DNA of 64,000 nucleotides, taken from NCBI GenBank assembly GCA_037447655.1, contig JBBHKE010003324.1, forward strand, positions 186,001 through 250,000. The letters run 5' to 3'. Under the pieces are notes generated by a model. That model worked only from the letters and a program-made list of their open reading frames with translations. It was not told the origin of the DNA and did not search any database. This DNA is from Zygnema cylindricum. Its lineage: Eukaryota; Streptophyta; Zygnematophyceae; Zygnematales; Zygnemataceae. Below, in pieces: positions 1 through 64,000 of the stretch (positions are counted from its first letter, which is position 1; every line of letters starts with the position of its first letter). The translations under genes and the position numbers were made by a program.

Positions 1-583
1 ATCGCAACGTGTCATCCGATGTGGCGATGCCCACAAACCGCCGAATTCTTCTTCCGCGATCTCGGCGCTAATTACGGCCGTCCGATTAAACTCGCATTTG
101 ATCGTAGCCGTAATAAATACATGCGCGGTATTTGTTCCGCTTACGAAATCAATGCGCGGTATTGATTTCTTATCCGTACCGCAATTCGTACTTTTACACT
201 ACCATATCTATGTATCCCGTTAACAGTTATAGTTAAATGATTTATCCTACGTGTACATGTTTAAATCATTATCGTACTATATACTATGTAAGACTACTTC
301 TACACTTAACGGCTAAGGCTACCGGCTATCTACTTTGACGGCCGGCAGGTACCAGGATCAAATCCTGTCGTCGGCACATACTTTTTAGTAATTAATCCCT
401 TGACTAATATAAATTTCCCGTAAACCTCAGGATAGCCTAGGTAGCCATGGCTCTGGCGTCCTCTCCAATTTCTCAGTGACTGCGACAAGTTTGAGAGTTG
501 GAGAGAGAAGTTAGAGGTAGACTGCCTCGGCTTCTTTATTTCTATTCAGAACTAGAAAATACTTAAAACTTTTAATTTCTACA
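1..583 (-). repeat. 3' LTR of copia A (partial)
   Basis: It matches 5361-5942 almost base for base. On the minus strand the LTR begins TGTAGAAA at 583, directly after the polypurine tract. The distal part lies left of the window. It includes the antisense tRNA-like segment (about 305-395). Confidence 0.93.
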
Positions 584-600
584 CTCCCCTTATTTTCTAG
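584..600 (-). other. Polypurine tract of copia A
   Basis: Minus strand reads CTAGAAAATAAGGGGAG and abuts the 3' LTR. The same tract precedes the 3' LTR of C, D, F, H and I, and with one difference E. It would prime plus-strand DNA synthesis. Its TAG may also serve as the pol stop, as it does in C. Confidence 0.85.
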
Positions 601-2354
601 TCAAACTTTAATTTCAGACCACACTTCTCCGTGCAAAAAATTAGCTTAGGGGAAGGCACACGTTTGGTCATCATATCTGCTACCATCTCACTATCTGGTC
701 GGTACTCTAAACTGATTATTTTATTTTCTACTTACTCTCTAACAAAGCCGAGTCTAATGTCCATATGTTTGGCTTTAAAATGATGTTTAGGATTGGCAGA
801 AACAACAATTGTTGCCTGATTATCACAAAATATTTTCTGCACACCACTCTTAAGATGACCAAGTTCACCAAGTAAAGACTTGACCCACAGCAATTCTTTT
901 ACAGCAGAGCAAGAGGCCATATACTCAGCCTCCATGGTGGATTGAGCAATAACCTTTTGCTGTTTGCTACGCCAACAGAACCCCATCACCCACATATAAT
1001 ACATATCCAGAAGTTCATCTCCTCATTGGAGCATCACCATAACTAGCATCACTCAAAGTAGCGATGTCAGTATTCTCCCCACCCAAATGCAACCATAGAT
1101 CCCTAGTTCCTATCAAATATCTAAGGAATCTCTTAGCTGCCTCCCAATCCCCCTTAGTGGGAGCATTTAGACATCTACTCAACACTCCTACAGGTGCAGC
1201 TAAATCCGGCCGGGTACAATTCATAAAATTGATTAGACTTCCCACTACTTGCCTGTAAGAAATAGTCTGCATAAACTTTTGTTCTTCAGGAGATAATTCC
1301 TCGTCTAAGACTATGACTCCTTCTTTCTCACTCCCCTCACTTCCCTTCTTTAACTCCATTGGAGTTGTACAACTATTAGCTTTATCCATCTGAAATTTTT
1401 CAAGCATGTTCCCTATTGCTTCTTTTTGAGTCAATCTTATAATCTTTGTTTTTCGGTCTCTTTCTACTAGAATTCCCAAAATATATATTTTGCTTTCCCC
1501 ATATTCTTCATTTCAAATCTCCCTTTAATATCGGTTTTCAGTTTATTTATTTTTTCCATTGATTTACTTAAAACAAGCAAATCATCAACATAAATTGCAA
1601 TAAATATAATACCTTCCTCATCTTCAAAAACATAGATTGAGTGATCTGAGCTGATCCGAATATATCCGTGACCCGTAAGAAACTCATCAAGCTTCTTATT
1701 CCACTGTCGAGGCGCCTGTTTCAAACCATAAAGAGATTTAATCAGCCGGCATACATTACTCTCCTCTCCTTCCTCCACAAACCCTTCGGGTTGTCGCATG
1801 AAGATCTCCTGTTCCAATTCTCCATGCAAAAAGGTTGTCTTGATGTCCATATGATGCACCTCCATGTCTTCCGTTGCTGCCACGCTGAGAAGTATACGGA
1901 CGGAGGGAAATTTGACCGCCGGGGCAAACATTTCCTCGTAGTCAATTCCCTGCTTTTGTGTAAATCCCTTTGCCACTAGTCGGGCCTTGTAGTGCTCGAT
2001 TGTGTTATCTGGGTTCAGTTTTAATTTGAAAACCCACTTACAACTGATTGGTTTTCGGTTAGGTGGACAATGCATTAGCTCCCAAGTATCGAATGCCATA
2101 ATTGAGGCCATCTCCTCATTGATGGCTGTCTTCCACCGATTTCTTTCTGGACAAGTCATCGCCTCTCCATAAGTTTGAGGTTCATCTTGATAAGATAGTT
2201 TAGTTACCTTGTTAATAACCTGTTTTTCTTGCAGTCTTTTGCTACTTCTCCTCCCCCCTTCAAAATCTGAGGCCGGAATAGATGGTTCTCGTGGATTCTT
2301 TCGAACAAACTCAGCTTCTCCCCTATCCCTTGATTCCGAATCAATTTCTACCAC
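601..2354 (-). pseudogene. copia A reverse transcriptase and RNase H (broken)
   Basis: This is the C-terminal half of the copia polyprotein. Reading leftward from 2354 there is an acidic linker with an SSKRL motif. The RT follows, with the KARLVAKGFTQ block, the PEGF and LYGLKQAPRQW blocks, and the catalytic YVDD box near 1570. RNase H comes next, with QSTMEAEY near 930 and FCDNQATI near 810. The frame breaks near 1470 (about GKAKYI) and again near 1005-1015. The RT active site is still readable but the protein cannot be made whole. It would have copied element RNA into DNA in virus-like particles. Tork/Tnt1-like affiliation is only an impression from motif wording. Confidence 0.9.
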
Positions 2355-2499
2355 ATCTCCGCTTCGGGTAGAGTTGTTACTGGAGTTTCAACAGCCGAGT
2401 CCTTTTCGGTCTGATTTGTTAGGGAGCTCAAAGTCATCAGAATTTTCTGACTCAAATCTGATTTTTACTGACTTCGTATATTTCAAGGGATCCACAGAC

Positions 2500-3989
2500 T
2501 TTCATTCATCCATAACTACTAGATGCTTTACTAAGATTATATCTTCTCTTTTTAAATCATAAACTCTATATCCTTTAACATCCTCATCATATCCTAATAA
2601 GTATCCCGGTTTTCCATTAGGATCTAGCTTCCAATTAGATCGATCTGTATGTAGACAGAATACTTGTCTGCCGAAAACCTTTAAATGAGACAAGTCTGGT
2701 TTTCGGCCTGTCGATCACTCATAAGGTGTTTGATCTTTTATAGCTTAAGTAAGAACTCTATTTTTGAGGTAATTAGCACAATTCATTGCTTCTGCCCAAA
2801 ACCTTTTTCCTATCTTCTTATCCAACAACATACTTCTAGCACTATCACTTAGTGTTCTATTTAACCTTTCAGCTACCCCATTCTGTTCCGGATTTTTCTG
2901 GAACTTTTTTTTGGTGTTGAACCCCATCTTCCCTCAAAAAATCCTCAAACTGGTTAGAAGTATACTCTCCACCATTGTCACTCCTTACTCTCTTGATTGG
3001 ATTTTCATGGAGTTTTTCGCTCCATGCTTTATATTGTCTAAAACAATCCTGAGCTCTGACTTGTTTTTCAAAAAATACACGCGGGAATACCGAGACCAAT
3101 CATCAGTTATAGTCATCATAAATCTCTTCCCCCCCGGTGAGGGCACTTTAGCCAGTCCCCAAATATCTGTGTGTACTAGATCTAGAATTTTTTCTCCCTC
3201 ATAGGTGGCTGTTTTAGGAAACCGTAATTTGTGTTCTATACCTTGAGCACATCCACTACAATCACTTATATTATCACTCTCACTGAACTGAATCCCTTCC
3301 ACCACTCCCATTTTTTTCATCTCTTTTAACTTATCTAGATTCACATGCCCAAGCCTCTTATGCCACATCATAATATCATGAACACCAGCATAATAAAGTT
3401 TCTTCGTTTCATTACTTAAGATCAGCCTAAACATCCCATGGCTACCTTTCTCAGCAATGAAATAGACATCCTCCTCAAAACTAGCAGTAAAGACTCCTTC
3501 CATACTGCTAATGAAAAAACCCTTATCATCTAATATAGATGTAGAAATAAGGTTTATGTTCAGCTCCGGAATAAACAATACATCGGAGAATCTTAATATG
3601 GATGTCTTTCCTTCTACTAACACTTTCAGATCTACCGATCCTACAAGAGTAGTGGTGACTATCCTCCCATCCCTGTACTCTATCTCTACGGTGGGAATCT
3701 TTCTTATCTTAGTGAACAGGTGCCTATCCTTACACATGTGCATTGAGGCATCTGAATCTATAATGCAGCCTGCTTCACCTTTCAATCCACCGTAAGCACA
3801 TTTCTGCCTTCGTGGAATTTCAACCTCGTTTTTCGCCTCCAACTCCTCATCCAAAAAGAGCTCATCGTCCTCGTCCTCGGATTCCGCCTCAAGTACCTGT
3901 GTGACAAGGGCCTTTTTTTTTCCTCTCGGGGTACCACCGGTCTGCCCCTCCTTTAACCGAAGCTCGGTTAGCTTAGTGCAATCTGCCAT
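2500..3989 (-). pseudogene. copia A protease, pre-integrase and integrase (broken)
   Basis: Leftward from 3989: the end of the Gag zinc knuckle (MADC), an acidic stretch, the aspartic protease site, the GAG-pre-integrase zinc finger, and the integrase core. The protease site reads DSDAS where the family has DSGAS, so the catalytic glycine is changed. The pre-integrase finger holds the H and C ligands (HKRLGHVN, CSGCAQG). The integrase has VHTDIWG, SDNGGEY and EQNGVAERLNR, giving all three DDE residues. Frames change near 3090, 2920 and 2745. The integrase would have inserted the DNA copy into the host chromosome. This copy is inactive. Confidence 0.9.
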
Positions 3990-4915
3990 ATATTGCCCAG
4001 GTTTCTTACAAAAATGACATAAACCTTTGGGAGCCCTTGGTTTGAACTCGTCAACCTGTTTTTTTGCTCCCTACCCCCATAGTTTCCGAGTGGTTTCCGA
4101 GAATCCTTGTTCCTCCAATCGGTCGCTGTTGCCAAGGCTTGGCCACTCTTTCCTCCCCTTCGGATCTCAATCGTATTCTCTCGAACGAGAATCATCCCTA
4201 CCACTGAGTTCCATATCCACCTTGAGTCTGGCAAGTCCTGCATACAGTTGACTATGTTCTCGAACTCATCAGGTAACTTCATCAGTAAACAGTTAACCTT
4301 TTCCTTTTCACTAAAATCTTTTCCTGCACGCTCTAGCTCCATGAAGAGTGTAGCAAGCTCATTGAAAAAATCCAACATATTTCCCCCTTTGTATACATAC
4401 TCTTTAACTTTATAATCAGCCAACTGTTGTTGTTGAATCGTACCACTTCGGTACATCTCTATGAGAGCCATCCAAAGATCGGTTGCCCTTTCTACCGGCA
4501 AATGAGGACATGCAAGTCCTTGAGTGAGATGGCGTAGGATGAAGTGCTTTGCCGCCATATTGTTGAAGTCCCAGGTTTCAGTATCATTCTCCTCGTTCCT
4601 CGGAATAGGTGACATGAATGCTAAACCAGTTGCTATTGGTGTGGTCGCCTCCTTCTCCTTTCCTTTGTCCACCATCTCTCCTTCCTTTGTTTCCTCCGTT
4701 GAAGGTGAATCCTCTTTCCTGGTGAATCTGCTTCCTCCAAACCCTGGGGGAATTCCAAGACTTGAAGGACGCCCCAATCGTCCACTCACTATCCCCCAAA
4801 ACCTTTTTTCGCATACAGCTCCTATCATCATACTTTCCCAATATATGAAGCCAGTTCAATTAAAGATTGGTACCCTAGAGGGTGGGCCCATAACGTGAAA
4901 CTCTTAGACCTCCAT
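3968..4915 (-). pseudogene. copia A gag (broken)
   Basis: The Gag capsid region is recognised by the conserved CEKRFWGIVSG, AAKHFILRHLTQGL and KLPDEFENIV blocks shared by all copia copies here. The ancestral start is probably the ATG at 4915, inside the 5' LTR, but in this copy codon 4 is TAA. A second in-frame ATG lies in the primer-binding site. The CX2CX4HX4C zinc knuckle is split by a frameshift near 3985. Gag would have formed the particle shell and bound element RNA. Confidence 0.88.
4881..4895 (-). other. Primer-binding site of copia A (half-tRNA type)
   Basis: Minus strand reads CGTTATGGGCCCACC right after the LTR. Apart from the first base it equals GGTTATGGGCCCACC, the complement of the initiator tRNA-Met anticodon arm (GGTGGGCCCATAACC). 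Known biology: Drosophila copia is primed by a 5' half of that tRNA. Confidence 0.82.
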
Positions 4916-5942
4916 AAATCCTCAGAGTGCACAGCTTCCAAGAAGCCTCTATGATAACTCTGACCCCTTTGTGTTTAAGAAAAAAATAACTGCCACCCTG
5001 GCAGACAAAAACTATGACCGCCTTCACCCGTGTGAAGGCAAGACTCCCCTGAGTCGATAGCAAAAAGAATCTCTGAATTTGCTCCCCTGAGCAGTAAGTT
5101 ATGGAGGGTCAAAGTTGACCTTTTGTACAGAAGCTCTCTGGGAGAGAGGGTCCTATCTTCTAATTTTTCTAAGTCCTATCTCTCTCACAGACACTATCTA
5201 CTGATGTAAGGAACCAATCAGAATACAGTTCCGTACGCAAAAGTACAGTTGCCGGTGTACTTTATGTACGGACATTGTACGACATGGCCTAAATGTCCAC
5301 ACGTGGAATATCCGGATTCGCTCTTTTAATCCTCGGAGATGCCGCGCTCCAATGTAACATCGCAACGTGTCATCCGATGTGGCGATGCCCACAAACCGCC
5401 GAATTCTTCTTCCGCGATCTCGGCGCTAATTACGGCCGTCCGATTAAACTCGCATTTGATCGTAGCCGTAATAAATACATGCGCGGTATTTGTTCCGCTT
5501 ACGAAATCAATGCGCGGTTTGATTTCTTATCCGTACCGCAATTCGTACTTTTACACTACCATATCTATGTATCCCGTTAACAGTTATAGTTAAATGATTT
5601 ATCCTACGTGTACATGTTTAAATCATTATCGTACTATATACTATGTAAGACTACTTCTAGACTTAACGGCTAAGGCTACCGGCTATCTACTCTCTGACGG
5701 CCGGCAGGTACCAGGATCAAATCCTGTCGCCGGCACATACCTTTTAGTAATTAATCCCTTGACTAATATAAATTTCCCGTAAACCTCAGGATAGCCTAGG
5801 TAGCCATGGCTCTAGCTTCCTCTCCAATTTCTCAGTGACTGCGACAAGTTTGAGAGTTGGAGAGAGAAGTTAGAGGTAGACTGCCTCGGCTTCTTTATTT
5901 CTATTCAGACCTAGAAAATACTTAAAACTCTTAATTTCTACA
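4896..5942 (-). repeat. 5' LTR of copia A
   Basis: It is 1047 bp, TG...CA on the minus strand (TGTAGAAA ... GAGTTTCA). It has five GTAC motifs between 5233 and 5280 and a CACGTG box near 5300. The antisense tRNA-like segment at about 5660-5736 has a T-arm-like hairpin (CCAGG ATCAAAT CCTGT). The last 20 bases hold the first gag codons. Confidence 0.93.
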
Positions 5943-6371
5943 CGGGCCACATCATCCAGCAGCAAAGCACTCAATTGGCCGCCATGGCAACAGAATAGGC
6001 CGCTCTCTGTTTAGGACCAAAGACCCACACACCTCCACCTCTAATGCACGCTCAGAAACTGCATAAACAAAATCAAGACCTGCTAAGAAAACTAGCGGAG
6101 CTGGAACAGCAAACCACGGCAGGTGAAGATGATGATGACCATATGGGTTTGGATATGGAGCCTCCGAAGGCTCATCATGCTCGGACATTTCTGTCGCGAG
6201 CCTGGAACGTCGTAGTTAGGGACAATTGTAGGCAAATGTGATCTACCACTGTTGCACAAAGAAAGGACAAACAGCTAATGGAAAAGAGAGACCACAGTCG
6301 CAAAACCACCGGCCCTTTATCCTTCACACCGCGGGCTGTCGTATTGAAGAGCGACATTGGGCTAGGCCTAA
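5943..6371 (+). pseudogene. gypsy copy 1: Gag C-terminal fragment
   Basis: It is homologous to 43540-43940 of gypsy copy 3. Readable pieces are the IIQQQS start, a short coiled-coil ELEQQTTAGEDDDD, RTFLSRAWNVVV, and TGPLSFTPRAV after frame changes. There are stops in every frame, so it is not a gene. It continues at 12724 beyond copia C, which shows that C cut it in two. It is probably also bounded on the left by the insertion of A. Confidence 0.85.
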
Positions 6372-7375
6372 TGTTGAAAATTTTATTTTTATATGGTATT
6401 TTCTAGGTCTGAACTTAGTACAAAATAGAAAAGGTGGACAGCCTGCCTCCCCCTCCTCTCTCTTCCCACCATACTTGCCGTAGTCACTGAGGGATAAAGA
6501 GGGTGGTTGAGCCATGGCTGTAATAGCTTAAGCAGGCAGGGCTAAAGAGTGACTTATGTCACTCTCAACAAAAAGGTTAAGTTCGGCAGGACTCGAACCT
6601 TCGACCAGTAGAGCGCGGCTTAGCCGTTAGCTCTAACCAGTCTGTCGTAGAAGTCCGTTAGCATATATTAGGTTTGATATTTACTTAAACAATGTTACGT
6701 CTATGAATTCGATTAACGGAATTACGAACGAAAGAACATGGAACCAAGTATTGTATAGTGCGAACATTATCTCACACGCAAACAAATGAATCGGACATTT
6801 GTTTTCGACGGCGGACATTTAATATCGAATCTGATCCGACGGCGTACATCAATGCCGAGATCACGGAATGGTCACTTTTGGCGTTTATGGATGAGGCGTG
6901 ACGTGGCGCCACGCGGAGGGATGACATTTGGTCGCAGGAATTCCGGCGAACATAAGGACAAGTGAAAAGTGGACACACGTCCACTTAATGACATTGCCGT
7001 ACATGGGCCGTACAGAAAGTACATCGGCTATAGTACTTTTCTGTACTCTACAGTGATCCGATTGGTTCGTACTTCAATAGATAGGGTTTGTGAGAGGGAT
7101 TTAGGACTTAGAGAATTTTGGTAGATAGGAACCTCTCTCTCTTTGAGAGTTTGTATAAACTTGGCATTTTTGCCGACTCATAACTTATCGGCTAGTTGGC
7201 CGTTTTCAGTGATTCTTTTTGCTACGGACTCAAGGGAGTCCAAGCAGCATAGGGGTGTAGTCAAATTGTCAGTTTGCCTTCTTGGGCAGCAGTGGTCGTG
7301 GCTTAAAGTGGGTTAGTTAAATACTATCTAGAGGCTTCTTATATTCTGTAGTCCAATGGAGGACAAAGAATTGCA
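6372..7375 (+). repeat. 5' LTR of copia C
   Basis: It is 1004 bp, from TGTTGAAA to GAATTGCA. It holds an antisense tRNA-like segment (about 6579-6655, minus strand) with a perfect B-box GGTTCGAGTCC. The promoter cluster lies at 6999-7159. The gag ATG at 7356 is inside the LTR. Confidence 0.95.
6999..7159 (+). promoter_or_regulatory. copia C LTR promoter: GTAC cluster, CCAAT, TATA
   Basis: There are six GTAC cores at 6999, 7010, 7019, 7033, 7043 and 7069. An inverted CCAAT box (GATTGG) lies near 7059 and a TATA box (TATAAA) at 7154-7159. Transcription would then start near 7185, making most of the LTR U3. GTAC is the core bound by plant SBP/SPL factors. That link is inference. Confidence 0.6.
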
Positions 7376-8280
7376 GGTTATGGGCCCACCCTCTAGGGTG
7401 CCCACCTTCAATGGATCTTGGTTCATCTATTAGGAAGGCATGATGATGGGAGCTTTGTGTGAGAAACGATACTGGGGTATCGTCAGTGGACAAGTGAAAC
7501 GTCCACCTTCAAAAACTCCACCAGGATTTGGGGGAGTAAGGTTTTCTGCAACAACGGCTGCCTCAGCGGAGGAGGCAGATGATGGGGACAACAGTGTGTC
7601 CGAAAAGGAGAAAGGGAAGGAGACATCCCTCACTCCTATTGTCACAGTATCGGGAGCGGCGACCGTGAAGACCGTGGAGAACGATACTCAAATGTGGGAG
7701 GATGTAAACATGGCTGCCAAGAACTTCATTCTGAGGCACCTCACTCAAGGTTTGGCCACTCCTCATCTTCACATTTACAAGGCTGAGGAGTTGTGGGAGA
7801 GTTTGGAGGAGATTTATAGAGCTGGAACTATTCAGGAGCTCCAGTTGGCTGAGCAAAAGCTATTGAGTTACACTTACAAAGGAGGAAAGATGTTAGATTA
7901 CTGTAATGATCTTTCTTGTTTGTATATGGAAATGGAAAGTGCCGGGTGGACAGGTACAATGAAAATGAAAGTTAACACCCTTATCATGAAATTACCAGAT
8001 GAGTTCGAAAAACATAGTGAAACGAGTACAGGGAATGCCTGATAGTTCATGGAAATGGAACACAGTAGTCAAGATGATACTTGTGCAGGAAAACACAATG
8101 GAGATTAGGAGAGGAGGAAAGAGCATTCAAGCTCTAGCAGCAGGAGGGGACTGATGGGGGAAGGACCCGAAGAAACCTTATAGAGGGGAGAGAGATCATT
8201 CTGGGGGACAGAGGCCCCCAAAGGGTATTTCTCATTATTGCAAAAAAGTCGGGACACTTTATTGGAGATTGTGTGAAGCT
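7356..8280 (+). pseudogene. copia C gag (broken)
   Basis: The Gag frame opens at the ATG at 7356 inside the LTR, passes through the primer site, and meets TAG where the family has TGG (FIY*EG, about 7431). The next run, 7440-8042, has CEKRYWGIVSG, AAKNFILRHLTQGL and KLPDEFEKH. Further frameshifts follow near 8020 and 8240, inside the zinc knuckle (CKKVG, then GDCVKL in another frame). It is a capsid and RNA-binding protein by family, non-functional here. Confidence 0.9.
7376..7390 (+). other. Primer-binding site of copia C (half-tRNA type)
   Basis: GGTTATGGGCCCACC starts on the first base after the LTR. It is perfectly complementary to the initiator tRNA-Met anticodon arm. In the gag frame it encodes VMGPP. 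Confidence 0.88.
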
Positions 8281-9661
8281 ATCAGAGCTGAGGCTCCAAG
8301 AGAACCGTGGAGGGAGTTCTTCTGGAGGGAAGAAAAAGGCACTTGTGGTTTCAAAAGTGTCAGGAGAAACCGAGGACGAGTCCTTTGAGGAGGATGGGGA
8401 ACTTCTTCTTGACGAGAGTCTGGAGGAGAAAGATATTCCTCGGAGGCAGAAGTGTGCCCTTGGAGCAATCCGGGAAGCTCCACAGGAAGGATGGATCATC
8501 GACTCAAGTGCATCCATGCATATGTGTCGTGATAAAGAACTCATCACTAAGTTAAGAAAGATTCATTTTGTAGAGATAGAGTATGGGGATGGGAGAGTGG
8601 TTACTACATATCTAGTGGGATTAGTAGATCTGAAAGTCTTAGTGGAGGGTAAGACTTCTATACTTACATTCTCAGATGTACTTTACATTCCTCAGCTGAG
8701 TAAAAATCTTGTCTCTACGTCTGTGTTAGATGACAAAGAGTTTGATATTTTCACTAGAAAGGAAGTCTTTACAGCTAAGTATGGGGATGAAGTTTACTTC
8801 ACAGCAGATAAGGGTAGCCAAGGAATGTTTAGGCTTAACTTGAGTAATGAAAAGAATAATGCTTACTATGTTGATGTTTCTAAGGTGATGATTTGGCATA
8901 AGCGGTGGGGGCATGTGCATTTTGATAGGTTAAGGGAAATGAAAAAGCTTGGGGTAGTAGATGGCATTCAGTTTGGGGATAATGAAATGATAAATGATTG
9001 TAGTGGTTGTGCTCAAGGTATGGCTCACAGACTTCCCTTTCCTGAAGGTGCCCCATATAGAGGTGAGAAAGTGTTAGATTTGGTCCACACAGATATTTGG
9101 GGATTTGCAAAAGTACCTTCGGTTGGAGGAAAGAGGTTTATGATGACAATAACTGATGATTGGTCTAGATACTCTAGATTCTACTTTCTGAAAAATAAGT
9201 CTGAAGCATCAACTTACTTCAAATAATATAAAGCATGGAGTGAGAAGTTGCATGAAACCCCTATTAAAAGGATAAGGAGTGATAATGGGGGGGAATATAC
9301 CTCTAACCAGTTTGAGGAATATCTGAGAGATGAGGGAGTGCAACACCAAAAAACTGTACCATATAACTCAGAAGAAAATGGGGTAGCTGAGAGGTTGAAT
9401 AGAACACTAGGAGATATTGCATGCAGTATGTTGGCATACAAGAAAATAGGAAAAAGATTTTGGGCAGAGGCAATGAACTGTGCCAACTATATTAAGAATA
9501 GAGTCCTTACCTCAACTGTAAAAGGAGTGACACCTTAAGAGAGATGAGTTGGAAGGAAACTAGATATCTCACACCTTAAAGTATTTGGTAGCCAAGTTTA
9601 CAGTCTTTACACGGATAAGAAAAACTGGAAACTAGATGCTAAGGGAAAACGTGGATACTTT
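8273..9661 (+). pseudogene. copia C protease and integrase (broken)
   Basis: An open run from 8273 to 9226 holds the acidic segment, the protease site as DSSAS (family DSGAS), the pre-integrase finger (HKRWGHVH, CSGCAQG) and the first integrase block VHTDIWG. A stop at 9224 is followed by 9248-9538 with SDNGGEY and EENGVAERLNR, completing the DDE set. TAA at 9536 and TGA soon after interrupt the core end. The glycine-to-serine change at the protease site is unlikely to be tolerated. Confidence 0.9.
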
Positions 9662-10975
9662 GTGGGATATGATGAGGATGTTAAGGGATATAGAGTCTAT
9701 GACTTAGCAAAGAAAGATATCATTCTGGTCAAACACTTAGTTGTCATGGATGAGGGGAAGTCATTTGACCCCTTCAAAAATACAAAGAAGATAAGGATCA
9801 GATTTGAGTCCGAAAGTGAGGAGAACTCGGTCGTTCCCGAAAAGGACATGGGTGACACCGTGATTACAGATTTAGGGGAGATCCAAGATACAGGAGACTC
9901 ACCGAAAACCTCACATACTCCTATGGACTTCGAGGAGATAGAAGAAGCGGGACAAGAACTGGTTTCCATGGACAAGGGAGCCGATGAAACAGTGAGAAGA
10001 AATCCAAGACTTCCATCCATTCTTGCTTCGGAGTTTGAGGGAGGAAGGAGGAGCAGCAAAAGATTAAAGGAAAAACAAGCTGCTCATAAGGTAACTAAGC
10101 TATCTCACCCTGATGAGCCTCAGTCTTACTCGGAGGCAGTGAATAGTCCAGAGAAAGAAAGATGGATTAGATCTATAAATGATGAGATGGCTTCTATCAT
10201 GGAAGCAAATACTTGGGAACTAGCAGATTGTCCTCCAGACAGAAAACCTATTGGGTGTAAATGGGTATTTAAACTAAAACTGAACCTAGATAATACCATT
10301 GAAAGATATAAGGCTCGATTGGTAGCTAAGGGGTTCACCCAAAAGGAGGGGATTAACTATGAGGAGACCTTTGCTCCAGTTGTTCGTTCCCATCAGTAAG
10401 GATTCTCCTCAGTCTGGCAGCAGCAGAAGACATGGAAATACACCAGATGGACATTAAGATTGCGTTTCTTAATGGTGAATTAGAGGAAGAAATTTTCATG
10501 AGACAACCCGAGGGGTTCGTGGAAGAAGGAGAAAAGAGCAAAGTTTGCAGGCTCATAAAGTCCTTATATAGACTAAAGCAAGCTCCCCGACAATGGAATA
10601 AGAAACTCGATGAGTTTCTAACCAGTCTGGGATATATCCGTATTAGCTTTGACCATTCTATCTATATGTTTGAAGATGAGAATGGTTTCATCTTTATTGC
10701 AATTTATGTGGATGATCTGCTTTTGTTGAGTAAATCCTTGGAAAAGATCAATAAGTTAAAAACATATCTCAGCAGCAGATTTGATATGAAGGATTTAGGG
10801 GAGGCAAAATATTTTTGGGGATTCAAATGGAGAGAGATAGGGGGAAGAAGATTATCAGACTTACTCAGAAAGAAGCAATAAGTAATATGCTTGAGAAATT
10901 CCAGATGGAAAATGCTAACAGTTGTACCACTCCCATGGACTTGAAAAAAGTAAGTGATGGGAGTGTAGAAGGATG
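9662..10975 (+). pseudogene. copia C linker and reverse transcriptase (broken)
   Basis: 9662-10399 carries GYDEDVKGYRVYDL, the variable acidic linker, SSKRLKEKQ and the RT entry blocks (CKWVFKLKLN, ARLVAKGFTQKEG). The frame shifts near 10385. 10432-10881 continues with FLNGELEEEIFMRQPEGF, LYRLKQAPRQW and the catalytic YVDD box (about 10708). Another shift comes at KYFWGF near 10810. The active-site aspartates are intact but the frame is not. Confidence 0.9.
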
Positions 10976-11704
10976 AGTGATGATCTTAGATGATCAAATG
11001 AGTACAGAAGAGATAGAGTTTATGAAGAGTATTCCTTATAGACAGGTCGTAGGAAGTTTAATCTATTTTATGAATTCTACCCGGCCGGACATAGCGGCAG
11101 CAGTTCGAGTACTCAGAAGGAGTCTTAATGATTCAAGGAAGAGGGGTTGGGAGGCAGCCAAGAGAGTCATGAGATATCTAGTTGGAACTAGAGAGTTATG
11201 GTTGCATTTGGGAGGGGAGCACTATGACATCACTACTTGGAGTGATGCCAGTTATGGGGACGCACCTATGAGAAGATGCACTTCTAGTTATGTGTTGTAT
11301 GTTGGGGAAGGGGCTTGCTGTTGGAGCAGTAAGGAACAAAAGGTGGTTGCTCAGTCTACTATGGAGGCTGAGTACATGGCCTCTTGTTCTGCTGTGAAAG
11401 AGTTGATGTGGGTCAAATCCGTGATGCAACAACTAGGGTATATGAAGGAGGGAGTGCATGAAGTGTTTTGTGATAATCAAGCTGCCATTGCAATTGCAGC
11501 TAATCGAAAACATCATTTTAAGGCTAAACATATGGACAGAAGATTAAGTTTTGTAAGAGAAAAGGTTGAGAATAAAATCGTGAACCTTGTATATAGATCT
11601 GATGAGGAAATGGTAGCTGATATGATGACAAAACCGGTGCCTTCTCCCAAGTTAAAATATTGCAGGGAAAAGTGTGGATTAAAAATGAAATTTAAATTAG
11701 ACTA
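10976..11704 (+). pseudogene. copia C RT end and RNase H
   Basis: A 242-codon open run covers the last RT block (SIPYRQVVGSLIYFMNSTRPD) and the copia RNase H (SDASYGDAPMRR, QSTMEAEYMASCSAVKEL, FCDNQAAIAIAANRKHHFKAKH). It ends KFKLD with a TAG that lies inside the polypurine tract. This is the best-kept RNase H of the window. It is only the tail of a polyprotein, so it has no start of its own. Confidence 0.9.
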
Positions 11705-11718
11705 GAAAATAAGGGGAG
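11702..11718 (+). other. Polypurine tract of copia C
   Basis: CTAGAAAATAAGGGGAG directly before the 3' LTR. The pol stop codon TAG is part of it. Confidence 0.85.
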
Positions 11719-12723
11719 TGTTGAAATTGTTATTTTTATATGGTATTTTCTAGGTCTGAACTTAGTACAAAATAGAAAAGGTGGACAGCCTGCCTCCGCC
11801 TCCTCTCTCTTCCCACCATACTTGCCGTAGTCACTGAGGGATACAGAGGGTGGTTGAGCCATGGCTGTAATAGCTTAAGCAGGCAGGGCTAAAGAGTGAC
11901 TTATGTCACTCTCAACAAAAAGGTTAAGTTCGGCAGGACTCGAACCTCCGACTGGTAGAGCGCGGCTTAGCCGTTAGCTCTAACCAGTCTGTGTAAGAAG
12001 TCCGTTAGCATATATTAGGTTTGATATTTACTTAGACAATGTTACGTCTATGAATTCGATTAACGGAATTACGAACGAAAGAACATGGAACCAAGTATTA
12101 TATAGTGCAAACATTATCTCGCACGCAAACAAATGAATCAGACATTTGTTTTCGACGGCGGACATTTAATATCGAATCTGATCCGACGGCGTACATCAAT
12201 GCCGAGATCACGGAATGGTCACTTTTGGCGTTTATGGACGTGGCGTGACGTGGCGCCACGCGGAGGGATGACATTTGGTCGCAGGAATTCCGGCGAACCA
12301 TAAGGACAAGTGAAAAGTGGACACGCGTCCACTTAATGGCATTGCCGTACATGGGCCGTACAGAAAGTACATCGGCCATAGTACTTTTCTGTACTCTACA
12401 GTGATCCGATTGGTTCGTACTTCAAAAGATAGGGTTTGTGAGAGGGATTTAGGACTTAGAGAATTTTGGTAGATAGGAACCTCTCTCTCTTTGAGAGTTT
12501 GTATAAACTTGACATTTTTGCCGACTCATACCTTATCGACTGGTTGGCCGTTTTCAGTGATTCTTTTTGCTACGGACTTAGGGGAGTCCAGGCTGCATAG
12601 GGTTGCAGTCAAATTGTCAGTTTGCCTTCTTGGGTAGCAGTGGTCGTTGCTAAAAGTGGGTTAGTTAGATAGTATCTAGAGGCTTCCTGTATTCTGTAGT
12701 CCAATGGAGGACACATAATTGCA
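11719..12723 (+). repeat. 3' LTR of copia C
   Basis: It is 1005 bp, TGTTGAAA to TAATTGCA, and differs from the 5' LTR at a small number of sites. The TSD CCTAA follows at 12724. The gag ATG is repeated near its end, so read-out transcription could start a short Gag-host fusion. Confidence 0.95.
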
Positions 12724-13765
12724 CCTAAAACCAACCCATTCTCCTCCTCAAGTTCTAAAGAAACTTCCTCCTGGTTTTGAAAGTTATAAGAAACCACAAC
12801 GGAGAAAAGATTTCTCAGACACTGAAACAGATCAGGAATGGTTCAATCGATACTTGCTAGATAGACCAACCGTAGATCCACAAATTACACCTCCAACAGG
12901 GAACTCTGACGGAGAGGATGAAGAAGCAGGGGGGGGGGGACAAGAGAAATCGGAAGATAAGGACTCACCCATTTCATCGCCAAAATCTCACCCTCGTTCT
13001 TCCAAACTGGTGGTTATGTTAGTGCGACACCTAATGCCCTACGCCTTGACCCACTCAAAACGCAAGCTTCCTCCCACAATTTGTCCGAAGAAATCCTCGT
13101 TTTGGCAGTAGGGGAAGAGATTCACATCACGAGGGAAAGGGTAACGTTGGCAGAACCACCCAAGACAGTCTTCATATCAGCAGGACCGAAAACTTCTATG
13201 GTAGATAGAGATTATAAAACCCTGTCGATGGCTTTTATTCTGAACATGACAGGTAATTTTAAACTTAATGGATACGACGGGTATTGAGATGCCGTGGTGG
13301 ATATTGGAGCCCTTTCTAATCTCATTGCCACTTCAGCATTGCAGAAAATGCCCGAAGAAATCAGGCCAAAAATCAGTCCCAGTGAAATATGCCTGAGTAC
13401 ACTCAGTAGTGGAAGCCAACCAGTATATGACATCATTAAAGCAATGGAAATTGAATTCGCGGATCACGCAGGTCAACACGTTCAAATTCAGCTCCCCTTT
13501 CTGGTGGTGGAAGGTAAGCAATTTAAAATTCTGTTGGGTATGGCCACATGGACAAGGTAGAACATGAAGCTGAGTTTATGGAAAGAACAAGTAACCGTTT
13601 CAGACCCGAAAAATCTCGAGGGCACTAAGGTAGTGGTCCCCTTCGATTTATGAAACCGGGGGAAAACAACTGTTCCAGCGGCTGGATGCTATCGGGTGTA
13701 TTCTGCATCCACCACTTCTGAGCTGTTCGACGATTCCATAGATATCTCAAACTCCATGTGGCAAT
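12724..13765 (+). pseudogene. gypsy copy 1: Gag end and protease
   Basis: It resumes the fragment interrupted by C. 12729-13111 gives LKPTHSPPQVLKKLPPGF, an acidic tail, and SSKLVVMLVRHLMPYALTH, which match copy 3 at 43960-44290. The retropepsin-like protease spans about 13198-13740. Its active site reads VVDIGALSNLI, so the aspartate is present and the usual threonine is isoleucine. Then come FLVVEGKQFKILLGMATW and a frameshifted remainder. At the protease/methyltransferase joint this copy has TGG where copies 2 and 3 have TAG. Confidence 0.85.
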
Positions 13766-14578
13766 TCCCAATTTCGAAGCGGTGGGAAAAGGAGTATCAA
13801 AGAAAAATTGGTACAGATAGCCACACTTCGGCGGGGACTAGACAGGGGCTTAGCTACTATATCATACAAAACAGTAAAGCTCATCAGGCCCGAACTCCCA
13901 ACGGTTCCTAACCCAGGGAAAGACTTCAACCGGCAAGGGGTGTCACTGGATATCCCGCCCTTGGGCCTCCAGATTCTCTTACTATTTTCCGACATTAGTT
14001 ACGACTTGGAAGCCGTCTTGATAGCGGGATACCAAGTAGAAACGTATTCGGCAGTCGAGAATGACCCAGACGCCCGCGCAGTTAGTGAGCATTGATTGCA
14101 CAAGCAGCACCAACTTTACCCACAGTAACTCCGGGTGTTAGCCATGTCTAACTCCCACCGTACACTTCCCTAAAACGTAGACCACATCACGAATTCACAT
14201 CTAGAGAAGCTTAGAAGGGTAGACTTGGTGATAGCTGGATGGCCTTGCCAGGGTATTTGTTAGAAAGACAGGGCAAAGGACACCAAGATGTCCATAGCAG
14301 AACAATTTTTTGAATGACTTGACTAATAACAGGGTTACAGGAACGCTAGGAAACACCACTAGGGTACGTCTTGGAAAATGTTCACGCGACAGATGATAAG
14401 AGGAAAAAGGTAGTCAATAGCTAAAACCAAGTGACCAAGGTTCTGGGGACTCCCATAGTATTTCATGCAGCTCAGGTCGGGTCCCGAGCCCACCGAGTTA
14501 TAGCTTGTTCGACCAACCTAGTTCCACTTCCCGTCCTGCAACAACTGTTGAACACCCAAGTTCGGTATCCCAACATCA
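13766..14578 (+). pseudogene. gypsy copy 1: DNA methyltransferase, N-terminal part
   Basis: Cytosine-5 methyltransferase sequence. The S-adenosylmethionine-binding motif I is degraded (ILLLFSDIS, about 13970-14000). AVENDPDARAVSEH is motif II-like. The catalytic loop motif IV is WPCQG with Cys codon 14246-14248. Motif VI is barely readable near 14365. There are many stops after 14095. The sequence breaks at 14578, where copia D inserted, and resumes at 27505. Compared with copy 3 this is an older, more decayed relative in the same position, downstream of the protease. Confidence 0.85.
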
Positions 14579-15613
14579 TTCAACTCTAAGACCTCCATAG
14601 GACCTCAGAGTAGGCAGCTCACACGAAGCCTCTAGGATAACCCTGACCCCTTTGTGTTTCAGCAAGAATAACTGCCACCCTGGCAGACTAAAACTCTGAC
14701 CACCTTTACCTCTGTAAAGGTAAGACTCCCCTGAGTCGATAGAAAAAAGAATCTCTAAATTTGCTCCCTTGAGCCGTAAGTTATGAAGGGTCAAAGTTGA
14801 CCTTTTTGTACAACAGCTCTTTGAAATAGAAGGTCCAGTCTATCAATTTTTTCTAAGTCCTATCTCTCTCTAAAACTCTATCTACTGAAGTACGGCACCA
14901 ATCATAGTAGTGTATCGTACATAAAGGTTCACGTGCCGTTGTACTTTATGTACGGCCATTGTACGACATGGCCAAAAGTCGACACATGTCATTTTTGGAT
15001 TCGTTCTTGGAATCCCTGGAGATGCCGTAATCCAATGTGATTGTGCCACGTGGCGATTGATGTGATGTTGACCGAAAACCGCCAAAAACCTATTGCGCGA
15101 TCTCGGCATGCTTTGTGGCCGTCCGATCAAGCCGGATTACAATCGTGGTCGTCATAAATACTAGCGCAATATTTGTTTCGCCTTTGAAACAAAATGCGCA
15201 GTATCCGTTTCGGATGTGCCGTACGCCGTACATTACAAACTGTATCTATGTCTAAATATCCCGTTGAATGAAGATAGCCGATGTGGAAACATTTAAATAA
15301 CTTTCATACGCTATATCATACATCTCTGGTTTAGACTAGTTGGCTAAGGCTACCGGCTACTAGCTACTTTGACGGACGGTAGGTACCCGGATCAAATCTT
15401 GGGCCCGTCAAATATATTTTGGTAAAATCTACTAACCTAATATCTATCCCCGTCGGGATAGCATAGGCGGCCATGCTCTATCTCCCTCTCCAACTTTCAG
15501 TGACTACGACAAGTGTGGGTGCTGGAGAGAGGAGTTAGAGGCAAACTGCCTCTGCTTCTTTTCTGCATTTTACAAAACCTAGAAAATACAAAAAATAACC
15601 TTTAATTTCTACA
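14579..15613 (-). repeat. 3' LTR of copia D
   Basis: 1035 bp. It starts TTCAACTC on the plus strand (one change from the expected TGCAACTC) and ends TTTCTACA. It has an antisense tRNA-like segment at about 15325-15410 with TTTGACGG and CCGTCAAA arms that could extend its hairpin. Confidence 0.93.
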
Positions 15614-16880
15614 CTCCCCTTATTTTCTAGTCACTATTTATTTTAAGACCACACTTCTCTCGGCAGAAAATTAGTTTGGGGGAAGGAACAGGTTTGGTCA
15701 TCATATCTGCTACCATTTCACTATCTGTTTTATACTCCAAACTGATTATCTTGTTTTCTACTTTCTCCTTTACAAAGGTAAGTTTGATATCCATGTATTT
15801 GGCTTTAAAGTGATGTTTAGGATTGGGAGAAATGGCAATGGCAGTTTGATTATCACAAAACACTTTTTGGACACCACTCTTAAGATGACCAAGCTCACCA
15901 AGCAAAGACTTGACCCACATTAATTCTTTTACACTAGAGCAAGAAGCCATGTACTCAGCCTCCATGGTGGACTAAGCAATGACCTTTTCCTGCTTCTTGC
16001 TCCAGCAGCAAGCCCCATCACCCACATACAATACATATCCAGATGTGCATCTCCTCATAGGAGCATCCCCATAGCTGGCATCACTCGAAGTGGTGATGTC
16101 AGTATTGTTCCCACCCAAATGCAATCATTGATCCCTAGTTCCTATGAGATATCTAAAGACTCTCTTAGTTGCCTCCCAATCTTTCTTAGTATGAGCATTC
16201 AAACTCCTATTTAGCACTCCTACAGCTGCGGCTATGTCCGGACGGGTACAATTCATGAAATATATTAGGCTGCCTACTACTTGTCTATAAGGGATGGTGT
16301 GCATAAATCTTTTCTCTTCCGCGCCTACCACGTCATCTAAGATTATAATTCCCTCTTCCTCACTCCCCTCACTTCCCTTTTTTAATTCGATATGAGTGGT
16401 ACAACTATTAGCCTTGTCCATTTGGAATTTTTCTAACATGTTTCGAATGGCCTTTTTTTGAGTTAATCTTATGATCTTTCTATCTCTGTCTCTTTCTACT
16501 TGAATTCCCAAAATATACCTTGCTTCTCCCATATCCTTCATCTTAAATGTTCCTTTTAAATCATTCTTCAACTTATTTATTTTATCCATAGATTTACTTA
16601 AAACAAGCAAATCACCAACATAAATTGTAACAAAAATAATTCCTTCCTCAATCTTCAAACAAATAAATTGAGTGATCTGAGCTGATCTCAATATATCCCA
16701 AACGTATAAAAACTTATCGAGCTTCTTGTTCCATTGCCGAGGCGCCTGTTTCAGCCCATACAAAGATTTGATCAATCGACATACCTTGCTTTCCTCCCTT
16801 TGCTCCACAAATCCTTCGGGCTGTCGCATAAATATTTCCTCTTCCAACTCTCCATGTAGGAAGGCCGTCTAGATGTCCAT
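15614..16880 (-). pseudogene. copia D reverse transcriptase C-part and RNase H
   Basis: It begins with the polypurine tract (15614-15630), then RNase H (MEAEYMASCSSVKEL, FCDNQTAIAI) and RT leftward from 16880. The RT catalytic box is YVGD instead of YVDD: the second catalytic aspartate is glycine (about 16608), so the enzyme would be dead even without the frameshifts. The domain is cut at 16880 by the insertion of E and resumes at 23381. Confidence 0.9.
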
Positions 16881-17770
16881 TGTAGAAATTAATGGTTTCT
16901 TTTTAAGTATTTTCTAGGTCTAAATTAAAATTCTAAAAGAAGCTGAGGCAGTCTATCTCAAACTTCTCTCTCCAACTCCTACACTTGTCGCAGTCATTGG
17001 GAAGTTGGAGTGGAAGCTAGAGCCATGGCTGCCTAGGCTATCCAGAGATTTACGCGAAATAGATTAGTTTATTTACCTGTTTATTTACTAAGAGGATTGG
17101 CGTCAGAAACTAGGATTTGATCCTGGTACCTATGGAATGATAGATAGCAGGTAGCCGGTAGTTCTAACCGTCAAGTCTGAATCCAACGATACATAGTATA
17201 GGGTTTGATAATTATTTATATATAATTACGTTGGATAAATCATTTAACTACAACTGCGTACGGGATACATAGATCCAGTTATGTAAAAGTACGGATTAAA
17301 TGTACGGACAAGGAACAAGAACCGTGCATTTGTTTCGATAACGAAACGAACACCGCGCAATTATTTATTACGGCTACGATTAAATATGCATTTAATCGAA
17401 CGGCCGGATTGTATGCCGAGATCGCCGAAGAGGATTTCGGCGGTTTGTGGTCATCGCCACATCGGATGACACGTGGCAGAAAGATATTGGATCGAGGCAT
17501 CTCCGAGGATTAAGGGAGCGAATTCGGATATACCACTTGTCGACATTTCGGACAAGTCGTACAGTATTCGTAAAAAAAGTACACCGGCAACTGTACTTTT
17601 GTGTACGGAGGAGTAATATGATTGGTCCATACATCAGTAGATAGAGTTTGTGAGAGAGATAGGACTTAGGAAAAATTGGAAGATAAGACCCTCTCTCTCA
17701 AAGAGCTTCTATACAAAAGGTCAACTTTGACCCTCCATAACTTACTGCTCAGGGGAGCAAATGTAAAATG
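16881..17770 (+). repeat. 5' LTR of copia E (3' end missing)
   Basis: It matches 22316-23205 of the 3' LTR and stops at GGGGAGCAAAT. About 170 bp, including the gag start, are absent. It holds an antisense tRNA-like segment at about 17095-17190 and a TATA-like TATACAAAA near 17709. Confidence 0.9.
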
Positions 17771-18104
17771 GAATCTTTGTCTTGTATTTATTTAAATACC
17801 TATCCTACCCTATATGTCCTAGCACTGATCTTAGTTTATAGGATAAAGCTGTCACCTAACGGTCAATTTAACAGACGTTAGGTTCCAAGATCAAATCACA
17901 AAGTCGGCAATCATTTTGGTACTGACTAAGTAGTAGCCTGTTTTCTGACACCTTAGACCTCAAAGGCAGCCATGGTTCTAGCTCTCTCTCTAGTCTTCAA
18001 TGACTACAAAGAGTATGGGGACTGGAGAGTTGAGCGAAAAGCAGACTGCCTTCGCTTTATTTCTTCATTAGATTTTTCCTATTAAGACCTAGAAAATTCA
18101 TAAG
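17771..18104 (-). repeat. Foreign LTR fragment in inverted orientation
   Basis: It ends GACCTAGAAAATTC and has the GCCATGG...TCTCTC block, so it is the U3 start of a different copia LTR on the minus strand. A tRNA-like stretch sits near 17830-17910. It replaces the end of the E 5' LTR and the first part of gag. Confidence 0.7.
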
Positions 18105-18935
18105 TGAGTTGACAAGTGGGGCGTCCATTAAGTCTTGGAATTCCTCCACGGTTTGGAGGAAGCAGATTCACAAAGAAAGCAGATCCATCTTCAACGGAGG
18201 AGACAAAGGAAGGAGAGGTGGTTTACAAAGGAACGGAGAAGGAGACGACCACACCAATATCAACTGGGTCAACATTCATGTCACGTATTTTGAGGAACAA
18301 GGAGAATGATACTAATACGTAGGACTTCAACAATATGGCGGCAAAGCACTTCATACTCCGCCATCTTACTCAAGGGCTTCCATGTCCTCATTTGCAAGTA
18401 AAAAGGGCATCCGATCTTTGGATGGCTCTGATAAAGATGTATCGAAGTGGTACGATTCAGCAACAAGAGTTGGCTGATTAGAAAGTTAAGAAGTATGTAT
18501 ACAAAAGAGGGAAGATGTTGAATTTTTGCAATGAGCTTGATATATTTTTCAAGGAGCTAGAGAGCGCGGGAAAAGATTATAGTGAAAAAGAAAAGGTTAA
18601 CTTTTTTTACTGATGAAGTTACCCGATGAGTTCGAGAACATAGTCAACCGCGTGTAGGACTTGTCGGACTCAAGGTGGATATGGAACTCAGTGGTAGGGA
18701 TGACTCTCGTTCGGGAGAATACTATTGAGATCCAAAGGGGAGGAAAGAGTGGGAAAGCCTTGGCAACTGCGACCGATTGGAGGAACAAGGATTCCCGAAA
18801 ACCGGTTGGAAACTATGGGGGGAGGGAGCACAAAAATCAGACCGACGAGTTCGGACCAAGGGCTCCCAAAGGTTTATGTCATTTTTGTAAGAAACCGGGG
18901 CAAATATGGTAGAGTGCACTAAGCTAACCGAGCTT
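18105..18935 (+). pseudogene. copia E gag (5' truncated, broken)
   Basis: It starts abruptly at the VSGQVGRP block, with TGA in place of one codon. AAKHFILRHLTQGL and KLPDEFENIVN follow, with stops at several sites. The zinc knuckle (CHFCKKPG) has lost its His and last Cys to a frameshift near 18900. It has neither the ATG nor the primer site of its relatives. Confidence 0.87.
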
Positions 18936-20343
18936 CGGTTAAAGGAGGGGCAGACCGGTGGAACCCCGAGATGAAAAAAATAGGCCCTTGTGAAATAGGT
19001 ACATGAGGCAGAATCCGAGGACGAGGACGATGAGCTCCTATTGGATGAGGAGTTGGAGGCGAAAAACGAGGTCAAAATTCCACGAAGGCAGAAATGTGCT
19101 TACGGTGGATTGAAAGGTGAAGCAGGCTGGATTATAGATTGAAGTGCCTCCATGCACATGTGTAAGGATAAGCAAGAGTACGGGGATGGGAAAAATAGTC
19201 ACTACTACTCTTGTAGGATCGGTAGATCTGAAAGTGTTAGTAGAAGGAAAGGCATCTATAGTAACATTATCTGATGTATTGTTTATTCTGGAGCTGAACA
19301 AAAACCTCATCTCTACATTTGTATTAGATGATAAGGGTTTTTTTACTAGCACTAGGGAAGGAGTCTTTACTGCTAGTTTTGAGGAAGAAGTCTATTTTAT
19401 TGCTAAGAAAGGTAGCCAAGGGATGTTTAGGCTGATTTTAAGTAATGAAACAAAGAAACTTTATTATGCTGGTGTACATGATATTATGATGTGGAATAAA
19501 AGGCTTGGGCATGTGAATCTAGATAAGTTAAGAGAGATGAAAAAGATGGGAGTGGTGGAAGGGATTCAGTTCAGAGAGAGTGATAATATAAGTGATTGTA
19601 GTGAATGTGCTCAAGGTAAACCACACAGATTACCCTTTCCCAAAACAACCACTTATAAGGGAGAAAAAAATTTAGATTTAGTACACACAGATATTTTGGG
19701 ACCGGCTAATGTGCCCTCACCGGGGGGGAAGAGATTTATGATGACTTTAAATGATGATTGTTCTCGGTAATCCAGGATGTATTTTTTGAAAAACAAGTCA
19801 GACACTCAGAATTTTTTTAGACAATATAAAGCATGGAGCGAAAAACTCCATTAAACTCTTATCAAGAGAGTAAATAGTGAGAATGGTGGAGAGTATACTT
19901 CTAACCAGTTTGAGAATTTTTTGAGGGAAGATGGAGTCCAACACCAAAAGACAATTCCAGAAAACCCAGAACAGAATGGGGTAGCTGAAAGATAAAATAG
20001 GACACTAAGTGATAGTGCTAGAAGTATGTTGTCGGACAAGAAGATAGGAAAAAGGTTTTGGGCCGAAGCAATGAACTGTGCTAATTACCCCAAAAATAGA
20101 GTTCTTACTTCAGCTATAAAAGATCATACACCTTATGAGAGATGGACAGGTCGTAAACCAGAAATATCTCTCTTAAAGGTTTTCGGCAGTCAAGTATTCA
20201 GTCTAGATATAGATCGGTCAAATAGAAAGCTAGATCCTCAAGGAAAACCGGAATACTTGTTAGGATATGATGAGGATGTGAAAGGATATAAAGTCTATGA
20301 TCTAAAAAGGGAAGATATAATCTAAGTAAAGCATCTAGTAGTT
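18936..20343 (+). pseudogene. copia E protease and integrase (broken)
   Basis: The protease site is destroyed by a stop (IID*SAS, about 19140), and about 50 bp after it are missing. A 208-codon run, 19144-19770, carries the pre-integrase finger and VHTDILG. The core then reads VNSENGGEY, so the second catalytic Asp is Glu or lost, and EQNGVAER*NR with a stop. 20026-20325 holds the core end (ERWTGRKPE). Confidence 0.88.
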
Positions 20344-22315
20344 ATGGATGAAGGAAAGTCCGTGGATCCCTTCAAGTATACAAAGTCAGTAAAAATCAGA
20401 TTTGAGTCAGAAAATTCCAATGACTTTGAACTTCCTAACTATCCAGGTTTTAGAGAAAATGACATTTTTGCAGGTACAAATCAGACCGAAAAGAACTCGG
20501 ATGCGGAAACTCTAATGACAACTCTACTCGAGGCCGAAGACGTGGTGGAAACTGATTCGGAATCAAGGGACAGGGGAGAGGCCGAGATTGTTCGAAAGAA
20601 CCCACGAGAACCATCTTTTCCGGCCACAGATTTTGAGGGGGGAAGGAGAAGTAGCAAAAGATTGCTGGAAAGACAAGTTAATATCAAGGTAACAAAACTA
20701 TCTCATCAAGATGAACCTCAAACTTATGGAGAGGCGATGACTTGCCCAAAAATAAACTGGTGGAAGACAGCCATAAATGAGGAGATGGCCTCAATGATGA
20801 CAGCCGATACTTGGGAGCTGGTGGATTGTCAACCTAATAGAAAACCAATCAGTTGTAAGTGGGTTTTCAAATTAAAACTGAACCTGGATAACACTATTGA
20901 GCATTACAAAGCCCAATTAGTGGCAAAAGGATTTACACAGAAAGAAGGAATCGACTACGAGGAAACCTTTGCCCCGGTGGTCATATTTCCCTCCATCCGC
21001 AAACTTCTCAGTATAGCAGCAGCGGAAGACATGGAGGTACACTAGATGGACATCAAGACAGCCTTTTTGCATAGAGAATTGGAAGAGGAGATTTTCATGC
21101 GACAACGCAAAGGATTTGTGGAGGAACGAGAGGAGAGTAAGGTATGCCGGCTGATTAAATCCCTTTACGGTTTGAAACAGGCGCCTCGAATGTGGAATAA
21201 GAAACTTGATGAGTTTCTTACAGGTCTGAGATATATCCGGATCAGCTCAGATCACTCAATCTATGTTTTTGAAGATGAGAAAGGTATTATATTTATTGCA
21301 ATTTATGTTGATGATTTGCTTGTTTTAAGTAAATCAATGGAAAAAATAAATAAACTGAAAACCGATCTTAAGGGGAGATTTGACATGAAGAATATGGGGA
21401 AAGTAAAATATATATTTTGGGAATTCCAGTAGAAAGAGACCAAAAAACAAAGATTATAAGATTGACTCAAAAAGAAGCAATAGGGAACATGCTTGAAAAA
21501 TTTCAGATGGATTAAGCTAATAGTTGTACAACTCCAATGGAGTTAAAGAAGGGAAGTGAGGGGAGTGAGAAAGAAGGAGTCATAGTCTTAGACGAGGAAT
21601 TATCTCTTGAAGAACAGAAGTTCATGCAAACTATTTCTTACAGGCAAGTAGTGGGAAGTCTAATCTATTTTATATATTGTACCCGACCGGATTTAAGTGC
21701 AGCTGTAGGAGTGCTGAGTAGAAGTCTAAATGCTCCCACTAAGGGGGATTGGGAGGCAGCTAACAGAGTCCTTTGATATTTGATAGGAACTAGGGATCTA
21801 TGGTTGCATTTGGGTGGGGAGAATACTGACATCGCTACTTTGAGTGATGCTAGTTATGGTGATGCTCCGATGAGGAGATGAACTTCTGGATATGTATTAT
21901 ATGTGGGTGATGGGGCTTGCTGTTGGAGTAGCAAACAGCAAAAGGTTATTGCTCAGTCCACCATGGAGACTGAGTATATGGCATCTTGTTCTTTTGTAAA
22001 AGAATTGATGTGGGTCAAGTCTTTGCTTGGTGAGCTCGGTCACCTTAAGAGTGGTGTGCATAAAATATTTTGTGATAATCAGGCAGCAATTGCAATTTTT
22101 GCCAATCCTAAAATATCATTTTAAAGCCAAACAAATGGACATTAGACTCAGCTTTGTTAGAGAGAAAGTAGAAAACAAAATAGTCAGTTTAGAGTACCGA
22201 CAAGATAGCGAAATGGTAACAGATATGATGACCAATCTTGTGACTTCCCGTAAGCTAATTTTCTGCAGGGAGAAGTGTGGTCTAAAATTAAAGAGTGACA
22301 AGAAAATAAGGGGAG
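20344..22315 (+). pseudogene. copia E reverse transcriptase and RNase H (broken)
   Basis: 20344-21045 is the linker and RT entry, ending in a stop that replaces Gln of HQMDIK (about 21043). 21046-21432 holds PEGF-like and LYGLKQAPR blocks and an intact YVDD (about 21310). A frameshift follows at KYIFWEF. RNase H is 21537-22315 with QSTMETEY and FCDNQAAIAI, broken by a stop at 21774 and a shift near 22110. The same shift point (KYIFWEF) occurs in copia A, so A and E probably share a parent. Confidence 0.9.
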
Positions 22316-23375
22316 TGTAGAAATAAATGGTTCCTTTTTAAGTATTTTCTAGGTCTAATTTAAAATACAGAATAAAGTCGTGGCAGTTTATCTCTAACTT
22401 CTCTCTCCAACTCCCACACTTGTCGCAGTCTTTGGGAAGTTGGAGTGGAAGCTAGAGCCATGGCTGCCTAGGCTATGTAGAGATTTACACGAAATAGATT
22501 ATTTTATTTACCGGTTTATTTACTAAAAGGATTGGCGTCAGAAACCAGGATTTGATCTTAGTATGTGTAGAATGATAGATAGCTAGTAGCCAGATGTTCT
22601 AACGTTAAGTCTAAATCCAACGATACATAGTATAGGGTTTGATAATTATTTATATATAATTACGTTGGATAAATCATTTAACTACAACTGCGTACGGGAT
22701 ACATAGATCCAGTTATGTAAAAGTACGGATTAAAGGTACGGACAAGGAACAAGTACCGCGCATTTGTTTCGATAGCGAAACGAATACCGCGCATGTATTT
22801 ATTACGGCTACGATTAAATATGCATTTAATCGGACGGCCGGAATGTATGTCGAGATCGTGGAAGAGGATTTCGGCGGTTTGTGGTCATCGCCACATCGGA
22901 TGACACGTGGCAGAAAGACATGGGATCTCGGCATCTCCAGGGATTAAGAAGCGAATCCGGATATACCACTTGTCGACATTTCAGACATGTCGTACAATAT
23001 TCGTACAAATAGTACACCGACAGCTGTACTTTTGTGTACGGAGGAGTAATATGAATGTTCCATACATCAGTAGATAGAGTTTGTGAGAGAGATAGGACTT
23101 AGGAAAAATTGGTAGATAGGACCCTCTCTCCCAGAGAGCTTCTGTACAAAAGGTCAACTTTGACCCTCCATGACTTACTGCTCAGGGGAGCAAATTCAGA
23201 GATTCATTTTGCTATCGACCCAAGGGAGTCTTGCCTTCACACGGGAAAAGGTAGTCACAGTTTTTTTTTTCCAGGGTGGTAGTAATTGTTGCTTAAACAC
23301 AAAAGGGTCAGGGTTATCCTAGAGGCTTCTTGGAAGCTATCCACTCATCGGACTTATGGAGGTCTCAGAGTTTCA
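22316..23375 (+). repeat. 3' LTR of copia E
   Basis: 1060 bp, TGTAGAAA to GAGTTTCA, preceded by AGAAAATAAGGGGAG. TSD TCCAT follows. It is followed by D reverse-transcriptase sequence. Confidence 0.94.
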
Positions 23376-23380
23376 TCCAT

Positions 23381-24172
23381 CTGATGTACTTCCATGTCTT
23401 CTGCTGCCACCATACCGAGAAGTATCTGAACCGAAGGAAACCTGACGACCGGAGCAAAAGTCTCATCGTAGTCAATTCCCTCTTTCTGGGTAAATCCCTT
23501 CGCCACTAACCGAGCCTTGTAGCGCTCAATGGTGTAATCCGAAATGAATTTCAGCTTAAATACCCACTTACACCCAATTGGCTTTCTGTCTGCAGGACAA
23601 TCCACCAATTCCTATGTATCGGCCGCCATAATTGAGGCTATCTCCTCATTAATGGCTGTCTTCTACCGATTTCTTTCAGGACAAGTCATTGTTGCATTAT
23701 AAGTTTGAGGTTCATCAGGGTGAGATAGTTTGGTTACCTTATTGTTAACTTGTCTCTCTTGTAGTCTTTTGCTGCTTCTTTTTCCTCCTTCAAACGCGGT
23801 TGCAAGAATAGAGGGCTCTCTTGGATTTATTTCGAACAGTTTCTACTTCTCCCCTATCCCTTGATTCCGGTTTGCTTTCCACCACGTCTTCCGCTTTGGT
23901 TGGAGTTAATACTAGGGGTTCCACATTTGGGTCCTTCTCGATGTGATTCGTACCTGCAAGATCATCATCTTCTTGAAATCCTAGATAGTTAGGAAGCTCA
24001 AAGTCATCACAATTTTTTGACTCAAATCTGATTTTGATTGTCTTTGTATGATTAAAGGGATCTATAGATTTTCTTTCATCCATAACCACTAGATGCTTCA
24101 CTAGGTTAATATCCTATCTTTTGAGATCATAGACTCTGTATCTTTTTACATTTTATCATATCCTAGTAGATT
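23381..24172 (-). pseudogene. copia D RT N-part and linker
   Basis: It continues D beyond E. Leftward from about 24100: KHLVVMDERKS, the acidic linker, a frameshift near 23820, then the RT entry (CKWVFKLK, ARLVAKGFTQKEGIDYDETFAPVV). Stops are present near 23615 and 23665. Confidence 0.88.
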
Positions 24173-25560
24173 TCATGGTTTTCCTTTAGGATCTAACATC
24201 CAGTTTGACCGATCTGTGTCTAAATTGAACACTTGACTACCGAAAACCTTTAAGTGTGAAACATCTGGTTTTCGGCCTGTCCATCTCTCATAGGGTGTTT
24301 GGCCTTTTACTGCTGTAGTAAGAACTCTATTCTTGAGATAATTTGCAAAGTTCATTGCTTCCGCCCAAAAATTCTTTCCTATCTTCTTATCTGACTGCAT
24401 TCTCCTAGCACTATCACTCAGTGTTCTATTTAATCTTTCAGCTACAGCGTTCAGCTCAGGATTTCGAGGAACTGTATTTTGGTTTTGCACTCCATCTTCT
24501 TTCAGAAAAATCCTCAAACTGATTAGAGGTATACTCTCAACCATTGTCACTCCTTACTCTCTTGATTGAGGTTTCATGGAGTTTTTCACTCCATGCTTTA
24601 TATTGTTTAAAACATTCATAAGCCTCTGACTTATTTCTCAAAAAATACACCCTTGAATACCGAGACCAATCATCGGTGATAGTCATCATAAATCTCTTCC
24701 CCCCGGGTGATGGCACTCTAGCCGGCCCCCAAATATCTGAATGTACTAAATTTAGAATCTTTTATCCGTTAGAGGTGGCAGTTTTTGGGAAAGGTAACGT
24801 GTGTGCTTTACCTTGAGCACATCCACTACAATCACTTAGATTCTCACTTTCAACAAACTGAATCCTTTCCACTATTCCCATCTTTTTCATCTCTCTCAAC
24901 TGATCTAGATTCACATGCCCAAGCCTCTTATGCCACAACATTATATCATGAAGACCAACATAATAAAGTTTCTTCTTTTCATTGCTTAAAATCAGTCTAA
25001 ACATCCCTTGGCTACCTTTTTCAGCAGTGGAATAAACTTCCTCCTCAAAACTAGCAGTAAAGACTCCATTCTTAGTGATAGTATCAAAACCCTTATCATC
25101 TAATACAAACGTAGAGATGAAGTTTTTGTTCAGCTCCGGAATAAACAATACATCAGAGAATGTAACTATAGATGTCTTTCCTTCTACTAACACTTTTAGA
25201 TCTACCAATCCTACAAGAGTAGTGGTGACTATCCTCCCATCCCCGTACTCTATGTCTACGTTGGGAATCTTTCTTATCTTAGTGAACATGTGTTTATCTT
25301 TACACATGTGCATGGATGCACCTGAATCTACAATCCAGCCTGCTTAACCTTTCAATCCACTGAAAGCACATTTCTGCTTTCGTGGAATTTCCACCTCGTA
25401 TTTAGCTTCCAACTCCTCATCGAATAGGAGTTTATCGTCCGCGTCCTCAGAATCCGCCTCATGTACCTGTGTCACAAGGGCCTTTTTCTTTCCTCTCGAG
25501 GATCCATCGGTCTGCCCCTCTTTTAACCGCATCTCGGTTAACTTAGTGCATTCAGCCATA
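24173..25560 (-). pseudogene. copia D protease, pre-integrase and integrase
   Basis: The protease site DSGASMHMC is intact (about 25310-25335) though the frame stops just upstream. The pre-integrase finger (HKRLGHVN, CSGCAQG) lies in the 24762-25313 run. The integrase core is split by a frameshift near 24540, and its glutamate block reads ELNAVAERLNR. The last run, 24173-24550, ends at the core. It cannot be translated as one protein. Confidence 0.88.
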
Positions 25561-26485
25561 TAGTGCCCTGGTTTCTTTTAAAAATGGCACAAACCCTTGG
25601 GAGTCCTTGGTCCCAACTCCCCGGTCTGATTTTTCTGCCCCTCCTTTTGATAATTTCCAGCTTGTTTTCTGGAATCATTGTTTCTCCAATTGATCCCAAT
25701 TGCCAAAGCTTGCCCACTCTTTCCTCCCCTTTTGATCTCAATTGTATTCTCCCGAACAAGAATCATCCCTACCACTGAGTTCCAAATCCACCTTGAGTCC
25801 GCCAAGTCCTACACACGGTTGACTATATTCTCGAACTCATTGGGTAACTTTATCAGTAAACAGTTAACTTTTTCCTTTTCAATAAATAATTTTCCAGCAC
25901 TCTCTTGTTCCATGAAAAGTGTGGCGAGCTCATTGCAAAAATCCAACATCTTCCCTCCTTTGTATACAAACTCGTTAATTTTCTGATAAGCCAACTGTTG
26001 TTGCTAAATCGTACCACTTCGATACATCTTTAAAAGAGCGACCTAAAGATCGGATGCCCTCTCTACCTGCAAATGGGGAGATGCAAGCCCTTGAGTAAGA
26101 TGTAGGAGGATGAAGTGCTTAGCCGCCATATTGTTGTAGTCCCAGGTATTGATATCATTCTCCTCGTTCTCGCAATATGTGAGATGAATGCCGAACCGGT
26201 TGCTATTGGTGTGACTGTCTCCTTCTCCTTTCCTTTGTCCACCACCACTCCTTCGTTTGTCTCCTCCGTTGAAGATGGATCGGCATTATTAGTGAATCTG
26301 CCTCCTGTAAACCTTGGAGGTATCCCAAGATTGGATGGACGCCTCACCCATCCACTCACTATTCCCCAAAACCGTTTCTCACATAGAGCTCTTGTCATCA
26401 TACTTTCCCAGTATATGAAGCCATATCTATTGAATATAGGCACCCTAGATGGTGGGCCCATAATTTGCAACTGTGAGACCTCCAT
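25538..26485 (-). pseudogene. copia D gag (broken)
   Basis: The run 26063-26485 opens MEVSQLQIMGPPSRVP, showing the LTR-encoded start and the primer-site peptide still in frame. A frameshift near 26150 is followed by capsid pieces (KLPNEFENIVN) and the zinc knuckle region, where the second Cys is lost (CHF*KKPG). Confidence 0.88.
26451..26465 (-). other. Primer-binding site of copia D (half-tRNA type)
   Basis: Minus strand AATTATGGGCCCACC abuts the LTR. Thirteen of 15 bases fit the initiator tRNA-Met anticodon-arm complement. Confidence 0.75.
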
Positions 26486-27499
26486 AGGACCTCAGAGTAG
26501 GCAGCTCACACGAAGCCTCTAGGATAACCCTGACCCCTTTGTGTTTCAGCAAGAATAAATACCAACCAGGCAAACAAAAACTATGATTACCTTTACCTCT
26601 GTAAAGGTAACACTCCCTTGAGTCGATAGAAAAAATAATCTCTGAATTTGCTCCCCTGAGCCGTAAGTTATTATGGGTTAAAGTTGACCTTCTTGAAGAA
26701 CAACTCTTTGGGAGAGAAGGTCTTGTATATCAAATTTTTCTAAGTCCTACCTCTCTCTAAAACTCTATCTACTGAAGAACGGCACCAATCATAATAGTGT
26801 ATCGTACATAAAGGTACACGTGCCGATGTACTTTATGTACGGCCATTGTACGACATGGCCAAAAGTCGACACATGTCATTTTTGGATTCGTCACTGGAAT
26901 CCGTGGAGATGCCGTAATCCAATGTGATTGTGCCACGTGGCGATTGATGTGACGTCGACCGAAAACCGCCAAAAACCTATTGCGCGATCTCGGCATGCTT
27001 CGTGGCCGTCCAATCAAGCCGGATTACAATCGTGGCCGTCATAAATACTTGCGCAATATTTGTTTCGCATTTGAAACAAAATGCGCGGTATCCGTTTCGG
27101 ATGTGTCGTACGCCGTACATTACAAACTGTATCTATGTCTAAATATCCCGTTGAATGAAGATAGCCGACGTGGAAACATTTAAATAACTATTATACGCTA
27201 TATCATACATCTCTGGTATAGACTAGTTGGCTAAGGCTACCGGCTACTAGCTTTTTGACGGACGGTAGGTACCCGGATCAAATCTTGGGCACGTCAAATC
27301 TATTTTGGTAAAATCTACTAACCTAATATCTATCCCCGTCGGGATAGCATAGGCGACCATGGTTCTATCTCCCTCTCAAACTTTAACTGACTACGACAAG
27401 TGTGGGAGCTGGAGAGAGGAGTTAGAGGCAGACTGCCTCTGCTTCTTTTCTACATTTTAAAAAACCTAGAAAATACTAAAATAACCTTTAATTTCTACA
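26466..27499 (-). repeat. 5' LTR of copia D
   Basis: 1034 bp, ending at 27499 with TTTCTACA; TSD CATCA follows. It is close in sequence to 14579-15613 and carries the same antisense tRNA-like segment (about 27215-27300). Confidence 0.94.
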
Positions 27500-27504
27500 C
27501 ATCA

Positions 27505-27889
27505 CATTTCAACAAATTCTTGGACCGGGGCAAATGGCCACCCCAGTGACCACAGCCAACCAAGCACCCTTCTTGGGGAAATCCACGGAGGGCCTTACCT
27601 ACCTTGGTATCTTTCCCTAACAGCCATGCTTAGCGGAAGGGCGCAAGAGGGATGATTTTTGACAACAAGACCGCTATGTGGACAGCAATCAGTATTGAGG
27701 AGCGGGAACAAGCGATGGGATTTTAACCGACAACCACAGCAGCACTAGGAGTCTTAGCCTCGAAAAGTTGCAGTTTAATTGGGCAAAGTATGGATTTGAA
27801 TATAATTTTATAGGTGATGCGACATTCTCTGGCCTTCTCTAGCCTCTAGTCCCCAGAATCACGATCAACATACCTTCAAGCTCCGGAGT
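27505..27889 (+). pseudogene. gypsy copy 1: DNA methyltransferase, C-terminal part
   Basis: It resumes exactly where 14578 stopped. Readable blocks are FNKFLD, TLVSFPNSHA, GMIFDN, EEREQAMGF (motif IX region), and CSLIGQSMDLNII and RHSLAF (motif X). There are stops at several codons. The domain is followed at once by a purine tract and the 3' LTR, so RT, RNase H and integrase have been deleted from this copy. Confidence 0.85.
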
Positions 27890-27902
27890 ACAAAAGAAGG
27901 AG
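27890..27902 (+). other. Polypurine tract of gypsy copy 1
   Basis: ACAAAAGAAGGAG directly before the proposed LTR start TGTACCCAG. The same context (GAGAAAGGAG) precedes the LTR at 38889. Confidence 0.6.
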
Positions 27903-29055
27903 TGTACCCAGCCAGACAAGATCCTTCTATTTTCCAAACTGTGCGGAACGCACTTTATTTCGCGGAGGCCGGAAGATGGAGTTATTGCGTTTCAAGATTT
28001 CCATTTCTATTACATGCGACCAGTTTCACCAGTCACTTTTAGGGCTACATTGTGGAACTCCACGTAACTTTTGGATAATCTCGTAGATTTTACCGTTGGT
28101 TATTTGTAGGATGTTAGTTTTGATCCACCAGACTGGTAGAGCATTTATTACCTTGAGTCAAAGTTAGGCGTTTCCCGTTAATTCAGAACTTTGCGCTCAA
28201 AAGTGTATCATAGAATGTCATTTGGCTTGCAATCTAGCCGGAGCTAGTCGCAATTTTTTTTGCCCTGAGTGTAGTACAAAATGTTTGGTCTTATGTCCGT
28301 ACGATAACAATTCCTTGCCGCTGATGGTTCCTAGTATTGCTTTGAATTTGGTACTGTCAGTAGGACAAACTTTGCTTGTATAAGGCACTTTGGGACGAAG
28401 GAGACAGGTTGCAGTTTCAGTACTGTCTTCTGAAAAAAACCCTCGAAATTCCAACAAACTTTCTTGTGGAGAACTTTTATTTTGTATGTGATTGTGACCC
28501 TATTGCCATCTTGGTTTGCATCCGTCCTTTGTGGAAGTCGTAGTTCGGTTGGGTAGTTGGCACTATCTTTCATGTTTCGGCGATTTGGGATTGGTGTCTT
28601 TTGGAAATCGAGAAGGGTCTTGCCGGTTTGGAGTTGCGGAAACCGAGGAGTCAACGACCTTACATGTTGAAGTGTCTGCGGGAGAGATTTCGTCTCCTCT
28701 TGTTGTTAGCGTTACGTTTTGGGGGTAGGTTGAGCTCGCTTGTTATCATTCCACATACTACCTTTATTCTCTATTTTTCTAGGGCAAGGTGATATTGTTA
28801 ATTCTGAGACTGCATATCTATATTTTATCATTTCATTATTCTAAGTGAAAGTATCTTTGTTCCCTCTTTGGCAGTCCTTTTTGGGGCTTCGTTCGGTTTT
28901 CTTCCGAGTTCGATTACCATAATATTTTGTACCAGAATAGTGGATTTTGAGAGAATCTTTGTTAAACATTCAACAGTCCATCACAGTACTGAAATAGCAA
29001 CCTGTCTCCTTTGGTTTAGAGGGGATAGGAGCTTTAGCTTAGAGAAACTCATCTT
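27903..29055 (+). repeat. 3' LTR of gypsy copy 1
   Basis: It aligns on the same strand with 38889-40050. It starts TGTACCCAG after a polypurine tract. The right end is approximate: similarity fades after about 29030, and the next sequence is the 3' end of gypsy copy 4 in the opposite orientation. A TATA box (28379-28385) at the same place in both copies supports the plus orientation. Confidence 0.7.
28379..28385 (+). promoter_or_regulatory. TATA box in gypsy LTR
   Basis: TATAAGG within TATAAGGCACTT, conserved with 39376-39382. It would start transcription about 30 bp downstream. Confidence 0.5.
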
Positions 29056-29335
29056 CTTGAGAGGAGGGCCCACTGCCCGGAGTAATCGGCATTGGAGTCC
29101 TGCAAACAACCACGCAGAATGCGAATGCTTCCCATGATAATGCCAATGCCCACGGCTGCCCGCCTTTCTCCCATTAACATGCATGCAAAAATAGGGATGA
29201 GTGCATGGGGGAGCAAAAAGATCTCTCTTCCCCCTTCTTTCCCCACCTCGCCGGGGAAAGGTATGGGATTCTTGGTAATGGAGCAGGGTTCTTGATCCCC
29301 CCCCCTCTAAGTCAACCGTGACTAAAACATAAGAA

Positions 29336-30780
29336 TAATTACCCGCCCAATTCGCAGTTCCCCCAAAATCAGAGTGCATATGGCTTAGGATGAGGGTGCC
29401 AAGAGGAGGGGAGGTAAGACTGATGCCAACACTGGTCACATTGGTCATAGACAAGGACACGATTCTGAGAGGAGGACGAGAGGTAGCCAGAGGAACATGA
29501 TGGGTGATCGGCAAAATAGGTGAGGTGGAAAGTAGGCTCGTCTTCTAATCCCCGGATGTTACAGGGATTTACATTTATCTGATTTTCCTTAATTTTCCGA
29601 CCGTCTTTTCCTTCCAGTGTCAAGACACACTTATTGGAAATCTCCACCACTTTCAAGTTCACCCTTCCCGCCAAAATGTCAAGAGTGTCCTTTTTCTGTT
29701 GCATCAGATACACGAAATCCCCGGGTAGAAATTGCCATTACCGCAGGAAAAAATTCCCGCTCCGGCGTTGCAAATACTAGAGTTGATCTCAGAGCTAAGC
29801 TGCTTGTACATTCCCCATGGCCAGAGGCATTTTTCGGTGAAATACCTTGGCCCTGTCGGCAATCAGTTTCTCAGCTGTTCCCTTGCTATCAACTCCAGAA
29901 GGACCACCGCTTGGGCGGAGGCAGCGCCGGGTAGGATTCGATGTCGTCCGAACAAAATGAAATAAGGACTGTAGAACTGGAGGGAGGCTTGCTGGCTAAA
30001 CCTGTACCCCATGGCAATCCAAGGCACCCTTCTATCCCATTCTCCAAAATCTTGTTCCACAACATATTTGCGTAGTGACCGCTTCACTATTTGTACGCAC
30101 CTCTTGGCCAAACCATCGGCTTGTGGGTGGTCTCACCTAGGCACCTGGTGGTCGATGAGGCATAATTCTTACAAGTTGGAGAATTCTCCCGCAAATTCTG
30201 AGCCCTGGTCGTTCAGATCTTCGGCTGGGGCCCCAAATTGGGACAACACTCTCTGCAAGAATGCGTCCGCATCACCTTGGACTCCTTCCGGGGTAAGACC
30301 ACCAATTCGATCCACTTGGAAAAAAACTCTATCATTACCAATACAAAGTGGTTTCCCTCGACTGCTAGTGGGGAGAGGACCCAACAGATCCACAGACCAC
30401 CGATAAAACATTCCCCGGATTGGAAGGGAATGAAGCTGGGCGCCTCCATTTTTGTCGAAAGCTGCTTTGATGCGGTCACAGAAAGAACACGTCTGCACAA
30501 TCCAGTTGACTTGGGTCTGCAACCCGTGCCACCAGTACGATCATGTGACCAGGGAGGTGGTCCGTATCTGCCCAAAATGGCCACACTGTTGGTGAAGGGA
30601 AAATAAGAGTTTCCCTATTGGCCGGGGGAGAAACCACTTTCTCTATCCCGTCTGCCCATTTTCGGATTAAAATGCCACTCTCCCATTCGTACGCCTCCAT
30701 TCGAGCTTGAACCCGGGATAACTCCACTCTAGACAAATGGGGAAGAGGAGAACCTTGTTGGATAGATTGAAGTGCATTGG
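29336..30780 (-). pseudogene. gypsy copy 4: integrase with decayed PHD finger
   Basis: Leftward: the H2C2 zinc region (QTCSFCDRIKAAF), the core with SVDLLGPLPTS, NDQGSEFAGEF and, in another frame, the ADGLAKRCVQ block, then WDRRVPWIAMGY. The C-terminal part GDFVYLMQQKKDTLDILAGRV runs in one frame into a PHD-like segment (about 29370-29480). There CDQCWHQSY and CSSGY keep some zinc ligands, but three Cys are Tyr (TGY to TAY) and the last block reads FWGNC after a TGA. This copy shows that the finger is fused in frame to the integrase. About 24 residues before the finger that copy 3 lacks are present here. Confidence 0.85.
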
Positions 30781-31460
30781 TGTCATTCCAAATATCTTTC
30801 CGCCCGGCTCATATCGGTGCCTGCCCCTCCACGTCTGCGAAGAAAGTTTACAATTCCCCCCCACATTGAGGAAGCCAAATAAAGGCACAGGAAGCTCGAA
30901 TGAGTCCCAAACTGATTTTGGGATCTTTATCGTGACGCGCCCCGATCGAATCCCTAGTGGAATGATCAAGATTTCTCCTAAGTCCGTCGGCATTCCCATG
31001 GATTTCCCCGGCGTGGTGGATTATGTGAAAATCATATTTTTGCAGTGTTAACACCCATCTGGCGAACTTGGCAGTAAGCTTGCTGTTCTCCATAATCCAC
31101 TTGAAAGGTTGGTGATCCGAAATTAGAGTAAAATGGACTCCGTACAGATATGGTCTGAAATGTTGGATCGCCCTAACTGCCGCCAGTAATTCCCTGTGGT
31201 AGCTACTGTAATTCGCGTCCGCTCGGTTGTTACTTCTACTGGCGTAAGCTACCACATATTCAGCCCGTGCATCATCTAGTTGAGCTAAAACACCTCCCAA
31301 TCCAAACTGGCTCCAATCCGTGTAAAGGAAGAATGGCCTCTGATGATCGCGCATCCAGAGCATTGGGTGTTGCTTAAGGGAATCCTTCACAAACTAGAAG
31401 GAAATCTGTTGCTCCTCCGTCCTCTGCCACTCCTGGTCCTTTTGCAACAACTGGTTTAAC
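30781..31460 (-). pseudogene. gypsy copy 4: RNase H
   Basis: The 180-codon run 30848-31390 contains FFLYTDWSQFGLGGVLAQ, YVVAYASRSNNRADANYSS, YHRELLAAVRAIQHFRPYLYG and LISDHQPFKWIMENSKLTAKFARWVLTLQ, the standard gypsy RNase H blocks. IHNADGL-type blocks (GEIHGNADGL) follow. A stop separates it from the RT. It removed element RNA after copying. Confidence 0.88.
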
Positions 31461-32083
31461 CGAACCACTGCTCAGCGTGACTGCTAAATTCAGGGATGAA
31501 TCTCTGATAATAGTTAGCCTGGCCTAAAAATGTGCGGAGTGCAGAGACGTCTTCAGGAGGGGGGATGGCATCAAAGGCTACCACCTTGACCATATGGTGA
31601 CCCATTGTCCCGGGTGTAATTTCATGTCCCAGGTAAATAATTTTTATGCACCCCAAAAATTCCCTTACCCGAGTGACATTTCAAGCCCGCTGCTTGGAGA
31701 GCTCGGAGTACAATCTGTATGTGCTCCAAATGTTCCACGAAGGTCTTCGAGAAGATAATATTATCGTCGATGTAGCACCATGCACAGTCAATTCCCCGAA
31801 GCGCCTTGTCCATTGCATGTTGGAATTTGGTGGTGCATACTTTAGCCCGAATGGCATGTAGAGCCATTTATACAACCTGGAGCTTGCCCAAAAAGCTGTA
31901 CTTTCCCGGTGCTTTGGCTCCATGGCGATCTAGTGGAACCCATTCTTCATGTCTAAGGTGGAAAAAATGGTGGCTCCAGCCAGCGAGTCAAAAATCTTTT
32001 CTGGGGTAGGCATTGGGTATCGGTCAGAAACGGTTGCCCTGTTCAGCATCCGGTAGTCTCCACACATCCGAAAGTCTACCATT
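31461..32083 (-). pseudogene. gypsy copy 4: reverse transcriptase (truncated)
   Basis: It starts at FRMCGDYRMLN (32080) and runs through YPMPTPEKIFDSLAGATIF, LYKWLYMPFGLK and the catalytic CYIDD (about 31765) to IYLGHEITPG and FLGQANYYQRFIPEF. Two or three frame changes occur. The N-terminal RT and all upstream domains are missing because of LTR L. Confidence 0.88.
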
Positions 32084-32544
32084 TGTAATTATGTGTCCTC
32101 CATTAGACCACAGAATAAAGGAAGCCTCTACGTAGTATTTAACTAACCCACTTCAAGCCACAACCACTGCTGCCCAGGAAGGCAAAATGATAGTTTAACT
32201 GCACCCATATGCAGCTTAGACTCCTGCGAGTCCGTAGCAAAAAGAATCACAGAAAACTGCCAACCAGCCGATAAGTTATGAGGCATTAAAAATGCCAATT
32301 TGTACAAACTCTCAAAAGAAGAGGTGACTACCTACCAAAATTTTCTAAGTCCCGATACCCTCTAATAACCTCTATCTACTGAAGTACGGACCAATCAGAT
32401 TACTGTACCGTACTAAAACTAGCTCCCTATCCAGCCTTCAGTGACTACAACAAGTGTGGGGGCTTGGATAGGGGAGTTAGAGGCAGACCGCCTCAACTCT
32501 TTTTCTATCCTAATACAGACCTAGAAAATACTCAAATATCAACA
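32084..32544 (-). repeat. Chimeric copia LTR L with internal deletion
   Basis: Its left part (TGTAATTATGTGTCC, 32084-32410) matches the C/K type of LTR end. Its right part (32411-32544, ending ATATCAACA) matches the I/M type start. The middle is missing and the flanks (CCATT, GGTTT) do not form a TSD. A recombination between two different LTRs fits. Confidence 0.75.
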
Positions 32545-32767
32545 GGTTTCACGTTGCTTGACGACTTCGCGTACAGAATCCAATCTGTCCGCGGGTTTCA
32601 CGGCGTCAACAAAAAATATGTACTGTTCTGTCGCCACCGAAACATACCAGAATACAAATTAGTGTGGCGTTAGTTTATACGAACCGTTTACATAAGGATC
32701 AAATATATAAAAAATGTTATTAGAATGTGATAAAATATAATTAAAATGCGGCGACGCGATGCGGTAT
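32545..32767. other. Unassigned 223 bp, AT-rich toward its end
   Basis: I find no match to either element family within the window, and no coding signal. It lies between LTR L and gypsy copy 2. It may be old host DNA or a part of the gypsy family not represented elsewhere here. Confidence 0.4.
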
Positions 32768-33021
32768 GACAGGGAGAAAAGACGTCAGTAACCAAGGACA
32801 CTTATCGTCCGACTCCTTGAGGAGAAACCGCCAAAATGTTGCAATCTCAGCTGCGATAAATCAAACTTCCAAAGTTTGATCATGCCCAGATCTTGAATGA
32901 AATTTGCAATAAATACACCTCTGAAGGAACGAAATGCGAGGCTTGCGACTTCCTCGAGCATAATGAATCGCAATGTTTCCGAAAGAATGGAGTTCCTAAA
33001 GAGATGATGTTGTTCGCCCTA
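32768..33021 (+). pseudogene. gypsy copy 2: Gag zinc-knuckle fragment
   Basis: It aligns to 43175-43420 of copy 3: QSQLR, IKLPKFDHAQI, then TKCEACDFLEHNESQCFRKNGVPKEMM. The second zinc knuckle is complete (C-x2-C-x4-H-x4-C), unlike copy 3, where a stop falls in it. Stops occur upstream. The fragment is interrupted at 33021 by LTR M and continues at 34826. Confidence 0.82.
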
Positions 33022-34825
33022 TGAAATTCTATGGGCTCCATTGCCACACAGAATTCGCAGGTCTTAAGGAAGCTAATCTAGATAGTGCCGACTCCAAGTT
33101 TATATAAACCCAAATGATTGACCCCTTGACAATCAAAACCCCATTACAGCTTCTCCCCTGTGAAGTTAGACTTTCAGTGTGCTCAGTTCACCACAGAATG
33201 CAAAGTTAGAATATGAGATTTGGACACATTCACCCACTTTGACTTTCCCTTAGAAATGCAGCCACCCAGGCAAGCAAATACTCTGACCGACTACACTCAT
33301 GTGTAGCGTGGGTTCACGTGATTCCGCAGCAAAAAGAATCACTGAAATTGGTCAACTGAATTGATAGTTATGGCTGCTCAAAGTGATCCTTTTTATACAA
33401 GATGCTCTCAAGGAGATGCGACTACCTACCAAAAATATTCTAAGTCCTAAAACCCACTCACAACCCCACTAGACCAATAAAATTGTAGCACACTACATAA
33501 TGTACATTAAAAGTACGATAGCCGCCGTACTTTATGCACGTAAATATTCGGCACCACTCTAGGTATGCCGCGTGGCGAAAAAGTCGTCGTCATTCTATCC
33601 TTTTCTTTTTCGGTATCCAATAGGATGATGCCACATGTCATTTTGACTTGCCGAATGGATCTTTGTTGACCGTTAAATTTCATCGGTCGTCATTCCGTGT
33701 TGACTGTTGAAATTCTCGTCAACATGGAACCAGTTGTGGTACGGACCAATCACATGACTGTACCGTACTGAAAGTACAGGTGCCGGAGTACCTTCTGTAC
33801 GGTCCATGTACGACATCGTCATAATGTGACATTTGTCACACCTTGACTTGTCATCTCGCGTTCCGGATTTCTCGCAACCCACCAAGATATTGCCACGTGT
33901 CATCCGGAGTGGCTGTGCCCAAAAACCTCAAGGCGCCCAATCCGGAATCTCGGCTCGCACCACGTCCGTAGATTCAAAATATCCTTTTTGTCTGGACCGT
34001 CAAAACAAATGTCTGTAACATCTGTTTCGTGCGGCATATAAGGTACACTAGGTTCTATGCTCTAAGATTCCGTTTAATCTGTTAAATGGAATCTTTGACG
34101 TGTAATTGTTTAATTATATGACGTACCCCATACATGTTAGCACATGTCCTATACTTAACGGACAAAGCTACCGCTTGCATCGACGGATGACAGGTACTAG
34201 GTTCAAATCCTGGGTTCGTCATATATCTGTTTTTAGTTAACCTACCATTATCACTCATGTTTCTCTAGAGAGCTTAGGCAGCCATAGCTCTAGCTCCCTT
34301 TCTAGCCTTGAGTGACTACAGCAAGTGTGGGGGCTTGGAGAAGGAGTCAGAGGCATGTACCAGGACAGGTACCAAGTTCAAATCCTAGACTTAACGGACA
34401 AAGCTACCGCTTGCATCGACGGATGACAGGTACTAGGTTCAAATCCTCGGTCCGTCATATATCTGTTTTTAGTTAACCTACCATTATCACTCATGTTTCT
34501 CTAGAGAGCTTAGGCAGCCATAGCTCTAGCTCCCTTTCCAGTCTTGAGTGACTACAGCAAGTGTGGGGGCTTGGAGAAAGAGTCAGAGGCATGTACCAGG
34601 ACAAGTACCAAGTTCAAATCCTGGGTCCGTCATATATCTTTTTTTAGTTAACCTACCATTATCACTCATGTTTCTCTAGAGAGCTTAGGCAGCCATAACT
34701 CTAGCTCCTTTTCCAGCCTTCAGTGACTACAACAAGTGTGGGGGCTTGGAGAAGGAGTCAGAGGCAGACTGCCTATACTCTTTTTCTATACTAAAACAGA
34801 CCTAGAAAATACTCAAATATCAACA
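33022..34825 (-). repeat. Long copia LTR M (solo) with internal duplications
   Basis: 1804 bp, minus orientation (TGTTGATATTTG at 34825 down to 33022), about 560-800 bp longer than its relatives. The extra length comes from a tandem array at 34153-34790 and a repeated GTAC-rich region (about 33480-33570 and 33735-33815). The gypsy sequence reads across it, but no clean 5-bp TSD is left (CCCTA against ATTCA). Confidence 0.85.
34153..34790 (+). repeat. Tandem array, 236-bp unit with tRNA-like boxes, about 2.7 copies
   Basis: Units begin ACTTAACGGACAAAGC at 34153 and 34389; a third partial unit lacks that start. Each unit has a B-box-like GTTCAAATCC (near 34200, 34438 and 34613), and an extra AAGTTCAAATCC near 34371. 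The unit is the antisense tRNA-like module plus the U3 start of the LTR. Confidence 0.8.
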
Positions 34826-35450
34826 ATTCACTGGAGAAGGAGAAACTGCCGTTAACCCTCTCCCACTTCAACTCCTCCATTCTTGGGGACGCCGAGTTCG
34901 ACTTACCTAGGAAAAACCGGAGCGAACACCGGTGGCTACAAGAAGACTTACTCCGGAATTCATCATCCAGCAACAAAGTCTGCAACTTGCCGCAATGGGT
35001 GCCGAGTTGGCTGCCCTCCGCTTGGGATCTTCTTCCCGGCTTGCTCCGCTCACGGCCGCACAAAACCTCCAAAAACAAAAACAAGAGTTGTTACAAACGC
35101 TCGTGGAGCTTGAGTTTCAAAGCCATGGAAATCGAATTCTCAGATGAAGCAAGCCAGATGGTGAAAATTGAACTCTCATTTTCAGTGGTTGAAGGGACTC
35201 AATTTGAAATTATGTTGGGGATGGCAACTTGCACCTGGCTAAATATGAGTTTAAGTGTGTGGAAAGAACAATGTACCGTTCGAGACCCCAGAAATCCCGA
35301 AGGAACCAAAGTGGTTGTTCCTTTGGATTTATGGAACCGGGGGAAGACAAATGTCCCGATGTCTGGATGTTACCCGGTGTATACTACACCATCTCCGACA
35401 GCACTGTTTGGCAGCTCCACAGATATAGCGGAAGAAATCTAGTAATTCCC
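34826..35450 (+). pseudogene. gypsy copy 2: Gag end joined to protease C-part
   Basis: 34826-35130 aligns to copy 3 Gag (TPEFIIQQQSLQLAAMGAELAALRLGS and a coiled-coil QKQKQELLQTLVELEFQ). It then jumps by deletion to the protease C-terminal half (MEIEFSDEASQMVKIEL, EGTQFEIMLGMATC, LWNRGKTNVPMSGCYPVY). The active site of the protease is lost in the deletion. The run ends EEI followed by TAG, at the same codon as in copy 3. Confidence 0.85.
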
Positions 35451-35792
35451 CATTTCCAAGCGGTGGGAAGAGGAATACAATAATAGATTATTATAAGTGG
35501 CGAAACTCCGGCGGGGAATGGATCAGAATTTCTCGGCTTTATCATTGAACCAAGCCGTTTCTACAACCCTGTCTAATGCTTCCAAAACCACGTCTGATAA
35601 CGTGGGGTTGGATCAACAAGTGGTGTGAATGGCAGTCCCCAATTCCAGAATCTTTATTTTATCTCTCTTTTTGAAGATTAGTTCCGATTTGGAAGCGGTT
35701 TTTAAGACAAGATATCTGGTGGAGTCCTACGCAGGCGTGGAGATATCCCTTGACGCACACGCTGACAGCGAACACCGCCTCCACCAACTTCA
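35451..35792 (+). pseudogene. gypsy copy 2: DNA methyltransferase motif I part
   Basis: It begins FPISKRWEEEY, then motif I decayed to LSLFLKISSDLEAVF (about 35655-35700). SYAGVEISLDAHADSEHRLHQLH follows (motif II region). Copy 3 has LSLFSGIS at this point. The fragment breaks at 35792 at the insertion of solo LTR K and resumes at 36831. Confidence 0.83.
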
Positions 35793-36825
35793 TGTTGAAA
35801 TCTATAGATTTCTATAGTATTTTCTAGGTTTAAATATGTTTTAATAAAAGGAAAAAGGACGGACAGCCTGCCTCCACCTCGCTCTCTAGCTCCCATACTT
35901 GTTGTAGTCACTGAAGGTAAGAGAGAGAGGTTGATCCATGGCTGCCTTTAGTTCAACAGACAGCTATTTTTAGTAGGTTACTAAAAATATACTTGACGGA
36001 CCAGAGATTTGATCCCGGTACCTACGGTTCGTCAAGTTGACCGGTAGCGGTCAGCTTTATCCTAATAGACTAGGACCAATGCTAAGTGCTATGGTATGTG
36101 ATAGATATATATTTAGTTAGGGAGAATTAAATCCATTTAACTGGAACTGTGTACGACGCACATAGATTCAGTTTTATATAGTACGTCGTACGACGCTAAT
36201 TCAAAACGGATACCGCGCATTTTATTTCGACATCGGAACAAATATCGCACAAGTATTTATTACGGCTAAGATTGCGTTTCGCATAAAATCCAACGGCGCA
36301 CATCATCGCCGAAATCCCGGAGTGGTCACTTTGGCGTTTTGTGACGTGGCATGACCTGGAGCCACGTGGAGAGATGACATTCGGTCATAGGAATTCCGAG
36401 GAACGTACGGACGAGTGAAAAGCGGACACGCGTCCACTTAATAGCCTTGTCGTACATAGGCCGTACAAAAGGTACATCGGCAGTAGTACTTTTGTGTACG
36501 ATACAGTAATCTGATTGGTCCGTACTTCAGTAGATAGGAGTTATTAGAGAGAATCAGGACTTAGAAAATTTTGGTAGGTGGTCACCTCTCCCTTTGAGAG
36601 TTTGTACAAATTGGCATTTTTACTGCCTCATAACTTATCGCCTGGTTGGCCTTTTTCAGTGATTCTTTTTTCTACGGACTCAGGGGAGTCCAGGCTACAC
36701 AGGGGTGCAGTCAAATTGTCAGTTTGCCTTCTTGGGCAGCAGTGGTTGTGGCTTGAAGTGGGTTAGTTAAATACTATCTAGAGGCTTCCTGTATTCTGTA
36801 GTCCAATGGAGGACACAGAATTGCA
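35793..36825 (+). repeat. Solo copia LTR K, TSD CTTCA
   Basis: 1033 bp, TGTTGAAA to GAATTGCA. CTTCA is at 35788-35792 and 36826-36830. It is C-type at its end and has the antisense tRNA-like segment (about 35990-36070), GTAC cluster (about 36450-36525) and gag ATG. It is a solo LTR left by LTR-LTR recombination inside gypsy copy 2. Confidence 0.94.
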
Positions 36826-36830
36826 CTTCA

Positions 36831-37690
36831 CCACTTATATCCTCAACAACTTCCAGTGTTTGTCTTCTCCAAAGCTCACCAAAGTCTTTCCCAAAATGTA
36901 GAAAACATCATGGTGACAAATCTGGCCAGTTTGGGAAGAGTGGATTTTGTGTTGGTAGTTGGCCTTCTCAGGGATACTCCCTAGTAGGACAAGGAAAAGG
37001 GCATCCAGACCGCAGAAGTGGAACATTTTACCGATTGATAGAATTGATCTCGTGGCTTTAATAGCTCCAAGACACACCGGTGGGGTACGTACTGGAAAAT
37101 GTCCTCCTGAGAGATGATAAACGGAAACAGGTTGCAAACAGCTAGAATAACGTTACCCGGATTTTATGACCTCCCTTGGTTTTTGACACCGCCAGATGGG
37201 ATCTCGGGCACAAAGAGTCAAGGCATATTCGACCAATATGGTCCCGCTTCTAGTCCTTCGGCAACTGTTGGAGAAGCAAATCCCCGACCCGTAAAATTAT
37301 GTGTAGCAAACCCTTAGGGAAGGAAGAATAGCCACCCTTGTGACTCGACCCAATCGCTCCCCTTTCTTTTAGTGCAACAAACCGGGATTCCCACGGAAAG
37401 CACTCCGACATTGGTATTTTTTCCTCACAGTCACACTTATCGCAAAAGAGGAGCAGGAATGATTTTTGACATTAAGGAAGGAATCTGGACAACACCGACA
37501 ATTACAAAACAGGAAGAAGCAATGGGAATTCATAAAGGCACCACGGTACCACCAGGTATTTGAGAACTTTAAAGGTGCAGCCTAATTGGGCAAAGTATGG
37601 ATTTGAATTCGATCACATGGGTGCTCAAGCATGCACTCGCCTTTTCCACTCTCAAGTCCGCGGAATCAAGATTATTTACCTTCAAGCTCT
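36831..37690 (+). pseudogene. gypsy copy 2: DNA methyltransferase, remainder (Cys to Ser)
   Basis: It continues the domain after K. The catalytic loop reads WPSQGYS: the catalytic cysteine codon (36966-36968) is TCT, serine. LENV (motif VI) is at about 37093-37110. HSHTYRKRGAGMIFD and EEAMGIH (motif IX) and GQSMDLNSITWVLKHALAF (motif X, about 37595-37655) are readable with frame changes. The region between motifs VIII and IX is shortened. A methyltransferase without the cysteine nucleophile could not methylate. Confidence 0.85.
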
Positions 37691-38868
37691 TTAGTTGTCA
37701 GCGATGCAAACAACTTTGAAGCTTGACACGGGGAGAGAAAAGAGAAGAAAAATACACATTTCACCATCACCTGTTTTCCCAGTGGGGGGGGGCAGCGGCT
37801 TAGTTGGCGACAGCTTAGTGGAAGTTGACAGCAGTAGCGTCTTAGTCAGAAGGGTAGAGGGAGATCCACCGGTAGGATTGGAATTCGACATTAACCTCTG
37901 GGTAGACCACTTGAGGCTTGGGCTGTTGTTGAGCCTAGGAAAATGGATTAGACCCTAGGGGAGCAGTTGGATCCTCAACAGAAGGCGGGGCTCTCAGAAC
38001 TATTGGCCAAAAACAAGCAGGTGTTCTCCTCGTCAAAAATATATATCGATTCTACAAAGGAACCCCCTTTTGGATTGACTTGATTGACGAAACAACAACG
38101 GTTTGGCAGAAACAGTATCCTCTCAGCTTGAAGGAGAAAGAGTTCATTACAACTAAGGTCCAAACCTTGGTTGATGCTGGATTGGTTCAGGAAAGTATCG
38201 AACTCCATGGGTTTACTTCTCCCACAGTTCTCCCTCCTAAAAAGGACTCGTCCGGTAAAACTGTAGATTTTTGAAATGTGTGGGGATTACCGCATACTGA
38301 ACACGGCCACCATTTCTGACCAGTATCCAATGCCTACCCCGGAAGAGATATTTGACTCTCTTGCTGGAGCCACCATCTTCTCCACATAGGACATGAAAAA
38401 CGGATTTCACCAGATTGCCATGGAACTGAAACACTGAGAGAGAACGACATTTTGGGCAGGATCTAGACTTTACGAGTGGATTTACATGCCTTTTGGGCTG
38501 AAGAATGCACCAGCCAAATTCCAACGGGCCATGGACAAAGCGCTCCGAAGAATTGTGCTCGGTGTTATATTGATGATGTGATCATTTTCTCAAACACCTT
38601 TGAAGAACACCTGGAGCATATCCAGATCGTCCTCCGGGCCCTCCAAGCTGCGGGCTTGAAATGTCACCCACGCAAAGGTATTTTTGGGGTACAGAAAATC
38701 ATTTACCTCGGACATGAGATGACTCCCGCGATTATGAGTCCCCCCATGGTCAAGGTGGCAGCCCTTGACGCCCTTCCCCCTCCGCAGGACATTGTTAAGC
38801 TCGGGTGCTTCACAAGCACCACTTTTATCAACCCAAGGATTTCCGAGCCTTTTCCCTTGGTACGGTAA
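37691..38868 (+). pseudogene. gypsy copy 2: linker and reverse transcriptase (truncated)
   Basis: The linker (VEVDSSSVLVRRVEGD, LEFDINLW) is followed by RT blocks: LKEKEFITTKVQTLV, SPTVLPPKKDSSGKTVDF, and after frameshifts RCYIDDVIIFSNTFEEHLEH (catalytic YIDD near 38565) and KIIYLGHEMTP. It ends at 38868 near the start of RNase H. Then comes a purine tract and an LTR, so the rest of pol has been deleted. There are stops near 38273 and 38390. Confidence 0.87.
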
Positions 38869-38888
38869 TAAAAGCACCGAGAAAGGAG

Positions 38889-40050
38889 CGCACTCAGAAA
38901 AACCAGATTCTTCTATTTTCTCAACTGAGCCGAACGCACTTTGTTTCGCGTCTAACGGAGGCCAAACGACAAAGTTATTCAGTTATAAAGTTTGTCCCCC
39001 TGTTACTTCTTACCAACTGCCACCTGTCGCTTTGAGGGCTACATTGTGTAGTGTCACGTAATTTTTGGGATAGTCTTGTAGATTTTGCTGTTGGCTATCC
39101 GTAGGACGTTAGTTCAGGTCCATTAGCCGGGTAAAGCATTTATTTAGGAGAGTCAAAGTTAGGCGTTTCACGTCAATTTAGAACTTTGTTGCTCAAGATT
39201 GTATCATAGAAAAACACGTGGCTTCTAATCTAGCCAAAGATAGTCGCCTAACTTTTTGCCCTGTGTGTAGTACAACCTGTTTTGTCTCATGTCCGTACGA
39301 TAAAAATTCCTGGCCGGTGATTGGCTCCTGGTATTGCTTTGACTTTGGTACTATCGGTAGGATAAAATTTGCTTCTATAAGGCACTTGGGGTCGACGGAG
39401 ATAGGTTGCTGTTTCATTACTGTCTCCTGAGAAAAACCCTAGAAATTCCAGCAAACTTTCTTGTGGAGAACTTTTGTTTTGTGTGTGATTGTGACCCTAT
39501 TGCCATCTTGATTTTCATCCGTCCTTTGTGGAAATCGTAGTCTGGTTTGGTGGTTGGCACTGTCTTTCCTGTTTGGGTGATTTGGGGACTGGTGTTTGTT
39601 GGAAATCAAAAAGGGTCTTTCCGGTTCCGGGTCGCGGAAACAGAGGAGTTAAGGAGGCCTTACCTGTTCCGGGGTTTTCGGGGGGAGATTTCGTCTCCTT
39701 TTGTTGTCCGCGTTACGTTTTGGGGGTAGGTTCAGCTTGCTTGTTATTTTTCATATTCTATCTTAATTCTCCATTTTTCTTAGTGCAAGGTGATATTGTT
39801 AATTTTGAGACAGCATTCTTTATATTTCTATCCTTTCATTTTTCTGAGTGGAAGTATCTTTGTTCTCTCTTTGGTTGTTATTTTTGCGGCTTCGGTTGGG
39901 TTTCCTCCGAGGGTGATTATCATAATCTTTCGTACCACGATAGTGAATTCTGAGAGAACTTTTGTTAGACTTTCGACAAACCATCATTGTACTAAAACAG
40001 CCGCCTATCTCTTTAGGTTAAAGAGGATAAGTGCTCACGCCGAAGTACTT
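38889..40050 (+). repeat. gypsy LTR between copies 2 and 3
   Basis: It aligns with 27903-29055 on the same strand. A purine tract (GAGAAAGGAG) precedes it, so it can be the 3' LTR of copy 2. It also directly precedes the Gag of copy 3, so it can be the 5' LTR of that copy. A shared LTR from recombination is likely. The start is CG rather than TG, the end is approximate, and no clear primer site is recognised. Confidence 0.72.
39376..39382 (+). promoter_or_regulatory. TATA box in gypsy LTR (copy 3)
   Basis: TATAAGG in the same TATAAGGCACTT context as 28379-28385. It is about 490 bp into the LTR. Confidence 0.5.
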
Positions 40051-40086
40051 TTATAAGGGGATTTAGATCTTCTTCTCCAATCAGCT

Positions 40087-42900
40087 ATGGGAGGAGGAGA
40101 AGTTCAGGATAAGGATCTTGAGCAAGAGAGGCAGGAAGCGGTGGCTCAAGAGGAAGAGTCTCAGATGCCCGAGGAAGCACCCCCTTTTGGCTCCCCTTTA
40201 CACATAGAGCGGCTTCTTAAGGGAGAGATGCCTCCGGAGGTTGCAGTCGAAACTCCTCCAACGCAGCCAGAGAGGCGACCCTCTCCTCCACCTCCACGTG
40301 TCTTTTCCCCCGAGAACTTTCCAACTTTGTCCGAGTCAACTCTAGCTTGGGCAATGGAGAGGGCGGAGAGGCCGCCCCTTTCCCCTAAAAGTCGGAGAAA
40401 GGGGTTGGCACACAAGGAAGCAGTCCCTGGTCACCTTCCCGAGACTAGTCGCTATACCAAGTCTAAGGCACCGATAGTAGGGATATAAATAGATCCAGAG
40501 ATTCTGTCTGATCTTAACCGTCCTGGTCGCAAGGAAATATTAGCCCTTCATAATCTCCATGAATTGAAGGTTAAGAAGGAGTTGGTGCAGCGGGTGGCCA
40601 GGTCAGACCAAGCCAAGGTGGTACGCCCAGTGGGAGGTGTAGTAGAGATACTGAGTAGTTCGTCGAAGAGCGGCTCCCCAACCTAAGTACAAGAGCAACC
40701 GGGGGGACCATCAACTTACTACCCGCAGCCCACTCCATCTCAGGACATTGCTACCAGCAGGCCGTCTCTGGACGGGGCGATCCCTCGGACACGGGCCAGG
40801 GAAGGGACCAGCAAGCGAGGGTTACCGGAGCCTAAGAAGGGGTATCGGTTCGATCATCAAGACCGCAAGGGCAGGTTCCCTCACCGACCTTAAGCGGAGC
40901 CGTTTTTCCCTTCTGACTCCTGTTCTGCGAGCTCAAAGGCTCCATATGCCTCGGCAGTTTGACCATCTGAGGGGTTGTGGCGTTATACACCCACCGACCC
41001 TGAGGTACTCGGGTTGGGGATTGCGGATCTCTCGGGGGTGGTAAGCAACACGCAAAAACTGGTGGATATCCTCCGATCCCAGAGTCAGGCTATGGCCGGG
41101 GCTAGACCTGTCACCATAGATTGGGAGGCCCTAGAAGAAGAACAGAAGAGGGCCCTAGAACAGGAATTGTTCCTAATTAGGGAGGCAAGACGGAAATCAG
41201 GGGGGATCCTTAGTGGAGAGGTATCTCTTCCTAGAGAGACAGGCCCCTCTGTTGAGAGACAACCTACAAGGCAAACTGCCCCCACTAAGACTCCAGCTCC
41301 CAAGACCTCTTCGGAACTTAGATCGGAGTCTCCTCTTCAGCGGGAACGGGGGGAAACAACTAGACCTAACAAGCAGGGAATGGGTGCAGATCTATCGGAT
41401 AACGTTGCAGCCTCCACCACTGAGCGTCCTACTTTTGTCTCAGTGACTGGGTCTTCAACTGCGGAGGCCGTGGTATAATTACAACCCGACCAGAGACAAC
41501 ACATCTCCCTTTGGCTTTTCACTTCTCCTCCCTGTCCACCTCAGGCATCCTCTCCTTCGCCTTCTGTTTCTCGGGCCGCTGCAGTCCGTGGGTCACCGGG
41601 ACCACCTGTCTTACCCTACAAGTACGACGTTCCTGCCTACTCTCGGCCTCACTGGCGTTCTCCCGCTTCCAGCGAAGGAACTCCTCCACCAGAAACCTCC
41701 AGAAGGCGTACACGGGGATAAACACCTTTCCCTCGTAGTCCTCAATCATCTTCATCCCCTTCTCCACCAATCGCTCAATGACCACCGGTGATTAAACCTA
41801 TTCTCCACATTCCCTCGGTGGGAACAGTTCTCCGGGAGGAACGGGCCTCTCCTAGGTTTAGAGGAGCAGGACTTCGGGCAGCTTTTCCCAAGCTGATAAG
41901 CTCCTTGTTACCCAAAGGCCAACTCAAGGGAGATACCGGTCCTCTCCCTATCCCACCAGTAACCGGAGAAGGAGGCAGCTCCGAGCCACCCCACGCGGAT
42001 CCACGGGTCATTTCACTGGTTCAGTTTGTTAGTCCCACCGGACAATCATCTCCCCGGTTCACCAATCTTGCAGAGGAAGAGAAAGAAATGGGGGACGCAA
42101 GGTTCTTTACAGGAGATAGCTCGGGAATCACTTTCTCTGATTTTGAATTGCTGTGGAAGTCGTTCACCCAATCTGAAATCAACAAATACAGGGGCGAAGC
42201 CATTCCGGATGACTTTGAGACCACGCTTTTTCCCATGATGGTTAACTATCTTGTTGGTGGAGCTTTGGTAGACTACAAGGAGCGACAACCTCTTCTGATG
42301 GCTCCCACCATCAAAATTTCAGACCCTACCCTTAATGAGGCGGTTTTGCAAGCGGAAGCAGACTTGGCTGCTGCCGCAGCCGCTCCTGTCACCGCAACCT
42401 TCTCAGAAGACATGAAACTACAGGCGCAAGGACGAGCTTATGTAGCTCAGCTTCAGGCCATCGAGGCTGCTAGAGCAGCCACTCGGATGGTTGCAGACCC
42501 AAACCCTTGTACAACACTTCTGAACGCCTGGAGACTTTTTTACAATGAAAGAAATGAATGTGCTATCAAGGAATTCACGGTATTCCGTTGTCAAAAGAGT
42601 GAAATTCCGAGACTCTTTTTAACAGATTGGCCAGCCTTTGTCAAAAGACCAAACTCTCCACCATTGATCTCCTGGCAATGGCAACAAAATACTTCATCGC
42701 CGTCTGAAACTCGTTCGGACCCACGGGACAGGCTGCCATCGATAATTGGATTGCGGGACAGGCCATTTAGGAGGTCAATCCCACTGCCAAAGAAACCTCT
42801 CTGGCCGCAATGAAGCTCTATGATCATTTCGTACATAGAGAGGCGAAAGAAAAGGCGGTAAATGGGAAAACCCGGGGAAACTTTGCAGGATTTGCCGGAG
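40087..42900 (+). pseudogene. gypsy copy 3: Gag N-terminal and capsid region
   Basis: From the ATG at 40087 to about 42640 a single frame continues through about seven stops. The N-terminal part is acidic, then proline-rich (QPERRPSPPPPR), then a helical part with DWEALEEEQKRALEQELFLI (near 41120). A capsid-like part begins near 42090 (SGITFSDFELLWKSFTQ, ADLAAAAAAP, AFNAWRLFYNERN-like). After a frameshift near 42640 the capsid goes on as TIDLLAMATKYFIAV and YDHFVHREAKEKAVNG. It would be an unusually long Gag, about 1000 residues or more with the following parts. No host gene matches to my knowledge. The start is the first ATG after the LTR. Confidence 0.75.
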
Positions 42901-44415
42901 AATGCCTCCTGAAAATGAGGAGTCAGCCGAACTCTTAGCTTTACGCAAGCTCAAGGGGAAACAGGTGGCGGATAGCGGATCCAAAAACGCCATGGGGGCC
43001 GATGATCGCGTCTTCCTCTATAACTGTCTAAACTGTCAACAAACAGGTCATGGATGGAAACGATGTCCGAAAGCTCAAACCGGAATTAGCTCTCAAGCAA
43101 AAGGAATGGGAGAAGGAGAGAGCGGAAAGGACAAAGAGGCGGCAAGAAAGGAAACAAGGAGGAGGGTCAGACGACAAAACTCCGGTTAACAAAGAAAATT
43201 ATCGGCCAACTCCACGATCTGAGATTGCAAGAATGTCGCAAGCCCAGTTGCGACAGATTAAACTTCCAAAATTCGATGACGCTCAAATATCCAATGAGCT
43301 GGGGGGCAAATATACTACTGAGGGCTCCAAGTGTGAGGCTTGCGGTTTCATGGGTCACAAGGAGGGGTAGTGCTTCCGAAAGAATGGAGTTCCAAAAGAA
43401 ATGATGCAATATGCACTGTTCATCGGGGAAGGCGAAACTGCCGTGAATCCTTTCCCTCTGCAGCTTCTTTACCCTTGGGGACGCCGCACCCCGGAGAACC
43501 CTGAACGACAAGAAACAGGTCAAGCTCGACTAACCCCGGAAGTAATCATTCAACATTAGAGCCAGCAGATGGCACCCATGGCTGCGAAATTGGCATCACT
43601 GCGATTAGGATCGCCCTCAAAGACCTTAGCTCTGACGGCCGCTCGGAAACTCAACCAAAGAAAACAGGAGTTGATACAGAAGCTAGCGGAGCTTGAACAA
43701 GAAACCGCGACGAGCGAAGACGATGACCAAGTGATGGGGTGAGACATGGAACCTTCTAAACCAGATCATACACAAACCTTTCTTTCTGGAGCCTGGAATG
43801 TCGGTGTGGGGGACAATTGCAGGCATCTCTGGAACTCAACTGTGGCGCAAAGAAGAGACAGGCAACAGCTAGCTCCAGGAGACCATAACAAAAACGCTAC
43901 TGGGCCTCTGTCCTTCACTCCCAGGGCCGTTATTCTGAACGACAAAATAGGTCTCGAGATAAAACCCACATATCCACCTCCACCATCCGCGAAGAAATTT
44001 CCTCCCGGTTTTGAAAATTTCCAGAACGACAAACAGCAGTGAGAAAAGGAGTCACTGGAAAAAGAGAAAATGGACAATCAGGACTGGTTCGAAAAATATA
44101 TGGCCGAACACCCTGAGAATGAAGATCCCCAGACACCTCCTATTCCCAATTCTGGCTCAGAAAGCGAGCACGAAGAACAAGATCAGGACTAGCAAGAACA
44201 GAAATCATCTCCCTCTTCACCAAAAGTGACACTTCCCTCCTCCAAACTGGTTGTCATGCTAGTCCAACACCTCATGCCCTATGCTCTCACCCACGTGAAG
44301 ACCCTCGCATCGTCCCACAACTTTCCCGAAGAAATCCTCATTCAGGCATTGGGAGAGGAAATCCACTCTGGAAAGGGGGGGGGTAGACAGGACCACGCCG
44401 TCAACCGCCTCATTT
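42901..44415 (+). pseudogene. gypsy copy 3: Gag zinc knuckles and C-terminal region
   Basis: The first knuckle is CLNCQQTGHGWKRC (about 43027-43068, C-x2-C-x4-H-x4-C). A charged helix follows (EKERAERTKRRQER). The second knuckle is CEACGFMGHKEG with TAG just before its last Cys (43368-43370). TPEVIIQH, a coiled-coil KLNQRKQELIQKLAELEQE, FTPRAVILNDKIG and an acidic tail follow, then SSKLVVMLVQHLMPYALTH leading to the protease. Several stops and at least two frameshifts occur. Fragments of this part recur at 5943-6371, 12724-13190, 32768-33021 and 34826-35130, which ties the copies together. Confidence 0.82.
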
Positions 44416-45003
44416 TTGTCCACCGATCGTAAAACCCCTATAGTGGATAGGGACTACAAAGCCTTATCATTGGCTCTCATATTGAACAGAACCAGGAACT
44501 TTCGGCTCAACGGATACGGGGGATACCAGGACGCTGTGGTCCACACCGGAGCTCTCCCTAACCTCATTACCACCTCCGCCTTGCAGAGAATGCCCGAGGA
44601 ACTCCGGCCCGAAATCTGCCCAAGCAACATATGCTTAAGCACCGTAAGCAGCGGCAGTCAACCAGTACATGGAATAATCAAGGCCATAGACATCGAGTTT
44701 TCTCATGACGGAGGCCAACAGGTGAAAATTGAGCTTCCCTTCTTAGTGGTGGAAGGGACTCAATTCGAAATCTTGTGGGGAATCGCCACCTGGACCCGAC
44801 TCAATATGAGTTTAAGCGTGTGGAAAGAACAATGTACCGTGCGGGACCCCAAAAATCCAGAAGGAACCAAAGAAGTGGTTCCTCTGGATTTATGGAACGG
44901 GAGGAAGACCAATGTCCCAGTGGCTGGTTGCTACCTGGTGTACACTACTTCCGTTCTGACGGAACTGATTGGCAGTTCCACAGATATCGCCAAAGAAATT
45001 TAG
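44416..45003 (+). pseudogene. gypsy copy 3: aspartic protease
   Basis: A retropepsin-like domain in a 195-codon run. The active site reads VVHTGALPNLI: the catalytic aspartate has become histidine (copy 1 keeps D). Downstream blocks are FLVVEGTQFEILWGIATW and LDLWNGRKTNVPVAGCYLVY. The run stops at TAG 45001-45003 and continues in the same frame into the methyltransferase. So protease and methyltransferase form one reading frame with a single stop between them. Confidence 0.87.
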
Positions 45004-46200
45004 CAATTCCCTATTTCTAAGCGGTGGGAAGAGGAATATCAGAACCGATTAACGCAGACAACAAAACTTGGGCGGGAAGTGGATAAGGCTTTTACTGCTG
45101 TTTTTGTCAAAGGAAAAGAACCTCCAGCGAAATCTTCGAAAGTTCCTCCGGACTATCAGAATTTCAATCGACAAGTGGTGTCATTATCAATCCCAAGTTC
45201 TGGACTCCGGATATTATCCCTATTTTCTGGAATTAGCTCAAACCTCGAGGCTGTCTTGAAAGCTGGATTTAAAGTGGAGTCATACGTTGCCGTGGAAATC
45301 TCACCAAATGCTCGAGCCGTCAGTGAACACCGACTACAACAACTCCACCAATTGTATCCCCAGCAACTCCTAGTATCCGCCATCTGCAGATCACACCGAA
45401 GTGTTCCGCAAAATATCGAAAATATCCTGAAACCTCATCTCGTTATTCTAGGTCGAATAGATTTGGTGATTGCACGATGGCCATGTCAAGGATACTCAAT
45501 AGCAGGGAAAGGCGAGGGACATCAAGACAGCAAAAGTCGAACTTTCTTCCAAATGATAAAATTAATTTCCTGGCTGCAGCAGTCCTAAGACACACCAGTG
45601 GGGTACGTTTTGGAGAATGTCAACCCGGAAGATGATCAAAGAAAACAAGTCGCCAATAGCTGGAATAAAGTCAAAAAGATTATACGAGCTCCACTTGTTT
45701 TCGATGCAGCACAACTGGGATCCCGGGCACACAAAGTCAGGGCATACTGGACCAACTTGATACCTTTGTCAATCCTAACCAAGCTCTTATTGAACAATAA
45801 CCCAGATCCCCATATTACCCTGCAACAAATTTTAGGGCTAAGGCGAATGGCCACACCAGTAACAAAAGCTTATCATCCTCCGTTCTTCCGGTGCAACCAA
45901 CCAGGACAACCAAGGCGAGCACTGTCAACCTTGGTTTCCTTCCCCAACAGCCATGCGTATCGAAAGGGAGCAGCCGGAATGATATTTGACAACGCACGTG
46001 AAGAATGGACAACACCAACGGTGGAAGAACGAGAATTAGCCATGGGATTCCAACCTGCCAGCATGGCGGCACCGGGTATTTCAGACCTCCAGAGGTGCAG
46101 CCTACTCGGACAGAGCATGGATCTAAATGCAATAACATGGGTGATAAAACATTCTCTAGCCTTCCCCAGCATACAGTCTCCAACATCAAGGGCTAGCTAC
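45004..46200 (+). pseudogene. gypsy copy 3: C5 DNA methyltransferase domain
   Basis: Motifs occur in the canonical order of bacterial-type and DNMT1/DNMT3-type enzymes, not the rearranged DRM order. Motif I is LSLFSGIS (45214-45237), where S-adenosylmethionine binds. AVEISPNARAVSEHR is motif II. The catalytic loop is WPCQGYS with Cys codon 45484-45486. Motif VI is LENV (about 45610-45621). RAHKVRAYW (about 45730) is the motif VIII-like arginine block, ELAMGFQP (about 46035) is motif IX, and LLGQSMDLNAITWVIKHSLAF (here named by positions about 46100-46160) is motif X. One TAA (45586-45588) is the only break. The region between VIII and IX is short, so the target-recognition domain is small. 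The wording around motifs VI-X resembles DNMT3-like enzymes. Its role would be to methylate cytosines, possibly in the element's own DNA copy. Function is inference. Confidence 0.9.
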
Positions 46201-47380
46201 CTTCAAGCTCCAAAGTTGTTAGCGGTGCAGGCTCACTTGCAGCTTGAGGGGGGGAGGAAGGAAAGAAAACAATTTTTATCATCAAAATTTTCCATTCCCA
46301 GCATTTTACCGAAATTAAGAGATTCCTCAGTGCGGGGGGGCGGAGGCTCGGAAGGGGACAGCTTAGCGGAAGTTGTTAGTAGCAGCATTCTGACGGGAGG
46401 AGAAGAGGTAGACCCACATGTAGGGTTGGAATTCGATATCTCCCGCTGGGGTAGACCCCCGAAGGCTTGGGTAGTGATTGAACCCGGAAAGATGAATTGG
46501 ACTCTAAGGGAGCAGTTGGACGCGCAGCAAAGGTCCCGGCTATCTGGCCTGTTTGAGAAGAACAAACAGGTATTCTCCTGGTCAGATACCGATGTAGGCA
46601 TCTACAAAGGAACCCCTTTTCGAATTGATTTAATTGACGAGACGACGAATGTTTGGCAGAATGCAATACCTTCTCAGTTTCAAGGAAAAGGAGTTCATCA
46701 CGGCAAAGGTACAAACTCTAGTGGAAACCGGATTGGTGCAGGAAAGTCTTGGACTCAATGGATTTGCATCCCCAACTGTTCTCCCACCCAAGAAGGACTC
46801 TTTTGGGAAAACGGTAGACTTTCGGATGTGTGGAGACTACCGGATGCTGAACACGGCCACTGTACCTGACCGATACCCAATGCCTACCCCGAAAGAGATT
46901 TTTGACTCGCTGGCCGGGGCCACAATTTACTCCACCGTAGACATGAAAAATGGTTTCCACCAGATCGCTATGGAGCCAAAACACCGGGAAAGAACAACTT
47001 TTTGGGCAGGATCCCGGTTGTACGAATGGCTCTACATGCCATTCGGGTTGAAGAATGCTACAGCCAATTTCCAACGTGCCATGGACGAGGCGCTCCGGGG
47101 GATTAACTATGCACGGTGCTACATCGATGATGTAATTATTTTCTCAAAGACCTTTAAAGAACACCCGGAGCACATACAGATTTTACTCGAGGCTCTCCAA
47201 GCAGCGGGCTTGAAATGTCACTCGGGTAAGGGAATTTTTGGGGTACAGAAAATAATTTACCTCGGACACAAAGTTACCCCGGGACCGTGGGTCCCCATAT
47301 GGTCAAGGTTGCAGCACTTGATGCCCTTCCCCCTCCTCAAGACGTCTCTGCACTCCACACCTTTTTAGGCCTCGCTAACT
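46201..47380 (+). pseudogene. gypsy copy 3: linker and reverse transcriptase
   Basis: A linker with a Gly-rich part and VGLEFDISRWGRPPKAW follows the methyltransferase in the same frame. The GTPFRIDLIDET block starts the RT. The frame shifts near 46640. The run 46634-47368 then has PTVLPPKKDSFGKTVDF, MCGDYRMLNTATVPDRYPMP, LYMPFGLKNATANFQRAM and the catalytic YIDD (47120-47131). Another shift follows near 47280. It is the polymerase of a Ty3/gypsy element. Confidence 0.9.
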
Positions 47381-48036
47381 ATTACCGGAGATTCATCCTT
47401 GAATTTAGGAGCCACGCTCAGCCTCTGAACCAGTTGCTGCGGAAGGACTAAGAGTGGCACTGGACGGAGGAGCAACAGATTGCCTTCCAATTCCTCAAGG
47501 ATTCCCTGAAGCAACACCCCGTGCTCCGAATGCCTGATCACCAAATACCCTTCCTCCTTTACCCAGATTGGAGCCGGTTTGGATTGGGAGATGTTTTAGC
47601 CCAACTGGATGATGCTTGGGCCGAATATGTTGTAGCTTACGCCAGTAGAAGTAACAACCGAGCCGAGGGAAATTACAGCAGCTATCACGAGGAATTACTG
47701 GCGGGGGTCTGGGCCATCTAACACTTCAAACCATACCTATACTGAGTCCATTTCACGATGATTACGGATCACCAACCTCTCAAGTGGATTATGGAGAACA
47801 ATAAGCTAATTGGCAAGCTCGCCAGGTGGGTGTTGATACTACAAGAATATGACTTCGACATAATCCACCGGGCCGGAGAGATTCATGGAAATGCCGACGG
47901 ACTTAGCAGAAATCCCGACCCTTCCACCCGAGATTCCTCAGGGGCCCGCCATGATGAGGATCCAGAAATCAGTTTGGAACTAATCCGAGCTTTTATGCCT
48001 TTATTTGGCTTCCTCAATTTGGGGGGGAAAGAGTAG
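47335..48036 (+). pseudogene. gypsy copy 3: RNase H
   Basis: FLGLANYYRRFI, a stop, then PDWSRFGLGDVLAQL, YVVAYASRSNNRAEGNYSSY, two stops (in AI*HF and LY*VH), ITDHQPLKWIMENNKL and EYDFDIIHRAGEIHGNADGLSRNPD. Several nonsense codons are one step from CAG, TGG or TAT codons. It is homologous to 30781-31460 and 49798-50268. Confidence 0.9.
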
Positions 48037-48050
48037 CTTTCTCTGTAGAC

Positions 48051-49208
48051 GTGGAGGGGCAAGCGGGAATAGGGGTCAGGCGAAAAGACATATGGAATGA
48101 CCCTGATGCGCTTCAATCTATCCAGCAAGGTTCCCCTCTTCCCCATTTGTCTGGAGTGCGGCTATCGTGGGTTTTGACTCGAATGACCTCATATGAATGG
48201 GAAAGGGGTATTTTGATCCGCAAATTGGTTGACGGGACGAGGAAAGTGGTTCCTCCACCGGCTGACCGGGCGACTCTGATTTTTCGTCTTCACCAGCAAT
48301 GTGGCCATTTTGGGCAGAAACGGACTACCTCGCTGGTCACCGGATCTTATTGGTGGCACGGGTTGCAGACCCAAGTCAACCTGATTGTGCAGACGTGTTC
48401 CTCCTGTGACCGAGTTAAGCCAGCCTTCGACAAAAAGGGGGGTGCCCAACTTCACTCACTCCCCATCCAGGGAATGTTTTATCGGTGGTCTCTTGATCTG
48501 CTGAGCCCTCTCCCCACTAGCAGACGAGGAAACCGCTTCGTACTAGTAATGATAGAGCACTTTTCCAAGTGGATCGAATTGGTGGTCTTACCCCGGAAGG
48601 AGTCTAAGGCGATTGCAGACGCATTGTTGTAGAGAGTGCTGTCCCAATTCGGGGCCCCTGCTGAAGTTTTGACGGACCAAAGCTCCGAATTTGCAGGAGA
48701 ATTCTCCAACTTGTTGGAATTGTGTCTTATCGACCACAGGCTGACCAGCCGAGACCACTTGCAGGCCGACGGATTGGCCGAAAGGTGCGTACAGACAGTG
48801 AAGCGGTCACTGCGTAAATATGTTGTGGAAGAGGATTTGGGAGAATGGGATAGAAAGGTGCCTTGGATTGCCATGGGTTACACGTTCAGCCGGCAAGCAT
48901 CCCTCCACTCCTACAGTCCATATTTCATTTTGTTTGGACGACACCCAATCCTACCCGGAGCCGCCTCTGCCCAAGCGATGGTCCTTCCAGAGATGGACAA
49001 TAAGGGAACGGTCGAAAAACTGATTGCCGACAGGGCCAAGGTGTTTTACCGGGAAATGCCTCTAGCCATGGGAAATTTACAGCCGGCTCAGCACCGAGAT
49101 CAACTCTGGTATTCGCACCACAGAAGCGGAAATTTTGTCCCAAGGCAACGGCGATTTCTTCCCGGGGATTTCGTGTACCGGATGCAACAGAAAAATGGGA
49201 CACTCTAG
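48051..49208 (+). pseudogene. gypsy copy 3: integrase
   Basis: The N-terminal HH-CC zinc site (HQQCGH ... CSSCDRVKPAF) is followed by the core with SLDLLSPL, TDQSSEFAGEF and ADGLAERCVQTVKRSLRKYV, giving D, D and E. A TAG (48630) interrupts the core once. The C-terminal part has WDRKVPWIAMGY and the SH3-like GDFVYRMQQ. The run ends by a frameshift at about 49200, after which the PHD segment follows in another frame. Copy 4 shows the uninterrupted joint. There is no chromodomain. Confidence 0.9.
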
Positions 49209-49225
49209 ATATTTCCGCGGGGAGG

Positions 49226-49489
49226 GTGATCTTGAAAGTAGTGGAAGTCTCCAATAAGGGTGTCTTGACACTGGAAAGGAAGGATGGGCGGAGGATCAAG
49301 GAAAATCAGATCAATGTGGCTCCCCCTTTGTGTTCCTCAGACTGCCTCTCATCTTCCTCCCATAATTCTATACGGGTTTGTGATCGATGCGACCAGTGTT
49401 GGCATCAGTCTTGCCTCCCCTCCTTTAAGGACCCTCGTCCTAAACCCTCGGCACTCTGGTTCTGCGGGAACTGCGAATTGGGAGGGTAA
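49226..49489 (+). pseudogene. gypsy copy 3: PHD-type C4HC3 zinc finger
   Basis: In this 87-codon run the ligands are C36, C40, C52, C55, H60, C63, C80 and C83 (finger at 49331-49474). It has the PHD signature CDRCDQCWHQSCL and W-F-C-G-N-C. The spacing C-x3-C at the first pair is one longer than usual. PHD fingers typically bind histone H3 tails, unmodified or methylated at lysine 4. In an integrase tail it could choose chromatin targets, as chromodomains do in chromoviruses. That role is inference. The stop TAA follows NCELGG at once, so the finger ends the polyprotein. Confidence 0.82.
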
Positions 49490-49797
49490 ACATTTAAAAG
49501 TCTTAGTCACCACTGACTAAGAGGGGGGGAAATCAAGGAAACGGCTCCACCTGTAAGGATTCCATCTTTTCCCCCCCCCTTCCCCCCCCGGCCTTGGGGG
49601 GGAAGGAGAGGGGGGGAGGGGATATCTTTTCGTCCTTCCTTAACACTCATCCCCACCTTTGCATGCATGCTCATAGGGGCCCGAAGGGTAGCGGTGGGCA
49701 TAGGCATTGTGGTGGAAAGCATTCGCATTATGGTGGGGGTTGCTTGTAGGACTCCGATGCCAATCACCCGGGAAGTGGGCCCTCCTCTCATGTTTTC
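49490..49797 (+). other. gypsy 3' non-coding tract with C/G runs
   Basis: It lies between the PHD stop and the jump to copy 5. 49571-49621 has two runs of C followed by runs of G, able to fold back or form a quadruplex. The same region, opposite strand, is at 29056-29330. A purine tract AAGAGGGGGGGAAA near 49520 is another candidate polypurine tract. No LTR follows. Confidence 0.6.
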
Positions 49798-50268
49798 CAG
49801 CACACTCGACAACATCTCGGCCCTTCGCACCTTTCTTGGCCTGGCATGCTACTATCGGCGGTTTATCCCCGAGTTCAATAGTCACGCTCAGCCCCTCAAT
49901 CAGCTATTAGGGAAGGACCAAGAATGGCAGTGGGCCGAAGAGCAGCAGATCGCCTTCTAGTTCTTGAAGAATGCTCTGAAGCAGCACCCCATCCTGCGGA
50001 TGTCTGATCACAAGTGGCCTTTCCTCCTTTACACTAACTGGAGCAGATTTGGATTGGGAGCGGTTTTGGCTCAAGTCGATGATGCCCAAGCTAAATATGT
50101 GGTGGCTTACGCCAGCCGGAGCAATAACACAGCAGAGGGGAATTACAGCAGTTCCCACAGAGAGCTACTCGCAACGGTTTGGGCAGTCCAGCATTTTCAA
50201 CTTTATTTGTACGGGGTCTATTTCACCCTGATATCTGATCACCAGCCCCTAAAATAGATCATGGAGAA
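49798..50268 (+). pseudogene. gypsy copy 5: RNase H fragment
   Basis: It begins inside the RT/RNase H joint (DNISALRTFLGLACYYRRFIPEF) and ends DHQPLK, then TAG. It has LYTNWSRFGLGAVLAQ, ASRSNNTAEGNYSS and LATVWAVQHFQLYLYG. It is joined to copy 3 by a deletion at about 49797 and cut on the right by the LTR of copia F. There is one stop near 49960. Confidence 0.87.
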
Positions 50269-50273
50269 TAATA

Positions 50274-51300
50274 TGCAACACTGAGACCTCCATAGGACCT
50301 CAGAGTAAGCAGCTCACACGAAGCTTCTACGATAACCCTGACCCCTTTGTCTTTTAGCACGAATAATCGCCACCCTGGAATACAAAAACTCTGACGAGCT
50401 TCACCCTTGTGAAGGGAAGACTCCATTGAGTCTATAACAAAAATAATCTATGAATTTGCTCCTTTGAGGAGTAAGTTGTGGAGGGTCAAATTTTGACCTT
50501 TTGTATAGAAGCTCTCTAGGAGAGAGGGTCCTATCTACCAATTTTTTTGAAGTCCTATCTCTCTCTAACACTCTATCTACTGACGTACGACACCAATCAT
50601 ATTGCTGTACCGTACAGAAATGTACACCTGCAGGTGAACTTTATGTACGAACATTGTACGACATGACAAAAATGTCGACACGTGTCAATTTATGGATTCG
50701 TTTCAGTAATCCTTGGAGATGTCGAAATCCAATGTCGTGGTGCCACGTGTCATCCGATGTGGCGGCGACCATAAACCGCCAAAATCTTCTTCCGCGGTCT
50801 CGGCATGCTCTCCAGCCGTCCGATTGAATGTCGATTTCAATCGTAGCCGTCATAAATAGTTACGATGTATTTGTACTTATTTATTCTTCGTACTCGTAAT
50901 CCGTACTTTTATAACTGACTCTATATATCCTGTATACAGCTGTTTGTCAAATGAATTAGCCTACATGTTAACGTTTATATACGTAATACACCCTATATCA
51001 TTTACAACTAATCCTAGACTAAATGGATGAGGTTACCGGCTACCGGCGGCATTTCCCATCCGTAGGTACCAGGATCAAATCCTCTACGCGACAACTTCCT
51101 TTTAGTAAATTAACTACTTTACTACCCCGTAAATCTCTGGATAGCATAGGCAGCCATGACACCAGCTTCGTCTCCAACTTCTCAGTGACTGTAAGAAGTG
51201 TGAGAGTTGGAGAGAGAAGTTAGAGTCAGACTGTTTTGGCTTCTTTTTCTGCACTTTATTTTAGACCTAGAAAATACTAAAAGAACCATCAATTTCTACA
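50274..51300 (-). repeat. 3' LTR of copia F
   Basis: 1027 bp, TGCAACAC to TTTCTACA on the plus strand. It is closer to D-type at its low-coordinate end. It has a GTAC cluster (about 50586-50660). The antisense tRNA-like segment is near 51010-51095. Confidence 0.93.
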
Positions 51301-52874
51301 CTCCCCTTATTTTCTAGTCACTCTTTAATTTCATACCACACTTCTCCTTGTAGAAAATTAGCTTAGGGGAAGGCACAGGTTTGGTCATCATATCTACCAC
51401 CATCTCGCTATCTGGTCGGTACTCTAAACTGATTATTTTGTTTTCTACTTTCTCTCTAACAAAGCTAAGTCTAATGTCCATTTGTTTGGCTTTAAAATCA
51501 TGTTTAGGATTGGCAGAAAAAGCGATAGCTGCCTGATTATCACAAAATATTTTCTGCACATTACTCCTTAGGTGACCAAGCTCACCAAGCAAAGACTTGA
51601 CCAACATCAATTCTTTTACAGCAGAGCAAAAGGCCATATACTCAGCCTCCATGGTGGACTGAGCAATAACCTTTTGCTGTTTGCTACTCCAACAGTAAGC
51701 CCTATCACCCACATATAATACATATCCAGAAGTACATCTCCTCATCGGAGCATCACCATAACAAGCATCACTCCAAGTAGTGATGTTAGTATTCTCCCCA
51801 CCTTAATGCAACCATAGATCCCTAGTTTCTATCAAATATCTAAGGACTCTGTTAGCTGCCTCCCAATCCTTCTTAGTGGGAGCATTTAGACTTTTACTCA
51901 GCACTCCTACAGCTGCAGCTAAATCCGGCTGGGTACAATTCATAAAATAGATTAGGCTTCCCACTATTTGCCTATCAGGAATAGTCTGCATGAACTTTTG
52001 TTCTTCATGACTTAATTCCTTGTCTAAGACTATGACTTTTCATCCTCACTCCCCTCACATCCCTTTGTTAACTCCAGTGGAGTTGTGCAACTATTAGCTT
52101 TATCCATCTGAAATTTTTCCAACATGTTCCCTATTGCTTCCTTTTCAGTCAATCTTATAATCTTTCTTTCCCGGTTTCTTTCTACTTGAATTCCCAAAAT
52201 ATATTTTGCTTCCCCCATATCCTTCATTTCAAATCTCCCTTTAAGATCGGTTTTCAGTATATTAATTTTTTCCATTGATTTACTTAAAACAAGCAAATCA
52301 TCAACATAAATTGCAATAAATATTAACCCTTCCTCATCTTCGAAAACATAGATTAATCTGAGCTGATCCGGATATATCCTTGACCAATAAGAAACTCATC
52401 AAGTTTTTTATTCCACTGTCGAGGCGCATGTTTCGAACCGTAAAAGAATTTAATCAGCCAGCATACCTTACTCTCCTCTCCTTCCTCCACAAATCCTTCG
52501 GGTTGTAGCATGAAGATCTCCTCTTCTAATTCTCCATGCAAAAAGGTTGTCTTGATGTCCATCTGGTGCACCTCCATGTCTTCCGCTGCTGTTAGACTGA
52601 GAAGTATGCGGATGGAAGGATATCTGACCACCGGGGCAAAGGTTTCCTCGTAGTCGATTCTTTCTTTCTCTGTAAATCTTTTTGTCACTAATCGTGCTTT
52701 GTAACGCTCAATGGTGTTATCCGGGTTCAATTTTAATTTGAAAACCCACTTAGAACCGATTATTTTTCGGTTAGGTGGATAGTCCACCAGCTCCCAAATA
52801 TCGGCTGCCATAATTGAGGCCATCAGCTCATTGATGGCTGTCGTCCACCGATTCCTTTCTGGACAAGTCACCAC
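51301..52874 (-). pseudogene. copia F reverse transcriptase and RNase H (broken)
   Basis: The polypurine tract at 51301-51317 is followed leftward from 52874 by RT entry (GSKWVFKLKLNPDN), FLHGELEEEIFMLQPEGF, a 4-bp deletion near 52355, the intact YVDD (about 52300), IPDRQIVGSLIYFMNC, and RNase H with QSTMEAEYMAFCSAVKEL and FCDNQAAIAF. It is less decayed than A and E. A TAA at about 51803 also breaks it. Confidence 0.9.
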
Positions 52875-53879
52875 CTCTCCATAAGTTTGAGGTTCATCTT
52901 GATGAGATAGTTTTGTTACCTTGTTATTAACATGTTTTTCTTGTAATCTTTTGCTACTTCTCTTTCCCCCCTCAAAATCTATGGCCGGAAAAGATGGTTC
53001 TCATGGGTTCTTTTGAACAATCTCGGTTTCTCCCCTATCCCTTGATTCCGAAGCAATTTCCATCAAGTCTTCCGCTTCGGGTAGAGTTGTCACTGGAGTT
53101 TCCGTAGTCGAGTTCTTCTCGGTCTGATTTGTACCTGCAAGAATGTCATCTTCTCTAAAACATGGATAGTTAGGAAGCTCGAAGTCTTCGGAATTTTCTG
53201 ACTCAAATCTGATTTTTACTGAATTTGTATACTTTAACGGATCCACAGACTTTCCTTCATCCATAACTACTAGATGTTTTACTAAGATTATATCTTCCCT
53301 TTTTAGATCGTAAACTCTATATCCTTTAACATCTTCATCAAATCCTAATAAGTATCTCGGTTTTCCTTTAGGATCTAGCTTCCAATTAGACCGATCTGTA
53401 TCTAGACTAAATATTTGACTACCGAAAACCTTTAAGTGAGATATGTTTGGTGTTCAGTCGCTCCATTTCTCATAAGGTGTTTGATATTTTATAGCTGAGG
53501 TATGAACTCTATTTTTGAGATAATAAGCGCAGTTTATTGCTTTTGCCCAAAACCTTTTTCCTATCTTCTTATCCGACAACATACTTCTATCACTAACACT
53601 CGGTGTCCTATTTAATCGTTCAGCTACCCCATTCTGTTCCTGGTTTTCTGGAACTGTCTTTTGGTGTTGAACTTCATCTTCCCTCAGAAAATCCTCAAAC
53701 TGGTTAAAATTATACTCTCCACCATTGTCACTCCTTACTCTCTTGATTACAGTTTCATGGAGTTTTTCGCTCCATGCTTTATATTGTCTAAAACAATCTT
53801 GAGCTTTTGACTTGTTTTTCAAAAAATACACCCTGGAATACCGAGACCAATCATCAGTGATAGTCATCATAAATCTCTT
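52875..53879 (-). pseudogene. copia F linker and integrase (broken)
   Basis: Leftward from 53879: RFMMTITDDWSRYSRVYF, SDNGGEYNFNQF, EQNGVAERLNR, RFWAKAINC, then KHLVVMDEGKS and the acidic linker. The first integrase Asp (VHTDIWG) is missing because the copy is cut at 53879. Stops and frameshifts occur near 53455 and 53000. J (62068 on) starts about 137 bp further upstream in the same domain, so F and J may be halves of one element. Confidence 0.87.
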
Positions 53880-53940
53880 GATAGGAACTAGGGATCTATG
53901 GTTGCATTTAGGTGGGGAGAATACTGACATCACTACTTGG
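53880..53940 (+). other. 61-bp copia RNase H scrap, opposite strand
   Basis: It reads IGTRDLWLHLGGENTDITTW on the plus strand, matching 21780-21840. It is joined to F integrase on the left and to an LTR tail on the right through TTGG. It looks like filler DNA at a repaired break. Confidence 0.75.
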
Positions 53941-54555
53941 GGTTCTGACTGTAAAGGGGTCATTCACTTGGGTTTATATTAACTTGGAGTCGGCACTATC
54001 TAGATTAGCTTCCTTTGGATCTGCATACTCTGAGGGCCAATGGAGGTCTCAAAGTTTCAGGTTATGGGCCCACCATCTAGGGTGCCTATGTTCGATGGAA
54101 CAGACTTCACTTATTGGGAGTTTACAATGGCGGGATTGCTTTTCGAGAAGCACTTATGGGGAATTGTTTCGGGACAAGTGGGATGTCCGCCACCTGGCTT
54201 TGGAGGAGCTTACTATGGAGATTCATCTGAGGCTGCCCAGAATATCATCCGGAGCTCAAATGCAACGGAAGGTGAAGGGAAGAATCTTTCCGTGGATGGG
54301 GAAATAGGGGAGAAGGAAAAAGGGACACCTATGGTGAGGGGAGCTAGGCTCTCAGCTATGGTACCACATGTAGGGATTAAAACTGAAGAAAATGACAGAA
54401 AAATATGGGAATACAAAACACTATAGCAAAACATCTCATGCTTAGATATGTGTCTAAGTTGATAGCTATCACTCTTTTAAGTCTAACCAAGTCTTCAGAG
54501 ATATGGGAAGTACTAATTCAGATTTATAAGAGTGAGACTATTCAGAGGCAGCAAT
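53941..54555 (+). pseudogene. copia G: LTR tail, primer site and gag fragment
   Basis: 53941-54059 is the last 119 bp of an I-type LTR. The ATG at 54040 starts MEVSKFQVMGPPSRVPMF, passing through the primer site (54060-54074). The gag continues WGIVSGQVG, a variable Ser/Glu-rich part, and NDRKIWEY. A one-base loss near 54415 shifts the frame. The fragment ends in the fold-back at 54555. It is about 95% like the gag of I by eye and belongs to that non-autonomous family. Confidence 0.87.
54060..54074 (+). other. Primer-binding site of copia G (half-tRNA type)
   Basis: GGTTATGGGCCCACC directly after the LTR tail, a perfect match to the initiator tRNA-Met anticodon-arm complement. Confidence 0.85.
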
Positions 54556-54647
54556 ATCATTGCAAAACTCTATCATGCTACCGCCTTAATAAACATAGGC
54601 ATCTATTTCTTGTTTTACTAATTGCTGCCTCTGAATAGTCTCACTCT
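54529..54647. repeat. Fold-back inverted repeat inside gag
   Basis: The 27-bp arms at 54529-54555 and 54621-54647 are exact reverse complements, with a 65-bp spacer. The spacer is the reverse complement of gag sequence that should follow (compare 58760-58830 in I). Gag thus turns around on itself at AGCAAT. Confidence 0.92.
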
Positions 54648-55413
54648 ACTATTGACTAATTGACGCCTGAAAGAATACCGCGCAGGTATTTATGACGGCC
54701 ACGATTGAAATCCAAAATTGATCGGACGGCCGCGAAAGATGCCGAGATCGCGGCGTACAATTTTGGCGGTTTGCGATCACCGCTACATTGAGTGACACGT
54801 GGTAACACTACATTGGATTGCGGCAACTCCGGAGATTACGGGAACAAATCCGGATATGACACGTGTCGACATTTTGGCCATGTCGTACAATGGCCGTACA
54901 TAAAGTACACCGGCACCTGTACTTTTCTGTACGACACAGTAAATTGATTGGTGCCGTACTTCAGTAGATAGAGTTTTAGAGAGGGAATAGGACTTAGATA
55001 AATTTTGGGTAGGCAGCTGCCTCTCCCAGAGAGCACCCTGTATAAATGGCAAACTTTGGGCAGCCATAACTATCAATTTACTTGACCATTTTTAGTGATT
55101 CTTTTTGCTGCGGACTCAAGGGAGTCCACGCTACACAGGGGTGTAGTCGGTCAGAGTTTTTGTCTTCCAGGGTGGCTGCATTTCTAAGGGAAAGTCAAAG
55201 AGGGTGAATGTGTCCAAATCTCATATTCTAACTTTGCATTCTGTGGTGGAACTGAGCACACAGAAAGTGTTATTTCACAGGGGTGAATCTATATTGGGGT
55301 TCTGACTGTCAGGGGGTCAGTCACTTGGGTTTATATCAACTTGGAGTCGGCACTATCTAAATTAGCTTCTTTTGGATCTGCATACTCTGAGGGCCAATGG
55401 AGGTCTCAGAGTT
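54648..55413 (+). repeat. copia G: partial LTR
   Basis: It matches the last two-thirds of the I LTR (from the CCGCGCAGGTATTTATGACGG region to GAGTTTCA at 55413). It has five GTAC motifs (about 54886-54935), a CCAAT box and TATAAAT near 55031. The LTR start is missing. Confidence 0.88.
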
Positions 55414-55518
55414 TCACATCTTTAAATTAATATGGCGTCATATATGTGCATCGCTTTTCTAAGACTTATTGGATAAGGCGCATGGCTAGTCCTATGGCGG
55501 TCATCCAGAGGTCGTTGG
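55414..55518 (+). other. Unassigned 105 bp with tRNA-like stretch
   Basis: It contains CTTATTGGATAAGGCGCATGG (here 55460-55485), like a tRNA D-arm/A-box, and a weak T-arm-like GGTCGTTGGATCAA. No acceptor stem pairs. It could be a degraded tRNA, a SINE or a divergent LTR piece. Confidence 0.35.
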
Positions 55519-55754
55519 ATCAATAGCCTCTAGGATAATCCTGACTCCTTTGTGTTTAAGCAAAAATAACTGCCACCCTAGCAGATAAAAACTCTGACCA
55601 CCTTCACCCCTGTGAAGACAAGACTCCCCTGAGTCGATAGCAAAAAGAATCTCTGAATTTGCTCCCCTGAGCTGTAAGTTATGAAGGGTCAAAGTTGACC
55701 TTTTGTACAGAAGCTCTCTGGGAGAGAGGGTCCTATCTCCTAATTTTTCTAAGT
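55519..55754 (-). repeat. A-type LTR end fragment (minus strand)
   Basis: It matches 4930-5175 of the A LTR (TAGGATAA...CTAATTTTTCTAAGT). It is joined directly to the Pol remnant of H. Confidence 0.85.
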
Positions 55755-56480
55755 AGAGTGTATGACTTAGAAATGAGAAAGTCAGTTCTAGGATCCATAA
55801 GTGAAAACGGGAAAGATAAAATTAATCAGGATAATTTTATAGATAATAGGGAACCAGAAAACTGGTCGGAAAGGGAGACTTCAACGGATTCCGAGGAAAG
55901 GGGAGAAGTGAAACTCGAAGAGGTTTCAAAGGATATGGGAGAAGAGAAATATTTGATTAAAGGTTTAGGAGAGAAGAAATATTTATTGGGAATTAAATTA
56001 GAAAGTAATAGTGGAAAGAATTCCATGGGAGAGAGTGAGGGAAGTTTAGAAAATGGTGTAATTATCATGGATAAAAATATGAGTACGAAAGATGTAGATC
56101 TTATGAGGAACTTAGTGGGGACTAGTGTTTTTTGGGAATATTTGGGGGTGGATGGATTTGACATCACTACTTGGTGTGACGTCACTTGTGAAGATGTGCC
56201 TGTAAAAGGGTTAGCATCTAGGTGTATGTTGCAGATTGGAGATGGGGCTGGCTGTTTGGATCGCAAGAGGGAAATCGGTTTCTGTGTGATGAGGTGGATA
56301 ATATCTTTGCTCGGATTTATGAAAAGTGGGATGTTAAATAAAATGTGTGATGCAATTATTATTTCAGTTCATTTAATGCACTGTGTTAAATACTTAAGTT
56401 TTATGAAAAGAAAAGGAAAAAGGAAAAAGAAAAAAGAAAAAGAGGAGGGGGTGTTTGACTACTTTTTTTGTGGAAGTTGA
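55755..56480 (+). pseudogene. copia H: in-frame shrunken Pol remnant
   Basis: The 5' part and Gag are missing; the frame is open from 55755 to the TGA at 56478. It reads RVYDLEMRKS, NWSERETSTDSEERGE, EKKYLLGIKLES, GVIIMDKNMSTKDVD, then DITTWCDVTCEDVPVKG and WIISLLGFMKSGMLNKMCD, and a Lys-rich end. These are recognisable shortened versions of the copia linker, the RT segment after YVDD, and RNase H; YVDD itself and the RNase H acidic residues are gone. The same segments are kept in I, but H keeps a longer linker. It is a relative of the I ORF. Confidence 0.8.
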
Positions 56481-56492
56481 AAGGGAAAAAGA

Positions 56493-56509
56493 CTAGAAAA
56501 TAAGGGGAG
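56493..56509 (+). other. Polypurine tract of copia H
   Basis: CTAGAAAATAAGGGGAG just before the LTR start at 56510. Identical to the tract of autonomous copies, so H still has the signals for copying. Confidence 0.85.
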
Positions 56510-57425
56510 TGTTGATATTTGTCTGTTTTCTAAGTCTGTAATAGGATAGAAAAAGGGCAGAGGCAGTCTGCCTCTAACTCCCCTCTTCAAGCCCCCACAC
56601 TTGTTGTAGTCACTAAAGGCTGGATAGGGAGCTAGAGCCATGGCTGCCTAAGCTCTCTAGAGAAGACAAGGGGTAAATTAGTAATACTTACCAAAAGGTA
56701 TTTGATGGACCCAAGAATTGATCCTGGTACCTACCGTTCGTCAATTCGACATTAGCCGGTAACTTTATCCATTTAGACTAGAGCTGGTATTACGACGTCT
56801 GGGGTTTGATAATTATTTAGATAGTTACACGTAGACTAGTTCATTTAACTGGAAATATATACGTGTTGCATAGATACAGTTATGTATAGTACGGAGTACA
56901 GATTTATTAATTGAAACGGATACCGCGCATTTGGTTCGACCGCGAAACAAATACCGCGCGTCTATTTTCAACGGCTAGCAATATAGCCAGATTTAATCGG
57001 ACGGCCGCGATAGGCGCTGTTGATATTTGAGTATTTTATAGGTCTGTATTAGGATAGAAAAAGAGCTGAGGCGGTCTGCCTCTAACTCCCCTTTCCAAGC
57101 CCCCATACTTGTCGTAGTCACTGAAGGCTGGATAGGGAGCTAGAGCCATGGCTGCCTAAGCTCTCTAGAGAAGACAGGGGGTAAATTATGTAGTCTTACC
57201 AAAAGTTAGTTGACGGACCCAGGAATTGATCCTGGTACCTACCGTCCATCAATCCGCGTTAGCCGTTAGCTCTAGCCGTTATGTCTAGAACAGATATTAC
57301 GATATATAGGGTTTGACAAATATATAAATCGTTATATGTAGATTAATCCGTTTAACGGCTAATAGATACTTAGTACATAGATACAGTTTAATTTAGTACG
57401 AAGTACGGAATGGGGGCAGAACGGA

Positions 57426-57518
57426 TACCGCGCATTTGTTTTGATAGCGAAACAAATACCGCGCATTTGTTTCGACAGCGAAACAAATACCGCGCATTTG
57501 TTTCGATAGCGAAACAAA
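57426..57518 (+). repeat. Tandem 31-bp hairpin units, three copies
   Basis: Units start TACCGCGCA at 57426, 57457 and 57488. Each holds TTTGTTT(C/T)G and CGAAACAAA as inverted arms around 4 bases. The H LTR has one such unit. The 3' LTR of I also has three (about 60553-60650), with the arm order of one unit partly inverted. Confidence 0.9.
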
Positions 57519-57707
57519 TACCGCGCGTCGAATTTCAGCGGCTACGATTATAGCCGGTCTTGATCGGACGGCCACGATAGGCGCCGCGATCACGGAAAAG
57601 GCATTTTTGGCGTTTTACGGTCTTTGTCACGTCATGTGACACGTGGCGTGATAACATTGGACTACGGGAATTCCGGAGATTACAGGAACTAATCCTGATT
57701 TGACACG

Positions 57708-57890
57708 TGTCGACATTTTGGCCATGTCGTACAATGGCCGTACAGAAAGTACACCGGCACCTGTACTTTTCTGTACGACACAGTAATTTGATTGGTGCCA
57801 TACTTCAGTAGATAGAGTTTCAGAGAGGGAATAGGACTTAGAAAATTTTGGGTAGGCAGCTGCCTCTCCCAGAGAGCACCCTGTATAAAT
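57708..57890 (+). promoter_or_regulatory. Element I LTR promoter: G-box, GTAC cluster, CCAAT, TATA
   Basis: A palindromic GACACGTGTC is near 57701-57711. GTAC occurs at 57729, 57740, 57749, 57763 and 57773. An inverted CCAAT (GATTGG) lies near 57790 and TATAAAT at 57884-57890. The order is the same as in C and G. Binding factors are not known; bZIP/bHLH at the G-box and SBP at GTAC are guesses. Confidence 0.6.
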
Positions 57891-58239
57891 GGCAAACTTT
57901 GGCCAGCCATAACTATTAATTTACTTGACCATTTTCAGTGATTCTTTTTGCTGCGGACTTAGGGGAGTTTAGGCTACACAGGGGTGTAGTCGGTCAGAGT
58001 TTTTGTCTGCCAGGGTGGCTGTATTTCTAAGGGAAAGTCAAAGTGGGTGAATGTGTCCAAATCTCATATTCTAACTTTGCATTCTGTGGTGGAACTGAGC
58101 ACACAGAAAGTGTTATTTCACAGGGGTGAATCTATATTGGGGTTCTGACTGTCAAGGGGTCAGTCACTTGGGTTTATATTAACTTGGAGTCGGCACTATC
58201 TAGATTAGCTTCTTTTGGATCTGCATACTCTGAGGGCCA

Positions 58240-60159
58240 ATGGAGGTCTCAGAGTTTCAGGTTATGGGCCCACCATCTAGGGTGCCTATGTTTGATGGAA
58301 CAGGCTTCACGTATTGGGCGTTTACAATGGAGGGATTGCTTTTCGAGAAGCACTTATGGGGAATTGTTGCGGGACAAGTGAGATGTCCGCCACCTAGCTT
58401 TGGAGGAGCTTACTACGGAGAATCATCTGAGACTGTCCAGAATATCACCCAGAGTTCAGATGCAACGGAAGGTGAAGGGAAAAACCTTTCCGTGGATGGG
58501 GAAATAGGGGAGAAGGAAAAAGGGACACCTATGGTGAGGGGAGCTAGGCTCTCAGCTATGGTACCACATGTAGGGAATAAAACTGAAGAAAATGACAGGA
58601 AAATATGGGAATACAAAAACACTATAGCAAAACATCTCATACTTAGATATGTGTCTAAGTCGATAGCTATCACTCTTTTAAGTCTAACCAAGTCTTCGGA
58701 GATATGGGAAGCACTAACTCAGATTTATAAGAGTGAGACTATTCAGAGGCAGCAATTAGTAAAACAAGAAATAGATGCCTACGTTTATAAAGGCGGTAGC
58801 ATGATAGAGTTTTGTAATGATATTGCTGCGTTATATGTTGAGCTTACTAGTGCGGGATATGTAGAATTTGAGGAGAGAAAGATTAATACACTAATTATGA
58901 AACTCCCAGATGAGTACGAAAACATAATTTGTCGTATGCAGGCAATGGATGGCTCCTCATGGACTTGGAGCTTTACCATGGGGATAATTCTTGTGAGGGA
59001 AAGCACTTTGGAGCTTCGTAGGGGAAAGGACAGGGTCAATGCATTTTCAGCTGGTGGTGATTGGCGGAATCGTGATGAGAGGAACGGCGGTGACGAGCGG
59101 AAGCGTGATGAGAAGAACGGTGGTGACGAGCGGAAGCGTGATGAGAGAAAGAAAGACAAAGGTAAACCTTATCGGAACTTTGGTGGAAAGAGAGGGAGAG
59201 GAAAAGGCACGGGAGCTTTGAAAAAAGGGGTTTGCTTCTTTTGTAGGGAACCGGGTCATTATATGGAGGAATGCCCTTGTTTGGAAAAACTTAGAAGTTG
59301 GAATGTGGATGAGGAGGACGAAGAGGAAGAGGAGAAAGAGGATGAAGAAAAATTGGAGCTTCTTCACATCGGTAGAATGGGGAAGAGAGAAAAGTACACA
59401 GAAATAGGACGAAGGCAACAGTGTGCTTTTGGAGGTATAAGGGAAGTAAAGAGAGAGGAGATACTTGAAGAAGTTCAAAATATTGAGGATAGTTTCATAA
59501 ATATTTTGGAAACAGAAAACTGGTCGGAAAGGGAGACTTCAACGGATTCCGAGGAAAGGGGAGAATTAATTCTAGAGGGGGTTTTAAAAGATAGGGGAGA
59601 AGAGAAATATTTATTGGGAATTAAAATAGAAAGTGATAGTGGAAAGAATTCCATGGGAGACAGTGAGGGAAGTTCAGAAAATGGGGTAATTATCATGGAT
59701 AAAAATATGATTACGGAAGATGTAGATCTTATGAGGAACTTAGTGGGGACTAGTGGTTTTTGGGAATATTTGGAGGTGGATGGATTTGACATCACTACTT
59801 GGTGTGATGTCTCTTGTGAAGATGTGCCTGTAAAAGGGTTATCATCCGGGTATGTGTTGAAGGTTGGGGATGGGGCTGGTTGTTTGAATTTCAAGAGGGA
59901 AAGTGGATTTAGTGTGGATGGAAAAGGGAAGAGGTGGATAAAATCTTTGCTCGGGTTTATGAAAAATGGGATGTTAAATAAAATATGTGATACAATTATC
60001 ATTTCAGTTCATTTTATCCACTGTGTTAAATACTTAAGTTTTATGAAAGGAAAAGGAAAAAGGAAAAAGAAAAGAAAAAGGGGAGGGGGTGTTTGTTTAC
60101 TTGTTTGTGGAAGTCAAAAGAAAAATAGACTAGAAAATAAGGGGAGTGTTGATATTTGA
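58240..60159 (+). CDS. Element I Gag fused to catalytically dead Pol remnant
   Basis: A 639-codon ORF without any break. Residues 1-7 are encoded in the LTR and 8-12 in the primer site. The copia Gag region has LWGIVAGQ, KHLILRYVSKS and KLPDEYENIICRMQ (to about residue 260). A repeat-rich basic stretch (RDERNGGDERKRDEK, about 270-310) follows. The zinc knuckle is CFFCREPGHYMEEC (residues 332-345, all four ligands present). The next segment is acidic, then a protease-region scrap (RRQQCAFGGIRE). Then come shortened linker, RT and RNase H pieces (EEKYLLGIKIES, DVDLMRNLVGTSGFWEY, DITTWCDVSCEDVPVKG, WIKSLLGFMKNG), with no DSGAS, DDE or YVDD. The Lys-rich tail runs to about residue 620. An alternative start is the ATG in the primer site (58264). 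It should package RNA; the Pol remnant has no known role. An intact frame at about 3% LTR divergence may reflect selection. Confidence 0.9.
   Translation: MEVSEFQVMGPPSRVPMFDGTGFTYWAFTMEGLLFEKHLWGIVAGQVRCPPPSFGGAYYGESSETVQNITQSSDATEGEGKNLSVDGEIGEKEKGTPMVRGARLSAMVPHVGNKTEENDRKIWEYKNTIAKHLILRYVSKSIAITLLSLTKSSEIWEALTQIYKSETIQRQQLVKQEIDAYVYKGGSMIEFCNDIAALYVELTSAGYVEFEERKINTLIMKLPDEYENIICRMQAMDGSSWTWSFTMGIILVRESTLELRRGKDRVNAFSAGGDWRNRDERNGGDERKRDEKNGGDERKRDERKKDKGKPYRNFGGKRGRGKGTGALKKGVCFFCREPGHYMEECPCLEKLRSWNVDEEDEEEEEKEDEEKLELLHIGRMGKREKYTEIGRRQQCAFGGIREVKREEILEEVQNIEDSFINILETENWSERETSTDSEERGELILEGVLKDRGEEKYLLGIKIESDSGKNSMGDSEGSSENGVIIMDKNMITEDVDLMRNLVGTSGFWEYLEVDGFDITTWCDVSCEDVPVKGLSSGYVLKVGDGAGCLNFKRESGFSVDGKGKRWIKSLLGFMKNGMLNKICDTIIISVHFIHCVKYLSFMKGKGKRKKKRKRGGGVCLLVCGSQKKNRLENKGSVDI
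58260..58274 (+). other. Primer-binding site of element I (half-tRNA type)
   Basis: GGTTATGGGCCCACC on the first internal base, followed by A, so 16 bases fit the complement of the plant initiator tRNA-Met anticodon arm as I recall it. Its ATG is the complement of the CAT anticodon and is in frame with gag. Confidence 0.88.
60130..60146 (+). other. Polypurine tract of element I
   Basis: CTAGAAAATAAGGGGAG before the 3' LTR. The ORF runs through it (RLENKGSVDI) and ends 13 bases inside the LTR, so here the ORF overlaps both LTRs. Confidence 0.87.
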
Positions 60160-61388
60160 GTATTTTATAGGTCTGTATTAGGATAGAAAAAGAGCTGAGG
60201 CGGTCTGCCTCTAACTCCCCTTTCCAAGCCCCCATACTTGTCGTAGTCACTGAAGGCTGGATAGGGAGCTAGAGCCATGGCTGCCTAGGCTCTCTAGAGA
60301 AGACAAGGGGTAAATTATGTAGTCTTACCAAAAGTTAGTTGACGGACCCAGGAATTGATCCTGGTACCTACCGTCCATCAATCCGCGTTAGCCGTTAGCT
60401 CTAGCCGTTATGTCTAGAACAGATATTACGATATATAGGGTTTGACAAATATATAAATTGTTATATGTAGATTAATCCGTTTAACGGCTAATAGATACTT
60501 AGTACATAGATACAGTTTAATTTAGTACGAAGTACGGAATGGGGGCAGAACGGATACCGCGCATTTGTTTCGATAGCGAAACAAATACCGCGCATTTGTT
60601 TCGCTATCAAAACAAATACCGCGACATTTGTTTCGATAGCGAAACAAATACCGCGCGTCAAACTTCAGCGGCTAGGATTATAGCCGGTTTTGATCGGACG
60701 GCCACGATAGGCGCCGCGATCACGGAAAAGGCATTTTTGGCATTTTACGGTCTTTGCCACGTCAGATGACACGTGGCGTGATAACATTGGACTACGGGAA
60801 TTCCGAAGATTACAGGAACTAATCATGATTTGACACGTGTCGACATTTTGGCCATGTCGTACAATGGCCGTACATAAAGTACACCGGCACCTGTACTTTT
60901 CTGTACGACATAGTAATTTGATTGGTGCCGTACTTCAGTAGATAGAGTTTTAGAGAGGGAATAGGACTTAGAAAATTTTGGGTAGGCAGCTGCCTCTCCC
61001 AGAGAGCACTCTGTATAAATGGCAAACTTTGGCCAGCCATAACTATCAATTTACTTGACCATTTTGAGTGATTCTTTTTGCTGCGGAATCAGGGGAGTCC
61101 AGGCTACAAATGGGTGTAATCGGTCATAGTTTTTGTCTGCCAGGGTGGCTGCATTTATAAGGGAAAGTCAAAGTGGGTGAATGTGTCCAAATCTCATATT
61201 CTAACTTGCATTTTGTGGTGGAACTGAGCACACAGAAAGTGTTATTTCACAGGGGTGAATCTATATTGGGGTTCTGACTGTCAAGGGGTCAGTCACTTGG
61301 GTTTATATTAACTTGGAGTCGGCACTATCTAGATTAGCTTCTTTTGGATCTGCATACTCTGAGGGCCAATGGAGGTCTCAGAGTTTCA
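60147..61388 (+). repeat. 3' LTR of element I
   Basis: 1242 bp, about 40 differences from the 5' LTR by eye, many of them C/T or G/A. TSD GGCGC follows. Confidence 0.96.
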
Positions 61389-62067
61389 GGCGCCGCGATC
61401 GCAGGATATGTACTTTTGGCGGTTTGCGGTCATCGCCACAAAGGATGACACATGGCCATCAACATTGGATTGCGAAGACACCGGAGATTACGGGAACAAA
61501 TAGATATATGACATGTGTTGACATTTCAGCCATATCGTACGATTATCGTACAGAAGGTACACCGGCACCTGTACTTTTCTGTACGGTACAGTGATGTGAT
61601 TGGTGTCGTACGTCAGTAGATAGGGTCTTAGAGTGAGAATAGGACTTAGAATTTTTTGAGTAGCTAGTCGCCTCTCCCAGAGAGCATTTTGTATAAATGG
61701 CAAACTTTGGCCAGCCATAACTATCAATTTACTTGACCATTTACATTGATTCTTTTTGCTGCGGACTCAACGGAGTCCAGGCTACACAAGGGTGTAGTCG
61801 GTCAGAGTTTTTGTCTGCCAGGGTGGCTGTATTTATAAGGGAAAGTCAAAGTGGGTGAATGTGTCCAAATCTCATATTCTAACTTTGCATTCTGTGGTGG
61901 AACTGAGCACACAAGAAGTGTTATTTCACAGGGGTGAATCTATATTGGGGTTTTGACTGTCAAGGGGTCAGTCATTTGGGTTTATATCAACTTGGAGTCG
62001 GCACTATCTAGATTAGCTTCTTTTGGATCTGCATACTCTGAGGGCCAATGGAGGTCTCAGAGTTTCA

Positions 62068-62830
62068 TATTATCACTCTCACTGAACTGAATCCCTTCCA
62101 CCACTCCCATCTTTTTCATCTCTCTTAACTTGTCTAGATTCACATGCCCAAGCCTCTTATGCCACATCATAATATCATGAACACCAGCATATTAAAGTTT
62201 CTTCTTTTCATTACTTAAAACCAGCCTAAACATCCCATGGCTACCTTTCTCAGCAATGAAATAGACATCCTCCTCAAAACTAGCAGTAAAGACTCCTTCC
62301 CTAGTAGTAGTAAAAAAACCCTTATCATCTAATACGGATGTAGAGATAAGGTTTTTTTTCAGCTCCGGAATAAACAATACATTGGAGAATGTTACTATAG
62401 ATTTCTTTCCTTCTACTAACACTTTCAGATCTACCGATCCTAGAAGAGTAGTGGTGACTATCCTCCCATCCCCGTACTCTATCTCTACGTTGGGAATATT
62501 TCTTATCTTAGTGAACAGGTGCCTATCCTTACACATGTGCATGGAGGCACCTGAATCTACAATACTGCCTGCTTCACCTTTCAATCCACCGTAAGCACAT
62601 TTCTGCCTCCCTGGTATTTCAACCTCGTTTTTCGCCTCCAACTCCTCATCTAAAAGGAGCTCATCGTCCTCGTCCTCGGATTCCGCCTCATGTACCTGTG
62701 TCACAAGGGCCTTTCTCTTTCCTCTCGGGGTACCACCAGTCTGCCTCTCCTTTAACCGATGCTCGGTAAGCTTAGTGCACTCTGCCATATAGTGCCCAAG
62801 TTTCTTACAAAAATGACATAATCCTTTGGG
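62068..62830 (-). pseudogene. copia J protease and pre-integrase (partial, well kept)
   Basis: Part of the 241-codon run 62192-62917. It starts in the zinc knuckle CHFCKKLGHYMAEC, complete. The acidic ESEDEDDELLLDEELE segment follows, then the protease site DSGASMHMC with the catalytic Asp, and the fold blocks VEIEYGDGRIVTTTLLGSVDLKVLVEG. A TAA at about 62192 precedes the pre-integrase finger (HKRLGHVN). The rest is cut off by H. This is the only copia protease here with both a normal active site and a long open frame. Confidence 0.88.
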
Positions 62831-63677
62831 TGCCCTTGGTCCAAACTTGTCGGCCTGATTTTCTGCTCCTTCCCCCAATAGTTTCCGACCGGTTTCCAGG
62901 AATCCTTGTTCCTCCAATCAGTCGCAGTTGCCAAGGCTTGGCCACTCTTTCCTCCCCTTTGGATCTCAATCGTATTCTCCCGAACGAGAATCATCCCTAC
63001 CACTGAGTTCCATATCCACCTTGAGTCCGGCAAGTCCTGCACACGGTTGACTATGTTCTCGAACTCATCGGGTAACTTCATCAGTAAACAGTTAACCTTT
63101 TCTTTTTCACTAAAATCTTTTCCCGCACTCTCTAGCTCCATGAAGAGTGTAGCAAGCTCATTGCAAAAATCCAACATCTTCCCCCCTTTGTATACATACT
63201 CCTTAACTTTCTGATCAACCAACTGTTGTTGCTGAATCATACCACTTCGGTACATCTCTATGAGAGCCATCGAAAGATGTGATGCCCTTGTTACCTGCAA
63301 ATGAGGACATGCAAGTCCTTGAGTGAGATGGCGTAGGATGAAGTGCTTTGCCGCCATATTGTTGAAGTCCCATGTTTCAGTATCATTCTCCTGTTCCTCG
63401 GAATAGGTGACATGAATGCCGAACCAGTTGCTATTGGTGTGGTCGCCTCCTTCTCCTTTCCTTTGTCCACCACCTCTCCTTCCTTTGTTTCCTCCGTTGA
63501 AGGTGAATCCTCTTTCCTGGTAAATCTGCTTCCTTTAAACCCTGGAGGAATTCCAAGACTTGATGGACGCCCCAATCGTCCACTCACTATCCCCCAAAAC
63601 CTTTTTTCGCATAGAGCTCCTATCATCATACTTTCCTAGTATATGAAGCCAGTTCCATTAAAGATTGGTACCCTAGA
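62752..63677 (-). pseudogene. copia J gag (frameshifted)
   Basis: 63291-63629 has MMIGALCEKRFWGIVSGRLGRP and the variable STEETKEGE part. A one-base loss near 63390 shifts to 62752-63357 (AAKHFILRHLTQGL, KLPDEFENIVNRVQ). A TAG in place of TGG precedes MMIGALC (about 63635), the same nonsense change as in C. The ancestral ATG lies in the LTR (about 63713). Confidence 0.88.
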
Positions 63678-63678
63678 G

Positions 63679-63693
63679 GGTGGGCCCATAACT
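63679..63693 (-). other. Primer-binding site of copia J (half-tRNA type)
   Basis: Minus strand AGTTATGGGCCCACC adjoins the LTR; 14 of 15 bases fit. Confidence 0.82.
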
Positions 63694-64000
63694 TGAAACT
63701 CTGAGACCTCCATAAGTCCTCAGAGTGGACAGCTTCCAAGAAGCCTCTAGGATAACCCTGACCCCTTTGTGTTTCAGCAAAAATAACTGCCACCCTGGCA
63801 GACAAAAACTCTGACCAACTTCAACCTTGTGAAGACAAGACTCCCCTGAGTCGATAGCAAAAAGAATCTCTGAATTTGCTCCCCTGAGCAGTAAGTTATG
63901 GAGGGTCAAAGTTGACCTTTTGTACAGAAGCTCTCTGGGAGAGAGGGTCCTATCTTCTAATTTTTCTAAGTCCTATCTCTCTCACAGACTCTATCTACTG
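63694..64000 (-). repeat. 5' LTR of copia J (partial)
   Basis: It starts TGAAACTCTGAGACC and closely follows 4896-5205 of the A LTR. It runs off the window. Confidence 0.92.

Follow-up and report, generated by a model that had tools for sequence, protein, structure and literature searches.

The 64,000-nucleotide stretch of Zygnema cylindricum DNA analysed here (the window) very probably contains, as copies 1-3, old and broken members of a Ty3/Gypsy-type retrotransposon family with a Dnmt3-type C5 DNA methyltransferase (DNMT); the enzyme would be packaged and would methylate the element itself, and a PHD finger may guide integration. The order of the element is gag, protease, Dnmt3-type DNMT, RT, RNase H, integrase and PHD finger, as in a Ty3/Gypsy-type element carrying extra domains. 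From the letters of the DNA alone (the sequence-only reading), it had been proposed that a Gypsy-type pol contains a C5 DNMT between its protease and RT, and both the window copies and relatives with long open frames support this. The window itself is a nest of retrotransposons, with copies of one Gypsy-type family between copia-type elements (Table 1); copia-type domains occur in seven of the ten open frames that were scanned beyond copy 3.

Table 1. Features of the Gypsy-type family in the window (window positions; P numbers denote related proteins)
Feature	Positions	Strand	Remarks
Copy 1 protease and first DNMT part	12998..14577	+	AGWPCQG kept; several stops
Copy 1 last DNMT part	27495..27890	+	after nested copia-type sequence
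Copy B: RT, RNase H, integrase, 3' end	29058..32100	-	82.6% to 46809-49317
Copy 2 protease and DNMT start	34816..35793	+	then about 1 kb interruption
Copy 2 remaining DNMT (WPSQ) and RT	36814..38791	+	then interrupted by copy 3
Copy 2 RNase H fragment, past copy 3	49808..50272	+	62% to P0001 740-911
Copy 3, whole insertion	38792..49807	+	inside copy 2 at RT/RNase H junction
Copy 3 probable gag region	41782..42813	+	open frame; no Pfam match
Copy 3 protease-like region	44299..45003	+	aligns with P0003 from 44416; ends in TAG
Copy 3 DNMT N-terminal part (motifs I, IV)	45004..45588	+	PF00145; ends in TAA
Copy 3 DNMT C-terminal part (motifs VI, VIII, IX, X)	45589..46230	+	collinear with P0001-P0003; inside AlphaFold model
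Copy 3 RT	46664..47344	+	PF00078 E 1.1e-26 on 46634-47365; 67% to P0001
Copy 3 RNase H	47278..47967	+	70% to P0001 737-966 (P0001 RNase H is 798-938)
Copy 3 integrase	48048..49205	+	PF17921 H2C2 E 3.7e-14 on 47958-48629; 64.5% to P0001 993-1378 (rve)
Copy 3 PHD finger, integrase C-terminus	49343..49474	+	PF00628 E 1.6e-5, 25.3 bits, cut-off 24

The DNMT domain of copy 3 was assigned by profile, motifs and fold. Running the DNA_methylase profile against copy 3, a check proposed with the original observation, returned a significant PF00145 match (45004-45585, E 2.9e-8, 33.9 bits, cut-off 22); the refuting outcome named there, no hit to C5 methyltransferases, did not occur. The open frame beginning with the second DNMT half (45589-46866) gave no match in a Pfam scan and is collinear with P0001-P0003 by alignment. 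All of the motifs named in the sequence-only reading (I, the catalytic WPCQGYS, LENV, VIII, IX and X) were located in canonical order, with LSLFSGIS of motif I at 45214-45237, WPCQGYS at 45478-45498, LENV at 45610-45621 and AHKVRAYWTN at 45727-45756. Motifs I, IV, VI, VIII, IX and X follow one another linearly and not in a DRM-like rearrangement. A PDB search with the N-terminal part gave DNMT3C, 3A and 3B as top matches, and an AlphaFold model spans 45124-46230; by profile and by fold, DNMT3 is nearest. The catalytic domain of animal DNMT3A/3B shares fold and motif order with the copy 3 domain at 24-26% identity in structural alignments, whereas the ADD and PWWP domains of animal DNMT3 are absent from the Pfam matches of copy 3 and the scanned relatives, and the PHD finger of the element lies far downstream. 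On these comparisons the copy 3 domain is a Dnmt3-type C5 DNMT, with de novo cytosine methylation as its predicted activity.

Protease, DNMT and RT linker share one frame in copy 3, which stop codons interrupt at 45001-45003 (TAG) and 45586-45588 (TAA); RT proper follows in another frame, after about 46660. The original description of copy 3 needs one correction: Arg replaces the motif IV Gly kept by 37 of 40 aligned DNMT rows.

The remainder of copy 3 conforms to the Gypsy order of protease, RT, RNase H and integrase, with RVT_1 and H2C2 recognized by Pfam and the rest by alignment. Copy 3 is collinear with P0001 (1494 aa), at 41% over DNMT and linker and at the higher values of Table 1 downstream, and P0003 carries the alignment upstream, at 36% over protease and DNMT. 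Four of the seven pieces in which copy 3 was scanned lacked a Pfam match; neither the protease-like region nor 48633-49205 in the integrase gave one. Downstream of the probable gag, 43260-43982 aligns at 24.6% with the gag side of P0003. The P0003 protease itself falls below its Pfam cut-off (PF13975, 22.4 bits versus 28.2) and that of P0014 exceeds its own (PF13650, 26.3 versus 24.3); copy 3 has HTG where P0003 has DTG. RT_RNaseH was matched by Pfam in copy B, all Gypsy domains in P0014 and all but protease in P0001. PF00589 (tyrosine recombinase) was absent from the Pfam matches of copy 3, the scanned window frames and the scanned relatives. The PHD finger, which the sequence-only reading did not list, lies in the C-terminal 96 residues of copy 3; the corresponding part of P0001 reaches only 9.5 bits, and phmmer detected a PHD finger in 12 of the 17 proteins that match an integrase core.

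Copy 3 is flanked by GACA at 38788-38791 and 49808-49811, and in the interrupted copy 2 the match to the sequence of copy 3 itself runs to 47343 on the left side (ending at 38790) and resumes at 47342 on the right side (starting at 49812). Terminal repeats were not found on this one old copy, whose insertion boundaries are precise. Its ends share no repeat: the 5' region recurs (about 80%) at 27897-29033, directly after the copy 1 DNMT, and the 3' end, up to 49790, is common to minus-strand copy B (29058). DIRS-like repeats were likewise not found in copy 3, whereas KnitGypsy-Dnmt3 of Klebsormidium nitens is described with them (Fig. 4 legend, PMC5890265), and odd ends may therefore belong to the lineage.

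The sequence-only reading had further held that the domain is a fixed part of the family, and we find it in all three window copies that span the protease-DNMT interval (copy 1 RT is not among the matches). In copy 1 it lies where it had been placed (13799-14550 and 27498-27888), split by nested copia-type sequence from 14578 to about 27498 with ACATC on either side. The copy 2 domain was also correctly placed (35446-35793 and 36814-37752) but reads WPSQ, not WPCQ. Copy B begins within RT and is thus silent about the DNMT. The intact copy that was sought does not occur within the 64-kb window. No window copy looks functional, given the copy 3 stops at 45001 and 45586, its frame change near 46660, its HTG and its motif IV Arg, the WPSQ of copy 2 and the stops in the copy 1 DNMT (nine in 375 aligned codons). 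These copies cannot perform the proposed function now.

Several observations concern the surrounding nest. A repeat pair at 6372-6960 and 11719-12308, 97% identical, flanks a copia-type element in the upstream part of copy 1, probably one of the younger insertions of the nest. A 31-bp unit (GAAACAAATACCGCGCATTTGTTTC), its halves inverted, forms tandem repeats at 57420-57556 and 60549-60654 near copia-type elements, and sequence resembling it also occurs at 17283 and 22717. Neither tRNA genes nor the plant-type copia primer site, taken to be TGGTATCAGAGC, were found in the window.

Two protein searches found 39 related proteins, nine from Marchantia polymorpha and one from Closterium sp. NIES-54; K. 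nitens is absent among these ten organism-labelled relatives. All were retrieved by DNMT similarity, with sister elements lacking a DNMT outside the sample. A further protein search with the 194-aa N-terminal DNMT piece gave no match among 102 candidates limited by length. Against viral contigs P0001 had no match, and the DNMT alignment (A1) hit 28 loci, in partial stretches that share 28-50% identity; among phage records 229 had a match, the ten listed lying at 26-31%, and three served as outgroup.

Both DNMT and RT are present in 19 relatives, the DNMT preceding RT in ten and following RNase H in nine. In the latter arrangement the integrase comes next in eight of nine proteins, and P0022 ends after the DNMT. 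This order occupies one side of a branch in both the DNMT tree (12 rows, 100/100, three of them assigned because the DNMT directly precedes the integrase) and the RT tree (9 rows, 97/100). Distances in the two trees correlate at r 0.875 for 18 proteins and copy 3, with none of 999 permutations as high; P0020, which has only a short RT piece, was left out. As judged from these trees, the DNMT shares the history of the RT. Copy 3 groups with P0001 and P0002 for RT (98/99) and DNMT (90/84, and 99/87 in the tree with outgroups). The outgroup enzymes set beside the element rows, DNMT3A, DNMT3C and the three phage enzymes, separate from all 40 DNMT rows at 100/99; long branches meet there, which leaves the root and the direction of the DNMT move uncertain. 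Copy 1 was rejected as a tree row for an end branch of 2.97, ascribed to frameshifts, and was excluded from the DNMT tree with outgroups and the 40-row residue counts.

P0009, P0010, P0012 and P0016 end about 80 to 120 residues past the DNMT match, which suggests that their DNMT closes a gag-protease frame, with RT in a second frame. P0006 (Closterium sp. NIES-54, 1130 residues) joins a DNMT to copia SH3 and RVT_2 domains. We rejected it as a copia-borne DNMT: the DNMT match stops at 275-277, in the motif VIII region, and copia sequence physically cuts copy 1, so P0006 is probably a Gypsy DNMT into which a copia element inserted, the two having been joined by gene prediction. It may bear on the report of a Copia-borne DNMT3 (PMC12344493).

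The dN/dS analysis suggested with the original observation gave 0.16 for the DNMT of copies 3 and 2, at a dS near saturation (2.37); against copy 1 dS was saturated, with just 108 of the 500 DNMT bootstraps usable. The protease of copies 3 and 2 gave 0.15 and the integrase of copies 3 and B 0.19. RT values, at 0.42 and 0.53, exceeded those of the other domains, probably in part because matches cross frameshifts. All of these estimates also cover the period since the copies decayed, so the purifying selection that preceded decay was probably no weaker than they show.

Dnmt3-type enzymes methylate de novo, and in chromodomain Gypsy elements a chromatin reader guides integration. In the mechanism that we propose, the DNMT would be produced as part of a Gag-Pol precursor, would be packaged together with RT and would methylate de novo the element's own double-stranded cDNA or fresh insertion; the PHD finger on the integrase could steer integration to a chromatin state, by analogy with the chromodomain elements. 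It is likely that the kept function of the DNMT is catalytic methylation, and its main target might, more tentatively, be the element's own cDNA or insertion. Self-methylation is an idea already found in the abstract of PMC5890265. In the yeast assay of that study the SymbioDIRS DNMT was active, and the KnitGypsy DNMT showed no methylation, a result its authors call inconclusive (PMC5890265).

A non-catalytic role, in nucleic-acid binding, capsid assembly or processing, would accommodate the Gly-to-Arg change in motif IV of copy 3, the Glu in place of the motif IV Pro in 13 of 40 rows and the lack of its Gln in six of 40. It would also accommodate the lack of a CpG signal: observed/expected CpG in copy 3 (0.67) equals the average over the window (0.66) and falls inside the span of the copia elements (0.49-0.81). 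CpG depletion as a mark of self-methylation is therefore not seen in copy 3 relative to the window and its copia elements, and CpG self-methylation finds no support in the window. We nevertheless consider such a role distinctly unlikely, given that 39 of 40 rows retain the catalytic Cys, all 40 the motif VI Glu and 39 the motif VIII Arg. One moss DNMT3 has CHH sites as its main substrate (PMC6453930), and the element DNMT might likewise work in a sequence context other than CpG. Catalysis could also be directed in trans at host or rival DNA, for instance silencing competitors or limiting host damage; this is unlikely, if somewhat less so than a non-catalytic role, and the established de novo activity of Dnmt3-type enzymes would suit it. 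Effects on the host methylome are discussed in PMC5890265.

The stop codon between protease and DNMT invites another reading, in which programmed readthrough of TAG sets the amount of DNMT-Pol. TAG does occupy the same codon in copies 2 (35440-35442) and 3, but copy 1 reads TGG at this position, in copy 2 another stop follows immediately, and P0003, P0007 and P0014 encode protease and DNMT in a single open frame. Readthrough is thus very unlikely, and the TAG common to copies 2 and 3 probably reflects shared ancestry of decayed copies. That a host DNMT retrogene came to lie beside a Gypsy copy by chance has next to no probability and is refuted by the present data: the domain holds the same place in three window copies and is in one frame with protease and linker, relatives carry it in single open frames, and DNMT and RT trees agree. 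Catalytic methylation by an inherited pol domain remains our preferred reading.

The kind of element is already known from KnitGypsy-Dnmt3, a Gypsy element with a Dnmt3 in Pol (de Mendoza et al. 2018, PMC5890265), and the sequence-only reading was right to name a 2018 precedent in a charophyte and Symbiodinium. As in the window element, its Dnmt3-type DNMT lies inside the Gypsy Pol frame, with key residues kept and purifying selection reported; our comparison uses the published description, whose main text does not mention a PHD finger (PMC5890265). SymbioDIRS-Dnmt3 likewise has a Dnmt3-type DNMT in a retrotransposon Pol but a tyrosine recombinase, in contrast to the integrase here (H2C2 in copy 3, rve in P0001 and P0014). 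SymbioLINE-Dnmt is also a retrotransposon with a C5 DNMT, but it belongs to the LINEs and its DNMT is of an orphan class specific to Symbiodinium, as opposed to a Dnmt3-type domain in Gypsy order (both PMC5890265). A 2025 paper repeats the streptophyte and dinoflagellate case, writing Copia and DIRS (PMC12344493), and a brown-algal DNA transposon carries a different, N4/N6-type methyltransferase (PMC12477816); no matching passage was found in the main text of PMC11105155. A 2019 opinion article describes land plants as without retrotransposon-borne DNMT elements (PMC6338049), a statement against which the Marchantia proteins speak; in a limited literature search on Marchantia, neither titles nor abstracts dealt with elements of this type. 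As far as could be checked, what is added to the known kind is the PHD finger, the occurrence of two domain orders and the members from Marchantia.

These results indicate that the presence of Dnmt3 in retrotransposons is more than an oddity of Symbiodinium and a single charophyte alga. The Dnmt3 domain sits in a branching Gypsy lineage, and M. polymorpha, which is grown as a laboratory plant, could serve to test effects on methylation and transposition. We suggest, with some reserve, that this may be an old, widespread lineage, from streptophyte algae to liverworts, that inherited a Dnmt3 writer and a PHD reader in one polyprotein, in which the DNMT moved once between its positions before RT and after RNase H; it might then be a mobile analogue of animal DNMT3, with its ADD finger and methyltransferase. 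If true, the split between a reader on the integrase and a writer in a separate domain would, unlike in animal DNMT3, couple the choice of insertion site to methylation.
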